Assembly (NCBI GenBank): GCA_016098155.1
Contig: JAAAJB010000058.1
Coordinates: 27,011-91,010, forward strand
DNA length: 64,000 nucleotides
Direction of reading: 5' to 3'
DNA from: Actinomortierella ambigua
Taxonomy: Eukaryota > Mortierellomycota > Mortierellomycetes > Mortierellales > Mortierellaceae
Below are positions 1 to 64,000 of the stretch, piece by piece. Numbering within the stretch: the stretch's first letter is position 1; the number at the start of each line of letters is the position of its first letter. A program made the translations under genes and the position numbers. Below the pieces are notes generated by a model. That model ran no database searches and had not been told where the DNA came from. It saw nothing but the letters and a program-made list of their open reading frames with translations.

Positions 1-752
1 TGGAGTCGTCGGTCAATGGTGGATCGGCAAAGACGAGTCGAAGCAACAGTGTGGTGAGCAATATAGCAGCTGAAGACGTAGTGTCGGCCCGATCCCCACA
101 TTCGCCCTCGGTCACCGGGTTACCGCTATCATCGTCCACCCGACAGGCGAATTCACTCTTTGTTCCGCAGGCGGACAACGACGAATGGGGTGGTATGGAA
201 GACGATCTTGACATTGGGTTCTCGACAACGGCAACGACGACGACAAAGACTCCGGAAAAGACCGAAAATGGCAGGAACAACAAACAGCTCAAACAAGCCA
301 AGACTGAGGAAGAAGATAACTTATTTAAGGATTTGCAGGTCGAGTATAAGCGTCCACTCTATGTAGGCCCGTCCTCGTCGGCCTCGTCGACGACCTCCTT
401 GTCGTCGAACAGGCCTTCGTCGTCAGAGAAGCCTCTTCGGCAGCCCTCTTCGCCCTTTGCGAAATCAGCTGTGCCGCGTGCTGGTCAAGGATCCATTGGA
501 ACGGTGTCGGGGAAACCGATTTCCTCGACCTCCTCTTCACCGACACTCTCCAAGGCGTCTTTGCAGAGCCCTTCTCTAAATGAAGAGAGCACAAACACGA
601 ATGTGACCGCCGTCAAGCCCCTGTCGACGTCGCTGACTTCCACCTCTCTTGCACCGGCGATGACGGAGGATGGCTCAAAGGGCGCATCATCTTTGCTCGC
701 AGTCCAGACAGATGCAGCGGCGGACGATGCGTGGGGCGATGACTGGGAGTAG
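1..752 (+). CDS. 3' end of a gene with a low-complexity acidic/Trp C-terminus (SCY1-like?)
   Basis: The reading frame is open from base 3 and runs without interruption to a TAG at 750-752, so the gene enters from the left and about 249 C-terminal residues are visible. The sequence is Ser/Thr/Pro-rich and looks disordered. It contains an acidic tryptophan patch (DNDEWGGMEDDLDIGF), a short more ordered stretch (EEEDNLFKDLQVEYKRP) and an extreme C-terminus AWGDDWE. Paired acidic/Trp patches after a long low-complexity tail are what I recall from SCY1-like pseudokinases (SCYL1/Cex1, tRNA export and COPI traffic). No kinase or HEAT-repeat part is in the window to confirm this. The family name is therefore a guess; that this is a real coding 3' end is much surer. 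A T-rich run (764-786) follows the stop. Confidence 0.55.
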   Translation, partial: ESSVNGGSAKTSRSNSVVSNIAAEDVVSARSPHSPSVTGLPLSSSTRQANSLFVPQADNDEWGGMEDDLDIGFSTTATTTTKTPEKTENGRNNKQLKQAKTEEEDNLFKDLQVEYKRPLYVGPSSSASSTTSLSSNRPSSSEKPLRQPSSPFAKSAVPRAGQGSIGTVSGKPISSTSSSPTLSKASLQSPSLNEESTNTNVTAVKPLSTSLTSTSLAPAMTEDGSKGASSLLAVQTDAAADDAWGDDWE

Positions 753-3266
753 CCTTGCTCTCTTTTTGTTTTTTTTTTTTTTTTTGTTTTGATTGGTCTC
801 TCTCGCAACACCTACAAACATACACATATCCTCTATAGCATCCGAATCACTATTCATCCTTTAGTTTGAAGCATTTTCCTCGTTTTGCTCGCATCTGCAA
901 AATGAAAGAAAACTTTAGAAGATACCACTGGTAGTTGAATGTCGGACAACCCATGCAAGGGATCCGGCGCCACAAATGCAACACTATTGACTAGCAAAAG
1001 CTCTACCCATTTACCTTTTCATTATCACACCACAAAAGCCTGCTCCACGAAAGGAATGAAACGAGTGTACCTAATGGAGCTGAGCGCCATTGAATTGTCA
1101 AAGAACTTTTATAATAGTGAAAGTTACCTGGCGTTGAACGCCACAGCCAGGACAAAACAAAGCAAAAAAAAAAAGGTCATCATGTCCATTACAGGCGTAG
1201 ATCCGGACATTTTTTTCCTTTTTTTTTTCTTCCGCCATCTGCCGGGCGCCAGATTGATGCATCTGGTGAGATTATCTACTACCACTGGCGTTTTTTTTCT
1301 TCTTCTTCTTCTTCTTCTTTGGCGCACCGTGTCGATCAGCTGAGCCTCATTCTCCGTCGGGACTACTTCCCGCCTCCCAAAAAAAAGTCAATCAGCAGCC
1401 CTTGAAACACCTTGTGCTTCCATGCCCTTGCCGGAATCCCTGCTTTCGATTTTACTCCGGTGGGGCATGCATACACTGTTTTACACACAAGAGGTTTGTG
1501 TGCATCCCACCAACGAGATGGCTTCTTTCGGTGTATGGCATATTCTGCAACCGAAGCAAGAGATGGAAGCACTCATTTTTCTCGGAGAGCTTCTTGGTCA
1601 TGTCTCATGGTCTTGCCCGGATGATTTATTTAGATGGGGAAAGGGAAGGTGGTTTTCTCAGCAGCTGGATTTTTTCCCATGGTTTGGCCAAATCTCTCAT
1701 GCTGCAGGTTACAGATGGGAAAGTTTAATCGGTTTTCACTGGGCGTATCTTTGTGTACGTATTCGAATCTTCAGAACGGCCATCGAGGAGCCAACGGAAG
1801 AGAGGGAAAAGGGCGTCAAAACTTTAATCGATTCAACGTTCTTATTTCATTTTTTAAAGAAACGCTAGTTTACCAGGAAACAAAAAAAAAAAAAAAAAAA
1901 AAAACAGCAGTAAACCGGGCACTCACTGCACTGCACTCCGTGTTCATGTTCTAGCGGGATGATGCCTGCTGAGGACTGAATTTCCCTGTTGTCTTCACAA
2001 TCCAAGGGTGCACATGCTCCTTGCATAATCTAGTCAGCTATAATGACCTCGTAAACACAAGCTGTCAACTCCACGCGGGTGAAAAGAAAAGGAGAGGTCT
2101 TACGCCTTTTAGTTCCAGATTGCGTGAAAACGAGGCAAGGTGGTGATCGGCATCGGGCGATGAAGCAGTACTAATATGGTACACCCAACCTGGCTTCGAT
2201 AGGTGCAGTGTGCATGAAATGTTCTCTCCCTCATTTATCTGTCTCTTTCTCCTCCCCACACCTGAGCTTTGATGTTGGGTTGTACCAATGGAGCTAGGGG
2301 TTAGGGAAGGAAGAAGCTCCACGGAGAGCTTGATCTCACTAGAGCAGCATCTGACCCAACCAGCTTGTAGATATCACACGCCAAGGGCCAAAAAGGTACA
2401 ATGAAGTAGGCCGCACTGTACCTGCAGAATGGGGAAGCCAAGGACAAAAGACAAAGGTGGGGAAATCGACAGGTGCGTTTTCATATTAGAGTTTCTGGCG
2501 ACCTTCTCCTTTACTCCTTTAGAGTTGAGGCGTTCAGTGCCGGGGATAGACCACTCATTTCAGACCTGTCGATGCAATGGGCTGAACACAACTGCTCGTC
2601 CAGTCGGAAGAGCAACCTAAGTTGTTGCAGCAGCAAAAGGCTATTACACCCAACCAGAAGCTGCCACTGATCGGAGGCGCGAGGCAGAAGAGCAAACATG
2701 GATGTTTCTCGACGTTCGTTGGATGTAGCCTCGGCAAACGTGAGTGACACCGCTAGCAGCGCTGGCTCTCTTCTGGCTGTACTACATGCACTACTCCTAC
2801 TACCTCTCCCATACTGTTGGTGGAATACAAGTGTTTGTTGACCAGAATTGTGTTCACTCCCCCTGAGAACAATAGACCTCGTTTCCCTGGTGAGTACATT
2901 GAATTGAATCACGATCATTGTATCGCACGACTTTCAATCATTTGTTTTCTTTCTTTTTTTTCCACGGTAAAGGCACTCATACGTGCCAATCCTATTGCGG
3001 TCAGGCTATTTCTCAGGCCCAGTCCCCGTGCTGCCGTGGGCGGGTGCTGTGAACCTGCTGCTATTTAATAACGGTGCGCTCCCTTTTTTTTTTTTTTTTT
3101 GTTCAGTGAAAACTCTTTTCCACTCTTTTCCTCCTTTCCCTCTACTGTCTTCCTGCCACCGTCGACAACTTTGATCATCCTCTCCCCTCTCACACCCTTT
3201 TCCTCTCCCCCTCATCCCACCCACCTTCTCTTCGATCTATAGCACCACCACCCACCCAAAACAATA
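753..3266. other. Intergenic, no supported gene (2.5 kb)
   Basis: Open frames here are short, overlap on both strands and read as low-complexity or homopolymer-derived peptides. Poly(T) and poly(A) runs occur at 764-786, 1207-1230, 1297-1320 and 1882-1904. The last 150 bases before 3267 are strongly C/T-rich, as expected for the promoter and leader of the transporter gene that follows. I recognise no RNA gene or mobile element. Confidence 0.5.
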
Positions 3267-5130
3267 ATGTCTGAGAAGCAGGATATTGAAAAGAGTCAGG
3301 CCGTGGAGCTGCAAGAACCCACGCACCTGAACTTGCTCACAGAGCGTGAGAGGGAGTTGCTGGAGCTTGAGGCTCGCCTGAACTCAGAGCTGGATGCCAA
3401 GTTGCTGGCAAACCCAGACAGGCACCCTACCGCAGTGTACTTTATTCTGCCAAACGAGTTTGGCGAGCGTTTCTGTTACTATGGCGTGGCGCCCAACTTG
3501 AACAAGTACTTCATGCAGATCACGGGTATGAGCAAGCTCGACGCCAAGATCTACACCACCATCTTCAACATGTTGGCGTACTTCTTCCCCTTGCTCGGCG
3601 CTGCTCTGTCAGACTCTTTCCTTGGCAAATGGTGAGTATCACTTTTTTTTTTGGCCCGACAGGGCACCATAACAAACAACCCCCAGAAAGCAACACCCCC
3701 CTGATGGCTCATTCCAATGTCCACTCACTCACACATACCTCCTTTTTTCCTCACCGGTCCAACTTATCAACGACAAAAAAAACCATAATAGGTGGACAAT
3801 TATCTCGTTCTCGGTCATCTATCTCATTGGTATGATCCTGCTGACAGTCTTTGCTATCCCGAACCTGCTTGGTCCCATTGGCAATGTCAACCACGGCTTG
3901 ACATTCCTGCCCATGGTCATCATTGCCCTCGGTACCGGAGGTATCAAGCCCTGTGTCTCGTCGCACGGTGGTGACCAGTATCTGCCTGCCCAGGAGAGGG
4001 CCAAGGATCGCTTCTTTGCCCTCTTCTATGTCTCGATCAACGTTGGTGCCTTGATTACTCAGTTTGTCGTGCCCGTCATTGCTGACAAGGGCTGCATGGG
4101 CCAGAAAGATACCTGCTACCCATTTGCGTTCCTGCTGCCCACGATTGTCTTCTTCCTGTCCCTGGTCATCTTCGCGGTTGGTCATCGCTGGTACCGTGTC
4201 GTCCCACCTGCAGGCGAGTTCTTGCCCTGGAAGGCCATCAAGGCCGCCTTCCTGGCCCGTTCGCGGCACTCCAAGGCCTCAAAGGAGGAGCGCGAGGCCA
4301 AGGGTCACTGGCTCAACTTTGCCGAGGAGGAATACGGCGGCGTGTTCTTGGACGAGTGCCGTGATTTCGCTCTGAGCATGGCTGTGGTCGTCGTTCCCTT
4401 TTCTTTCTGCAAGATGTTGTACGTCCAGAACCAGAGCGAGTGGGCCACGCAGTACTACCACATGAACGGTGCTTTGTTTGGCAAGGACTCCAAGATCCTC
4501 GCTGCCCAGTACTCCAACTTGAACACCATCTTCATCATCACCTTGCTCCCCTTCTTGACCTACGTCGTCTACCCATTCTGCGAGCGCCGTGGCTTCAACT
4601 TTACGCTGAAGCGTCGTATGGCCGTCGGCTACTTCCTCGTCATCGTCGCCTTTGCCCTCTCCGCCGTCATCTCGGGCCCGATCGAGGAGGGCTTCAAGCG
4701 TGCCGGCCGTTCCAGCAGCGATCCCAAGGTTCTGGCGAGCTACGACGGTACCTACTGCGCCGAGTGCTTGAGCGGCTGGGCTCAGTTCCCTCAGTGGTTC
4801 TTGATCTCGCTGGGTGAGTGCATGTTCTCGCCCACGGGTGTCCAGTTCATGTACGTCGAGTCTGGCCGCCAGTTCCGTGCCGTTGGTACCTCCTTCTGGC
4901 TCGTCGCCTCGTCCTTTGGCTCCATCTGGATCACCATCTTTGACCCGGCCATGGTCAATGCCGGCATGAGCACCACTGCTCGTAACTGGACCTACTCGGG
5001 TATTGGTATGGGTGGTCTCGTCCTTTACCTTGTCCTGGCATGGTTCTATGTCCCTCGCAAGGAGCGTCAGTCCATCAACCAGGCAGCTCGCGAGGCCAAG
5101 GAGGCCGAGTATCGCCTGACCAGCTACTAA
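3267..5130 (+). CDS. PTR2: Proton-coupled oligopeptide transporter, POT/PTR2 family (copy A)
   Basis: Two exons, 3267-3631 and 3792-5130, encode 567 residues. The intron (3632-3791) begins GTGAGT, ends TAG and splits a Trp codon, giving the joined sequence LGKW-WTIIS. Family marks are all present: ExxERFxYYG at residues 64-73 (EFGERFCYYG), the GTGGIKPCV loop followed by SSHGGDQY, and FYVSINVG. Together these define an intact MFS-fold importer of di/tripeptides with a proton, normally at the plasma membrane. About a dozen hydrophobic segments are visible. The N-terminal 50 residues are a charged cytosolic tail (ERERELLELEARL). The start is the first ATG after a C/T-rich leader, and the tail it gives matches that of copy C. 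Copies B (10771) and C (13394) follow on the same strand with the intron in the same place, so the three arose by tandem duplication. Copy A is the most canonical. Confidence 0.93.
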
Positions 5131-5647
5131 GCAGTACTGACTACTTGTATCTGCCCGCCTCCTCCAACTACTCCCCCCCCCATCTATTATCCTCATTGTA
5201 CTATAATCTAAATAAATGTTTTAGAAACAACATTGAAGAGCGAACGCTACGTAGTCCATGGGGTATGTTGTCTTGAAGAACATTCTTCAGTCGATGTTGC
5301 TTTATATCATACGAAGTATGTTTATGTTATACCAAAAATGGCGAGGGTCTTCACCTCCCTTCCGCTCGTCCTAAAAACCATGTGACACCTTTGTAATATG
5401 AACTGCCCAATGTATTCCTCGAAAGCACCTCCCCCGCCATGCTAGGTGTCCCAATAGTTCCACGGTACCGTTGGCATCGCGACTAATTCTAAGGCTTGCA
5501 CTCGTTGGAGATAAAGAAAAACAATAACAACAACAAGAAGAAGAAGAAGAATGAACATCCTCCGGTCGTCTACAAGCCACCTTTTGCATGCGTGTGTGCG
5601 TGCGTAGAAAAAAAAAACACCCTCCCAATCCGCACACACTAGGGTAT
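5131..5647. other. 3' region of transporter copy A and spacer
   Basis: Contains a candidate poly(A) signal AATAAA at 5211-5216, 81 bp past the copy A stop, and a short AAC/AAG repeat tract near 5520-5552. No gene recognised. Confidence 0.5.
5211..5216 (+). terminator. Candidate poly(A) signal of transporter copy A
   Basis: AATAAA hexamer 81 bp after the stop codon of the transporter gene, in an AT-rich context. Position and sequence fit a 3'-end processing signal; not tested. Confidence 0.4.
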
Positions 5648-6038
5648 CTAGGGTATCTCCGCCACTCGGTGAGCCGCGATGCCTTGCTGCTTCAAGTATT
5701 GCCTAATGCACTCTCTGGAGACCTGGACACCACGCCATCTCCAGGATGAACCGCTAGCCGTCCGCGAGATCGCGAAACTCGCCAAGGTTAAACTTGCCGT
5801 CCCATGAGTGTCTATGTCCTGTTCGAGGCAATCGACCGAGGACCTGAAGGGCGAGCTTTTTATTCCGGGTGCTGCTATTGCTACTGCTGCTGTATCGGGT
5901 GGCGCTTGGCTTTCCTTGGCAATCCTGCGCACCGACTCGTAGCCCAACATTGGTCTTTCTCGCTACTTCCTTGAGCGAAATGCTGTTGTGAAGCTGCCTC
6001 AAAACCTGGGCACGTTGCTCCTGGGAAAGTCGTCGCAT
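5648..6038 (-). pseudogene. Tc1/mariner-type transposase N-terminal relic (frameshifted)
   Basis: Read on the minus strand, an ATG at 6038 opens a helix-turn-helix type sequence (RRLSQEQRAQVLRQLHN, then SLKEVARKTNVG). Around 5945 the frame must shift to continue with YESVRRIAKES. The second frame ends with VSRECIRQYLKQQGIAAHR and a TAG at 5648. Paired HTH domains ending in a 'VS..TIRRYLK..GI.A' phrase are characteristic of Tc1/mariner and related IS630 transposases. The DDE catalytic domain is absent: nothing downstream on this strand looks like it. I see no terminal inverted repeats. This is a truncated, frameshifted fragment and not an active element. Confidence 0.6.
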
Positions 6039-6326
6039 TCGGGATGAAACGAAGAAGAAGAAAAGCTGGGTTCTTGGACAGTGTTAGGTGTTGCTAGGCA
6101 GGGTGAAGGGATAATAAAAGTTGATGACGAACGGCATTTATGGTTACTCGTCGGGAATCAGTCGTCATACTGAGCCAATATAGAGGGCCGAGCGCACTCC
6201 AGTTTCAGAAGATGGGATAATATGGCAATCTAAAGGAGAAGGAGGCAGTACGCATTTGCATGTCTTGCGATGAGACCTGACTCGAGTTTAAACGGTTTAA
6301 TGCTAAAGGATGCTATTTTTTTTTCG

Positions 6327-8204
6327 TCAAGGTAAAGATGCTGACTCGTTCTCAGCAGCTTCGTCCCTTAAGCGCGCAACGTTTTCCATGTAGCTCTCGA
6401 GACCGACATAGTCCTGTGCCGTGGTGGCGTGCACAACCGCGTTCTTGAACTGCTCCAAAGCCAATGTCTTATCGCCCTTCATCTAATAAGAACAACAACA
6501 AAAGACGGACATATGAACAAGAGAAGGTTTGTTAAATGGTTCGATAAGAGTTGGCGAAGGAGGTCTTTTAAAAAGCATTGCCATACAGGGGGGACATACC
6601 TCATAGATCATGCCCAAGTTATTCAGGACTAAGGCAGCACACTCGTCACAATCACGCTCCTTGCCCGACTTTTCCTGGGCGAGAACAAGAGCCTTTTGCA
6701 TCCATCCCAAAGCTTCTTGTTCCTTGTCATTCAAGATCATATCTGACCGATGTTCCGACTCTGATTCTTTTTCGTCCGCAGGGGTATCCTTGGACGATGA
6801 CGACCAAAAGTATGATCCAAAACCGCCGCTGCTCTTCTTGGACTCTTCCTGCTTTTTGCCCGACGCCTTCTCCTTTGCTGTTGCCTTTGAGGATCCTTCC
6901 GATGTAGCAGCGCCATAGAGTGTCTCGCCGATACTGTTCATCAAAATGGCCTCCCGACAATGCCACTTGTCCCTCGGGTTGGACACGGGCGTTTCTTTGC
7001 TAGTGGCGGTGGTGTCCTTCGCCGGCTCTTGCTCCACGACCTCCTCCTTCCGTTGACGCGTCAGTTGCAGAGCACGCACAAACAGCGACAGGGCATCGTC
7101 AAACCGGCGCTTGCGAGCATACAAAGCGCCCAGGACGGTCAACAGTCCAATCTCATCCGACTGTGTGTCGACACTGAAACCCTTCCCCAGCGGGTGGTGG
7201 TGGTGGTGCTCCTGTTGTTGTCCGTTTTGAGGATTCTGAGCTGCCGCTGCCTCCATCGTCACAGCCGTCTCGAGCGCCCATGCCAAAGCCTCCTCGGCTT
7301 CGTCATAGCGTCCAAGACGCATCCAGCATTCGGCGGCGCGGCGTGCAAACAAGAGACCACTGGCCCGGACCATCAACGGTCGCTTTAGAGTGGCGGCCGT
7401 GGCCGGGTCGGAGGATTGTGCCTCGGCAGCGTCGGTCATGCGCCATAACCGGTCCCAGATTCGCGCCGCCTGATCGTCACGGCCAATGGCGTCCAGGAAG
7501 CGAGCGCGCCGATGATGGACCTCGACCAAGGCGGCGTCCATCTCGAGCTGATCGATCCGAGGGTCTCTAGGACTCGTCTGTGATTGTTGCTGCTGCTGTT
7601 GTTGTGGTGGTGGTGGTGGTGATGGTGATGATGATGATGGTGGCTGTTGATTGCTGTAAAGTTGCTGAGAGGCCGAAGGGTAGCCGACGAGACGCAGCCC
7701 AAGGGCTTGCGCGACCTCTTCCGTTGCAAAGTCGACGGCGTTCTTGTAGTAATCCTGCGCGACATCCGGGTCCATGGCATACTCTTCACGGACCCATGCT
7801 CCGTGCAGCAACGATTGGACGCGCGAAGACAGATTGGGCGGTGTCGGGCACTTGTACTGCTCCAGGTAGAGATGCGCGCCTGACCAGACAAAAAAGCCGA
7901 GGCCGATGGTCGAAGTTGAGAAAATAAGCAGCGACTTGAGCGTTTTGGTCGTCGCGACAAGGGCGCGACCCAAGGGAGCGAGTTGTTGTTGCTGGTCGTA
8001 ATTGCTTTGAAAAGAGGAGGAGGAGGAGGACGACGAGGAGGAGGAGGTGTTCCAGCGGCGCGGCACGAGGTCTGAAGGGCGGCTTCGCCAAGTGGAAGGG
8101 TTTGCCCTTGCGGCGGCATGCACCATGGACCTCCGCGATGTCGAGACGGCAGAAACCGTGGCTCGTGCCCGGGCCAAAGAGACTATGGCGCGTGTGGGTA
8201 GCAT
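6327..8204 (-). CDS. Mitochondrial inner-membrane TPR protein, Mgr3-like
   Basis: Exons on the minus strand are 8204-6600 and 6482-6327, giving 586 residues. The intron (6599-6483) runs GTATGT...TTAG at phase 0 and joins LNNLGMIYE to MKGDKTLALEQFKNAVVHA, completing a TPR repeat. I chose the ATG at 8204 because it opens an Arg/Ser/Ala-rich, acid-free presequence (MLPTRAIVSLARARATVSAV). A longer in-frame start at 8303 exists. A single membrane segment lies near residues 91-111, followed by TPR-like helix pairs (RARFLDAIGRDDQAARIW, ECWMRLGRYDEAEEALAWAL, LGALYARKRRFDDALSLFVRAL). Low-complexity Ser, Gln, Pro and His runs interrupt the repeats. A presequence, one membrane span and a TPR body match fungal Mgr3, the substrate adaptor of the i-AAA protease Yme1. 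A TTC19-like role is the alternative. Mitochondrial TPR protein is solid; Mgr3 itself is less certain. Confidence 0.72.
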
Positions 8205-8642
8205 TGAGAAGGTGTGGGAATAATGAGAATGGGAGATCAAAATGAATGGCCGATCCGACATAAAAAAAAAGATCCGAACGCGCACCTTCCTTGGAGCCCC
8301 CAAATATGGTAAAATCTTGTTTGTGGAGCGACCTTTAGAAGCTCTTACTCCAACAAACCCACTTTTTCCCTACCTCCAGCACATCAATGGAAACCAGCAA
8401 AAAATGCGTTTATCTTAGTATGTTAAGGTATGAGAGAAGGGAGAGGAAGAGTATAGAGGAAGAGTATAGAGGAAGAGTGTAGAGGAAGAGTGTAGAGGAA
8501 GAGTATAGAGGAAAGGGAAAGGCAGAGCTTGCAACTCATGCGACTGCCAGGAACCACGGATCTGTTTACGAAAGACGTCTCCGCATAGCTATCGAGCCAC
8601 TCTTGACAAGAGTCCAGCATCTTGTGAAGTGACCAGAGCTCT
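8205..8642. other. Spacer between two minus-strand genes (promoter side of the TPR gene)
   Basis: This 440-bp spacer holds the upstream region of the TPR gene and the 13-bp tandem repeat at 8443-8507. No coding sequence is supported. Confidence 0.5.
8443..8507. repeat. 13-bp tandem repeat, five units
   Basis: Five direct copies of GAGGAAGAGTRTA followed by a partial sixth. Units differ only by A/G at one position. The tract is purine-rich on the plus strand. Confidence 0.85.
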
Positions 8643-9249
8643 CTAGTTCCATTGCGACTATATTTGAAAGAAAGAAAGAAAGAAAAAGGATATCAGAAAT
8701 CAATTGTCTCGCCCTGGCGGTTTCGTGTGCCAATGGCCAAAGAAATGAACGTACACCAGCATGCTCTGGAAGCTTGTCATCGGGCTCGTGGTGTGTCTTG
8801 CCCCGTTCCTCCGCCAGCTTCTTGGCCAATTTGCCGCCCCCTGCTTGCACGCCCCTGCTTGCCGCCTGGGTAATTGGAAAGTATGGAAAAGAGAAAGAGG
8901 AAAAAGAGAGAGACCAACATTACTCAATCGAACCAACATGTCACGTCAAAATTCAAAAACAAGGTATCGCCTTCGTCTCAAAGAGACTTTGAAAGCATAC
9001 AGCGTCTGCTCGCTTCTGGGCAGCTAGCGCAGAAGGAGATAGTTCTCTGTCTCCAGCTTTGGGATTCGGCGCGGACCCGCCTAGGAGGTGACCTTGAGTT
9101 GTGGCACCAGTTGTTGTAGGCGCGGTTTGGTTTGCGGACTCTGACGAGACGACATTCAGGTTGTGCTGCTGAGAAGCTGTTGACGATGAGTTGGATCCTC
9201 CAAGGACGTAGCCTTCCTTCCGCTCTGGTTTGCCACAGCATGCGCCCAT
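8643..9249 (-). CDS. Small N-myristoylated p97-interacting protein, SVIP-like
   Basis: Three exons on the minus strand: 9249-9001, 8865-8755 and 8657-8643, giving 124 residues. Introns are 9000-8866 (GTATGC...CAG) and 8754-8658 (GTACGT...TATAG), both phase 0. The N-terminus MGACCGKPE has Gly2 for myristoylation followed by a Cys pair for palmitoylation. After a Ser/Thr/Gly-rich linker comes SPSALAAQKRADA joined to AASRGVQAGGGKLAKKLAEE. This matches the layout of animal SVIP (MGLCFPC start, AAxxR VCP-interacting core, then AASRG). The AAxxR core is AAQKR. The last exon codes only SQWN and a stop, like the short Trp-containing C-terminus of SVIP. The alternative donor one codon earlier would give an unrelated tail. 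The family is expected to bind p97/Cdc48 N-domains on ER or endomembranes. Confidence 0.68.
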
Positions 9250-10770
9250 GATGGTTGGTTGATTGGTTGGTTGATGGTTGAATGGGAAAGAAATGAGACG
9301 AAAAGAATGTGTGATGATGCACACAGAGCAGAGCAGAGAGAGAGAGAGACAAGCAGAAGGGAGGGAGGGGGGACTGACAGGATACTCTCCTTGGAATGAT
9401 GGTTTGGCCGGCTGTGTCACCCACCCTTCTTCCCCTTCTTGTACATCCCACTCCCACCCTTTCTCTCTCACTCCTCGCCTCTGCTCTTTCCCCCCCCCCC
9501 CCCCCCCCCCTTCCCCCCCTCTCTCTCTCCTCTGTTTCCCCCTCCTCCCCCCTCTGCTTCTGCTGTCTNNNNNNNNNNCTCCCCTTCCTTGTACCCCCCC
9601 CCCCCCCCCTTTCCCCCCCCCCCCCCCCCCTGCCTCTTCCCCCCCCCCCCATCTCCCTCTTGGGCACTGCCAACCTTCGCCCTCCGGCACAGCCAGCGAC
9701 ACTCATCCCCCTCAAAGGATATTTTGGCGTGGTGGCGAATAGGTCACATTGGCTATGTGGTTGGGTGGTTTGCGCACCGTTGAAAGCACGTTAGCACGTT
9801 ATTTTTGACTTTCATAAAGTCCTCATTTCCGTGTGTACCACGTAGTCTACAGGTAAACTATCCTGGCCCTATGCGACGTGTCAACTCTGTGTACCTCATG
9901 GATACAACCGTCACCACCATTCCGATGCCTTGACGGTTTGTGACCGAGTCCAGTAATCCAACGGCAGCTGAAAAGTGACCTGGTTTGCTGAGGGACTCCT
10001 TTGAACAGTTTGTAGATCAAAACAAAACCACATCTCAAGAACACCTCATCCAAAAAAAAAGGTCAAAGAAGCAGGAGATGCGATACTATCTCGTCCCTCT
10101 AAGATGATCCAATACTTCGCTCCAATGCAACCTGACGGCCAGGCATTTAATGCGAGCGAAGAGTGGTAATGCTTCCAGGACACCAAACGGCCAGAGAACA
10201 TTGGTGATTCAAACCTCTTGACCCTTTTTTTTCTTCATCACAGCATAGAAAGCAGTGGAGAGGAAGGATGACAGGTCTACTATGACCTCAGTACCCGCCG
10301 CAGATCCCTCATTTGGCTGACCAAACACAACCGTTACACAACACCAATCCCTCCTCGAACGTCCCAATCACTAGGTAACAGATGTTCCCTGATCCGTTCC
10401 CTCATGGGAAAGCAGGTGAAGGGGAGGGTGCCATATAACCACGATATCTATGGCCCTTGACCTCAACACACCCATGCCTTTACATACTGCATTCCTTTTG
10501 CCTTTCCTCAACTCTCAAGTGTGGACTGGACATTGGCCTTGAATACCCCCTTAGCGCCTCCTTGCCCCAGCTTTCTATCCTTCGCTGAAGCCATCTCATT
10601 TTACATCTATCGCATCCTCTTTTTTTTTGTTTTGCCTGTCTCCTTCTTCGTGCGTCGATCACCCTGCGCCGTCATCATCGCCATCAACATCACCGTCATC
10701 ATCACCATCAATGTTCACCCCACGCCGCACTAGCACCTGCCCGACGTCCATATCGAAGCCACAAGAAACC
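9250..10770. other. Spacer with C-homopolymers and an assembly gap; leader of transporter copy B
   Basis: The part nearest the SVIP-like gene is its upstream region and is extremely C-rich on the plus strand (runs at 9490-9510, about 9594-9609, 9613-9630 and 9639-9650) around ten Ns. From 9800 to 10770 no gene is recognised; the last 250 bp are C/T-rich and probably the promoter and leader of copy B. Apparent long frames here come from homopolymers. Confidence 0.5.
9569..9578. other. Assembly gap (10 N)
   Basis: Ten consecutive N characters within a C-rich low-complexity tract. Ten is a common placeholder length, so the true gap size is unknown. Confidence 0.97.
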
Positions 10771-12570
10771 ATGGCCGACAAGCATGACTTTCGATTATCT
10801 CTTGAGGAAGTGGAGCTTGAGGATGCTATGCAGAAAGACCACCATCTCACGGAGCATGACAAGGATGCCAAGATCGATGCTGGCCTGCATTCCTCCGCGA
10901 ACAAGCACCCAAAAGCCATCTACTTCATTCTCGCCAACGAGGTTGGCGAGCGCTTCTGCTACAATGCTGTTTCGCCCAATGTGAACAAGTATTTCATGCA
11001 AACTATAGGCCTCGACCGTTATGCGGCAAAGGCGCTTGCGACTACCTTCGTCATGTTGGTGTACTGCTTCCCTCTCCTAGGTGCGACTCTCTCAGACTCA
11101 TACTTGGGCAAATGGCAAGTGAAAAACGGCATGCCCCCTCTTTCCTTTCTACCCACTCCTCCTTGAGAATTCCTTCTTCATTGAACATGCTGGCTGCAAA
11201 AAGAGTCTAAACGTTCTTCTCGTTCTCTCTCGCTTTTGAACCATCGAATTAGGTGGACCATCATCTCATTTTCCATTCTTTATCTCATTGGTATGGCGTT
11301 GTTGACAGTCTTTTCGATCCCCAACCTGCTTGGTCCTATGAAGGGCGGTTTAGCATTCCTACCTTTCGTGGTCATTGCTTTGGGAAGTGGTGGGATCAAA
11401 CCCTGTGTCTCATCCCATGGTGGCGACCAGTACCTCCCCTCACAGGAGAAGGCCAAGGAAAAGTTCTTCTCCCTCTTCTATGCATTGATGAATCTTGGCT
11501 CGCTCGTCTCCCTGTCCGTGGTGCCCGCCATTGCCAACATGTCGTGTATGGGCCTTGAGACATGCTACACCTTTGCGTTCTCGGTGCCGACGATTATCTT
11601 TTTCCTGGCACTGGTCCTCTTTGCAGCGGGCTACCGTTGGTACCGCATTGTTCCGCCCCTAGGCGAGTCTTTGCCCTGGAAGGTGATCAAGGCTGTCGCC
11701 CTAGCCCGCTCACGGTATTCAAAAGCCACCCCAGAAGAACGCGCCGCGAAGGGCCATTGGCTCAACTTTGCAGAGGACAAGTACGGCGGCGTGTTCTTGA
11801 ACGAGTGCCGTGACTTGGGACTGAGCCTCGCGTTGATCTTGATTCCGTGCTCATTTTGCAAGATGCTCTATCTTCAGAATAGTAGCGAGTGGGCCACTCA
11901 GTACTATCAGATGAACGGCGCTTTGTTTGGTCCAAACTCGAAAATCATGGCGGCCCAGGTCTTAAATTTCCACACCCTCCTTGTCGTCTCTCAGTTATCG
12001 CTGTGGAATTATGTGCTGTACCCGTTTTTTGAGCGTCGTGGCAGGGGCCTTCGGCCGACAACCCGGATGATAGCCGGCTACTTCTTCACCATTCTCGCAT
12101 TTGTCGTCTCGGCCATACTCTCCAAACACGTCGAAGAGGCCTTTCTTCGTAGTGGGCGAGACCCCACAAGGCTGGCCGACTATGATGGAACATACTGCGA
12201 GACTTGCGTGAGTGGATGGGCTCAGGTCCCGCAGTGGTTGTTACTTTCGTTGGGCGAGTGCCTGTTTATACCAACGGGCTACCATATCATGTACAACGAG
12301 AATGGTCGCCAGTTCCGAGCCCTCTCCACATCGTTATGGCTGATGGCCTCGTCGCTTGGTGCTGTCTGGGTCAACCTCTTAGACCCGGTCATGGTTCGAA
12401 GCGGGATGAGCACATGGGTACGCAATTTGACCTATTCTGGCATTGCTACCGCGGGCATGATCCTTTTCACGATTGGAGCTCGCATCTATGTTCCTCGCAA
12501 GGAGCGCCCGGAAATCAACCAAGCAGCTCACGAAGCGAAGGCCGCCGAGTATCGCCTGTCCAACCAATAA
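10771..12570 (+). CDS. PTR2: POT/PTR2-family peptide transporter (copy B), GC-AG intron
   Basis: Exons 10771-11114 and 11253-12570 encode 553 residues. The intron (11115-11252) starts GCAAGT and ends AG, at the same split Trp codon (LGKW-WTIIS) as in copies A and C. The nearby GT (11119) would break the frame, so the GC donor is the consistent reading. ATG 10771 is preferred over in-frame ATGs at 10627 and about 10711 because those add a Ser/Pro-rich segment that looks like translated leader. ExxERFxYYG reads EVGERFCYNA (residues 57-66): E1, E2, R and the first Tyr are kept, while the second Tyr and Gly are changed. GSGGIKPCV and SSHGGDQY are intact, and FYxxINxG reads FYALMNLG. It should still be a proton-coupled peptide importer, possibly with altered specificity. 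It lies about 820 bp upstream of copy C. Confidence 0.9.
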
Positions 12571-13393
12571 AACCATATTTCTTCATCCAATTGTCCCGGC
12601 GGAGCAACTCTCGCAGCCCCGATTATTCTTGGCCACGTCGAGAGGAAGAAAAAGATGGACAGATAATATGCTTTTCAAAGACCCCTGTGTAGTCTTCTTA
12701 GGGAATCCCCTTCAATTTAAGCGCCTCGTTTGGCCCAGACTCTCTCTAATCTTGTTCCGGTGGTGAGTACCGCCTTTCGTATACAATACGATGACAAAGG
12801 AACGTGTACAATCTTCCGCCTCCGACAAGTTTACAATCAGCAGGTCAGTCAAGTTTCCGGTGGGTGGTTGCGTTGTTAGTCGACTTTGAGATGCCTCGCG
12901 CGGTGTGAGAAATCCAACCACCGTCGAGACTCCTCCTTCTCACGCAGGTCGTAAAAAGCGGAAAGGTTGGTGGTGGTGACACACTTGTTTGTTGTCGTGC
13001 ACTTCATCCCCTAGCAAAAAGAAAAAAAAAGATCCTACTAAAATCACTCCTGCCTGAGCCCAAGCCAACCACATGTTCTCGACTGCTATTCTCTTTACAT
13101 GTCCGCGAATAAGGGTGACAAGTGTTTTTTGTTTTTTCACCGGGGACCAAAGCAATGGTGGTTCAACACCGATGTCCCCTTAGGCCCTGAGAAAATAATT
13201 TTCTCTCCATCCCTGCCGCCCATTGCAACAATGTGGACAACCTCCCCCTCGACTACTCCTGTACACCTCTGAAGCGAGGACCGAGCTTTCAACTCGGAGG
13301 ATTCTCTCCTTTCCTTCGTGACCATCTCACGGTATAAAATCTTGCCTTTTTCTTTTCTTCCCTTTTTTTTGGATTCCCCAGCCCTCGCCACTC
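12571..13393. other. Spacer between transporter copies B and C
   Basis: 820 bp with no supported gene. A TATA-like ggtataaaat lies at about 13330, some 60 bp before the copy C ATG, followed by a T/C-rich leader. Confidence 0.45.
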
Positions 13394-15264
13394 ATGTCCG
13401 AACCACCACAATACACTCAATCCAGCTCATCATTGTCGTCAGGCACTGGGGAAGTCAGCTCGGCGGACACAGTACTTCCTCAAACGTCTTTGCAAGTCGT
13501 GGACGCAGGAGACAATGCTGTGCAGAAACATGACTTTCTCACAGAACATGAGAGGGAGCTGTTGGAGCTCGAGGCGCGATTGAATGCCGAGATTGATGCC
13601 AAAATCAAAGCCAACATGGATAAGCACCCAAAGGCAGTCTTCTTCATCATCCCCAGCAAATTCGGAGAGCGTTTCGGCATCAGTTCTGTTTCGCGCAATG
13701 CGAACAAGTATTTCATGCAGAGGGTAGGCATGGATCGGTACGATGCCAAGAAGTACACAACTACGTACAGTCTGTTGGTGTCTTTCTTCCCTATGGTGTG
13801 CGCGGTTCTCTCGGACTCATACATGGGCAAATGGTACGTATCGTGGTTTTTTTTTTTTTTTTTTATAATCCTCATTCCTCACCTTTGGTGCCATTTCAAG
13901 ACACAGGTCTCACATTCCTCTTCTCTCCCCTGAAATGAAACCTTAGGTGGGCCATCGTCTTTTTCACGCTCGTCGCTCTTTTCGGGATGATCTTGCTTGC
14001 CATATTTTCGGTTCCCAACCTACTCGGTCGTATGAGTTACGGCCTGGCTTTCTTGCCCTTTGTTATCCTTGCTTTGGGAAATGGCGGCATTCGGCCTTGT
14101 GTCTCATCCCATGGTGGTGACCAGTACCTCCCCTTGCAGGTGAAGAAGAAGGATCAGTTCTTCACCTTGTACTTCGTGGCTGGCGATCTGTCTTCGTTTC
14201 TTGCAGGGCTGATTGTACCTGCCCTTGCCGATAGACCGTGCATGGGTGCCGCGACATGCTATCCCGGTGCATTCATGGTCGGCGCTGTTATCATTTTCAT
14301 GTCGTTGGTAATCTTTGCGGCAGGCCGCCGTTGGTATCGCGTTGTCCCTCCTCTTGGAGAGTTTTTGCCATTGAAGGCGCTCAAGGCCGTCGCGTTGGCT
14401 GCCTCACGGTACTCAAAAGCCACTTCTGAGGAGCGTGACGCCATGGGTCACTGGCTCAACTTTGCAGAGGATAAGTACGGCGGCGTGTTCTTGGATGAAT
14501 GCCGCGACTTTGGACTGACCCTTGGTCTTACTGTGATCCCTTGCTCGTTCTGCAGGATGTTGTTCGTCCAGGAAAACAGCGAGTGGTCCACTCAGTACTA
14601 TCAGATGAACGGTGCCCTATTTGGTCAAAACTCAAAGATCTTGGCGGCCCAGTTTCAAAATTTCCCCACTGTCTTGAGCATCATCACGATGATGGTGCTG
14701 ATCTACGTGGTGTACCCGTTCCTCGAGCGCCGTGGCTACGACGTTCGGCTCACAAACCGCTTGAAGGTCGGCTATTTCCTCACCATTCTCGCGTTTATCT
14801 GCTCCGGCATACTGTCCTATTACGTCGAAGAGGCCTTCCTTCTTAGCGGGCGGGATCCTAAGAAACTGGCCGACTACGACGGGACGTACTGTGAGACATG
14901 TGTGAGTGGATGGGCCCAGGTTCCGCAGTGGATCTTATTGTCGTTGGGCGACTGTCTATTTGTGCCCTCGGGGGCGCAGTTTGTCTACATAGAATCTGGC
15001 CGCCAGTTGCGAGCCTCCTCTTTGTCGTATTGGCTGATTGCCGCCTCCTTCGGCGCGATCTGGGTCAACATCTTTGATCCGGTCATGCTACGAGGTGGGT
15101 TGAGTACCATGGTTCGGAGTTTTACCTATTCAGGCATTGCCACTGTGGGCCTGCTCTTCTTTGTAATCCTCGAGCGGTTCTATGTGCCTCGGAAGGAGCG
15201 AAAGGCGATCAACCAGGCCGCCCAGGAAGCGAAAGACGCGCAATATCTTGCGACTAGTCATTAA
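13394..15264 (+). CDS. POT/PTR2-family protein with degenerate coupling motif (copy C)
   Basis: Exons 13394-13833 and 13947-15264 encode 585 residues. The intron (13834-13946, GTACGT...TTAG) is at the same split Trp codon as in copies A and B. Length and membrane pattern match a full-length transporter, and much of the sequence follows copies A and B (SSHGGDQYLP, RRWYRVVPPLGEFLP, NEWxTQYYQMNGALFG-type loop, GTYCETCVSGWAQVPQW). The family signatures are altered. ExxERFxYYG becomes KFGERFGISS (residues 89-98), so the first Glu is Lys and both Tyr are lost. FYxxINxG becomes YFVAGDLSS. GTGGIKP becomes GNGGIRP. E1, E2 and R of ExxER are known to be important for proton coupling in POT transporters. 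An uncoupled carrier or a sensor is therefore possible; the frame is intact with no sign of decay. Confidence 0.88.
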
Positions 15265-18200
15265 AATCGTTCTTCATCTCTTTGTGCTCCATTCACTCGC
15301 CCAGACTATTCGTGACATGCAATCCAGGGGTAACGATTGACTTTTATTGGACAGAGTGATCAGATATTCAACGCCCCGTAGAGATTTTCGGGAACCTGCA
15401 GCTCAAGTATCTGCGTAGCACACCATGGAGAAAACGGCACGATTGGAGCAGACAAGTACTGCACTATCCGCTACGCAGATGCAACACTGAATGGTCCCAG
15501 TGGTGAATGGCTAAAGGTTGCCTATTTACCTATATTCGCCCCAGCACAAGTCCGGTCTTTTCTGTAAAGGACCGAGGACTCTGATATCGTTGACAAGCCG
15601 GAGCATGGAGAAACTTGTATATGAGTAAACACATGTGCTCTCTCATTCACCCAGGCACAGACCTCATTCATTGACGCAGACCAGTTTTACCCCTTGTCAC
15701 TGAGCAACTGCGGACGCGTAACAATACGCTTTAGTTTGTATGTATGGTCTTGGCTAGAGGAAATACCCTGTTCCATATTGCACTCATGGTGACTCTATTA
15801 GCTCATAGGCTATTCTCACCATACGCTCCTCTTTAAAGACACCTGTACCACCATGCTTCTCATATATGTTGTCCAACATTGGACATTTTTTTCCACCTTG
15901 GCATGACAAAGCTTCATCTTCCTTGTCCCTCCTAAATTGTATCTCGGCGAATAATTAGAGCCGGTGGCGCTAGCCAAGTGCACTGCCCACATTCATCGCC
16001 AAAAGAGATCGTCGGAGGAGAAGGGAGGATGGACGGAAGGGAAGTTTATTTTTTTTAAAAAAAATACCGGAAGATTCTTCAACGTAAAAAGTTGATATGC
16101 AGACGGGTAGGGAAAAACATGCCCGTTCGTCCAATGTTGTTGGGAAGACTGAGACCACAAGGGGAAAGTAATTTTAAGAGAAAACGACTGGTCCTATCAC
16201 AGATGGGGCATGCATGCACATGGGGGTACCAAAGGTATTGCGGAGAACGAAGGGCAAGTGCATTTCCACCTTTTATCTTTTGGCTCTCCCTCTCCTTCAT
16301 TCTCTTTAGCCTCCTTTGAAACTCCTCTCTTCTGCACAAAGATAAAGGCAGCAGTGGGATCGAAATATTGCCACAAGATCTTACTGTGAAGATCAAAATG
16401 CAGGTCTGTGAGCTACCAATAAATAAAAGTGTTTGATGAAGGATCAAGGCGAGAGCAAGTCTTGATGGGAAAACACTCTTTTCTTTCCATTGTCGAGTCG
16501 TTGAATGTGTTGGGGAAAGAGGAATGAAAATCCCATTTCGTATTGGATCCAACGATAGACAGACACTGCGGGAAGAGGGGGGGGACGGGCGAGGGGGGCA
16601 TTTTGGGCCGAGAGTTTAGTGTCCACACACACACATACTCACAACATACAGGTTGGATTACTGTTAGTCATCGCTGAAATGCCATGAACAACATTTTCGT
16701 ACTTGGAATCCAAATGAGGTAAAGAAACAGAGGGTTCTCCAACGTTCAACACGGGAATGTCTCTAGTGCAGCAAAGCTTTCGAGTCTTGCGTTGCTTCTT
16801 TAAAGTTTTGTTGTTTGTGTTTGTTGATGAGTGTGCAAAAAAAAAAAATAGGCACACGCATAGTGGAGGTACAGCTACAAGGTTTGCAACAGCGACAAGG
16901 TTTTCCCTTGTTTGGGACTTTGGTCCAACAAAGGCGGGTGAGAGGAGACAGACTGTAGCGTGGCCACCTGCTTGATTTGCAGTAGTCTACAACGATGGTC
17001 CGCTCCAAAGTCGAACTCAGAGTGGAGCACAAGAGAGAAAAAACATTGAGCAATTGATCCGGGACATGGCCACAGAGGCGCTTCTCTTTAGAAAGAGGGT
17101 CCGAACCAAATCATACAAATACATCCCTCTTTCCTCTCTCCTGACAACCTTTTTTGTTGTTGTTGTTGTTATTGTTGTTGTCTCCCTCTCTTTCTTGTTC
17201 TCTCCTTATCCCTCCCTGTCACCTCTTGTACATATACCACACTCTCCCCTCCAGTCTCGACACATACTTCAAATCATCGCAACCCCTTCATCACTAGCTC
17301 CAATCCGACACCGACACCACATCCACCTTGTAGAAGATCGAGTTGCGATTGAGGATTGTGTGTTTGTGACTCTTGGTGTATTGCCTCCCTCTGTAAGTGC
17401 TTAACAAACCAAGATTGGTTGTCACTCTTTCATTTCAGAAAACCTGGATGTGAATACCATCCATGGGTGCAAAGGATGGAAGCGTGTATAACTTGGGATG
17501 TCTCTCTCTTTCAGACATGTCTTGAGGAGACGACAAGTGAAAGATGGTCCCGAGACTGGATGTTGAAGACGACGACTACGAGGAAAGGAAGAGAAGAGAC
17601 CCCAAAGTCTCCTGGGTCGAACCAGGCATCATGTTCCACTATGGACACACATGGCTATCTCTCCTAATTCGCCCCCTTCTCACCTCCCTTGCCTGCTTGC
17701 CTCCCCTCTCCCCCCTACCGTCTCGGTACCGTCTTCAGGGAACTCCACCTGTTGACGACCGACCGAACTGTGCGCCTCTCTCCAGACACCCTTGGGTTGG
17801 CCATATTTTCTGTACAAACGCTGTGTAACTGTGCTGCACACAACCCCCCCTCCCCTCCTCTCGATGTCATGCCTTGCCTCGTGGTGGATTGCCTTTGGTC
17901 CCGTCTATCCTCTACCCCTCTTTGACATTCCTGTTGCTGGCATCCTTCGGGTCACACTGTAACCTTGCTTTCTCCCTTCGTCCCACCTTTCTTAAACGCG
18001 CGACCTTTTTTTTTTTTTTTTTTTTTTACCTCCTTCCATAAAGACCTTGACCCCCTTCAGTCACGCACCCCCTCGACTTCGTTAAATCTCATATGGTTTG
18101 CATGTCGCATGGCATTCTTTGAATCTCCTCCTTTTGCTGCTACTTTCAAAAGCTTCCTTTTACTCTTGGGGCTTCTCTGGCCTTGGGGCTTCTCTGGCCT

Positions 18201-19526
18201 TGGGGCTTCTCTGGCACAAATAAGACTCTCCTTTTCATTCATCCCAAGCACGTAATTCATCACCCTCCAGTCGCTCTCTAGCAAAATGCATGCTCTTCCC
18301 CACATGTCATTCAATTAAAGAGAACTCGTGCTGATACTACGCTACTCCTCTACACAACCACATAACTTACCCTTCCCCCGGCTCACGCTCTCATTCTTGT
18401 GGATAACTTGGACCGAGTTCTCCTGAGGTGCGTGCACATGCACACATACCCAAAACATCATACAAGAATCACAAGGAACAAAAGAAACAAACGATGTGCT
18501 TGCTCCCCCTGTTCTCTGTTGTCATGGACCACAACTTTTTTGGTCCAAGAAAGAAGCAAAGCTTCCTGTGTTACCTATGACATATACTTTGTCTTCCAGA
18601 CAATAATAGTGGGTTCAAACAACGGTAGTTTGATTGGATATGCGTACTCATGCAGGCCGACGCATGTCAATGGGCGAAAAGGCCCTCCTATTCTCGACGA
18701 CAACAAGAGATGGCGGATAGCTGTTGGGAGGCGTCTCTCACCCCTCATCTCCCTTTGTCTCTCCCTTGAATCCGCATGGCCTTGTTTGGAGAGGGGTTGA
18801 GGGAGAGTACAAAAAAGGGCGAAGGCGACGCGCGCGATCTTTTATTTCCTTGTGAACAAGCTGCTGTGGGGCTTGTCACTTGATGCCATCCCACGCGCCA
18901 GCGTGTAACCTTTGTTGTTGTTGATTTTTAACCTCTTTGACATGGTCTGTTTATTGTCACGGTCATCTTTCACACCTCTCCTCAATTTCCTGCCCTTCTC
19001 TCTTTCACACATTCTTCCCTTTGGTACTCTTTCAGACTCTTTGCATTATTGCTACGCCATCCATTCACCCTATTCCTCTGTAGAATAGAGCCCGAAACAT
19101 ATTTTAGCACGTAGCAAAAGTTGCTTGCACCTCCACCCACCACTACCACCTTTATGTCCTTGTGCATCGTTCGCCTTCTATCTTTACCTAGACCATTTCA
19201 CCCACACCATCGCCTACACCCACCTCTATTCACCCACACCCATCTACACCCACATCTACACCCACGCTCCTTCACTCTTGCGCGCAATATCACCCCTCCC
19301 CTTATTCGAACCTAACACATCCACCCATGACTCTGGGCTCTCGCCAAGTAACCTCGTGAGCTGACAATTACTTCTCGTCTCTTGTTCTTCCCGCGGCACC
19401 TTGTTACTGTCACTAGCCTGTTTGTACCTTCACACTCTCACTTTGGCAACAGGAACCTACCCAATCACCTCCACATTTAATCTGACCAAGACAGACACTT
19501 GGGAATAAACACCAACGGGCGTAACG
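15265..19526. other. Gene-poor region (4.3 kb), CT-rich toward its right end
   Basis: No frame here resembles a protein family. From about 17060 to 19526 the plus strand is strongly C/T-rich with TTG and CACCC repeats, which suits a long promoter or untranslated leader for the gene at 19527. Splice-like pairs occur (for example GTAAGT near 17394 with a TTTCAG acceptor near 17439), so a 5'-UTR intron or a non-coding transcript is possible but not shown. Confidence 0.4.
18165..18215. repeat. 17-bp tandem repeat, three units
   Basis: Three perfect head-to-tail copies of CTTGGGGCTTCTCTGGC in the non-coding region upstream of the LITAF-domain gene. Confidence 0.85.
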
Positions 19527-22334
19527 ATGGTGGCTAACCAATCAATCGGTAGCTTCTCAGAACCACTCGATCTCAAAAACTCAGCTGCTTCCCCGCCACG
19601 GCTGTCATCGTCCGATCCAGTCAACCCCACCACCATCATCCCCTCCCCATCCTCTTCCTGGCACCACCACAGCCACGTCTACGACAGTCACAGCCAATGC
19701 CCATCCTTCCATGATGCCAAAAGCACCGAAGGGGCTACATATCTAGGCCACAGATCAGCAACATTAGTAACAGCAGCCATGTCACGCTCATCATCACACT
19801 CGTCATCGGCCTCCCGCTCGACCGCGTGCACTACATCAGCTACTACTGCCATTACTGACGCAAAGAAGCTGCACAAGCACCACAAACACCAGCAACAGGA
19901 GGTGGTGCTGAAAGATGGCCCTAGCAAAGGTCGTTATCGGCATGCAGCTTTGCGCTCCCCACGCGCTCGCTTCCCAGCAGGGGGAGTGGAGGATGGAACG
20001 AGCAGTCCATCGTCAATAACAGTAGTCGGATCAGGGTCAGGTGGAGGAAGGGGAAGGGAGCGAGGAGTAAGAGGAGAAGGAGGAGAAGGAGAAGGAGGAG
20101 AAGATGAAGAGGATGAAGAAGAAGGACGTGGGCGAAGACGACGACGACGACAACAACGACGAAAGAGTCAACAACCAGGGCGAGATGATATCAAGGCAGA
20201 GCAAGACGGGGGTGTGTTTGAAAAGACGATGGACAAGTGCAGCAGCACGGCCGCCAGTCATCGCCTTCGAAATAGAAAACAGGGAGGAGGATCCACCATC
20301 GACACAAGAGTAGCGAGCTCAACAGAGCCTTTTGGGGGTGTTTTTGCCACGACCCCCAAGCCAAGCCCAGAAGGAAGAAGGGAAGAAGAGGAAGGGGGCG
20401 TACAAGAACGACAGGGCCACAACACCCGAGACTATTTTGCGGAGTCCCAGCAACAGCATAGCTCGGCTGTCCCACCGCTTTCTACCCCACCACTCCAGGA
20501 CCCACATTTGACCACACACTTGTCTTCTTTTCATTCTTCTTTCTCTTCCTCTTCCTCTTCGCACCCTTCGTCTCCCACTATTGCTCCCATCTCCTCGACT
20601 GCCTCCCCTTCCATGTCCTTCTCGCTCTCGACACCGTCTTCCCCTTCATCGACTCCTTCGTTTCAACTCCCTCCATCCTCATCAACGTCTCCCACCACCG
20701 CCACCGCTGGGTCCTCTTCCCCCTCCTCTTCATATAAGCATAAAGGAGCTTGTTTGTCCCTCCTTCCACCACCTCTTCCATCACAACAGCAGCAACGACA
20801 ACAACAACATCGTGATTCTTCTCCATCCTGCTCCACCACCATGCCACCACTACATCCATGGAGTTGCCAGAGCTGGCAAGAAGGGCAGGACCCGCTGGTT
20901 GCACCATCCTCTTCCCCCCTTTCCACCCCTCAGGCATCAGCGGTGGAGGGCAAGAGACGTAGTCGACATGGCAAGCAACACTCCTTCTCGTTCCGTATGC
21001 CCTCTCGCACCAAGAGTTTACTGTCGTTGGTTGGACGGAGTCGGGCAACAACGATGACAGGTACTACCCTGTCTCAGCCCACTGCCGCTGCTGTCGTCGA
21101 TCCCGCCTCAACGTCGTCCGAGTATCTGTCTCCGCTGGACCCTCCCTCATCTTTGTCGGCTTCCGAAACCGATCGCACCCCACACGAGGGGGTCCAGGAA
21201 CAAACTCCCCTTCGTCAAGCTTATCCGCAACAACTCCCTGACGCAGATGATCTAGCAGTGTCGCTTGCCCCCCGGCCACAGCAGCTTCCTCAAGGCCGCA
21301 AGAATAGCCGACAATGTCACCAACACTCTCACTCACTCTCACACTCACAGGATCCGTCCTACCAACATTCTTCGCACCAACATCTCCACCACCACCACCA
21401 ATACCCTCGATCAGCCTTCCCAGATGAGTTTCGGATACACCACCCTCGTTCGGCCTCCATGTCCTCGCCCTTGACCGCAACCACGACCAACGGTACGACC
21501 ACTATCCCTCCCACGACAGGGCCCCATGCAGGCATGGGCTCCCCTTCTTCACGGCACTCGATCGTCTTCCCACTCGATGGGGCTCCCGCTTCTTCTTCCT
21601 CTGTGCCGCCATCACGCCCTGCGCCCACTGCGCGATCCACAACAGCACCTCGTCCAACCATGGACTTTGACATGCTACAGCAACAACGGCTTCAGCAGGC
21701 TGCAGCCGCCCTTATTGCCACGGCGGCCGCCGCTTCCTCCTCTTCTTCACCCACATCAACTCGCGATCACAACAGCACCACTGGTGGTCGACGGGGTCGA
21801 GTGGTCTCCTCCACCACCGCCTCCTCCTCCTCAACCACCTCCCCCTGTACATCCTCCTCTTCGTCTATCATCGCCACCACAACGAACACAAATCATCCCA
21901 TTCCACCCCCTTTCACTACCACCACCACCACAGATGCTCCTACTTGTAATTATTTTTCTACCACCACAACCACCCCAGCCCTAACCCTCACCCCAACCAC
22001 GACCACGACCACGACCACCACCGCCGCCGACCCCTGGCGCGACCAATGGCTCGGTCCCTCGGGGGCGATGCAATCGCTGTTCCGGGACCGACCTTCGAAA
22101 TTCAACTGTCCGCACTGTGGGGCCCGGCGGGTGCGGTCGCACATTGAGTTTGTGCCGGGCGTCATGTCGTTCCTGGTCTCGTTTGGGCTCTTGTTCCTCA
22201 CCGTCGGCACCCTGAGCTTCCTCCCCTTCCGCAAGGACCACAAGGCCACCAAGGATTGTGTCCATTGGTGCCCCAGATGCGAGACCAGAGTCGCCCGCTT
22301 CGTACGCGCGAGTGGCACTTGGGAGTGGATGTGA
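19527..22334 (+). CDS. LITAF-domain protein with a very long disordered N-terminus
   Basis: A single uninterrupted frame of 935 residues. Residues 1 to about 835 are low-complexity (Ser, Thr, Pro, Gln, His) with an acidic/Arg patch (EEGRGRRRRRR) and no recognisable domain. The last 76 residues are a LITAF/SIMPLE domain. CPHC lies at 861-864, then an Arg-rich link, then a hydrophobic segment (VMSFLVSFGLLFLTVGTLSF, about 879-898), then VHWCPRCETRVAR with the second CxxC at 915-918. In this family the two half-sites form one zinc site. The hydrophobic helix dips into the cytosolic face of endosomal or lysosomal membranes, so the protein is expected on endosomes. Most LITAF proteins are 100-250 residues, so the N-terminal extension is unusual. 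The frame holds the whole length despite strong composition bias, which supports translation. Confidence 0.8.
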   Translation: MVANQSIGSFSEPLDLKNSAASPPRLSSSDPVNPTTIIPSPSSSWHHHSHVYDSHSQCPSFHDAKSTEGATYLGHRSATLVTAAMSRSSSHSSSASRSTACTTSATTAITDAKKLHKHHKHQQQEVVLKDGPSKGRYRHAALRSPRARFPAGGVEDGTSSPSSITVVGSGSGGGRGRERGVRGEGGEGEGGEDEEDEEEGRGRRRRRRQQRRKSQQPGRDDIKAEQDGGVFEKTMDKCSSTAASHRLRNRKQGGGSTIDTRVASSTEPFGGVFATTPKPSPEGRREEEEGGVQERQGHNTRDYFAESQQQHSSAVPPLSTPPLQDPHLTTHLSSFHSSFSSSSSSHPSSPTIAPISSTASPSMSFSLSTPSSPSSTPSFQLPPSSSTSPTTATAGSSSPSSSYKHKGACLSLLPPPLPSQQQQRQQQHRDSSPSCSTTMPPLHPWSCQSWQEGQDPLVAPSSSPLSTPQASAVEGKRRSRHGKQHSFSFRMPSRTKSLLSLVGRSRATTMTGTTLSQPTAAAVVDPASTSSEYLSPLDPPSSLSASETDRTPHEGVQEQTPLRQAYPQQLPDADDLAVSLAPRPQQLPQGRKNSRQCHQHSHSLSHSQDPSYQHSSHQHLHHHHQYPRSAFPDEFRIHHPRSASMSSPLTATTTNGTTTIPPTTGPHAGMGSPSSRHSIVFPLDGAPASSSSVPPSRPAPTARSTTAPRPTMDFDMLQQQRLQQAAAALIATAAAASSSSSPTSTRDHNSTTGGRRGRVVSSTTASSSSTTSPCTSSSSSIIATTTNTNHPIPPPFTTTTTTDAPTCNYFSTTTTTPALTLTPTTTTTTTTTAADPWRDQWLGPSGAMQSLFRDRPSKFNCPHCGARRVRSHIEFVPGVMSFLVSFGLLFLTVGTLSFLPFRKDHKATKDCVHWCPRCETRVARFVRASGTWEWM

Positions 22335-23407
22335 TTCCCACCATGAACTTTTTTTTTTCCCTAATATACTATTACTACTACTTTCTACGTTACTACTATT
22401 ACTATAACCCCACTCCCACTTCTCACCTTTTTTTTCACTCACTCACTCACTAGCATAATTTATCATACACTTCTCGCATTTCATCTACCTATTGCTCCAA
22501 CTGCAGTAAACTGGCTTCATTGCTTCATTGTGCATATTATTACGTACATGTTCAAGCAAAAAAAAAAAAAAAAAAAAAAAAGAGGGGGAAAGGGGGTTGC
22601 GCTTATGGTTGCAAGGAAAGGTCCTTTCCGCATTCCCTTATTGTTTTGGCACCCCTTGTAGCATTTGATTCTTCCTTCCCGTTCTTTGACCATCTTACAT
22701 TCCTGGCCTCCTTTGTCCTTGATCCTGGACAAGATCTCTTGATTCAGAGCGAATGGTGTTACCCCTGATGGGTTTTTTTGTGTCTTTGACCACCTCCTTG
22801 TCTCCTTATCCAATCATCTCTAGTAATATTCTCTTTTCGCTCAAATACTGTGGAGCAGCAGCTTTAATCCCCATACTCCATGAAAAAACGGTTTTGGTTT
22901 TTTGATTCTCAGTTTCTCCTTGTATTTCGGTTAGCCGTAATTCTTGGAGTCTCCTTTGTTGGATGTCTCCCTTGACCCTGTTTTTCTTTCCCGTGTGAAT
23001 CCTTGATTTTCATCCTCCCGTTCTCTTACAGATTTCTTTACTCTCTAGACAGATGAAGGCGATGCTTGTTATGCGTCTCACTCACAGGCCCAATTGACAA
23101 GATTGTTTACCTGCAGCTCAGTTCACGCGTATATAAAGAAGGCGTCAGGCCCCCAACGTCCGATACCGACACACGTACTCCCCATCCCGCAAGATTCAAG
23201 AACAAGACTCGTATACCTACAAGTGCGCCGTCCATCTTACTGAGCCCGCATACACATATACATCTACATCCCTTAAGCCGACATTTAAGGTAACTTGACG
23301 GATCCTGCATAACTTCACACAAGGCGGTACCGAGCAGAGCTTCTAAATTGACATATCATACATTTTCATTTGGATCCTTACTCCCCGATCGGCATGACAA
23401 ACTAGAG
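22335..23407. other. Spacer; left copy of a duplicated segment and promoter of the Cys-rich gene
   Basis: A poly(A) run lies at 22559-22581. From about 22640 the sequence is homologous to 24570 onward (see repeat entries). No coding sequence is supported. Confidence 0.5.
23130..23138 (+). promoter_or_regulatory. TATA box of the Cys-rich secreted gene
   Basis: TATATAAAG, 270 bp before the ATG at 23408. In the decayed duplicate the matching site reads CATATAGAAA (about 24966), so the canonical box is lost there. The distance leaves room for a leader, possibly with a 5'-UTR intron starting at GTAACTTG near 23290. Confidence 0.5.
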
Positions 23408-23860
23408 ATGATTCCGCGTCAGCCACGGTACCTTGCAGCAGCTGTCTTGCTGATACTCTGCGGACTCTGTATCTGTGTCAGAGGCTATAAGTTTCTTGAC
23501 TCTTGCGAGGATGATAATCCTCAAGAGGGCTTGAACGCGTGTCCCTGCGACTCTTTCGACGAGATTTTGTATCCCGTGGGGTGGTGGACCCAGCTGAATT
23601 CAACCGAGCAGTGCCTAGTCGAGGCAGGATGTCGCGAAACAGCGCGGTGTTGCTACCAATTGTGTGACAAGGCTCCACATTTCCCGTGTGAAACTGAGAC
23701 AGACTGCAAAACGTACGGTGAAGTGACAGCATTCTTTGAATGCAAGGACAAGCAGAAATGCTTGAGGTGGAGCGACAGTAGATGTTTCACCGTTGATCAC
23801 CGACCAAACCAATATCAGTGTTTCTGTCGAGAGTTCGACATCAGTTGTGCAAACACTTAG
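23408..23860 (+). CDS. Secreted cysteine-rich protein of unknown function
   Basis: Encodes 150 residues. I chose ATG 23408 over the in-frame ATG at 23348 because it opens directly into a signal peptide (MIPRQPRYLAAAVLLILCGL, cleavage expected near residue 25). The mature part has 16 cysteines in about 125 residues, including NACPCDSF, RCCYQLCDKAP and YQCFCREFDISC, and one N-glycosylation site (NST). An even cysteine count with no membrane helix suggests an extracellular, disulfide-rich protein. I do not recognise the family. A diverged and broken duplicate lies at 25247. Such small secreted proteins are often lineage-specific in fungi; a role in defence, adhesion or host contact is only inference. 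Confidence 0.75.
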   Translation: MIPRQPRYLAAAVLLILCGLCICVRGYKFLDSCEDDNPQEGLNACPCDSFDEILYPVGWWTQLNSTEQCLVEAGCRETARCCYQLCDKAPHFPCETETDCKTYGEVTAFFECKDKQKCLRWSDSRCFTVDHRPNQYQCFCREFDISCANT

Positions 23861-25246
23861 TGGCCTAGTTTCCTTCTTTTCTGAGTTATTCGTAGCGATT
23901 GCTAATATTTATATTCCATACAATATATTCTATAAGTCTCATCTTTGCCCATTGAAAAACGATACAGTCGAACAGCAATCCCTTGAAGAACACCATCACA
24001 AGTGAAAAGAGAGAGTGTGTGTGTGTTCTTTAAGAACAAACTTGTATAACGAGAGCCTACTTATCATCGTCACGTAGCGACAAGGTTGCTCGTATACTGC
24101 CTACAAGTCAATTCATCACGTTGAATATTTGAAATTGCCGTGTCACTCGTGTAGCGTGAAATATAGAGGGAAGAGTAAAACAGATGGACCTTGAAGGCTG
24201 CAAAATCAGTTTTATGTGGTGTGCACCATCAGCGCACAGCGTGGGTCGTCTTTCTCCAACACCACGGCCACAAGACCAATTGGAACGATCATGAGCTCCT
24301 AGACAATTGTCTCCCAGCAAGGACGACCAGAGTCATGCCTGTGGAAACCGGAAAGATGTATCTCACGCCGTGCGCTCATTGCCTGCGGGATGGCCGGTAT
24401 CGCTCGATTCATTCAGACATAGAATGGAACCTTGACAACGTAGTTCGTATTTCCTACGCCATTGACATAGCAAAAAGGACGGGGGATGGAGTGGGAAAAG
24501 GTCACGCTTGTAGCGATGCCCGGCTTTTTTTTTTTTTTTTTTGCATGATAGAACATGTACATCCCTCCTGAACGCCTTAACGTTTGGCATCCTTCCCCTT
24601 CCGTTCTTTTGATCATCCTACATTCTTGACCTCCTGTGTCCCTGATCAAGTCTGTGTCTATATCATTTTCCAAACCTATCCCTCTTCTTGATTGAGAGTG
24701 AATAGTCTTGACCAACCCTCGCGGTCTCCTTAGCTAACATTTTTTTTAAGCAAAAACTATACTCTTGGAAAAAAAAAGAACAATCTAGACATAAACACGT
24801 TTTGATCCTTTGTATCCCAGCTGGCTGACTTGATCCTTGTTTTCTTGGTGACCCTCTTGACCCCGCTGTTTTCTCTTCTGACACCATTTGCTAATTGTCC
24901 ACTTCTGTGCAGATGAAATTGATGGCTGCTCTACGTCTTTTCCCCAATTGACAACTGTTCAGTCCACATATAGAAAAAGAAGGCGTCTGACCCTGATGTG
25001 CGATACCGACCCTGGTACTCCCTCCCGCAAGATCGAAGGGCAAGACTCGTATACCTACAAGTGCACCGTCAATCTTGTTGAGCCTGCATACACATATGCA
25101 TCTACCTCTCTTGAGCCGACATTCATAAGGTAACTTGACGGAACTTGCGTAGTGTCCCTCAACGCGTTACCGAGCAGAACTTTTAAATCGACATGTATGT
25201 TTTCATTCGGATCCCTACCCCCGAACCGCATGACTACTACATAGAG
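23861..25246. other. Spacer; right copy of the duplicated segment begins inside it
   Basis: Holds the 3' region of the Cys-rich gene, unassigned sequence, a poly(T) run at about 24524-24541 and, from about 24570, the right copy of the duplication. No supported gene. Confidence 0.5.
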
Positions 25247-25720
25247 ATGATCCCACGTCAGCCACGATACCTTGCAGCGACTGTCTTGTTACATATTACT
25301 CTGCATCTGTGTCACAAGCGCAAAGGCAGTTCGAGATTGCCCTGACGGGACGCCTGAAGCGGGCTTGAGAACGCATGTCCCTGTAAACGCGGCGCTCTGT
25401 TAACGGGACGTGGACGTTTTGAGTATCCTGTAGGGTGGAGCAAGCTGACGGCAAGCAAGAATGTATAGTCAAAGGACGATGTTACAATCAACCACGGTGT
25501 TGCATCGACTTGTGTGAAAAGGCCCCTAGTTATGCCTGTGAAGCTGTGGAAGACTGCAGGAGGATTGATCATACCGGCGGGTGGCTAGCCTGCAGACTAC
25601 TACTCAATCTGCACAAGGAGTCTGGCCCAGTCTTATTCATATCAGCGAGGGCACAAAGCCCGCAGGTCTCCATCTCCACAGCCATGCTCAGGGGTCTCAT
25701 ATGCGCGAAGGGGCGGTAAA
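24570..25720 (+). repeat. Segmental duplication, right copy (carries broken Cys-rich gene)
   Basis: Collinear with 22640-23860 over promoter, leader and coding region. The matching TATA element and the coding frame are both damaged here, so this is the non-functional copy. Ends were set by eye. Confidence 0.75.
25247..25720 (+). pseudogene. Decayed duplicate of the Cys-rich secreted protein
   Basis: The ATG at 25247 opens MIPRQPRYLAATVLLHIT, nearly identical at first to the gene at 23408. The frame then shifts inside the signal peptide and meets TGA after 33 codons. Homology reappears in another frame from about 25435: QECIVKGRCYNQPRCCIDLC matches QCLVEAGCRETARCCYQLC of the intact copy, and KAPSYACEAVEDC matches KAPHFPCETETDC. 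The 3' third is not recognisable. At least one frameshift, a premature stop and a degraded TATA element make it a pseudogene. Confidence 0.8.
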
Positions 25721-25721
25721 A

Positions 25722-25723
<2 letters not shown>

Positions 25724-25760
<37 letters not shown>
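25724..25760. repeat. (GA)n microsatellite
   Basis: About 18 GA dinucleotides directly after the decayed Cys-rich copy; non-coding. Confidence 0.95.
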
Positions 25761-25764
<4 letters not shown>

Positions 25765-26008
25765 CATCATACTACTATACAGCCTAGAGGACGTGACTCT
25801 TAGTGCAAAAGACTTTCTATGCAGGTTTGCTGCTCTTCTGCCTCTCTGTCTCAGCAGGTGCGTGTGTGCCACAGACGATGATGCAGTGTCGGAGTTGACA
25901 CTACACCAAAGGGGCCGTTGCTCACAAAGTTGATGTGAAGCCACCCCCACCCCACCCTTTTTTTCCTTCCGTGTCCGACTCTAAAGACTCGAATCTTTCG
26001 TGGTGACA

Positions 26009-28411
26009 ATGGATGCCCACCTCTGCCGTCGTGCCATCCATCTCTTGACAGCTCGCTCTACATGTCGCCATAGCCAAATACACCTCCGATCTTCAGGACA
26101 ATCGCATCCGCAATGGCCTGCCCTCCTGTGGCTGAATCGAGGTGGGTCACGCTTGCAGCAAGGTCATTCGACTCATTCAGGAACTGGCTCTTCATCCTCC
26201 AACCCCGCGCCTTCAGCAGGGACAGTCCCCACAGCCACCACGACCACTACCACCACTACCACCGCCACAACTGCCATAGAAGCCACCTCCACCCTCGGTC
26301 AGGCCTCGTCTTCCAAGGTCAAGAAGAGCAGCGCCCCTATCGCCACGCCAAAGCAGCATCAGCAGCATCAGCAGCAGGAGCAGCAGCAGCGGCGGAAGAA
26401 GACCAAGAGATCACGCATTACCACCGAATGGGATGCCGAGTCGGAAAAGACCTTGCTCGCGATGCGCGCCAGCGGTGCGACATGGCACGAGATTGCAAAG
26501 CGGATCGGGCGTGAGCCGGCCACCTGTCTTCATCGGTACGAATCGACGTTGAACCCGCATCTGGCACAGATCTGGACGGAGGACAAGGTAAGGGACCTGG
26601 ATCGGCTGGTCTCGAGCGGCAAGTCCTGGACAGACATTGCGCGTCTCCTGGGTATCCATCGGTTGGCCTGCATGGAGAAATGGCGGCTGATGGGCCAGGC
26701 AGAGCTCGCGGTCCAGACGCAGACGGTGCAAGAGTGGGCCGAGGCCAAGAGGGAACAGAAGAAATGGCAACGGGAGCAAGAAACACAGCAGCAATGGCAC
26801 CAACTAGAGGCTGGCGAGTTTGCACCGGCCGCCGTCGTCAAGGATCTCCGGCAGAGCCTGAGGGCCATGCATGGGGTCGACCAAGCAAAGGATCGGAGGA
26901 GTTGGAACGAGCTGCTGAGGGATGATGCACGCTATGCGCATTTCCGGTCCTGGAAGAAACAGGCCGTGTCAAACTCTTTTTCAAACTTGTACCTCATGAA
27001 CGCTGGCTGGTCCGCTAAGGAGGAGGCCATTTTGATCCAGCATGTCTTGAGGCATGGACTCGATCGATGGGACCAGGTCTCGGCTGTAGCACTACAGGGA
27101 AGATTCTCACCAGAAGAGTGTCGCTCGTGCTGGAAGAACCTCGACATGCCGGTCGCGATGCCAGAGGGAGACTTTGAAGAAAAGATGCAGGACAGCGGCG
27201 CTGCTGGATTTAACGAGGAGAGTATCGATGCCACTACCAATACAGCGGTTACGTCACTGAAGGGAAAGGCGGTCGAGGGGGCGACCATCCGGACGCGAGA
27301 ATGGACGTCTGATCAACAGGTGCACTTTTGGTACCTGTGGCATGAGTATGGCGAGGATTGGGCTGCCATTTCAAAGGCCCTCGAGGATAGATCGCCTAGT
27401 GCTTGCAAGGCGTACTTTCAAAGGATCACAAGCCTTGTATGCGATAGCCAAGGCAGTGTTGACGACGACAACGACAACGATGAAAATATCGGCGATGGCG
27501 GTGTTAGCGCGAGATTTCCTGCGAGTCAGCAGGCAGATGGATCCAGCGCTGGTGGTGAAGAGGTGCTCAGGCTAGCCAGAGCAATCACACATAATTTTAC
27601 CCGCAAGTGGAGGCGGCCGAAACCTGCACGCTCAAAAGCAGATACGTTGAATGAGGTGGTGGTGGCTGATAGGAAGACACGGCAATCGTTTGTGTGGACC
27701 AAGGCCCGATCTGTGCGGTTACAGTCCATTATGCGCCAAGCCTACCGAAGGCAGAAAGATGGAGGAGTAACCAGCCTCGAGGACATCAACTGGGACTGGC
27801 TAGCACGACATGTGCACCCTGATGTGACGGGGCGAGTGTGCCGCAACCACTGGAAGTATCTGCACAACATGCAAGTCCGGTGGACACAGGAGGATATCCG
27901 CCGGCTGGAAGAGGGTATCCGGCTTGTTGGTCCGCGCAGGCTAACAACGATCCGACAGCACTTTTTACCCTACATGAGCAAAGACGATGTGACGCGTCAG
28001 TGGTTCCGGATTTCAGACAGGGCGGCCACGATCACGGAAGAGGAGTACTATACGTTGTTGGCGGCGGTGGAGAAGCATGGGACGGAGCGGTGGGATCTGG
28101 TCGAGAGTGAGATGCCTTCGGGATGGAAGCGGCCGCCGTGCAAGCGTGTTTGGGAGAGCTCATTTCAGCACCTGATAGGCAAGGGCGGATGGACAGAGAG
28201 CGAAGACAGGCTGCTGGTGAAGATGGTGGAGATGATTGGGCGCGACGACTGGTTTGCGGTGGCGAAGGCGATGCAAACACGACACTCCCCTTGGGAGAGC
28301 CGGCTGCGATGGTGCCAGCTGATCGACACGGTCAAGCTGGAGAGCCCGGAGATTACCATGGGCGGCCACCCCGTCGCCCTGGCTACGTCGTCGTCGGCAG
28401 TTAACGCTTAG
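26009..28411 (+). CDS. Multi-repeat Myb/SANT-like protein
   Basis: One exon, 800 residues from the ATG at 26009. About eight tryptophan-anchored helix-turn-helix repeats are visible at approximately 138-180, 187-228, 331-378, 429-473, 562-618, 622-667, 673-722 and 726-770. Typical phrases are SGKSWTDIARLLG, YGEDWAAISKALEDRSPSAC, HGTERWDLVESEM and GRDDWFAVAKAMQTR. Such repeats bind DNA or histone tails. Having this many recalls SNAPC4/SNAP190-type or other fungal Myb-like factors, but no family-specific signature let me go further. Before the repeats lie a Thr run and a Gln/His-rich basic segment. The first 50 residues are basic with almost no acid (RRAIHLLTARSTCRHSQIHL) and could be a mitochondrial presequence. 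AATAAA sits at 28418-28423, seven bases past the stop. Confidence 0.85.
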   Translation: MDAHLCRRAIHLLTARSTCRHSQIHLRSSGQSHPQWPALLWLNRGGSRLQQGHSTHSGTGSSSSNPAPSAGTVPTATTTTTTTTTATTAIEATSTLGQASSSKVKKSSAPIATPKQHQQHQQQEQQQRRKKTKRSRITTEWDAESEKTLLAMRASGATWHEIAKRIGREPATCLHRYESTLNPHLAQIWTEDKVRDLDRLVSSGKSWTDIARLLGIHRLACMEKWRLMGQAELAVQTQTVQEWAEAKREQKKWQREQETQQQWHQLEAGEFAPAAVVKDLRQSLRAMHGVDQAKDRRSWNELLRDDARYAHFRSWKKQAVSNSFSNLYLMNAGWSAKEEAILIQHVLRHGLDRWDQVSAVALQGRFSPEECRSCWKNLDMPVAMPEGDFEEKMQDSGAAGFNEESIDATTNTAVTSLKGKAVEGATIRTREWTSDQQVHFWYLWHEYGEDWAAISKALEDRSPSACKAYFQRITSLVCDSQGSVDDDNDNDENIGDGGVSARFPASQQADGSSAGGEEVLRLARAITHNFTRKWRRPKPARSKADTLNEVVVADRKTRQSFVWTKARSVRLQSIMRQAYRRQKDGGVTSLEDINWDWLARHVHPDVTGRVCRNHWKYLHNMQVRWTQEDIRRLEEGIRLVGPRRLTTIRQHFLPYMSKDDVTRQWFRISDRAATITEEEYYTLLAAVEKHGTERWDLVESEMPSGWKRPPCKRVWESSFQHLIGKGGWTESEDRLLVKMVEMIGRDDWFAVAKAMQTRHSPWESRLRWCQLIDTVKLESPEITMGGHPVALATSSSAVNA

Positions 28412-28652
28412 TAGAACAATAAAGTGGCAGATTTTTTTTTATGTTGCTCGTGGCTTCGCCACAGGGCACAGCCACACCACAACGTCGCACCACTCACATG
28501 CCCTGTTTGAAGAGCGACCGAAATAGAAATTGGGGAGAGCCACTCTATTTGAAAGAGCTTCACTTCTCATTTATATTACTGCTTTCTCCATCCAATCATC
28601 ATCATCATTATCTCATCTCCTGCCCTCTCCTCTCCCATTCAGTTCAGATTTA

Positions 28653-29878
28653 ATGTCTTACGGCGGATACCAATCTCAAGGCAGCTACGGCAACAACTCC
28701 CGCCCAGGAGGCTATAGCGGCAACAACTCATACGGCGGCAACAACAGCTACGGCAACAACAACAACAGCTACGGCAACAATGGTTCATATGGAGGCAACA
28801 ACTCGTACGGCTCCAACCAGCGGGGGCCAAGCGGTGGTTATGGTGGTGGCAGTCAGAACGGCCAGTATGGCAGCAACCAACAGTACGGCGGCAACCAACA
28901 GCAGTATGGTAGCGGAGGCGGCTACGGTGGCAACGGCTATGGCGGCAACCAGCAGTACGGCCAGAACCAGTACCAACAATACCAGGGCCCGAATGGCCAG
29001 TACAACCAATATGGTCACTATGGCCCACCACCAGGCCAGGAGACCGAGGAGGATGTTAACCAGGTTGCTCAGCAGATCCGTGATACCCGCCAAGAGACTC
29101 TCCAATCCACCCGCAATGCCCTGCGTGCTCTCCAAGAGGCCGATGACAGTGCCAACCGCACTGTCATGCAGCTGGGCGAGCAGTCTGGTGAGTTTTTTTT
29201 CTCTCTCTCCCTTCTTGCACTTCGGAACTACCCCCCCCCCCCACCGCCAAGGGCTGTGGTAATGTCGTCATCTGGATTCCCACTAATTCTCTTTTCTTCC
29301 CTTCTTGATATCCAATAGAGCAACTGGGACGTGTCGAACGTAACCTCGACGCTGGTCAGATTCATGCCGACCATGCACAAGAGAAGGCGGGAGAACTCAA
29401 GACTGTGAACCGCTCCATGTTTGCCATCCACATTGGCAACCCATTCAGCTCGCGGAAGAAGCAGGAGGCTGCACTGGCATTGGCCAAACAAAAGGCTGCT
29501 GAGGAGGCCGTACAGCGGGAGCAGATCCGCCGCGAGGAATATGATTCCAAAGTGCGCGTCAACGAGGCCATGGGTGTTGGTCCCTATGGCCGCGGTGCAG
29601 CGCCCATGCACCAACAGCAGCAACGCCCACCCAATCCCGAACGGCAGCTGTATTCCTTTGAGAACAATACCGAAGACGATGCAGCTGAAGATGAGATTGA
29701 CCAGAACTTGGACCTCATGGGTGGTTTGCTTGGCGGATTGAAGAACAAGGCAACAGCCATGAACCATGAGGTCAACCGACAGAACGAACGCATGACAGGC
29801 ATTGCCGACAAGTCGGACAGGCTGACAGGACAAGTCTCTCACAATACCCAGCTGCTGCACAAGATCTCCAAATCGTGA
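28653..29878 (+). CDS. SEC9: SEC9/SNAP-25-type Qbc-SNARE with prion-like N-terminus
   Basis: Exons 28653-29187 and 29319-29878 encode 364 residues. The intron (29188-29318, GTGAGT...ATAG, phase 1) lies inside the first SNARE motif and joins GEQS to EQLGRVERN. Residues 1-128 are almost only Gly, Tyr, Asn, Gln and Ser (YGNN and YGGN repeats). The Qb helix spans about 133-195 with its zero-layer Gln near 177 (LGEQSEQLGRVE, cf. SNAP-25 LDEQGEQLERIE). The Qc helix spans about 298-362 with zero-layer Gln near 333 (EVNRQNERM). There is no transmembrane segment, as in Sec9. In yeast Sec9 pairs with Sso1/2 and Snc1/2 to fuse exocytic vesicles with the plasma membrane. ATG 28653 is preferred over 28530 because the added residues look like translated C/T-rich leader. 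Confidence 0.9.
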
Positions 29879-31249
29879 GACAGCAGCAGCAGCAGCAGCA
29901 GCAGCACTGCTCTTACTAGACTCTTATCTTTCCAGTACTACCACCCACACAATCATAAAAGGTGTCTTTTTTCATGTGTGGATATACCTGCATGTGCCCC
30001 CCTCGCAATATGACTATTTAGTCCTAGCTCTATCACGAGATGCATTATTGCAGCCACCAAACGCCAACTGTTGTCTATGGGAACGAAGCCTCCCGCATTG
30101 GACGCCAATTTGCTACACTAGGCATTGGATAGAACAGAGATGCTTATGGGAGTCAGGAACAACCTTTTCCGCTATTCGCAAAAACTATGCATGTATGTAT
30201 ACCCGTATACCCTACAGACACAATGCGTGGAGGATAGGCATAGCACACAAAGTGTTTGATGGCTAAAAGCAAAGCAAAGCGAGAACTGAAAGCATGGCAG
30301 GAGCCCTTCGAGGGGTTGTTTAGCACAGGTCAGAAAGAGGCGAGCACCTCCTTGCACACTTTATCTCACAGACTGTTTCTTCTAGACTAAAATTAACGAT
30401 GCCAGGTTCCCGCTCAAACATTTGGATAAACAAGAAACAAGCTCAAGGAGACAGCGAACAAGGGATGCTCCTCCTTCCTTCATCCTTTATCCACCCTTTT
30501 TTTTGATGACTGTATTGTTTCGACAACCAAAGTGTAACTGTGCCTGTGCGCGCTTTTTCTCTCACCAGCTCTCTTTTTTTTTTCTTACTCTCAATTTTTT
30601 TATAGACAGTCCGCTCCGGTCCCAAGTGCTTTTGGAGCTGTTGGACGGCCATTGTCATCGTCCCTAAAGCTTGGAGCGAAGGCGCCTCACCCCAATGCCG
30701 TGTCGCACCAAGCCCCTGTTTATTGACTCTCTGTCCAAGTTTATGTTCGTCGTTCACTGCTATTGAGCAGGCGATTGCCATGCTTCAGGAGAAAGGGTCC
30801 TTTCCCCTTCGCCCACATGCTTCTCGTCTTTCAATAATCTGAGGTCGTTGTCCTTATCGGCTCCATGCAACGGTTCCATGTCATTGTTATAAAAGCAATC
30901 GTGTTTCTTGGAGTGACAACCTCTCCAACCTCTCACTCTCCTTCCCCCCCCTCCTACTCACTCCTTGACCAGCCTCTAGTCGCTCAAGACTCCTGCTCCT
31001 GGGCACCTCATACTTGTTGCATAGCCATCGCACCACGCTTAAACAGCCTTCAGTTGAAGAGATTTCGTCCTTTCTCTCCTTCTTTTCGCTCGTCGATCCT
31101 CTCCTCCTCACTCCTCACTCCTCACTCACCATTTGGCGTTAACTACACTTTTCTTGCTCAATCTTTTCCATTGAACACCCGAGTCTGCCACTCGCCCACC
31201 ACCTATCGCTTGTTCTCCACCTTCACTACTCTTAACAAACACGAAGAAA
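29879..31249. other. Intergenic, no supported gene (1.4 kb)
   Basis: Begins with a (CAG)n tract (29881-29906) just after the SEC9 stop. The rest holds no recognisable coding or RNA gene. The last 350 bp are C/T-rich with repeated CTCACTC, consistent with the leader of the LPMO-like gene. Confidence 0.5.
29881..29906 (+). repeat. (CAG)n in the 3' UTR of SEC9
   Basis: Eight to nine CAG units starting three bases after the stop codon of the SNARE gene, so transcribed but not translated. Confidence 0.85.
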
Positions 31250-32296
31250 ATGAGCCCTCAACGTTTGATGGCTGCGTGGGCAGGCGTGTTGATCATGCTG
31301 CTACCGCTCGTTAGTGCGCACATGTCTATGTTGTATCCTACGGCGCGAGGTGGTCCCAACACCAAGGAGTTTGATGGCGAGGTGCACGCCTTTATCGCCT
31401 ATGACAAGAAGCGCACGCTGAACTGCAACGGCTATGGTCCCGGTCCAGTCACCAAGTTGAAGGCTGGCGATGTGGTCAAGGTAAGTCGTACAAACAGTTC
31501 ATTTCCGTATTTCTGTACACACACTTTCTTTTCTTCTTGGCTCTCAACAACTCACGCTCAATTTTTAATTCTCCGGTGACAACCCCCCCCCTGCTCCCAC
31601 TACTATGACTACTACAAAATAAGGTACGATTCTGGAACCCTTCGTTGCCCCGCGCATACTGGAACAAGCTGCCTCCGAAGAATAAGTTTCCTCAGGCGCG
31701 CCATGGAGGTGGCACTTGCCAGTTCTCGCTGTCGTACGACGGCGGTAAGACTTATCATCTGATCGGCGAATATTCAAAGTCTTGCCCAGACATGTATTAC
31801 GAGTAAGTTTTTTTTTTTTTTTTTTTTTTTTTGCTTCTTCTGCCCCACGTTCGTACTGTGCGCGAGTGTGCTTGCTTTTTTACGAAGATGAAACAACGGC
31901 TCCAAGGAAATGCATGAGGTGTCTAATGCCTTTATTTTTCCTTTTATTCTTCACTACCTACTCCTCCTCTCCTTTCCCCCTTTCTCCCTCTTTCTCCTCT
32001 ATATCAAAAGGTGGCCTGTCAAGATCCCAGAGAACGTTCCGTCGTGCAAGAACAACTGTCTGTTTGTGTGGTCGTGGACAGCGGTGACGGTACCCCAGTT
32101 CTACCAAAACTGCGCCGACGTTGAGATTGAGGGCCTCGACAAGGGAGGATCGCTACCCAAAGAAAGTATCAGCATTGTGGATGCCCCCGGATATAAGAAG
32201 GATGTTGTCGTCCCAGGCGATGGTTTTGGCGAGCACACGGGTAAAGGTCCGATTTCAAGCGAGGTCTCCCAGAACCTGCGTGGTAAATGGGAGTAG
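31250..32296 (+). CDS. Secreted copper monooxygenase (LPMO), AA11-like
   Basis: Exons 31250-31480, 31624-31802 and 32011-32296 encode 231 residues. Introns are GTAAGT...AAG (31481-31623) and GTAAGT...AAAG (31803-32010). A signal peptide of 23 residues should be cut before His24, leaving an N-terminal His as LPMOs need for the copper histidine brace. The second brace His is probably His104 in ARHGGGTCQFSLSYDGGKTY, matching the HGGG(S/T)CQ phrase of AA11 chitin-active enzymes as I remember them. Later come CPDMYYE-WPVKIPE and FVWSWTAVTVPQFYQNCADV, a typical LPMO core strand with its axial aromatic. There is no linker, binding module or GPI signal, so this is a single-domain secreted enzyme. Likely substrate is chitin or another beta-linked polysaccharide (inference). 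Confidence 0.8.
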
Positions 32297-32595
32297 AGTA
32301 GCGTAGCTAATATTTATTTTTTCGCATAAACAAATACAATTCAAAAAAGGGATGCTGGTGGAGGAGAGGAGGTATGACGATGGCATGTAGCAGGGTGTAT
32401 ATCGCGCGGAAGAGAGGATGGTACAACGCCAATGACGCAAATGAGCCGAGAAAGAGAGGAGACACAGGGGAATAGATATCACTCACTGCACCAGCGTAAC
32501 GGATTTGGCCGACAGACAATTCCAGCCCCTTCACTGCGCACTGGAATGCTGTGGTCAGACCCCAGCCACCCACATTGGCGGCCGACGTTCTCGAC

Positions 32596-32598
<3 letters not shown>

Positions 32599-32630
<32 letters not shown>
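32599..32630. repeat. (CAGA)n microsatellite
   Basis: Eight CAGA units in the spacer after the LPMO-like gene. Confidence 0.9.
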
Positions 32631-32805
32631 GGGAGACAGGGAGACAGGTAGGCAGACAGACAAAAGATAGAAAGGCGGACATGGGCAGACAAATGGACAA
32701 AAGAAGGGCGGGGCTGAATGGGCTGTCTTCTCACCTTCCTTCACAGATCGGCCTTGGCGTGCTGAGCCTATCTAGTCCACCTCCTCGCGATATTAACAAA
32801 ATCAA

Positions 32806-32832
32806 TCTCTCTCTCTCTCTCGTTGTCTCTCA

Positions 32833-32871
<39 letters not shown>
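32806..32871. repeat. (CT)n microsatellite, interrupted
   Basis: Two CT runs separated by about 15 bases (gttgtctctcaga), followed by a short (CA)n. Confidence 0.9.
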
Positions 32872-32878
<7 letters not shown>

Positions 32879-33334
32879 CTCTCTCTCTTGTGGGTAAGCA
32901 AGTCAGCATGAAGGGAGCACCCGGCAAGGGGTGCTTTGGGTAATCGTTTTCCAGCCAGCCCGGGATTTTTGAGTTCAGCCAACCTACCCACTTTGTACCG
33001 TCTCTCTTTTTTTTTTCTCCGCATGCTCTCACCACCACCACCAGTCAAAGAACAAGTCACTCTGATCATCATTGGCCTCCCCTTCACCCCACTTCTTCCT
33101 TTCATCCATCCATCCTGTCCATTCCATCCATCCAACCAGTCTATCCTTCCTCCTTCCTCTTGTCTCTTGCTCTCTCCTGCACCCACGCTTCGAAAGGGCT
33201 CTTCTTATCCCCCCTCCCCTTCCCCCAAGCAGCCGCATCGTCCTAGCTTATCCCTCCCCTCTCATCCCCCGCCACCACCTTCCTTCCCCTCTCTGTCTCT
33301 TCATTCGTCCTCTAGCTCGGATCACAACTCCATC

Positions 33335-36207
33335 ATGGGCAAGGGATCTCGTGCATCTGTTCCTCCTTCGAGCCTAAAGTCTGCCACGGCCGCCTCGCCG
33401 CTGTCGTCGCAGCACCACACAAAGTTTGAGGAGGCCCTGTCCGTCAAGGAGCCCAAGGAGAAGCTGTACTGGAAGGGCTTCTCTTCCTCAGCGAAGAACA
33501 GGGCCCTCTTCCGCACCTCGTACGACGACATTATGGAGGAGCCTCCATACTTCACCCTCATCACCACCTACATCTCGTACATCATCCTGTCCTTCTTTGG
33601 CCATGTGCGCGACTTTTACGGCTTCCGATGGAACAAGAAGGCCTTTTCGCATCTCATGCCCTCCAATGTAAGCCAGCCAGCCAGCCTTGAAAAAAAAATA
33701 TTTTCCTCTTCAACATCACCAAACCAACAACTACATTCATCCATCTCCCGAGAAAGGGGTGTGTCAGAGTCAGAGACCGAGTCAGTGAGGATGAGAAGAA
33801 GAAAAAAAAGAGGGCCTCAAGATGGAACGGACGGGAAAAAGGGAAACCTGATTTTGTGTTTGCTTTTACAAGGCAGGGCATACCTGGAAGAACACACAAA
33901 ACAGCGCAACAACACAACAACAACTGCAACACACAACAAACAACAGACAGTAGTAGGAGGAGAGAAGCATGCCAGTTGTGGGGAAGGGGGAAGGCGAGCA
34001 GGAAGAGGGAGAAAGAGATGTGTATGTGCATATGAGAGATGAGAGGAGGCTATATCACCTCGTCTCTCTCAACGCCTCCCCCCCCCATGTCCCTCCTTCC
34101 TTCCCTCCCTTTGTTTTCTGCCCGTCTCTCTCTCTTTCACACGCAAACCTCCCGTTATCAGTGGCCTAACTGCCATCAACAATGCAATCAGTGCGCTAAC
34201 GGAACCACAGCAACAGTAAAGGGGACATGTGAAGATGAGGAAGTAGCTCTCCCTTTCTCCACTCAATTGGATAGTGGCAGACAGACGCACGAAGGAAGGA
34301 GGAAACGATTGCATATTGTTAAATGTGCTCGGGTGCCCGAATTGACGCCTCGCGACAGCCTTTGACCAATCAACTGGAGAAAGACACACCACTCGGCGTG
34401 GGCAGGTCCATCGACGACACTCTCCTTTCCTTCTTCCCCCCCCCCCCAAAAAAAAAACACAAATACGCCTAAACACCACCACCACCACCACCACCTTACC
34501 CCCCATTCCTCCTTTCTTTTGGGGGCAGAGAGATACAGAGAGAAATGATGGGTGTGCTGGTTGATCTATGTGGACAAAGGGGCACTCAAACGAGACGACA
34601 GCACATGTCAGCGCCACACACGTTCTACTGCACCTGCCAGCCACTCAATGTGAAGGAGCTACACTACAGTCCAAGTGCAGACAAAGGAGCTCTAAAGTCT
34701 CCTGGGCCTTGTCTCTTATCTCCAGCCAACCCCCATCTCCGACAGACTTGCCTCTTACCAAATGAGACCAAAAAAACCTAGTCAATACATCCCTCGCTAC
34801 TTCCAGAACAGACAGGATTTTAACCTTCCCAAGAGGGGAACGATGCGCCCGTCCCGCTTTTCTCCTTGACTCTCATTTTAGGGCTATGCGGCTCTCACAT
34901 CCGACTGGGATTCGTTCTGGACTCGCAACTTGAAGCTTCGCATTGAGGACTGCTTTTCGGTGCCAACATCGCTTGTTCCCGGCCGCACCGTCAACCTGCT
35001 TGAGCGTTACACCAACGACTACTGCCGCTCCTTCCAGTACACGGGAAAACTCAAGGAGGTTGTCAACCTTGCATCGTACAACTACCTCGGCTTTGCTCAG
35101 TCGACTGGCCCCTGTGCCGATGCTGTCGAGGATGTTGTCCGTACCCACGGTCTGTCGTCCTGCGGCACGCGTCTCGACGGTGGCTCTATGGACCTGCACG
35201 CAAAGACGGAGGAGCTTGTGGCCGAGTTTGTCGGTAAGGAGGCCGGTCTCCTGGTCTCGATGGGCTACGCCACCAACAGCACAACCATTGCCAGTCTGAC
35301 CACCAAGGGTTCGCTGATCATTTCGGACGAACTCAACCACAACTCGCTCGTCTTTGGTGCTCGTCTGTCCGGTGCCTTCATTCGCGTCTTCAAGCACAAC
35401 GATCCCGAGGATCTCGAGTCAGTCCTGCGCGATGCCATCTCGCAGGGTCAACCCCGCACGCACCGTCCCTGGAAGAACATTTTGGTCATTGTCGAAGGTC
35501 TGTACTCGATGGAGGGCACGCTGTGCAAGCTGCCCGAGATTGTTGAGCTCAAGCGCAAGTACAAGTTTGTCCTGTATGTTGACGAGGCTCACTCGATTGG
35601 AGCCATTGGTCCTCGCGGTCGTGGTGTCTGCGACTACTTTGGTGTCGATCCCAAGGAGATTGACATCTTGATGGGCACCTTCACAAAGTCGTTTGGCGCT
35701 GCTGGCGGTTACATCTGCTCGTCCAAGGCAATCATCGATCACCTGCGCATCACCAACCACTCGTCCGTCTATGCCGAGGCCATGTCGCCTGTGGTGCTGC
35801 AGCAGATCTATACCAGCATGTGGTCGATCATGGGTCGGGATGGCACCAGCGCCGGTCAAGAGCGTCTGAGCCGTCTGGCCTGGAACGCGCGTTACCTGGG
35901 AAGCAACCTGCGCAAGCAAGGCTTCATCATCTATGGTGACCGTGACTCGCCTGTGATTCCGTTGCTGCTGTTCAACCCTGCCAAGATCCCGGCCTTTTCG
36001 CGCGAGTGCCGCAAGCGTGGTCTGGCCGTCGTCGTCGTTGGTTTCCCAGCAACGTCGATTGTGGCGTCGCGTGCTCGTTTCTGTGTCTCGGCTTCGCATA
36101 CCAAGGAGGATCTTGATTTCATCCTGCGTATCGTGGACGAGGTCGGCGATCTCCTCAACCTCAAGATGAGCTCGCGCAAGGCTCTCGAGATGGGCATGGA
36201 CTCTTAA
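33335..36207 (+). CDS. LCB2: Serine palmitoyltransferase subunit 2 (LCB2)
   Basis: Exons 33335-33667 and 34882-36207 encode 552 residues, close to yeast Lcb2 (561) and human SPTLC2 (562). The enzyme condenses serine and palmitoyl-CoA to 3-ketosphinganine, the first step of sphingolipid synthesis, with Lcb1 at the ER. A membrane segment lies near residues 80-95 (LITTYISYIILSFFGHVRDF). The PLP fold follows: NLASYNYLGFAQ, SDELNHNSLVFGARLSG, LVIVEGLYSMEG, YVDEAHSIGAIGPRGRG, then GTFTKSFGAAGGY with the PLP lysine at 380. Exon 1 ends LMPSN and exon 2 begins GYAALTSDWDSFWTR, matching the NGYAPLYSDFESFYTR stretch of yeast without a gap. The intron of 1214 nt (33668-34881, GTAAGC...TTTAG) is about ten times longer than its neighbours. 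Confidence 0.95.
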
Positions 36208-39093
36208 AACAAAAAGATGCCTGTACGCATACATGCGAGAAAAAAAAAAAGGTGCTTGCTGTTTTTTTTTTAATATCTGCTTTTGCCTTTAGCCGCGTCT
36301 GGGTTCGTCCCCTTTTCATTATTCCGTTGTATGGTGCATCAAGCTAGCAAGGTGTGCCGTTACATGTACATTTGAGTGTTGTTTCTTTTTATTCTTTTCC
36401 TTTTTCCTTGCACTTTTTCATTCATTTTCATTCTCCTTCATTTACCATTGCTACCCTAGAATCAACCCATGATTCGCTTATAATAATACGCTATTTTTCT
36501 TTAAAACAAGACAGTGGTATGTTTGAGTTTGCAAGAGCTGTAGAGTGCGTGGTTGTAAAATATGGGCTTTGGCGATAATGTAAGCACTTTCTCAAGGAGT
36601 GCTCGGTGTCAGCGTTACTGTTTTGTCTTCCCGATGACAGGTGGGCCTATCGTTTGAATTCTACGAACGGCGATGATAAACAGGAAAAAACTGATAGTGG
36701 AGTTGTGAACAGCCATCGTAACATTCATATGGCGACATGGAATTGCGCGGCGTTGTTTCCAGGAAGAAGAGCGAAGGAATCAAAGTGAAGAAACTGCTCG
36801 AGATGAAGCATCTTACTCGAGCTCTCTCCTGATTCTCAAACACTGATAGGTGCACCCTTGGCCATCTTGCATTTTTTGGGATGTTTTAGAGTAAAGTCGC
36901 CATGATCCGGAACATTTTGTTCCTTTTAACCGATTGCGTAACCCTTTCTCCACAGCCTTGGCTCAGCTTTTGAAAATGCTGATCTTTTTCGGCGATGTTA
37001 AATAGTCAACGGCGAATGCAGTTTAGACGACAATTTCAACTCAACAGCGGTAGAGAAAGGCCATGATATCAAAGTCGGATACTGAGATTTACTTTTTTTT
37101 TTATGTTTCCCAGTTTTTTTTTTTTTTTTAGAAATAAAAAAAAGTCGGCGCTATTACTCATAATGCAAAGCTACTACATGCCTCCTCTTTCTTTTCTCTT
37201 CATCTATGGAAGCCTGTCAACGAAATTTGGACGGCATCAGGACAATGGCTCTACGATGTTGAACACAAAAGGGCAAGGATGGCTCGCTCATTGATATTCT
37301 GGGAGTTTCAGGCAGCTAGCAGCAGACGAGTATTAGGATATCAGGAAACACGGGGGAAGAGTAAACGGGTAACTACGATGGCGTCCCCTGGTCATCCAGT
37401 ATCTGTCATATATCATTTTTTTTTCTCCATGCGAGTGTCTTTAACCCCCGACTTTACTGTTATCATCAGCTCCCCGGATTGGGGTCGCTGTGAGAAGAAA
37501 TATGGCGCTCGAACACCAATTTGATGGCAGATGAAGTAACAGCGACACACCTTTCGGTGACACCACTGCTCCCCCCCTCCCTGCAGTTCTAGAGCGTCTA
37601 CAGGCTTAAAAAAGGTAACGTACTTGCAGTTATCTCGAAAATCAGTACGCTCATGGCGTGCGAGAATTCCTTATTCCGTCTCTCATTGATAATTTTGAGA
37701 TCATTCCCTTCGCCCGAGTTTTTGTTTCTTCTCGTAGTGAGAAACACTGTTTGGTTGTTGTGTGTGGTTTGCATCCTTCATCTCCATCGACCAAGTCTAT
37801 GTGATCCCTAGTTGGCACTATGGACCTTACACTTGCTGAGGCACACCCATTCGTCTGATCGACGTGCCTCGAGGCCGAATTAGCGAGGATATTCTACATT
37901 GCAATCAGAGAACCAAACCTGGCCCAGACTTCCGGGTCATTCTTATCTGTGTAAAACCATGCATGAGGGTGCTCGCTATCCACAGCATTTCGTTGGTGGT
38001 AAATTGGCATATTCCAGTCACCGGCATGACCAGTAGCCAACCCCATAACAAAATTGAACACACAAATCTCTCACTGCACATTTGTTGCGCACTTGCCATC
38101 CAATGGTCCTTGAGCATTCAGCTATGAAGCAGATATATGGAGTCCATGACTTGGTGTGTAGAGCTTGGTGTCTAGGACTTGGTTTCTAGAGCCTCTTTCT
38201 CACGTTGCAGGCTCTAGGCCTCTATCTGCCACGAAGCGCATTTGAGCAGTGATGGAGGAGAATGGAAATCTCAGATAGTAAAGCCATCCGTGCATATTCT
38301 AGACACCTCAACTGAAGCAGCAGTACATAGCGCTGCTTGATCATGATGCTGTTTCTACTTGACCTTTCGAATCCAGTTAAAGAAGTACAAATGTTGAGAA
38401 TAATCATCATCACGTTTGTTACTGTGAATTCACTTAGCCATTCAGTCAATCCTTTATGCTAATTTTTTTGAAACCGAGGTATTGGAGTGGGTATCATGGC
38501 GCCTTTACTTATACGCTTGAACACGACAATAAGATATGCTGAACAATTCAACATCCCACAGGTGGAGCCATGGTTAGGTCCGGGGCCTCGTATCGAAAAT
38601 CTCAACTTCACTACTGGTAGAACGGGAGCTCTGTTCCCCTCTAACAAGTCCCATGAGGGCGTAGCGAGGTATCAGACGTGACTACTTGATCAAGTAGCTA
38701 TGTACATGGCACGATGCAGCAATGCGAGCCAACCAGCACCATCCGCAGTATTGATCAAGGGAATGGAGTTAGAGTCGTAAGAGGGAGCCCAACGGAATAC
38801 TGGAACCACCTAAGCTTGTATGTGCATGTTACTTCTCAAGCGACCCCCCTCCCTCTTTTTTCCTTAGAGCTTTCTAGTTTGCATGGGAAGGATGCAAGTA
38901 TCGCTCCACTCTTGTAGATCAACCAAAAGAAAAGCAACACCTTGAATATGGGTACCAAACCCTAATGGGATTGCTTCATAAATAACCAACACAGTTTTCG
39001 TTCATTTCAGTTCACTAAAAACGGTCCATCCTCCACACTCGCACTTTTCATCCCACACTAGCGGCACCAACACCAGTACTACGTCAAGACAAA
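36208..39093. other. Intergenic (2.9 kb); right part is the first tandem unit's upstream region
   Basis: The first 2 kb hold poly(T) runs and no recognisable gene. From about 38200 the sequence is a diverged relative of the spacers at 40.6 and 42.9 kb: 'gatcatgatgctgtttctac' at about 38339, in the same orientation, matches 'gatcatgatgccgtttctgc' at about 40745. It is therefore the left edge of the tandem array. No gene supported. Confidence 0.5.
38978..38985 (+). promoter_or_regulatory. TATA-like box of array gene 1
   Basis: ATAAATAA, 116 bp before the ATG (first base to first base), in the shared context 'tcataaata..c.acag.tttcgttc' seen also before genes 2 and 3. Confidence 0.5.
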
Positions 39094-39825
39094 ATGAAGC
39101 TCTTCGCCTCTACCCTCCTGGCATCCTGTGTGCCTTCTGCCTGCCTTGCTGTTGTTCACAGCACTTGGGCTTTCGACAAAATCCCACCAGCTGGATTGCG
39201 CGACATCACCTTCGCCTTCAATGTAGCCAATGCGCCCCATAGAGTGGGGTTCTACTTTGCCCAGCAATTTAACTTTCAGAATATCTCGAAAGTGGGCTAC
39301 ACTGGTCTCCAGCCTCAAGTAGACGTCAACGGGAATAGCGTCATCCGTGGTGTGTTCTCCTCGTTCCAGAATGGCACTACCACGAACCACCCCAATTGCC
39401 GCCCTGGAGCCGATGGTGGACCAGGTGTGAGCTGTGGGTTCATCTTTCCAGCAAATTACAATCACAAATTCAACATGACAGTCCAGAACATCGGCAACAC
39501 GACCTGGCGAGGCACAGCAGTCGATACCGTGACCAATAATGCTACTGAGATTGGCGTGTGGACCTTGCCACCAACTTCTGGTGGCATCTTGGATTCGCAG
39601 TTGGGATTTGTCGAGTATTTCCCATGGAATAACGGCAAACCTCATAATTGCTCAACTCTACCGTTCACTGAGGTTACGATGTTCAACCCGACCTCCAAAA
39701 CGACTGGTGCGAGTGGAGGCAAGATCACATCGGTGTATGAGCAGCCCAACCTATGTGAACATCTTGTCAACTTCTCGGACACGTTGGTGCCTGGAGGCCA
39801 CGATATCAAAGTCGGATTTTTGTAG
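39094..39825 (+). CDS. Array gene 1: secreted ~240-residue protein (family S)
   Basis: Intronless, 243 residues. Signal peptide MKLFASTLLASCVPSACLAV, then a mature domain rich in short strands: WAF..P..GLRDITFAFNVA, GFYFAQQFNFQN, GYTGLQPQ, VFSSFQNGTTTNHPNC, GADGGPGVSCGFIFPANYNH, TTWRGTAVDTVT, EIGVWTLPP, GFVEYF, EVTMFNPTSK. Four cysteines (HPNC, GVSC, NCST, NLC) are conserved through the array, suggesting two disulfides. Several N-glycosylation sites are present (NGT, NMT, NTT, NAT, NCS, NFS). The order 'GYTGLQ - VFSSFQ - W.G...D - WTEYF/FVEYF.WN' recalls DUF3472-type beta-sandwich proteins of bacteria and fungi. That is from memory and unverified, and no function is known to me. It is the first of seven same-strand relatives. 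Confidence 0.85.
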   Translation: MKLFASTLLASCVPSACLAVVHSTWAFDKIPPAGLRDITFAFNVANAPHRVGFYFAQQFNFQNISKVGYTGLQPQVDVNGNSVIRGVFSSFQNGTTTNHPNCRPGADGGPGVSCGFIFPANYNHKFNMTVQNIGNTTWRGTAVDTVTNNATEIGVWTLPPTSGGILDSQLGFVEYFPWNNGKPHNCSTLPFTEVTMFNPTSKTTGASGGKITSVYEQPNLCEHLVNFSDTLVPGGHDIKVGFL

Positions 39826-40139
39826 TGATCCAAGAGCCCTCGAAATGTTTATGATTTTTATTAACCAACAGAAATCTACATACATCTTAATCTGTTTTGG
39901 AGCAAGTAAATCGCGCCTTGGGCTTCTATTGGGGCTGCCTCCCGTATGATCTACCCCAAATAGACATAGACTAATCCCGGAATATCATAACAACTTCGAG
40001 CAGTAAAGAAGATGAAAACGACAATAGTCTGAGAAAAAACACTGCTCTACACACTGCTCTACACCTGCCATGTAGATGTGTTAGCAGCGACCACATTTAT
40101 ATGTGTTGGATTACACCGCAAATTCTGCAGCCTGAAGAT

Positions 40140-41434
40140 TACTAGACGTGCAGTGACCTATTGAATCCATCATGGATATCGGATGGCGCAATAGCTTCGG
40201 AGCAAATTATAAATCCTTGCAACGATTGTGACAGCACACGATGTTAGAACTATCGAAGTGCTAGGTCCAGTATTGTCAAACCTCGAGTATAATTCTTCTC
40301 CAGATCTGAATCCTTTAAGGCTTTCTGAGTTTCCTTCTTCGCGGCTCGAAGTTTGTTAGTACAGGTACTACCCTGACGTCTCGGAGTCAAATCTACGACC
40401 TACGGCAATCTTCCATTTTCCAACAACAGGGGTATTAGCGAAGGCTATATCATCTGCTACTCTGAATGATGCTATATTTATGACAGATCCGAGCGTGTGA
40501 ACATTTCGGTAGCCTCTCATAGTTGACATGCAGTTATCATCAACAAGTGTTTTAGTCCTCAGCTAGGGAAGCAAGAACGCGATGACATGCCTCGAGCCAT
40601 TTTCCTATGTAGTCAGCAAATGATCCTCTAACGGCCATCATTAAAAGTCTACGGCCGGCGCATTTGACCAGCCGTGGTGGGACATGGCGCATTCTGTAGG
40701 TTCGTCGCCAAAGCGTTTTCTAGACACTCCTGAAACTCTTGCGTGATCATGATGCCGTTTCTGCTTAACTTTGCGAATCCGGATGAAGAGGTGCAAGTAT
40801 TGGGAATAATCATTGACACGTTTGCTACTGCGTATTCACATTCAAGTGGTGGGCCTAACTGTTGTCGGTTGTATGCCTATCTTATGGCCTGGTGCCTCAG
40901 TCCAGCAGTCAATCTTTCATGCTCTGTTTATCTCAAGCTTCGACAAATCGAGACAATGGAGTGGGTACCACGAGGCCATTCTTGATCCATTTTTACTCGA
41001 GTGGCATAATACGTACTGAACAGTTCATTGTCCAAGGTGCGTCTATGGTTAGATTTGTCGTGGTTTCGCAACTCAATTTGCATTCTTCTGGAGCGTTATA
41101 AGGTAGTGTATTAGAGTGCGGTAATAAGAGGGAGACTTCTGGAATTCTAGAATCGGTCATGCTAGTGGTAGGCTACTGTTACTTCTCGAGCTTTTTCAGT
41201 TGTTTCGACCTATTAGGAAGCATGCAAGTATCGCTCGGTTCTTGCAGCTTCCGATCAACCAAAGGAAGCCGACGCCATGGCTACAGGTATCAAGTCCTAA
41301 TAGGGGGTTATATTTTCATAAATAGCCGGCACAGCTTTCGTTCGTCCCAGCTCACTAAAAATCGTCCATCCTCCACTCCCTCACTTTACATCTCACACTA
41401 GTGGTACAAACACCAGTCGTACATCAAGACAAAA
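40140..41434 (+). repeat. Tandem-unit upstream repeat (before array gene 2)
   Basis: Direct repeat of 42380-43691 with point changes and small indels. Together with the following gene it forms a unit of about 2.3 kb (ATG to ATG 2341 then 2257 bp). Confidence 0.8.
41318..41325 (+). promoter_or_regulatory. TATA-like box of array gene 2
   Basis: ATAAATAG, 117 bp before the ATG, followed by 'ccggcacagctttcgttc', shared with gene 3. Confidence 0.5.
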
Positions 41435-42163
41435 ATGAAGCTCTTCGCCCCTACACTCCTTGCAGCCTGTGTGCCTTCCGCCTGCCTTGCTGTTGTTTAC
41501 AACGAATGGGCTTTTGTCGTTCCTCCAACTGGATTGAGCGATATCAGCTTCCCCTTCAATGTAGCCAATGCACCCCATAGAAGGGGATTCTACTTTGCCC
41601 AGCAGTTTAACTTTCAGAATATCTCGAGTGTGTGCTACACTGGTCTCCAGCCTCAAGTAGACGACAACGGGAAGAGCGTCATCCGTGGCGTGTTCTCCTC
41701 GTTCCAGGATGGCACTACCACGAGTCACCCCAACTGCAGCCCTGGAGCCGATGGTGGACCAGGTGTGAGTTGCGGACTCATCTTTCCAGCAGACTACAGT
41801 CACACATTCAACATGGTGGTCGAGAACACCGGCGGCACGACCTGGCGAGGTTCGGCGGTCGACACTGTGACCAATGTCGCTACTGAGATTGGCGTATGGA
41901 CACTGCCATCAGAAGCTGGTGGTATCTTGGGCTCGCAGGGGGGGTTTATCGAGTATTTCCTATGGAATGACGGTAGATCTCATGATTGCTCAACCCTACC
42001 GTTCACCGAAGTCACAATTTTCAACCCGACCTCCAAAACGACTGGTGCGAGTGGAGGCACTATCACGTCGGTCTATGAGCAGCCCGGTGACTGTGTAACA
42101 ATGGTCAACTTCTCGGACACGTTGGTACCTGGAGGCCACGACATCAAGGTCGGATTTTCGTAG
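41435..42163 (+). CDS. Array gene 2: secreted family S protein
   Basis: Intronless, 242 residues, signal peptide MKLFAPTLLAACVPSACLAV. The whole mature domain aligns with gene 1: FPFNVANAPHRRGFYFAQQF, VFSSFQDGTTTSHPNC, PGADGGPGVSCGLIFPADYS, GTTWRGSAVDTVTN, WTLPSEAGGILG, FIEYFLWND, FNPTSKTTGASGG. It has one extra cysteine (SVCYTGLQ) beside the four conserved ones, an odd count that could allow dimerisation. It is closest to genes 1 and 3, and its surrounding spacer is also duplicated, so these three are the youngest copies. Function unknown. Confidence 0.85.
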   Translation: MKLFAPTLLAACVPSACLAVVYNEWAFVVPPTGLSDISFPFNVANAPHRRGFYFAQQFNFQNISSVCYTGLQPQVDDNGKSVIRGVFSSFQDGTTTSHPNCSPGADGGPGVSCGLIFPADYSHTFNMVVENTGGTTWRGSAVDTVTNVATEIGVWTLPSEAGGILGSQGGFIEYFLWNDGRSHDCSTLPFTEVTIFNPTSKTTGASGGTITSVYEQPGDCVTMVNFSDTLVPGGHDIKVGFS

Positions 42164-42379
42164 TAATTCAAAAAGACCTCAACATGTTTATGACCGTTTT
42201 AACAGCAATAACAAAAAAAATGAGATGGTCCAAATAAATACACTGCACTACGCCTGTCATGCGTGCGTGTGTGCAAAGACAGCTGATGACTGAAGACATG
42301 CACACTTTTAGCGAGTGTCACCAGCACTGTGTCAAGTTGCAACTACATCCATATGCGTTGGATTAAAGCCATTATAGTC

Positions 42380-43691
42380 TCACACCCTACAGCCTGAAGA
42401 TTACTATATGAGCGGCTTCCTATTAAACCCATCGTGGCTATCCAATGGTGCAATGGCCTCGGATTAAATTATCAACCCTCGCGACGAATGTGACAGCACA
42501 CGATAATAGAGATATTTACCTCTAGGATCTAGGATTGTCGAACCTCAAGGATAATTCTTCTCCACACTTCTATCCTATAAGATTCCCAGAGCTCCCTTCT
42601 TTGTGGCTCGAGATTCGATAGTAGCTCCAGTACCACTCTGTCGTCCTGGAGCCAAATCTACGACTCACTGATAGGAGCATCAGCGAATGCTCTAACGTCA
42701 GGTACTCTGAATAGTGCCATATTTCTAACAGACATGAGCGTGTGAACATTTCGGTAGCCTCTCATAGTTGACATGCAGTTATCATCAAAAAGTGTTTTAG
42801 TCCTCAGCTAGGGAAGCAAGAACGCGATGACATGTCTCGAGCCATCTTCTAATGTAGCAAGCCAATGATCCTCTAACAGCCATCATTAAAAGTCTATGGC
42901 CAGCCCATTTGACCAGCCGTGGTGGGGCATGGCGCATTCTGTAGGTTCGTCGCCAAAAAGCGTTTTCTAGACACTCCTGAAACCCTTGCATGATCATGAT
43001 GCCGTTTCTGCTTAACTTTGCGAATCCGGATGAAGAGGTGCGAGTATTGGGAATAATCATTGACACATTTGCTACTGCGTATTCACATTCAAGTGGTGGG
43101 CCTAACTGTTGTCGGTTGCATGCCTATCCTATAGCCTGGTGCCTCAGTCCAGCAGTCAATCTTTCATGCTCTGTTTATCTCAAGCTTTGAGAAATCGAGG
43201 CGTCGGTGTGAGTACCATGAAGCCTTTCTTGGCCCATTTTTACCCGACTGACATAATACGTACTGAACAGTTCATTGTCCAAGGTGACTCTATGATTAGA
43301 TGTGTCACGGTTTCGCAACGACAAATCTCTCATCTAACTACTCAATTTGCATTCCTCTGGAGGGCTATGTGATAGTTTATTCGATTGAGGTAACAAGAGA
43401 GAGACTACTGGAATTCCAGAATCGGCTATGCTAGTAGTAGGTTACTGTTACTTCTCGAGCTTTTCAGGTTGCTTCGACCTGTTAGGAAGCATGCAAGTAT
43501 CACGCAGTTCCTTCGGCTTCCGAGCAACCGAAAGGAAGGCAACGCCTTAACTATAGGTAAGGATTTTTCTTCCATAAAAAGCCGGCACAGCTTTCGTTCA
43601 TTTCAGCTCACTCAAAAATCGTCCATCCTCCACTCCCTCATTTTACATCTCACACTAGTGGTCCCAAACGCCAGTCCTACATCAAGACAAA
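42380..43691 (+). repeat. Tandem-unit upstream repeat (before array gene 3)
   Basis: Direct repeat of 40140-41434, ending at the ATG of gene 3. Boundaries estimated by eye. Confidence 0.8.
43574..43581 (+). promoter_or_regulatory. TATA-like box of array gene 3
   Basis: ATAAAAAG, 118 bp before the ATG, with the same flanking 'ccggcacagctttcgttc'. Confidence 0.45.
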
Positions 43692-44417
43692 ATGAAGCTC
43701 TTCGCCTCTACATTTCTCGCATCGTGTGTGCCTTCCGCCTGCCTTGCTGTTGTTGTTAACACCGAATGGGGTTTTTTTGTCGTTCCCCCAACTGGATTGC
43801 GTGATATCACCTTCCCCTTTAATGTAGCCAATGCGCCCCATAGAGTGGGGTTCTACTTTGCCCAGCAATTTAATTTTCAGAATATTCCGAATGTGGGCTA
43901 CACTGGCCTCCAGCCTCAATTAGACGTCAACGGGAATAGCGTCATCCGTGGTGTGTTCTCCTCGTTCCAGAATGGCACTACCTCGAGCCACCCCAATTGC
44001 AGCCCTGGAGCCGATTATGGACCAGGTGTGAGCTGTGGATTCATCTTTCCAGCAGACTACAATCACACAATCAACATGGTGGTTGAAAACATCGGCAACA
44101 CGACCTGGCGAAGTACGGCAGTCGACACTGTGACCAATGCCGCTACTGAGATTGGCACATGGACACTGCCATCAGAAGCTGGTGGCATCTTAGATTGGCA
44201 GTTGGGATTTGTCGAGTATTTCCTTGGTCTACCTGATGGTTGCTCAACCCTACCCTTCACCGAAGTCACGATGTTCAACCCGACCTCCAGAACGCCTGGT
44301 GCGATTGGAGGCTTAATCTCGACGGTCTATGAGAAGCCCGGCACCTGTGCAGGAAAGGACAACTACTCGAACTCGGTGGTGCCTGGAGGCCGCGACATCA
44401 AGGTCGGATTTTTGTAA
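43692..44417 (+). CDS. Array gene 3: secreted family S protein
   Basis: Intronless, 241 residues, signal peptide MKLFASTFLASCVPSACLAV. The mature domain aligns throughout with genes 1 and 2 (FPFNVANAPHRVGFYFAQQF, GYTGLQPQ, VFSSFQNGTTSSHPNC, GVSCGFIFPADYNH, TTWRSTAVDTVTN, FVEYFLG). It keeps the four conserved cysteines. The segment between FVEYF and the NCST-type cysteine is shorter (LPDGCS), which accounts for the smaller size. The C-terminal fifth (RTPGAIGGLISTVYEKPGTC) differs most from gene 2. A 26-base poly(A) run follows the stop at about 44457-44482, where gene 2 has a much shorter one. Confidence 0.85.
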   Translation: MKLFASTFLASCVPSACLAVVVNTEWGFFVVPPTGLRDITFPFNVANAPHRVGFYFAQQFNFQNIPNVGYTGLQPQLDVNGNSVIRGVFSSFQNGTTSSHPNCSPGADYGPGVSCGFIFPADYNHTINMVVENIGNTTWRSTAVDTVTNAATEIGTWTLPSEAGGILDWQLGFVEYFLGLPDGCSTLPFTEVTMFNPTSRTPGAIGGLISTVYEKPGTCAGKDNYSNSVVPGGRDIKVGFL

Positions 44418-45129
44418 CAATTCAAAAAGACCTCAACATGTTTATGACCGGTGTCAAAAAAAAAAAAAAAAAAAAAAAAAAAGAGAGATGGTCCAAATAA
44501 ATACACTGCGCTATACCTGCCATGCATACGTGCATAGACAGCTGATGACTGAAGACATGCACACGTTTAGCGAGCGTGATGGGCACTGTGTCAAGTTGCG
44601 ACCATATCCATATGCGTTGGATTATAGCCATTATAGTCTTGCACCCTGCAACCTGAAGATCCTGCAACCTGAAGATTACTATATGAGCGGTTTCCTATTT
44701 GAACCCATCGTGATTATCCAACGGTGCAATAGCCCTCGGAGCAAATTATCAACCCTCGTGCCGAATGTGACAGCTCAGGACACCAGAGATATCGACGTGT
44801 TGGGTCCGGGATGTCAAACCTCGAGGATAATCCCTTCTATACTAGTTTAAATTAAGGTTCTCTGAGATGTCCTCTTCGCCGGCGAGATTCGATAGGAGCT
44901 CCAGATTATCCTCTGCCGTCCTGATGTCAAATCAACGACTCGCTACAACCTTCCAACGATAGGGGCAGTAGCAAAGGCTTTATAGTCAACTACATTGAAC
45001 GATGTCAAACTTATGACAGATCTGAGCGTGGGATTTTCTCAGTATTTTAGAGAATTCGCCCGGCGGTACAGTCTGCCGGGTTAGTTTTTCTTCTTCTTGA
45101 AAAATGTGTACGAAATTCCGCTCTACGCA

Positions 45130-45440
45130 AGCACAGACGGATATCCTGACACTACGGTGAGCATCACAGACATGACCTTGTTAGTTGGAACAGCATTGGC
45201 AATCATTGTCATGGCTTCCTTGTGAGCGTTTCGCTGTTTTTCATTGAGGGTTGCAACACCGTCTTGGGATTGTCTGTTGGCCGGCACACGATCTTCAGCA
45301 GAGATTTCATGGTAATCCTAAATCCATAAAGGATGTCTTTTGGGACTGGGATATTGAAACCGCGAAATCTTCAGCAAGTGACATACCCATGTTGTTGATG
45401 TCTGGTAGGGCACGATTGGCGCGCAAATTGCGATCCCATG
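45130..45440 (-). pseudogene. Unidentified coding relic, minus strand
   Basis: Two open stretches on the minus strand read as protein-like sequence. One, from about 45440 to 45312, contains WDRNLRANRALPDINNMGMS and AEDFAVSISQSQKTSF. The other, in a different frame from about 45315 to 45135, contains HEISAEDRVPANRQSQDG and LNEKQRNAHKEAMTMIANA, then a stop. The frame change and lack of a start suggest a decayed gene or transposon piece. LNEKQRNAHKEAM faintly recalls the helicase N-motif of Pif1/Helitron proteins, but nothing after it supports that. Confidence 0.3.
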
Positions 45441-45786
45441 TCTGGTGTGTTCCTGTGTGATATGTTGTACATACACTATGCACTCAATGGAACTCTCAAC
45501 GAGGTCGTCTTTAATTTACCCCCGCAATTGGCGCGGGTCTCTGGGAGAGTTGTGGGCCATGATAAAGGAAATGGGCCGCCAGAGCAGGCGCGGACGCTTG
45601 TAGAAATTGGCCTTCCTCTATAGTCAGAACCAATAGTTTATCGCCTTGAGCTATACCTCTTGTTTCGAGGACTTCTTGCCATGAATGGTACTACACCGTG
45701 TACCATGGCGGGGTCTTGCCAGCTCCTTGCTCCTCAGGCGTGGCGGAGCAATACTCGCAGTGCGTTGAGCTCTTTTGTTTCTGGTA

Positions 45787-46086
45787 TTAACATTGAATAC
45801 GCGGCTGACATTTCTTTTGCAGCTCCTCAAGTGGCTGCCTCGCCAGACGTAATGAAAGGGCATTTCTGGCCATGCGTTTTTTTTCTGGCACCTCGTCTGT
45901 TTGATTCAAGGTAAACCAGACTTCAAGTTTAGTGCTCCGCCTGGCCACATCATAAATTGCTTCGTCCAGTGGTTGGCCTGTCCGAAAGTGAACAAGATGT
46001 AGGTCTTTGAAGTGCACAGTAGGCAGCAAAGCTTGGTGAACGACCATGAGCCGTGAAGTGGGTAATTTCGCCATAGACTCTCGCAT
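45787..46086 (-). pseudogene. Unidentified coding fragment, minus strand
   Basis: A 99-codon minus-strand frame with balanced composition (LHLVHFRTGQPLDEAIYDVA, RRSTKLEVWFTLNQTDEVPE, NALSLRLARQPLEELQKKC). It resembles a piece of a globular protein more than a chance frame. I do not recognise the family and see no companion exons, so I treat it as a fragment. It lies in the insert that lengthens the unit between array genes 3 and 4. Confidence 0.3.
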
Positions 46087-47415
46087 CCGGATATGTACCT
46101 AACATCTGGAAAGGCTTTGATCTCGTTGTCGCTTTTCCAAACCACAGACATGGGAAACACTCGTGCGACTCTTTATAGAGGTTATCCCTAGCGGCCCCTT
46201 CCAAGACACGTGCACAGAGGTGCGCGCCCACGCACAGCCACAGACCCTCCAATGGCGTGACGAGGGTAGTATGTCAAAAATAACACAGATTTTCGCTGAA
46301 GGAGGAGGCGCGACAAGTAAGTTGGATGTGTAGAATAATCGAATATGCAAACGATGGTCAGTTTTGACCAATCGCCACCCTAGAGGTGGGACGAGTCGCT
46401 GGGTGCTAGCCCGTGGTTTCTCAGGAGGCCGCCAATAGAGGCGCCAAACTGTGCGGGTTTTATGCCACGGAGGAGCATTCCTATCGTACAGGCCAGATGG
46501 CCTGTACGCGTGACATAATACGTATATAGCCGCTAGTCCGGTCATCGACACGCAGGCACGTCTTTTCTTAGGTGGATTTGAGCAATCGTGGAGAAGCATG
46601 GTACGTTCGATGTTGTATCCATCAATGCATCTTCCAGACACTTCAAACGTAAGCAGCAGTACATTTCGTTACTTGATCATGATGAGGTTTCTGAATAGAC
46701 TTTAGAATCCGGAGAAAGAGGTGCAACCAACGTGATACATATCGTTGAATAGTTTGTACGCATCATTAAATAGTTGGCGGGCTTATTTGTTGCGGTGGTC
46801 TGATGGCGTAATGAGGTAGTCAGCCTTTCGTTCTCTCGTTAATTCAAGCTTGGAGGGATTGGACTGTTGGAAGTGCACCATGGTCCTGTTAGGCGTTTAG
46901 CTCACAGGTGGAGCCACGATTGGGATGGCCAGAATCTCACATCGAAATATTATTTTCGTGTTCACTGTGGCGGCGCGATGACGATTGGCTTACAACTGAG
47001 ATTTCAATAGTAAAGAAAATTGGTATGCACGGGAAGGATGCGATTTAGCACATTTTGGAAGTAGCTATCGGAGGGATACAGGGCGTGGGTATGTTTGTTG
47101 GCAGTAGAGGAGCAGGGTTAAGAGGCATGTAGGGTCTTGAGCCCAACGGAATACTAGGATATCCTGGGCTGTTGTCCTTTTAAAACTGAGTCCTGACCTC
47201 CTGTATGGATCATAAGTCATGTGAGAGAATCAGTAGCATCCCGTGAAACGTGCACTTTTTTACTCTTCCCCTCCCTCCCTCCTCCTCCTTTTTTTTTTTT
47301 TTTTTTTTTACATGGTTGTATGAAATCATTTTCTCCTTCTTTTACCCTCCAAACCACCCCGCAAAAAGCGACTTCGCGACATCAGGAATCAAGCCCTAAC
47401 GGACTGCTGACAATC

Positions 47416-47423
47416 ATAAATAG
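47416..47423 (+). promoter_or_regulatory. TATA-like box of array gene 4
   Basis: ATAAATAG, 114 bp before the ATG at 47530. Flanks differ from those of genes 1-3. Confidence 0.45.
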
Positions 47424-47529
47424 TTACCGTGTCGATTTCCATTCGCTTCACCTTACCGAACACTACCCACCCTTCACACCCTTACGTTTCACACCAACGA
47501 CGCCAAAACAAGCACTGCAGAAACAAAAA

Positions 47530-48243
47530 ATGAAGCTCCATGCCACTACCCTCTTCGCATTATGTGCACCCTCTGTCTGCCTCGCCGTCGTTAGCCTCTC
47601 CTGGGATTTCTTGGCCATCCCCACTACCGGATTGCTTGATATCACCTTCCCCTTCAACGTAGCCAATGCGCCCCATCAAACGGGATTCTACTTTGCCCAG
47701 CAGTTCAAGTTTATAAAAGTCGCAGAAGTTGGCACCATTGGTCTCAAGCCTCAAGAAGATGTCAACGGTACTAGCGTCATCCGTGGCGTGTTCTCCTCGT
47801 CCCAGAACGGCACTACTACGAACCACCCCAATTGCAGCCCTGGAGCCGATGGAGGAGCTGGCGTGAGTTGCGAGTTCACATTTCCAGCAACTTACAGCAA
47901 CACATTCAACATGGTAGTCGAGAACATCAACGGCACAACCTGGCGAGGCACGGCAGTTGATAGTGAGACCTCAAACACTACTGAGATTGGCGAGTGGACT
48001 CTGCCGTCAGAATCGGGAGGTATCTTGGGTTCACAGACTGGATTTATCGAGTACTATGCTCATAATTGCACGGTCCCACCCTTCACCGAAGTCACGTTTT
48101 TCAACCCGACCTCCGACACGCCCGGTGCGATGGGAGGTAGCATTGAAACGGTAGCTGAGCGGCCCTACGGATGCGAAAAGCAGGCCAATTTCACGGACAG
48201 GGGCGTGCCTGATGGCCACGACATTAGTATCGGAGTTTTGTGA
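47530..48243 (+). CDS. Array gene 4: secreted family S protein
   Basis: Intronless, 237 residues from ATG 47530, the start that gives a signal peptide (MKLHATTLFALCAPSVCLAV) equivalent to its relatives. The frame is open back to 47221, but that part is leader (poly-T derived Phe run) and is downstream of no TATA box. The mature domain has FPFNVANAPHQTGFYFAQQF, VFSSSQNGTTTNHPNC, GADGGAGVSCEFTFPATYSN, GTTWRGTAVDSETSN, WTLPSESGGILGS and FIEYYA. The WN segment after FIEYY is missing, making the loop short, and the four cysteines are kept. Only moderately similar to genes 1-3, so an older copy. Confidence 0.83.
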   Translation: MKLHATTLFALCAPSVCLAVVSLSWDFLAIPTTGLLDITFPFNVANAPHQTGFYFAQQFKFIKVAEVGTIGLKPQEDVNGTSVIRGVFSSSQNGTTTNHPNCSPGADGGAGVSCEFTFPATYSNTFNMVVENINGTTWRGTAVDSETSNTTEIGEWTLPSESGGILGSQTGFIEYYAHNCTVPPFTEVTFFNPTSDTPGAMGGSIETVAERPYGCEKQANFTDRGVPDGHDISIGVL

Positions 48244-49557
48244 TACGCCTCAAAAAGAAAAAAAAATCCCATGACAACTTTGCAGCGTCTGTTGATGGCT
48301 GAGTACATGCATGCCCATAATAATAATGGTGGCAATTCTGCCAATACATATATATGCGTTGGATTAAAGGCATTTCAGTCACGCTTAAAGACGCCAAGGC
48401 TTACAGCTGTCTATTGAACCCATCTTGGATGTCAATAACGTCATCGCCTAACTAACGAATGTGACAGTAAATGGTATTAGAATCATCGATATGTGAGGCC
48501 CAGAATTGTCAAATTTCGTGGACAATCCTTACCACACCTGCTTCTATTGGTGGTTGTCCATGTTCGCCTCTTCGCAGCTCGTGATTCGATAGCAGCCCCA
48601 GGTATTCCTCTGTCATCTCGGTGTCAACTGCCAAGTCATTGATTCATGACGATCTTCCAACGATAGTTTTAACGTCGGCTCTGGGCGAGCGGCTATTTTA
48701 ATAGCCTCCTATAGTTGTCGTGCACTTCCCGCCCAACGACCCTTCAGTCCTCGGCCATGTAGCAGGAATTTGAAGGTAGGGCTTGATGTTTCGCACCTCC
48801 TTCACAAGCAGTAGGCAATGGTTCTCTAGCGGCCATCAAGAAAGGTCTAGGGCAAACGCATTCGACCAGTCATGATGAGACATGGCGCTCTCTGTAGTTT
48901 CGTCACCAAAAGGATTTCCTGGTCACTCCCAAAGCCTGGGTATCATGTCCCCTTTCTTGGTCAGTTTTCGCCCGAATGACAGTATTACGTACTGAAAGAA
49001 AGTCATCAAAGGTGACTCTACGCCGAGATTTCGTAACGAAAAATCCCTCTTTTAACAACCCAACTTGCATTCTTCTGGAAGGCTATGAGGTAGTTTGTGA
49101 GGATGGGGTCAAAAAAGGAGACCACCGGAATTCTAGAATTAGCTAGGCTAGTAGGTTCATGTTGCTTCTCGAGCGCATTTTTTTTTCCTAGTGGTTCCGA
49201 CCTGTATCGAAGAATGCAAGTTCGCTTAGCTCTTGTAGCTTCCAATCGACCAAAGACAAGGGAAGCCTTGATTTTTACTAGGCAAAATCGAAGATTAAGA
49301 AGACCCAGACCTTTTGTCTGAATGTCAGGACCATCATAGTTGCAAACCCAGCCTTTTTTTCCTCCTTTGCTGGTGGTGAGCACTTTTGCAGGGCAGAGCT
49401 GGAATTTTATTTTTCTAAATTTTCGCGAATAAAAGAAGAAGCCATTATCTTAAACAGCCGCTTCTGCTTTCATCACGAAAACCGTCCATCATCTACACAC
49501 CCACTCCATATCTAAACACTAGAGACACCAAAGCCAAGCCGTATTTAAAACAACAAT
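48244..49557. other. Spacer of tandem unit 4/5
   Basis: Diverged version of the unit spacer ('tgcgttggattaaaggcatt' near 48355, cf. 42355; 'cgtactgaaagaaagtcatc' near 48989). No gene supported. Confidence 0.5.
49429..49435 (+). promoter_or_regulatory. TATA-like box of array gene 5
   Basis: ATAAAAG, about 129 bp before the ATG. Downstream flank shares 'aaaaccgtccatc' with genes 1-3. Confidence 0.4.
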
Positions 49558-50295
49558 ATGAGGCTCCTCGCCGTTACCCTCCTCGTCTGCACGCCTTCTG
49601 TCTGTTTTGGATTCTTTGCATCTATCAATAATTGGGGATTCTCCGAGTTTCCCGAGACTGGATTGAACGATATCACCTTCCCCTTCAATGTAGCCAATGC
49701 ACCTCATACAAGGGGAGTCTACTTTGCCCAGATGTTCGGCTTCCAGAATATCAAGGAGTCGGGTTACACTGGCCTCCAGCCTCAAGAAGACGACAACGGG
49801 AATAGCGTCATCCGTGGTGTATTCTCCTCGTTCCAGAATGGCACTACGACGAACCACCCCAATTGCAGCCCTGGAGCCGATGGTGGACCAGGTGTGAGCT
49901 GTGGGTTCATCTTTCCAGCAAATTACAATCACATATTCAACATGACAGTCCAGAACATTGGCAACACGACCTGGCGAGGCACAGCAGTCGATACCGTGAC
50001 CAAGAATGCTACTGAGATTGGCGTGTGGACTCTACCACCAGAATCTGGAGCCATCGTAAATGGGCAGTTGGGATTTTTCGAGTATTTCCTATGGAACGGC
50101 GGCGGCGAATCCCATAATTGCTCAACCCTACCCTTCAGCGAAGTCACGATGTTCAGCCCGACTTCAATGGCGAACGGCGCAGTTGGAGGCCACATCATAT
50201 CGGTGTATGAAGACTCCAGCGAATGCTCAACACACGTCAATATGTCGTACACGGCTGTGCCTGGTGGCTACAATATCAAAGCCGGATTTTTGTGA
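49558..50295 (+). CDS. Array gene 5: secreted family S protein with a gene-1-like core
   Basis: Intronless, 245 residues. Signal peptide MRLLAVTLLVCTPSVCFGFF differs from its neighbours, as does the first third (NNWGFSEFPETGLNDITF). From GYTGLQPQ to EIGVWTLPP the protein is almost identical to gene 1 (NGTTTNHPNC, GVSCGFIFPANYNH, FNMTVQNIGNTTWRGTAVDT), including FIFPANYNH where genes 2 and 3 have FPADY. After WTLPP it diverges again (ESGAIVNGQLGFFEYFLWNG, SPTSMANGAVGGH). The pattern suggests gene conversion with gene 1. Four cysteines and several N-glycosylation sites are kept. Confidence 0.85.
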   Translation: MRLLAVTLLVCTPSVCFGFFASINNWGFSEFPETGLNDITFPFNVANAPHTRGVYFAQMFGFQNIKESGYTGLQPQEDDNGNSVIRGVFSSFQNGTTTNHPNCSPGADGGPGVSCGFIFPANYNHIFNMTVQNIGNTTWRGTAVDTVTKNATEIGVWTLPPESGAIVNGQLGFFEYFLWNGGGESHNCSTLPFSEVTMFSPTSMANGAVGGHIISVYEDSSECSTHVNMSYTAVPGGYNIKAGFL

Positions 50296-51455
50296 TGCTC
50301 CAGAAAAAAAGAAACGAGTCGTTTCGTCATGACGAAGACTCTTTGTCCTGAAAAGAATATAAAATAAAGTAGTGATTGTACATTCGTATTTGGAAAATGT
50401 CGCCGCTCTCGTTCAGCAACCCACAGCTTAAAGATGACAAGATGTCCATTGATCCAATCGTCGAGGACACATAAGGCCATTCTCGATGTTCAATACATCG
50501 GAGGCATAGGCGTCTACAGGTTCTTAAACCTCGAGAAGAATCTACCGCACAAAAAAGTTGAAAACGCTATGTTCTGCTGGGAGCCCCCTCTTGTAAGATC
50601 TTAGCACCGTCTTATCCGTTTAAACGCAATGATTGTGTCTGTGCTCCTTAGGATGGGTGTGGGCGGTTTGCGCCTTCACTTTCATGCACCAATAGGGTGA
50701 TGAAATCCATACAGTTCATTGTAGCCTCGAAATTGACATCCGTCAGGCATCAGGGGGGTTTTTTCGCAGTCAATCTCTCGATCTCTTCCATTTGGTCGAG
50801 GTCCGATTCTGCGAGATGACACGTGTGGCGCGGCGGTTGCTTTTTTTCTTTTGCATGGCTGGGGATGCTGGTGAGGATGAAAAGGGAGACAGGCAGTACC
50901 ATTGAAAAATGTTTTTGGGTGAGCCATGTACGAACAGAGAATAAGGTTGATCCTGTGATATGATTGGCTGGCATTTTTGCTTTGCGGTATGCGACGGAGG
51001 GGGTTGGTCATGATTGCGTTGCTGCAGTTGCTGCCGTTGCTGTCGTAATTGCTTCTGTAAGCAGCGGTTAATATGGTTACGGCATATGCTTGCTGTCGTG
51101 GCGACAGCTGCAGTGGCCATTTGAGGTTGTTGTTGCTGTCGGTAGTTTTGTCGAGGGCAAGAGGAACCCAATGGAATATTAGGACAGTTTGGGGATGTGC
51201 GCTACTTCTCAAGTATCCATTCTTCCCAGTGCCTACTGAACTGTTAGGAAGAATGCAGGTGTAGCCTCCTTTTCCTCACAGCTCATGTAGTTAACCTAAA
51301 GAAAGGGAAACCCACAGCAAAGCAAACAGCTTGTTAAATATCCGACCCCATCCATTTCACTACACCGACACTTCTGCGATCCCACCTGCAGAACCTCGTT
51401 CGACGCTTCCTATCAGTGGCACCAAGACAACCACCTACAAAAAATAGAGAAGAAA
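50296..51455. other. Spacer before array gene 6
   Basis: No supported gene. Minus-strand frames between 50682 and 51212 are Gln/His/Asn-rich and overlap each other in two frames; I could not build a convincing gene from them. Confidence 0.4.
51334..51341 (+). promoter_or_regulatory. TATA-like box of array gene 6
   Basis: TTAAATAT, 122 bp before the ATG; a weak match, listed because of its position. Confidence 0.3.
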
Positions 51456-52187
51456 ATGAAACTCGTCACCGCCACTCTCCTCTTAGCATGCGCACCTTCA
51501 CTCTGCTTTGCTTATGCTTTAGCCCCATGGAAGTTCAAAACTGCGCCCACTAGCGGAATAGAGCACATCGTCTTCCCCATCAACATTAGCAACATGTCCC
51601 ACAAATGGGGATACAACGTTGCTCAACAGGTCCGCTTTAAGAACAGTGCCAATGTTGCATTCATTGGCCTTCAGCCTTATGCTGACGCCGGCGGACAGAG
51701 CGTCTTCCGCGCATCGCTCACTACTTTTCAGAACGGCACAACGTCGAATCACCACACGTGCCATCCTATGCGGAACTCCCCCGGTATAGAATGTTCCATC
51801 ATGATCAACGGGAACTACAACCACACATACGAGCTGAAGATCGAGAAGGCCTATGAAACAACCTGGCGAGGATTGGTAAAAGATTCGGTGAATGACGATC
51901 TGTACTTGATTGGCCTGTGGACACTGCCGCCGACAACCGGTAACATCACGAATGGAAACAATGGATACATAGACTACATGCCCTGGAGCGACGCCCAGAC
52001 GTCGCCTGATTGCTCAACTCTGCCCATTGCTGAGGTCACGATGTACGACCCGTTCTCGTATACGGAAGGTGTCTCTGGTGGCCGCATCGATCGTGTGCTT
52101 GAGTATGGCACCTGTGCGGGTGCGATGAACTTTAAGAACAAGACGGTCGACGGAGGCTACGACTTCACAATCGGGTTTTTACCTTGA
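51456..52187 (+). CDS. Array gene 6: divergent secreted family S protein
   Basis: Intronless, 243 residues, signal peptide MKLVTATLLLACAPSLCFAY. The framework aligns with the other copies: WKFKTAPTSGIEHIVFPINI, GYNVAQQVRFKN, FIGLQPYAD, TTFQNGTTSNHHTC, TTWRGLVKDSVND, IGLWTLPP, GYIDYMPW, DCSTLPIAEVTMYDP, GGRIDRVLEYGTC. The GADGGPGVSC block is replaced by MRNSPGIECS and VFSSFQ by ASLTTFQ. The four cysteines persist (HHTC, IECS, DCST, GTC). It is clearly homologous but strongly diverged, with the same length and signal peptide layout, which suggests it is maintained rather than decaying. Confidence 0.82.
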   Translation: MKLVTATLLLACAPSLCFAYALAPWKFKTAPTSGIEHIVFPINISNMSHKWGYNVAQQVRFKNSANVAFIGLQPYADAGGQSVFRASLTTFQNGTTSNHHTCHPMRNSPGIECSIMINGNYNHTYELKIEKAYETTWRGLVKDSVNDDLYLIGLWTLPPTTGNITNGNNGYIDYMPWSDAQTSPDCSTLPIAEVTMYDPFSYTEGVSGGRIDRVLEYGTCAGAMNFKNKTVDGGYDFTIGFLP

Positions 52188-53160
52188 TTATCTACGAAGC
52201 ATTGTTTTGGATCTCACTTCATCATGTACTGTCTTAAGAAGAGAACCAAGAGATATCAACTTAATGAACACAAAAACACCTTTTCCTTGACAGAAAATAT
52301 GGCTTTGGACATCCATCCATTGTACCCGTAGTGGCCACTGGTGACCAAGTGGTGCTCAAACCTTTACTCGCGCATGTGACTACAAATCTATGAAGAAATC
52401 CTCGGCTCTGCTAATAGGAGGGAAGGAAAGTCGGTGTTGGGAGCGTTGCGTTTACTTCAGTTCTTAACGTTATCATAGTTACTAAAGCAACGTGCAAAGT
52501 CCATTTGATTCCGATACACTACTGGATCCAAGGATACTGCGCTTGGCTGGCTCCCAGGATATCTTATAAAATACGACTCAGAATGTAGCCTCGAATCGTC
52601 TTGGCATTCAGGGATGTAGGGAATAATCCATTCCTGCTTCCTTCCATCCGAAGCGAGCCCTCGATCTCTCGTCAGGCCCCATGGTCTACCCTGTGGTTTA
52701 ACTGTTGTTGATTGATCGCATACCTGTCTGTTGATCCAAGTGACACAACAGTGAAGTGCCACCACAGCAACCGAAACTCTCTATTTCCAGCCTGGCTGGC
52801 AAAACGGAGGCAGTATTACCGTTCTTGCACCCCGTCCATCCTACATACTGACCTGACCTTTTCTCTTCAGTCTTGAAACATCCGCTGGCCCAGCCTGCCT
52901 TCCCCTCTATAACGCAGCCGGGAGATTGCTCACTCAAATTTATCTCCTTGCTTACCTCTCCAACAATCATACCACACATGCAGATTCTCTACACTCCCTC
53001 CGTGCCTCCAAGTTCCAATAGCACTAACAAACGACCTTATGATAAGGATATCATGGCTCATTCCGATACTTTAGCATGATCCTTGTAGTCGCAAAAAATC
53101 TGGCAACTTTGGACGTTTTGCGGTACTCCCTTTTGTCGGTGTGTAGAACTCCTCTTTAAC
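52188..53160. other. Spacer; left copy of the knottin-gene duplication
   Basis: From about 52517 the sequence is a near-identical direct repeat of 55151 onward. No gene supported before the broken knottin copy at 53161. Confidence 0.55.
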
Positions 53161-53380
53161 ATGAAGCCGTGACTTGGTCTATGCCTTGTCTTGCTGTTGT
53201 TGATGGCAGCTACTCAAGCTAAGCTCCCACATCCACCTCCTCGCGGCACACCTACATCCGTATCTACTGCGACACCTACAGTGGTGAGTGGAGCCAACAC
53301 CTAGTCCTTACGTTGCTCTTGGTGCGTTATGTTCCTGGAGCGGAGATCCCCCCTGAGCGCTGCTACCTCCACTGGCGTAC
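52517..53380 (+). repeat. Segmental duplication, left copy (broken knottin-pattern gene)
   Basis: Matches 55151-56000. The first 320 bp (from 'actggatcc.aagatactgcgc', to 'ggcagtattaccgttcttg') are close to identical; the following promoter and coding parts are more diverged. Confidence 0.85.
53161..53380 (+). pseudogene. Nonsense-broken sister of the two-domain knottin-pattern gene
   Basis: The ATG at 53161 lines up with the ATG at 55825, but codon 4 is TGA. Past it the same frame still reads a signal-peptide-like and Pro/Thr-rich stretch (LVLLLMAATQAKLPHPPPRG, cf. AKLPTRPP in the intact gene). The cysteine domain has decayed: only a sequence resembling GALCSWSGDPP (about 53328-53357) is left of GGLCSWWGGLPCC, with frameshifts and further stops. 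The upstream duplicated segment is better preserved than the coding region. Confidence 0.75.
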
Positions 53381-55824
53381 TTGACGTACTTTTGAAGAAT
53401 AGGGGGTAGCGTTAGCTATGACTTCCGGAACTATTTCATGCAGCCGAACCCTCGCCGCCCTGCTCTTCCCACTCTCCCTCTCTTTCAAAGGAGCTTCCGT
53501 ATTCTGCATCGCTATTGCAATTGAACTTCTTTTGGCGCATGCTCTACATCCTCTCCCCTTTCTCTTCCCACCTGTGGCATTTCTCGTTCCTCTAAGAGAC
53601 GGACTATCAAAAGGAGCGTCAGGTGTTGAGGTATGACCTTGAGAGGCTACGCTGCAGAGAGAACTACAATATCCACAATGTCGAGATATTTGCTCGTGAG
53701 GGGAGGATTGCAGCACTACGCATCACGTCCTTGTGTCAAGCTGTGTAAAAAAAAAAAAAAAAAAAAAAAAAGACTCGGCGCTGTGATTTTCAGTGGTGTT
53801 AGAGGTGCAGGAGGCTTTCTTGCCTGAGTATGACTATGAATGGCAGTGTTCGCTAACTATAGCATCTCATGGTAGTATGTAGATTGGCATATCCATAGGC
53901 ATCCAACGTGGGTCGATCGTCGCTTCCATGGCGGATTTTGATGCGTGGTTATGCAATGAGCCCTTGTTAGTTGGCATGTGTTTGTTGTATCACAGTTTTC
54001 AGATGAGTAAATAACGGGATAGCCATAGTAAAGATGCCATACAAAGATGCCATGCACTGAAGTCTTCCCTTTAGACCAAGTACTGGTCCTGTCACTGCCT
54101 TCATCCGAAACCTATGCGGAGAGCAATCATCGAGGAACATAGCGCTTTCGATGATTTCCATTGAATACATATTCTACATAGATACTTTCAGCCAGAGAAA
54201 ATGCAATAAATTGTTGGCTCGATTATGATACAAGTCCTGTTCAAGCCTCCAAAATAGATGCTTCGCACGCATCATTCACTCGAAATAGGCGGTTTTCAAT
54301 GGAATATACCCGACCGAACAAGCCACTCTCATTCGCAGTGCACTGGAAAGAAGGAAAGAGGCAGCGATCTGTTTTCGTCCAAATCCATCCTTCTACTGCT
54401 ACGGCTGTTTCCTTCTTCCGCCATCGGCCAAATGATGCGGATCTGAATAAAAAGCACATTGTCTTCAAGAATGCGGTACATGCAATTGTATTCGTTGGTA
54501 AAGATCTCATCCATTCTTCACTCTCGATCTATGAAGCCTAGACAAGCTCTTCTCCTTTAATGCTTTTATCGATAGCCATCGTACAAGGCCGCATGCCACC
54601 GTGTCTCCATATTGGGTCCAAATACTCGGGAGATGACTTGTTCCCCTGCTGCTGTGGTATCTGTGTCCAGGGCCCTGGCGAAACAGAACGGTATTGTCAC
54701 TACCGAAAGGAGGCGTCACTTCATTCTGATAAATAAATAGAACTCATAGGCTTTTGAAGTGGTAAACAGATAATGATCATTCACTCTTCTCCTTTGGTTG
54801 GCTCGTCACATGCGGTCGAGGCATCGTTGCGTGCAGGAAGGCTATGACGGAGGGGAGCACTCGATAGAAATAGCTATTTGAGTGGATGCAGATACGTATG
54901 TATTTAGGGCACATGTATGGATGCCCGTGAAAGCGAGTAAAGAAAAGGCTTGTTGTAGTATCCAAGATGTAACTCTACGACTATCGGTTGGACCTTGTCG
55001 TAACATTCAAGTGGACACATGAGCCAATAAAAGCCCACTGCGCAGCGCAGCGGAGGGAGAAAGAAGGGGTGCCGGTATCGTTCAAAAGACAAAACGGGCT
55101 AACGGCAGATGTTAGCAGCGCATCCTCAATTGATTCCAATACTGCCTTTGCTTCGACTACTGGATCCCAAGATACTGCGCTTGGCTGGCTCCCAGAATAT
55201 CTTATCTTTCAAAATACGACCCAGAATGTAGCCTCGAATCGTCTTGGCATTCAGGGATGTAGGGAATAATTCATTCCTATTTCCTTCCATCCGAAGCGAG
55301 CCCTCGATCTCTCGTCAGGCCCCATGGTCTACCCTGTGGTTTAACTGTTGTTGATTGATCGCATACCTGTCTGTTGATCCAAGTGATACAGCAGTGAAGC
55401 GCCACCACAGCAACCGAAACTCTCTATTTCCAGCCTGGCTGGCAAAAAGAAGGCAGTATTACCGTTCTTGTACCTACATACTGACTTGGCTTTTTTATCT
55501 TCAGCCTTTATTCATCCGCAGGCCCAGCCTGCCTTCTCATCTTTAATGCGGTCGAGCACCATTTTGAGGTTGCTTGGTATAAATTGTCTCTTTGTTTGCT
55601 TCTCCACCAATCCTACCACACATCCAGATTTTCTACACTCTTTTCGTGACCCCAAGTTCCAACAAGCACTCACTAACCCCCACCATCTGGTACGGGTGTC
55701 ACGATCAACGTCTGTACCTTGAGCATGAACCATCGTCCAAGTGCAAAGTAGCTAACTTCATTGGTCGCTATGTGTGTGTTACTCCCCTTTTGTCGGTGCT
55801 GATTTCCTAGAACTCTTCTTCACC
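53381..55824. other. Intergenic, then right copy of the duplication
   Basis: Poly(A) at about 53748-53771. Frames around 54241-54541 on both strands are unremarkable and unassigned. From 55151 the sequence is the right duplicated copy, leading into the knottin-pattern gene. Confidence 0.5.
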
Positions 55825-56000
55825 ATGAAGTTCCAATTTGGTCTCTCCCTTATCTTTCTGTCGTTGGTGGCATCTACGCCAGCCAAGCTCCCAACTCGAC
55901 CTCCACAATCGTCCACAGCTACATCTACGGCTAATCCTACAGAGAAGCCGACACCCACTTCCTGTATTGCTGATGGTGGTCTATGCTCCTGGTGGGGAGG
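55151..56000 (+). repeat. Segmental duplication, right copy (intact knottin-pattern gene)
   Basis: Direct repeat of 52517-53380, about 2.6 kb apart. It carries the promoter and 5' part of the intact gene. Confidence 0.85.
55578..55584 (+). promoter_or_regulatory. TATA box of the knottin-pattern gene
   Basis: TATAAAT, 247 bp before the ATG at 55825, a spacing like that of the Cys-rich gene at 23408. Confidence 0.45.
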
Positions 56001-56235
56001 TCTTCCCTGCTGTAACAACGGAGATTGCCACATGGGTGCTGATGACAAAAAACCGCGCTGCTACCCTCGTTGGAGTCCTTCCTCGACAACGCCTACAGCG
56101 AAGCCGACACCAACTTCCTGTATTGCTGATGGTGGTCTATGCTCCTGGTGGGGAGGTGTTCCCTGCTGTAACAACGGAGATTGCCACATGGGTGCCGATG
56201 ACAAAAAACCGCGCTGCTACCCTCGTTCTCCTTAG
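55825..56235 (+). CDS. Secreted protein with two tandem six-cysteine (knottin-pattern) domains
   Basis: Encodes 136 residues. The start at 55825 opens a signal peptide (MKFQFGLSLIFLSLVASTPA); an in-frame ATG at 55774 would put it inside. A Pro/Thr-rich spacer follows, then two almost identical domains. Each has the spacing C-x6-C-x7-CC-x4-C-x10-C (SCIADGGLCSWWGG, then PCCNNGDCHMGADDKKPRCY), the inhibitor cystine knot pattern. The domains are separated by WSPSSTTPTAKPTPT. The 52-codon unit is repeated at the DNA level (starting 55936 and 56092) with only a few changes, one giving Leu versus Val before PCC, so the internal duplication is recent. The fold is shared by many unrelated small secreted proteins (inhibitors, antimicrobial peptides, ion-channel ligands), so no specific activity can be claimed. 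Confidence 0.82.
   Translation: MKFQFGLSLIFLSLVASTPAKLPTRPPQSSTATSTANPTEKPTPTSCIADGGLCSWWGGLPCCNNGDCHMGADDKKPRCYPRWSPSSTTPTAKPTPTSCIADGGLCSWWGGVPCCNNGDCHMGADDKKPRCYPRSP
55936..56230 (+). repeat. 156-bp intragenic tandem duplication
   Basis: Two copies with a period of 156 bp (52 codons) encode the two six-cysteine domains. Differences are a few substitutions, and the second copy ends at the stop. Confidence 0.9.
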
Positions 56236-56875
56236 ACAAGAAATCGTAATTGCTCCATCTCGTTCAGTAGAAGCATTGGTTTCGTGCCAAATACGCAAAC
56301 TTCGCGAGGACGACCGGTCTTGACCATTGAGGCTCATCTCTTCCGCCTGAACTGGCACTTTATTCTACATATATGTATTTTCTTCTTGTTCTTATTTTTT
56401 TGAATTCATGAACTAGTAAGGCCAGGAGTTGTTCTCAGCACGGTAGAGAAACAAGGTGCAAATAAAAGTATGTAAGGTGAAGACTCGCCAAAGCCATACA
56501 GCCGGGTAGCATGTCATGGGAGCTTCTCACATGAGAGAAGTAACCACTACTGTACGATTCCCAAAGACGCTTGTACGCCATTCTTTGCTAGGGTAGTTTC
56601 GTATCCAGCAAAGTTACCCTGATTCTGAGTTGCTAGTGTTTTAGAGATCTGGGTGACATTCTCACAGCTCCTAACCAATCCATCCAAGCAAGAGAAAACC
56701 CTGCCCTCCCTCCCCCCTCATGCAGACACAACGACTCCACAGGGAGTTAAATAGTTGATACATCTACTTTATTAGCTCGACTTCCTTATCCCTACCCCAT
56801 TCATCCGTCCTCTGCAAAAAAAAACCTCACGCCAAGCCTCTGCAACTCGAGGACTTTATTAAAGGAGCAATAGAA
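56236..56875. other. Spacer before array gene 7
   Basis: No gene supported; the leader of array gene 7 is in the last 130 bp. Confidence 0.5.
56747..56754 (+). promoter_or_regulatory. TATA-like box of array gene 7
   Basis: TTAAATAG, 129 bp before the ATG; weak match, same relative position as in the other array genes. Confidence 0.35.
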
Positions 56876-57598
56876 ATGAAACTCTTCGCCGTTGCTCTAC
56901 TTGCAGCGTGCGTCCCGGCACTCTGTCATGCTGTCGTTGCAACCATGTGGGAGTTTGCGCAGTTTCCCGAAAACGGAACGAGGGACATCGCGTTCAAGTA
57001 TAACATCACCCAAACGCCGCAAACGAACGACTACGCATTTTTAAACTATGTCGGCTTTCACAACGTCCGAGAAGTGTCCGCTATCGTTATCATGCCACGG
57101 GAAAAATCCCGCGGGAGGGATGTTCTTCGCGCGGCGTTCATTACTACCTGCCCAGATGCCAGCACAACACACCCCCATTGTAATCAAGTGGTCCTCGAAG
57201 ATGCAGTTGTCACCAGTTGTGTGATCAACGTCCTGATCGACTATCGCCACATATTTTCATTAGTGGTCGAGAACATAGGAGGCACGGCTTGGAGAGGCAA
57301 GTTGGCCGACGCCGCGGGTGGTCGAGTCATCATCGGCGACATCAAGCTGCCGTCAGACTCTGGTTTAATCGTGAATGGAGGGTACTCATCCTTTCAACGC
57401 GTCCAAGATTTGTTGCATATATGCTCATTAATGCCCCTTACCACATTCCAGATATACAACCCAACCTCGGTAACCAGAGGAGCAACTGGAGGCCAAATAA
57501 CGATGATGTATGAGGATGAGGATTGTGTCCAACAGCAGCAGTTCAATGTCACGGCTCTGCCTCAAAGCTATAATATCACTCTCGGGTTTGATTATTAA
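56876..57598 (+). CDS. Array gene 7: most divergent secreted family S protein
   Basis: Intronless, 240 residues, signal peptide MKLFAVALLAACVPALCHAV. The skeleton remains: MWEFAQFPENGTRDIAFKYN, VGFHNVREV, HPHCNQ, VENIGGTAWRGKLADAAGG, GDIKLPSDSGLIVNGG, FQIYNPTSVTRGATGGQITM, YEDEDC. The GYTGLQPQ block has become SAIVIMPREK and VFSSFQNG has become AAFITTCPDA. Five cysteines are present: four at conserved positions and one extra (TTCP). Strand phrases, length and signal peptide are conserved despite low identity. AT-rich sequence follows the stop. It is the last array member, separated from gene 6 by the knottin-pattern duplication. Confidence 0.8.
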   Translation: MKLFAVALLAACVPALCHAVVATMWEFAQFPENGTRDIAFKYNITQTPQTNDYAFLNYVGFHNVREVSAIVIMPREKSRGRDVLRAAFITTCPDASTTHPHCNQVVLEDAVVTSCVINVLIDYRHIFSLVVENIGGTAWRGKLADAAGGRVIIGDIKLPSDSGLIVNGGYSSFQRVQDLLHICSLMPLTTFQIYNPTSVTRGATGGQITMMYEDEDCVQQQQFNVTALPQSYNITLGFDY

Positions 57599-58456
57599 AA
57601 TATTATAATAAAATATGCCCATAGCATACACAGGCATTCATCCCCCTTTTACGGCTCAATTGCACGAGTTTGCTACATGAGATGACCTCCAATGGAGATC
57701 TGTACCACAAAGGGTGAATTGTTCGGATCATCCCCAAGGAGGGAGAGAAGCAACCTTCTCGTGGATCTGGTCAAGATGGACAGGATTGAATGCACAGGAG
57801 AAGGCGAAGGCTTGGTTCTTTTTTTTTTGTGGCTCTAGTCTAGGTCAGAATGAGATGCAAGTGTAGAGCGATACAAGTTCCAGGATGTCCTACTTGACCT
57901 GCATCAACCTTCACCCCCCTCCTCTCCTACCACTGGATAAATTGATAAAAGCACAACGACAGATTAGCCACGAAGTTTAGGCTATTGTGCCATGATGACA
58001 TACAGAACATTGTTCAGCTCGTTTCTTAGTTCGCCTCAGTCAAAGTTATTGGCCTCTAATTGGGCTAGTCAATGGTGACATACTTGGACATGAAAGGTCG
58101 CGTGAAAACACATTGCCTGCGCTAAGATAGTGACATACCCCTTTGATGCAGCCTAAAAACACACACACCCACACACACCCACACACACACACACATACAC
58201 ACACTCACTCACTCGAATAGCACCATCCGGAGAGAGAATTCACAAGACTCCACATGCCCGCAGCAAGGCAGCCGCTCGTCTTTCTTGTTGGTGAGCTCAC
58301 ACGCTCACTCGCTCGCGAAATGAAATCTCGAGAATTTTAGGTTTTGGGGCGCGCGAGTACAAACCGTTTTGTGACATGTGTACCTGACTTGGCTTTAAAT
58401 CATCATGACAATTTAGCTTTCCATCAAAGAACCAGGATTTGGAAACCAACTTTGGG
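57599..58456. other. Intergenic between the array and ALG8
   Basis: Holds a (CA)n-type microsatellite at about 58158-58204. No supported gene; the right end is the ALG8 promoter. Confidence 0.5.
58158..58204. repeat. (CA)n microsatellite, interrupted
   Basis: CA dinucleotides with CC and TA interruptions. Confidence 0.85.
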
Positions 58457-58730
58457 ATGCAGACATCGTTACTTGCTTTGAGCACCGCCATCAAGGTGCT
58501 CCTCTTTCCAACATAGTGAGTGCGATTCGACCTGGCCTTTTTTTTCCGTGCGCATGCAGCCCCTCATGAAAAAAAAAGGCGACTCAAAGGCATTGTGCTG
58601 TCTCTCCATATCCTCCCCATCTTCTCCAATGCAGTCATTCGACCGACTTTGAAGTGCATCGCAATTGGCTTGCCATCACGCACTCGTTACCAATCTCAAA
58701 GTGGTATATTGAGGTATGAACATTTGTTTC

Positions 58731-58766
<36 letters not shown>

Positions 58767-60667
58767 AACTATTCAGATGAATCATTTTCGAGACTGTAAT
58801 GATGTTCAAAGGGGGGGAATTCTTTTTTCTTTGCTGTACACCATTTTTTCTAGGACACAAGTGAATGGACGCTAGATTATCCGCCGTTTTTTGCCTGGTT
58901 TGAAAAGTTGCTGTCGTTCTTTGGAGCGATGGTCGACCCGGCGATGGTGCAGGTCGACAATCTCGAACATGCCTCGACTGCAACAGTGTATTTTCAACGG
59001 TCAACAGTCATTGTGAGCGAGCTGGTCTTGTTCTGGGCCTTGCAACGGATGCTGGCTGTCATGGGTAACAGACCGTTGCAGAAGCTGATCAATTGGTCGC
59101 TCTTCTTGAACCCAGGACTTTTGATGGTCGACAACATGCATTTTCAGTACAATGGGTTCCTGTATGGTATTCTGATCCACTCGCTCGTCGATGCCAAGCA
59201 GGTAAATATCTCCTATTTCTTTTACCATGTTGAAGCTGGGGAAAGATATGTGCTGCTCGATACTCATTTTTTTTGATCCATGTCTACGCTGATCAAATTA
59301 TTGTAGGGCAAGTTGTTGCGATCGGGAATCCTATTTGCAGTGCTTCTCAACTTTAAGCACATCTTTCTCTACATTGCACCGAGCTATTTTGTGTTTTTGC
59401 TCCGCGCCTACTGCTTTGAAAACTCGGAGAACAGCATTCGAGGTGAGCTGCAAAAAAAAAAAAAAAAAAAAAAGACGCATAGTGAACATGCGTGGGGCGA
59501 GGTGCCGCGCTCGTTCCAACGACACCAAAGAAACCATTTCCATTCGCCTCGGTTTTCTAACAGTTTGGACTCTATTCTTTGTTTCCTTGCATTGACAAAA
59601 AAATAATAGCTCGTTCGTGGATTTCTGCATTTCGTCCGACTCGGTTGATCATACTTGGATTGAGCGTCGTGGCTGTGTTTGCGCTGTCGTTGGGCCCTTT
59701 TGTTGCTATGCACCAGATCCCCCAGCTTGTCACGCGACTCTTCCCGTTCAAGCGAGGGCTGACTCACTCGTACTGGGCCGCTAATCTCTGGGCTCTGTAC
59801 TCCTTTGTTGATCGACTCTTGATCCTTGTCGCCTCCAAGACACCCTTGGGCAAGCTTTGGAACCTGTCCGTCGATCCCTCAGCGCTCTCGGCCACCACAC
59901 GTGGTCTTGTAGGCGACACTGCCTTTGGGGTGCTGCCGGCTGTGACGGCGCAGCACACACTGATGGTGACGGTGGCGCTGATGCTGCCGAGCTTGGTGGT
60001 GTTGTTCCGGCGGCCGACGTTTGATCGATTTGTTGGATCGCTGACGTTGTCGGCGTTTGCGTCGTTTCTGGCTGGATGGCATGTCCACGAGAAGGCCATC
60101 TTGCTGGTGACGGTGGTGATGAGTGTGGCACTGGCCAACAAGGTGGGCACGAGCCCCAATGCTGGTGCTGGTGCTGGTGCCTTGGCGCGGGAGAATGGCC
60201 AACAGCAGATGTTGTCGCAGCGAGACGTGAGGGCGTTTTTGATCGTCAGTCTGGCAGGATATGTGGGGCTGTGGCCGCTGTTCTTTACACGGGCGGAGAC
60301 GCCGATCAAGGTCGGGATCACGGTGGCATGGTTTGTGCTGGTGGCTGGAGGTCTGGAGCAGTGCACACCGAGACAGGCAAACGGTGTTGGTGCAAGCCCA
60401 AGTATTGCTGCAGGGTCTCGATCGGTGCTTCGACAGCTGACAGTCCTGGAGCAGATGTATGTGGTTGGGTTTGTGCCCGTGCAGGCCTATGTTCTGGCAG
60501 TGCATGGATGGGTCTTTGGCGAGGACAGGATGGCGTTCTTGCCGTTGATGATCACGTCGGTATACTGTGCGGCGGGAGTTGTGTATGGCTGGCTGCTGTA
60601 CTCGTACGCGTTTATGGAGAGTGGGATGCAGGCGGACAAGCCCAAGAGCAAGAAAAAGACGCGGTAG
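58457..60667 (+). CDS. ALG8: ER alpha-1,3-glucosyltransferase ALG8
   Basis: Five exons: 58457-58515, 58635-58713, 58854-59201, 59307-59442 and 59610-60667, giving 559 residues. All introns are GT-AG. The enzyme adds the second glucose, from dolichyl-phosphate-glucose, to Glc1Man9GlcNAc2-PP-dolichol in the ER lumen. Joined exons give [20 protein letters not shown], then [94 protein letters not shown] and [17 protein letters not shown]. These are the ALG6/ALG8 family blocks (catalytic Asp in the [10 protein letters not shown] loop), and the spacing fits human ALG8 as I remember it. The protein ends with a basic tail, KPKSKKKTR, possibly an ER-retention signal. Intron 2 contains a (GA)n run. The next gene follows after about 700 bp. 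Confidence 0.95.
58733..58765. repeat. (GA)n microsatellite inside ALG8 intron 2
   Basis: About 16 GA units within the 140-nt intron 58714-58853. Confidence 0.93.
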
Positions 60668-61361
60668 AAGCATGATATAGAGTACATATATACAAATATA
60701 TATATACAACACTTCCCCAACCACCAACGTTGTGCAGTGCATGTTGCCTCCTATTGCCAACTGTTTGTTGTTGCTCCTTTTTTTTTTTCTTCCTTCTGGT
60801 TAGGACACTTTTTGACAACGCGTGCATGCGCCCTCTGTTTTTTTCCCCTCCCTCTCTCTTTGAACAACATCTTGGGCCTCCCTGTATCTCTCACTCTCTG
60901 TCGCTCGTGGTCCTATTCCCCTATTTTTTTTTCACGTTGCTCTTCTCTCCACATTGCATTCGTCCATTTCCACTCTACCTTTCCACCTGCACCCTCTCTC
61001 TCACTCTCTCTCTCCCTCACCAGCATTCGTGCCTGTGCCCCGCTCCTCTCTCTCTCTCGCTCGCTCGCTCTATCTTCACCTGCTCTCAACTCCCTCCTCC
61101 CACCCATCCTCATCAACCGTGTCGCACTTGCTGGCTTCCCTGTCGGTGCTGCTGCAGCTGCTGCTTGTCCTTGCCCCCCTTCTCCTGTTTGTCCTGACTC
61201 TGCCGACCTCGGTGCATTGCTACAACTTCGCTCCGTTCTCGACATTGCCATCTGACATTCACCAGCAGCTGCAGCATACTTCTCTCCTGCACCTCATTCT
61301 CTCCCTCCCAGCTTCTCCCTCACGTTCTTTGACCCTTCCATCATCTCTACTTCTCCCCGCC
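60668..61361. other. Spacer and C/T-rich leader before the coiled-coil gene
   Basis: Strongly C/T-rich from about 60840 to 61360, which yields long spurious frames. Best read as promoter and 5' UTR of the gene at 61362. Confidence 0.5.
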
Positions 61362-62142
61362 ATGACTGTCGACGACCAATCGATGCAGACCCTATGGAAG
61401 CTGACCAACGACCTCACCACTCAGCTGGTCTTTAATCGCAATGCTACTCTGGAGCTCAAGCAGCAGCTTGCAGATCTGAAGGTATACCATCCCATTTACA
61501 CTTTTGAGCAATAAATGCGAATGAACACCTTGTGCAAGTCGTCAACCTTTTTTTTTTCTCTACTTTGGCCACGAAATTGAAAAAAAATGAAAAGAACGTG
61601 GCTCGCACATGGTATTAACAGTTCCTGTCCCCTCTCTCACAACTATAACTATTCAGGCAAAAGCCGCCTCAGGTTCCTTTGCGCCTTCCGACGAAGCACC
61701 GGCGTCTCACCACCCATCCGGTATATACAAGTCAAGATGAAAAAAAAAAAAAGAGCTGCTGATAATGGCAGGGAGGCCCTTGAGGGATGTTGTCACGAAT
61801 GATCTCGACTGATTATCATTATTTTGGCCGTTGATATTGTAGGCCCACAACATGCTGAAGAATCACTTCGGATAGCGAACGACCGACTGGCAGAGGAGAA
61901 TGTACAGTTACAGGACCAATTGCGCGAATACGAGCGGTGGATCGAGTACATCATGACCAAGTTTCGTCTTCAAAATGTATGTGTACATTGTTGTTGTCGA
62001 TGTTGTTGTTACGCCAAGTCGTGTGGATGACCCTTTTGTTTATCGTGCTGTTTATCGAGAAAGCGAGCACTAGGATATCGCGCAGGAGAGAAATAGGGGA
62101 AGAGAGAGAGAAAAAGAAAGAGAGAGAGAGAGAGAGAGAGAA

Positions 62143-62181
<39 letters not shown>

Positions 62182-63402
62182 AATTGGGTGCATGCGGCAA
62201 ATTTTAAAAGAGGGAGGCAAAGGCAGAAGAAACTGCACATGCCGCGCATTCACTAATATCTTCCTCTGAGTATTCACCCTTCTCTCCAACAGTTTGCCAT
62301 GGTTCACAGCCGAAAGGAGGTGATGCAAGAGGCATACAAGATTATTGAACAGGAACGAGTATGTGAAATTGCAGATAGCCCTAGAAGGAAACGACCCTCC
62401 ATACAACCCCAAAAGGTCTGGACAATGCCGTGGGTGCTGGTTGCTCACGTGCCGAGGTTTTTTTTTTTTTTTTCATAGGAGCTAAACAACCAGCTTCGTA
62501 CAGAGAATGCAGCTTTACAGCAGAGACTGGTCCAAGTTGGGTCCATTGCACGACGGGCTATCAACGACGAGTACTACAAGACCGAGACGCTGGTGGACAT
62601 GCTGATGGTCGAGAATCAAGGTTTGCGCGAGATGCTAGGCGTGGCCGAATCTAACGGCAACATGGAGCACAACAACATTATGGAGGGTCGCCAGCCTGGC
62701 TATAGAGTCTCGTTCCCGAGCACAGGATCATACAATGGATCGAGCGAGGGAGATGAGATGGAGGTAGGCGGTGGTCGACTTGGAGGTGGCACTGGAGGCG
62801 GGGGTAGCGGCGAAGCAGACACCCTGTCTGATGAACAACCCATCGACACCACCGCCACCCTGACGTCGGCTGCCACAACCACCATCACTCGTATCTTGAG
62901 TGACAACAAGCCGCTGTCTGAGCCCCCAACACCACTTGATACCATTCCTCAAACACCGTCCAAGGCCGTGGAGGGGCGTGGCCGGTCGAGTGGAGAAGAG
63001 TCGGACCTGCAGAGCGAAGAATACAATTCCTCGCTCCTGAAACATGATCATACGGCTGTCCAGGAAAATGCTATTTACAGCGACAACATTGGCAACGAGC
63101 CCTCGTCCCCTAGCTATCATAACGGCAAAGCAGTAACGTTGAACCCGAGCAGTCTGGACCAACGACATGATAATGGTGGCGAAAGCAGCCGTGAAGTTAG
63201 CGATTGTGAAGATCAGCAGCACAATGACAAGACAACATCGCACAGCAAAATGCCGCTGCTACCCAGCTCACCACCTCCAGCACTGATCTCATCGCCGTCT
63301 GTCTCGGCAGCAGCATCACCCATCTCGATCAACACGGATGTAAGCAGTGCTGTCACGGCATCCAAACGGACAAGCAAACCTCGCAAGAAGCGCACCAAGT
63401 AG
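61362..63402 (+). CDS. SIKE/FGFR1OP2-family coiled-coil protein (STRIPAK subunit, SCI1-like)
   Basis: Five exons: 61362-61481, 61657-61720, 61843-61976, 62293-62358 and 62479-63402, giving 435 residues. All introns are GT-AG, and frame fixes exon 2 (AKAASGSFAPSDEAPASHHP). Coiled-coil segments are LKQQLADLK, then SLRIANDRLAEENVQLQDQL, WIEYIMTKFRLQN, FAMVHSRKEVMQEAYKIIEQ, NNQLRTENAALQQRL, RRAINDEYYKTETLVDMLMV and ENQGLREMLGVAES. The order LREYERWIEYIMTKFR, then VHSRK, ENQGLREML parallels FGFR1OP2/SIKE1 (LIMSKYREQ, VHRNK, ENKGLREIL). In Sordaria the homologue SCI1 belongs to the striatin-PP2A (STRIPAK) complex, which controls cell fusion and development. The C-terminal half is disordered (Ser, Thr, Pro, Gly) and ends in KRTSKPRKKRTK. 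A long (GA)n lies in intron 3. Confidence 0.83.
62101..62179. repeat. (GA)n microsatellite with AAAAAGAAAG interruptions, intron 3 of the coiled-coil gene
   Basis: Three GA runs separated by two identical 10-bp interruptions, inside intron 61977-62292, which is about twice the size of the gene's other introns. Confidence 0.92.
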
Positions 63403-64000
63403 TGTACAGCTCCTCTCGATAGTGTACAGGCTCTTGCCCCCCTCTTTTCATTATACCATGTCTTTCACTACTCTGCATACCTCTATCATCTTTGGCGTCC
63501 ATCCCTTCTTCACATGTACATACCATGCCACCATCTATGTTTCACAACAAATGAACTGCTATTATTATATTTATTGATGGCGGCCACTGGACTCTAAGCT
63601 TCAGTTTGTTGCCCTTTCTAGTACTAGACAGTTTGTGCTCAAAGGTTAGACCGGCCTTTTGTTGGACCAAAGGGGGTCATGGGTTACAACGCTTGGACCA
63701 GGATGTCTGATAGCGTTGAGCCTGTTAGGGTGTAACCTTGGCCATGGAGGGGGTATATAATGTTATCATAAAAGTCGCATTCTGTTCTCAAACTCCATGA
63801 AATGAAACAATCGTAGCATATCAACAGGGCAACTGTTTTCCATTTGGAGCCATCATACATAGACCAGATCTGGGCGGTGCTCTGCCTAGCTGGCACGTAC
63901 CACTACTGTCGGCTCCGAAATAGGGCCGTTGGTTGGTTTGTCTCCTGCATGTTTCCAGGATCCACAGAAGCCTTTCAACACACACACACACACACACACA
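63403..64000. other. Intergenic to window end
   Basis: A GTATATAATG element near 63752 could be a TATA box for something beyond the window. The window ends inside a (CA)n run starting at 63979. No gene supported. Confidence 0.5.
63979..64000. repeat. (CA)n microsatellite, cut by the window end
   Basis: Eleven CA units running off the right edge. Confidence 0.9.

What the first reader, a model, noticed from the sequence alone, without database searches (positions are those of the whole stretch)
39094..57598. Seven-gene tandem array of one secreted protein family
Seven intronless, same-strand genes of 237-245 residues share a signal peptide layout, four cysteines, many N-glycosylation sites and a fixed order of strand motifs (WxF..P, FNVANAPH, YFAQQF, GYTGLQP, SSFQNGTT, WRGTAVD, WTLP, EY, NPTS). 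Other genes in the window mostly have introns. The array looks like a birth-and-death locus for an extracellular product. I only recall a DUF3472-type resemblance, so the function is open.
Basis: partly seen in the sequence, partly recalled or inferred. Interest (0 to 1): 0.78.

Follow-up and report, generated by a model that had tools for sequence, protein, structure and literature searches.

The report
Fungal array of secreted glycopeptidase-like proteins
A soil fungus carries seven neighbouring copies of a gene for a small, probably secreted protein from the same family as a bacterial enzyme known to cut sugar-coated proteins; some copies have kept the probable cutting residue and others have lost it.

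The parts
39094..39825 (+). gene 1, 243 aa; keeps Y69, Q73, D107, E174 (E174 codon 39613-39615)
   Evidence: (pLDDT 92.8)
41435..42163 (+). gene 2, 242 aa; keeps Y69, Q73, D107, E174
43692..44417 (+). gene 3, 241 aa; keeps Y69, Q73, D107, E174; a public record names a 196-aa version (DFQ27_007404, P0055)
47530..48243 (+). gene 4, 237 aa; keeps D107 and E174, but Y69 is Thr and Q73 is Lys
49558..50295 (+). gene 5, 245 aa; keeps Y69, Q73, D107, E174 (Q58 is Met); 97.6% identical to DFQ26_003868 (P0003)
51456..52187 (+). gene 6, 243 aa; E174 is Asp, no Asp at 107, Y69 is Phe; 92.4% identical over 197 residues to DFQ26_003867 (P0060), which also has Asp at 174
56876..57598 (+). gene 7, 240 aa; Y69, Q73, D107 and E174 all changed (Ala, Met, Glu, Ser), cysteines and predicted fold kept: probable pseudoenzyme
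   Evidence: (pLDDT 90.7)
40125..42666 (+). tandem unit (gene 2 plus flanking DNA), 82% identical to the next unit
42387..44941 (+). tandem unit (gene 3 plus flanking DNA), partner of 40125-42666
39327..39563 (+). 237-base stretch of gene 1 that is 97.5% identical to gene 5 (73% elsewhere): probable gene conversion
   Evidence: 0 of 2000 codon permutations reach it
49794..50030 (+). the matching stretch in gene 5 (coordinates worked out by hand from the alignment offset)

Best explanation
The seven genes are a lineage-specific tandem expansion of a secreted, single-domain, four-cysteine subfamily of DUF3472 proteins. The predicted fold is a concanavalin-like beta-sandwich, shared with the mucinase HC7 and, more distantly, with glutamic peptidases (eqolisins, neprosin). 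Most likely mechanism (inferred): the protein is secreted, holds a glycosylated polypeptide in a cleft, and hydrolyses a peptide bond with Glu174 as general base (position of HC7 Glu200). The helper residue is not the second conserved Glu of the canonical family, which is missing here; Asp107 next to that place, or Gln73 as in eqolisins, is the candidate. Genes 1, 2, 3 and 5 keep all these residues, gene 4 keeps Glu174 and Asp107, gene 6 has Asp for Glu174, and gene 7 has lost the set and is probably a binding-only pseudoenzyme. Shown: family, predicted fold, residue conservation, duplication. Inferred: catalysis, substrate, secretion.
Against: No activity, substrate or expression data. The second Glu that is conserved in seven canonical rows is Gly, Tyr, Asn or Asp in the seven window genes, so the 'di-glutamate' set is incomplete. 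I could not read the HC7 paper, so which Glu pairs with Glu200 is my inference. No coordinates were available, so I could not measure whether D107 or Q73 faces E174, or see the cleft. Q73 is Lys or Arg in two bacterial relatives that keep E174. No glycan-binding module is attached to the window proteins. A profile comparison with two eqolisin-family proteins gave no significant match (probability about 3% at most). Proteins of this fold include lectins as well as enzymes. Gene 7 has a second fairly hydrophobic stretch (mean 1.54 over 19 residues).
Confidence: 0.5

Rival explanations
1. Secreted lectin-like proteins: the family in this clade lost catalysis and binds glycans, for example on its own or another organism's cell surface.
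Confidence: 0.3
2. Glycoside hydrolase or polysaccharide lyase with the same sandwich fold, acting on the glycan and not on the peptide bond.
Against: The only DUF3472 member with a stated activity in the passages I read, HC7, is a mucinase. The named glucanases score more than 7 Z units below HC7.
Confidence: 0.15
3. A decaying duplicated locus without a present role: copies drift after duplication.
For: Active-site positions changed in genes 4, 6 and 7; long branches for the gene 6 pair and gene 7; no expression data.
Against: All 7 frames are open with all 4 cysteines, dN/dS is below 1 for every array pair (0.37-0.66; saturated dS with genes 6 and 7), the upstream box is shared by 7 of 7, and genes 5 and 6 have 97.6% and 92.4% identical counterparts in another A. 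ambigua record.
Confidence: 0.05

Closest known systems
HC7 mucinase, Bacillus cereus K8 (PDB 8pmu, 8pn3, 8pn5)
   Different: 17% identity; HC7 is longer (659-residue chain) and has a CBM5; its second conserved Glu (residue 131 by my count) is Gly108 in gene 1; window proteins have four cysteines around the domain and no module
BACCAC_02064, Bacteroides caccae (PDB 4qhw)
   Different: Two domains by its title; keeps the EGxG glutamate; function not stated beyond 'putative sugar hydrolase'
Eqolisin and neprosin glutamic peptidases
   Different: No significant sequence relation in my one test with two eqolisin-family proteins; residue equivalence not measured
Centipede venom DUF3472 proteins
   Same: Same Pfam domain, multi-copy, spread by horizontal transfer (PMC7864903, passages and section 10)
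   Different: Many with an N-terminal DUF5077; traced there to bacterial donors; not compared here by sequence

Membership tests
DUF3472 (PF11958) | Window proteins match the PF11958 HMM directly | tested here: not met
   0 of 7 at E<=1; own-genome scan with the family also found nothing, as in its 14 controls. I take this as a detection limit of the model, not a structural criterion
DUF3472 (PF11958) | Homology to PF11958 members | tested here: met
   17 of 60 A2 rows match, none a window gene; bacteria-only profile finds genes 1-6 at 3.3e-28 or better but not 7; canonical-only profile finds genes 1-5 at 1.4e-4 or better but not 6 or 7; GAD-type profile finds all seven
DUF3472 (PF11958) | Fold of the solved members 8pmu and 4qhw | tested here: met
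HC7-type di-glutamate mucinase | Glutamate at the HC7 Glu200 position | tested here: met
   Met for 5 of 7: genes 1-5 Glu, gene 6 Asp, gene 7 Ser
HC7-type di-glutamate mucinase | Second conserved glutamate (EGxG motif; its catalytic role is my inference) | tested here: not met
   Gly108 column holds G, G, Y, G, G, N, D in genes 1-7
HC7-type di-glutamate mucinase | Cleavage of O-glycosylated mucin | not testable with these tools
   needs purified protein
HC7-type di-glutamate mucinase | Carbohydrate-binding module | tested here: not met
   No Pfam domain at all in the seven at E<=1; the predicted domain fills the 237-245 residues
Eqolisin (G1) | Gln/Glu dyad in equivalent places | tested here: inconclusive

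The most novel reading that the evidence does not exclude
The 'GADGG' clade of fungi and some bacteria is a separate catalytic version of the DUF3472 glycopeptidase: it has replaced the second glutamate by glycine and works with an Asp/Glu or Gln/Glu pair, and in Actinomortierella it has been multiplied into a locus that mixes enzymes with catalytically dead secreted partners.
Probability: 0.3. Interest if true: 0.7.

Novelty: new variant of a known kind. Interest (0 to 1): 0.5.

Why it matters
It ties a large group of mostly 'hypothetical' fungal proteins (412 hits at E<=0.001, best 120 listed; Mortierellaceae, Fusarium, Metarhizium, Claviceps, Aspergillus, Penicillium and Marasmius among those named) to a family with a solved, characterised glycoprotein-cutting enzyme. 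It names the residue to mutate first, and shows natural variants with and without it side by side in one genome. If the clade is active without the second glutamate, it gives a new arrangement for glutamic-class peptidases.

Tried and rejected
DUF3472 by direct Pfam scan: no hit for the seven; kept as family only after indirect tests. NCBIfam: no hit for the seven, for P0071 or for L019. PDB sequence searches with the window profile, with A3, and with L021 or its DUF3472 part: no relevant hit to the domain; A4 succeeded. Viral contigs: 71 pattern matches, 0 relatives. The closest viral fold match is a Vesanto virus DUF3472 protein; not followed. Eqolisins (PF01828) in the own genome: none found (that scan rang in 1 of 14 controls), which does not show absence. 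Profile alignment to two eqolisin-family proteins: not significant. A recent transfer from an endofungal bacterium was considered: Mycetohabitans endofungorum has a relative, but only at 33% identity, and the fungi stand apart from the bacterial rows on a weakly supported branch (66), so direction is not settled. The tree used 84 rows: 10 genome copies, 6 bacterial rows and 68 of the 169 proteins held; unlabelled metagenome proteins and others were left out by my choice. Gene 7, L009 and the gene 6 pair sit on long branches, and the tool warns that the join of gene 7 with L009 may be false. Ascomycete rows fall among Mortierellaceae rows in places (5 changes, only 1 forced by starred branches), and a basidiomycete (Piloderma) groups with two Mortierellaceae rows at 99, so transfer between fungi is possible; I did not test it further. 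Gene conversion was tested on 10 pairs: g1/g5 (0 of 2000), g1/g3 (0 of 2000, score 102 against a shuffled maximum of 99) and g3/g5 (3 of 2000) stand out; g4/g5 (29), g2/g5 (130) and the other five do not. The seven canonical rows were picked by hand as having EGxG, so their agreement in that column is by choice; that no third column is Glu in six or more of them is not.
Full report
OBSERVATION. The seven ORFs are present as stated, on the + strand, each open from Met to stop, 237 to 245 residues. Identities to gene 1 are 80, 79, 67, 74, 43 and 36%. Four cysteines are common to all seven; two more sit in the signal-peptide region. N-x-S/T sites number 7, 3, 5, 7, 7, 6 and 4 for genes 1 to 7. 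No intron is needed in any of the seven coding frames. I did not check the introns of the other genes in the window systematically.

WHERE IT COMES FROM. The window is bases 27011-91010 of contig C533 of a 33.8-Mb genome in 846 contigs. Gene 5 is 97.6% identical to DFQ26_003868 and gene 6 92.4% (over 197 residues) to DFQ26_003867, of another A. ambigua record. The protein database is clustered at 90% identity and the lists are capped, so the lack of listed counterparts for genes 1-4 in that record does not show absence.

HOW MANY COPIES. Two searches of the whole genome, with gene 1 and with gene 7, find the same 10 places: the seven, two on C66 about 7 kb apart, and one on C293. The count is a lower bound by the tool's own note.

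HOW THE ARRAY AROSE. The repeat includes intergenic DNA: 40125-42666 matches 42387-44941 over 2,613 columns at 82%, and genes 1, 2 and 3 match each other with over 100 bases of upstream DNA. dS between genes 2 and 3 is 0.21 and between the C66 pair 0.18. Gene 1 and gene 5 share a 237-base stretch at 97.5% identity against 73% elsewhere; 0 of 2000 codon permutations reached that score. Third codon positions in that stretch are 93-97% identical, so selection on the protein alone does not explain it well. I read this as gene conversion. In a tree of 84 rows, genes 1-5 and two proteins of the other A. ambigua record form a starred group (99), and the C66 pair groups elsewhere with Linnemannia and Mortierella relatives. 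Neighbouring locus-tag numbers of hits in Entomortierella, Podila, Mortierella alpina and Marasmius (EMPS_07277/07279, MVEG_08327/08328, BGZ68_003618/003619, PQX77_012927/012928) suggest that small tandem groups recur; this rests on the numbers alone.

FAMILY. Pfam finds nothing in the seven at E<=1. Of 247 homologues found with the alignment of the seven (best 120 listed), several carry PF11958, which is DUF3472. In a scan of 60 aligned members, 56 of them database proteins (three of these are genes 1, 2 and 4) and 4 further window sequences, 17 match DUF3472 at E<=1, best 3.4e-9; none of the 17 is a window gene. Of 10 relatives scanned singly, 7 pass Pfam's cut-off and 3 fall just below it. 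A profile of 14 bacterial domains, with no fungal row, finds genes 1-6 at 7.7e-39 to 3.3e-28 but not gene 7; a profile of five close bacterial rows also finds gene 7 at 1e-10; a profile of seven canonical rows finds genes 1-5 at 4.2e-8 to 1.4e-4 but not 6 and 7. No decoy of 210 was reported (E-values for 24,736 sequences).

THE FUNCTIONAL LINK. A profile of 20 DUF3472-type domains matches 8pmu at 8.9e-17, whose deposited name is 'DUF3472 domain-containing protein'. [quoted passage not shown] The primary paper, Narimatsu et al. 2024, is not held, and I know it only as a citation. In the profile alignment, HC7 residue 200 (by count) stands under the column of E174, and the chain of the Glu200Ala mutant no longer matches Glu there.

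ACTIVE-SITE POSITIONS. Numbering is that of gene 1. Over the 169 proteins then held from the three protein searches (best-scoring lists; bacterial hits and some of the genome's own proteins included), E174 is Glu in 165 and Asp in 3; Q73 is Gln in 166; Y69 is Tyr in 165; D107 is Asp in 162; the rest are other residues or gaps. In the window: genes 1, 2, 3 and 5 keep all four; gene 4 has Y69T and Q73K; gene 6 has Y69F, E174D and no Asp at 107; gene 7 has Y69A, Q73M, D107E and E174S. Outside, L006 and L007 keep all four and L009 keeps Q73, D107 and E174. Two bacterial relatives have Arg or Lys at Q73 and keep E174. Among seven canonical bacterial rows, chosen by hand because they carry EGxG, only two columns are Glu in six or more: that of E174 and that of Gly108. 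HC7 has Glu in the second too (residue 131 by my count). I infer that this is the other glutamate of the 'di-glutamate' pair. All seven window genes lack it; in genes 1-5, as in most of the clade, an Asp stands one place earlier. Between the two flanking cysteines the spacing is the same in a canonical row with cysteines (L037) and in the fungal rows, so the shift is not an alignment slip.

RELATIVES IN BACTERIA. A scan of species genomes with A2 gave three loci: Mycetohabitans endofungorum, a Pantoea MAG, and Enterobacteriaceae RIT693 (33, 35 and 32% identity). Twelve of 398 genomes drawn from the phylum of the Pantoea genome, itself included, have PF11958. The same Pantoea assembly has a DUF3472 protein with two CBM5/12 modules. 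Two Streptomyces plasmid hits are annotated as RICIN-domain proteins. DUF3472 thus at times keeps company with glycan-binding modules. That fits, but does not prove, a glycoprotein or glycan target.

EXPRESSION AND SECRETION. An N-terminal hydrophobic segment is present in 10 of 10 copies; beyond residue 30 the highest 19-residue mean is 1.11 or less except in gene 7 (1.54). No signal-peptide predictor was available. A TAAA(T/A/C)A box lies at -107 to -128 in 7 of 7 genes, against 813 of 14,953 seventy-base stretches of nearby non-gene DNA; the motif was chosen after seeing the alignment. dN/dS is 0.37-0.66 for the 21 array pairs; the values with genes 6 and 7 rest on saturated dS. No transcript data were available.

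PRINT. A search for 'DUF3472' finds four papers, three on centipede venom and one on Drosophila viruses (passages read in three; PMC4379518 seen only in the listing), and 'PF11958' one paper, on a nematode-killing bacterium (one passage). None of the passages read treats a fungal DUF3472 protein's function, although PMC7864903 includes fungi in its tree (section 10). This library lacks most subscription journals, so a wider literature may exist.

VERDICT. Membership and fold I hold at about 0.95; catalysis on glycoproteins at about 0.5.

Noticed in passing
55826-56236 (+), and 52518-53240: A secreted-looking six-cysteine protein built of two units whose DNA is 97% identical (55936-56071 and 56092-56227), with only marginal Pfam matches to Conotoxin and Toxin_9 (E 0.016). 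A stretch 80% identical to its upstream region and start lies at 52518-53240, where the frame looks broken by eye.
   Followed up: partly
3243-5130, 10555-12570, 13322-15264 (+): Three peptide-transporter-like genes in tandem, apparently with at least one intron each: PTR2 was found in the two long exons scanned (3673-5127, 13939-15261); the middle gene was recognised by eye. A second tandem family in the window.
   Followed up: partly
23294-23860 (+): A secreted-looking cysteine-rich ORF without a Pfam match at E<=0.001.
   Followed up: no
L018:4374-5606: Mycetohabitans endofungorum, by its name an endofungal bacterium, has a DUF3472 gene of the same GADGG type behind an N-terminal part with weak CdtA-like and ricin-like matches (E 0.017 and 0.036); a frame next to it (5722-6096) looks like a transposase part, a label from memory.
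   Followed up: partly
L036:1363-2643 and L037:1357-2382: DUF3472-type genes on a Streptomyces plasmid (annotated RICIN) and on a Serratia plasmid beside traB.
   Followed up: no
genes 3 and 6 (43692-44417, 51456-52187): Public gene models for gene 3 (196 aa, P0055) and for the gene 6 counterpart in the other A. ambigua record (197 aa, P0060) lack the N-terminal hydrophobic segment that the DNA of this window encodes.
   Followed up: partly
tree: Piloderma croceum (a basidiomycete, P0157) groups with two Mortierellaceae proteins (P0117, P0100) at 99, a possible transfer between fungi.
   Followed up: no
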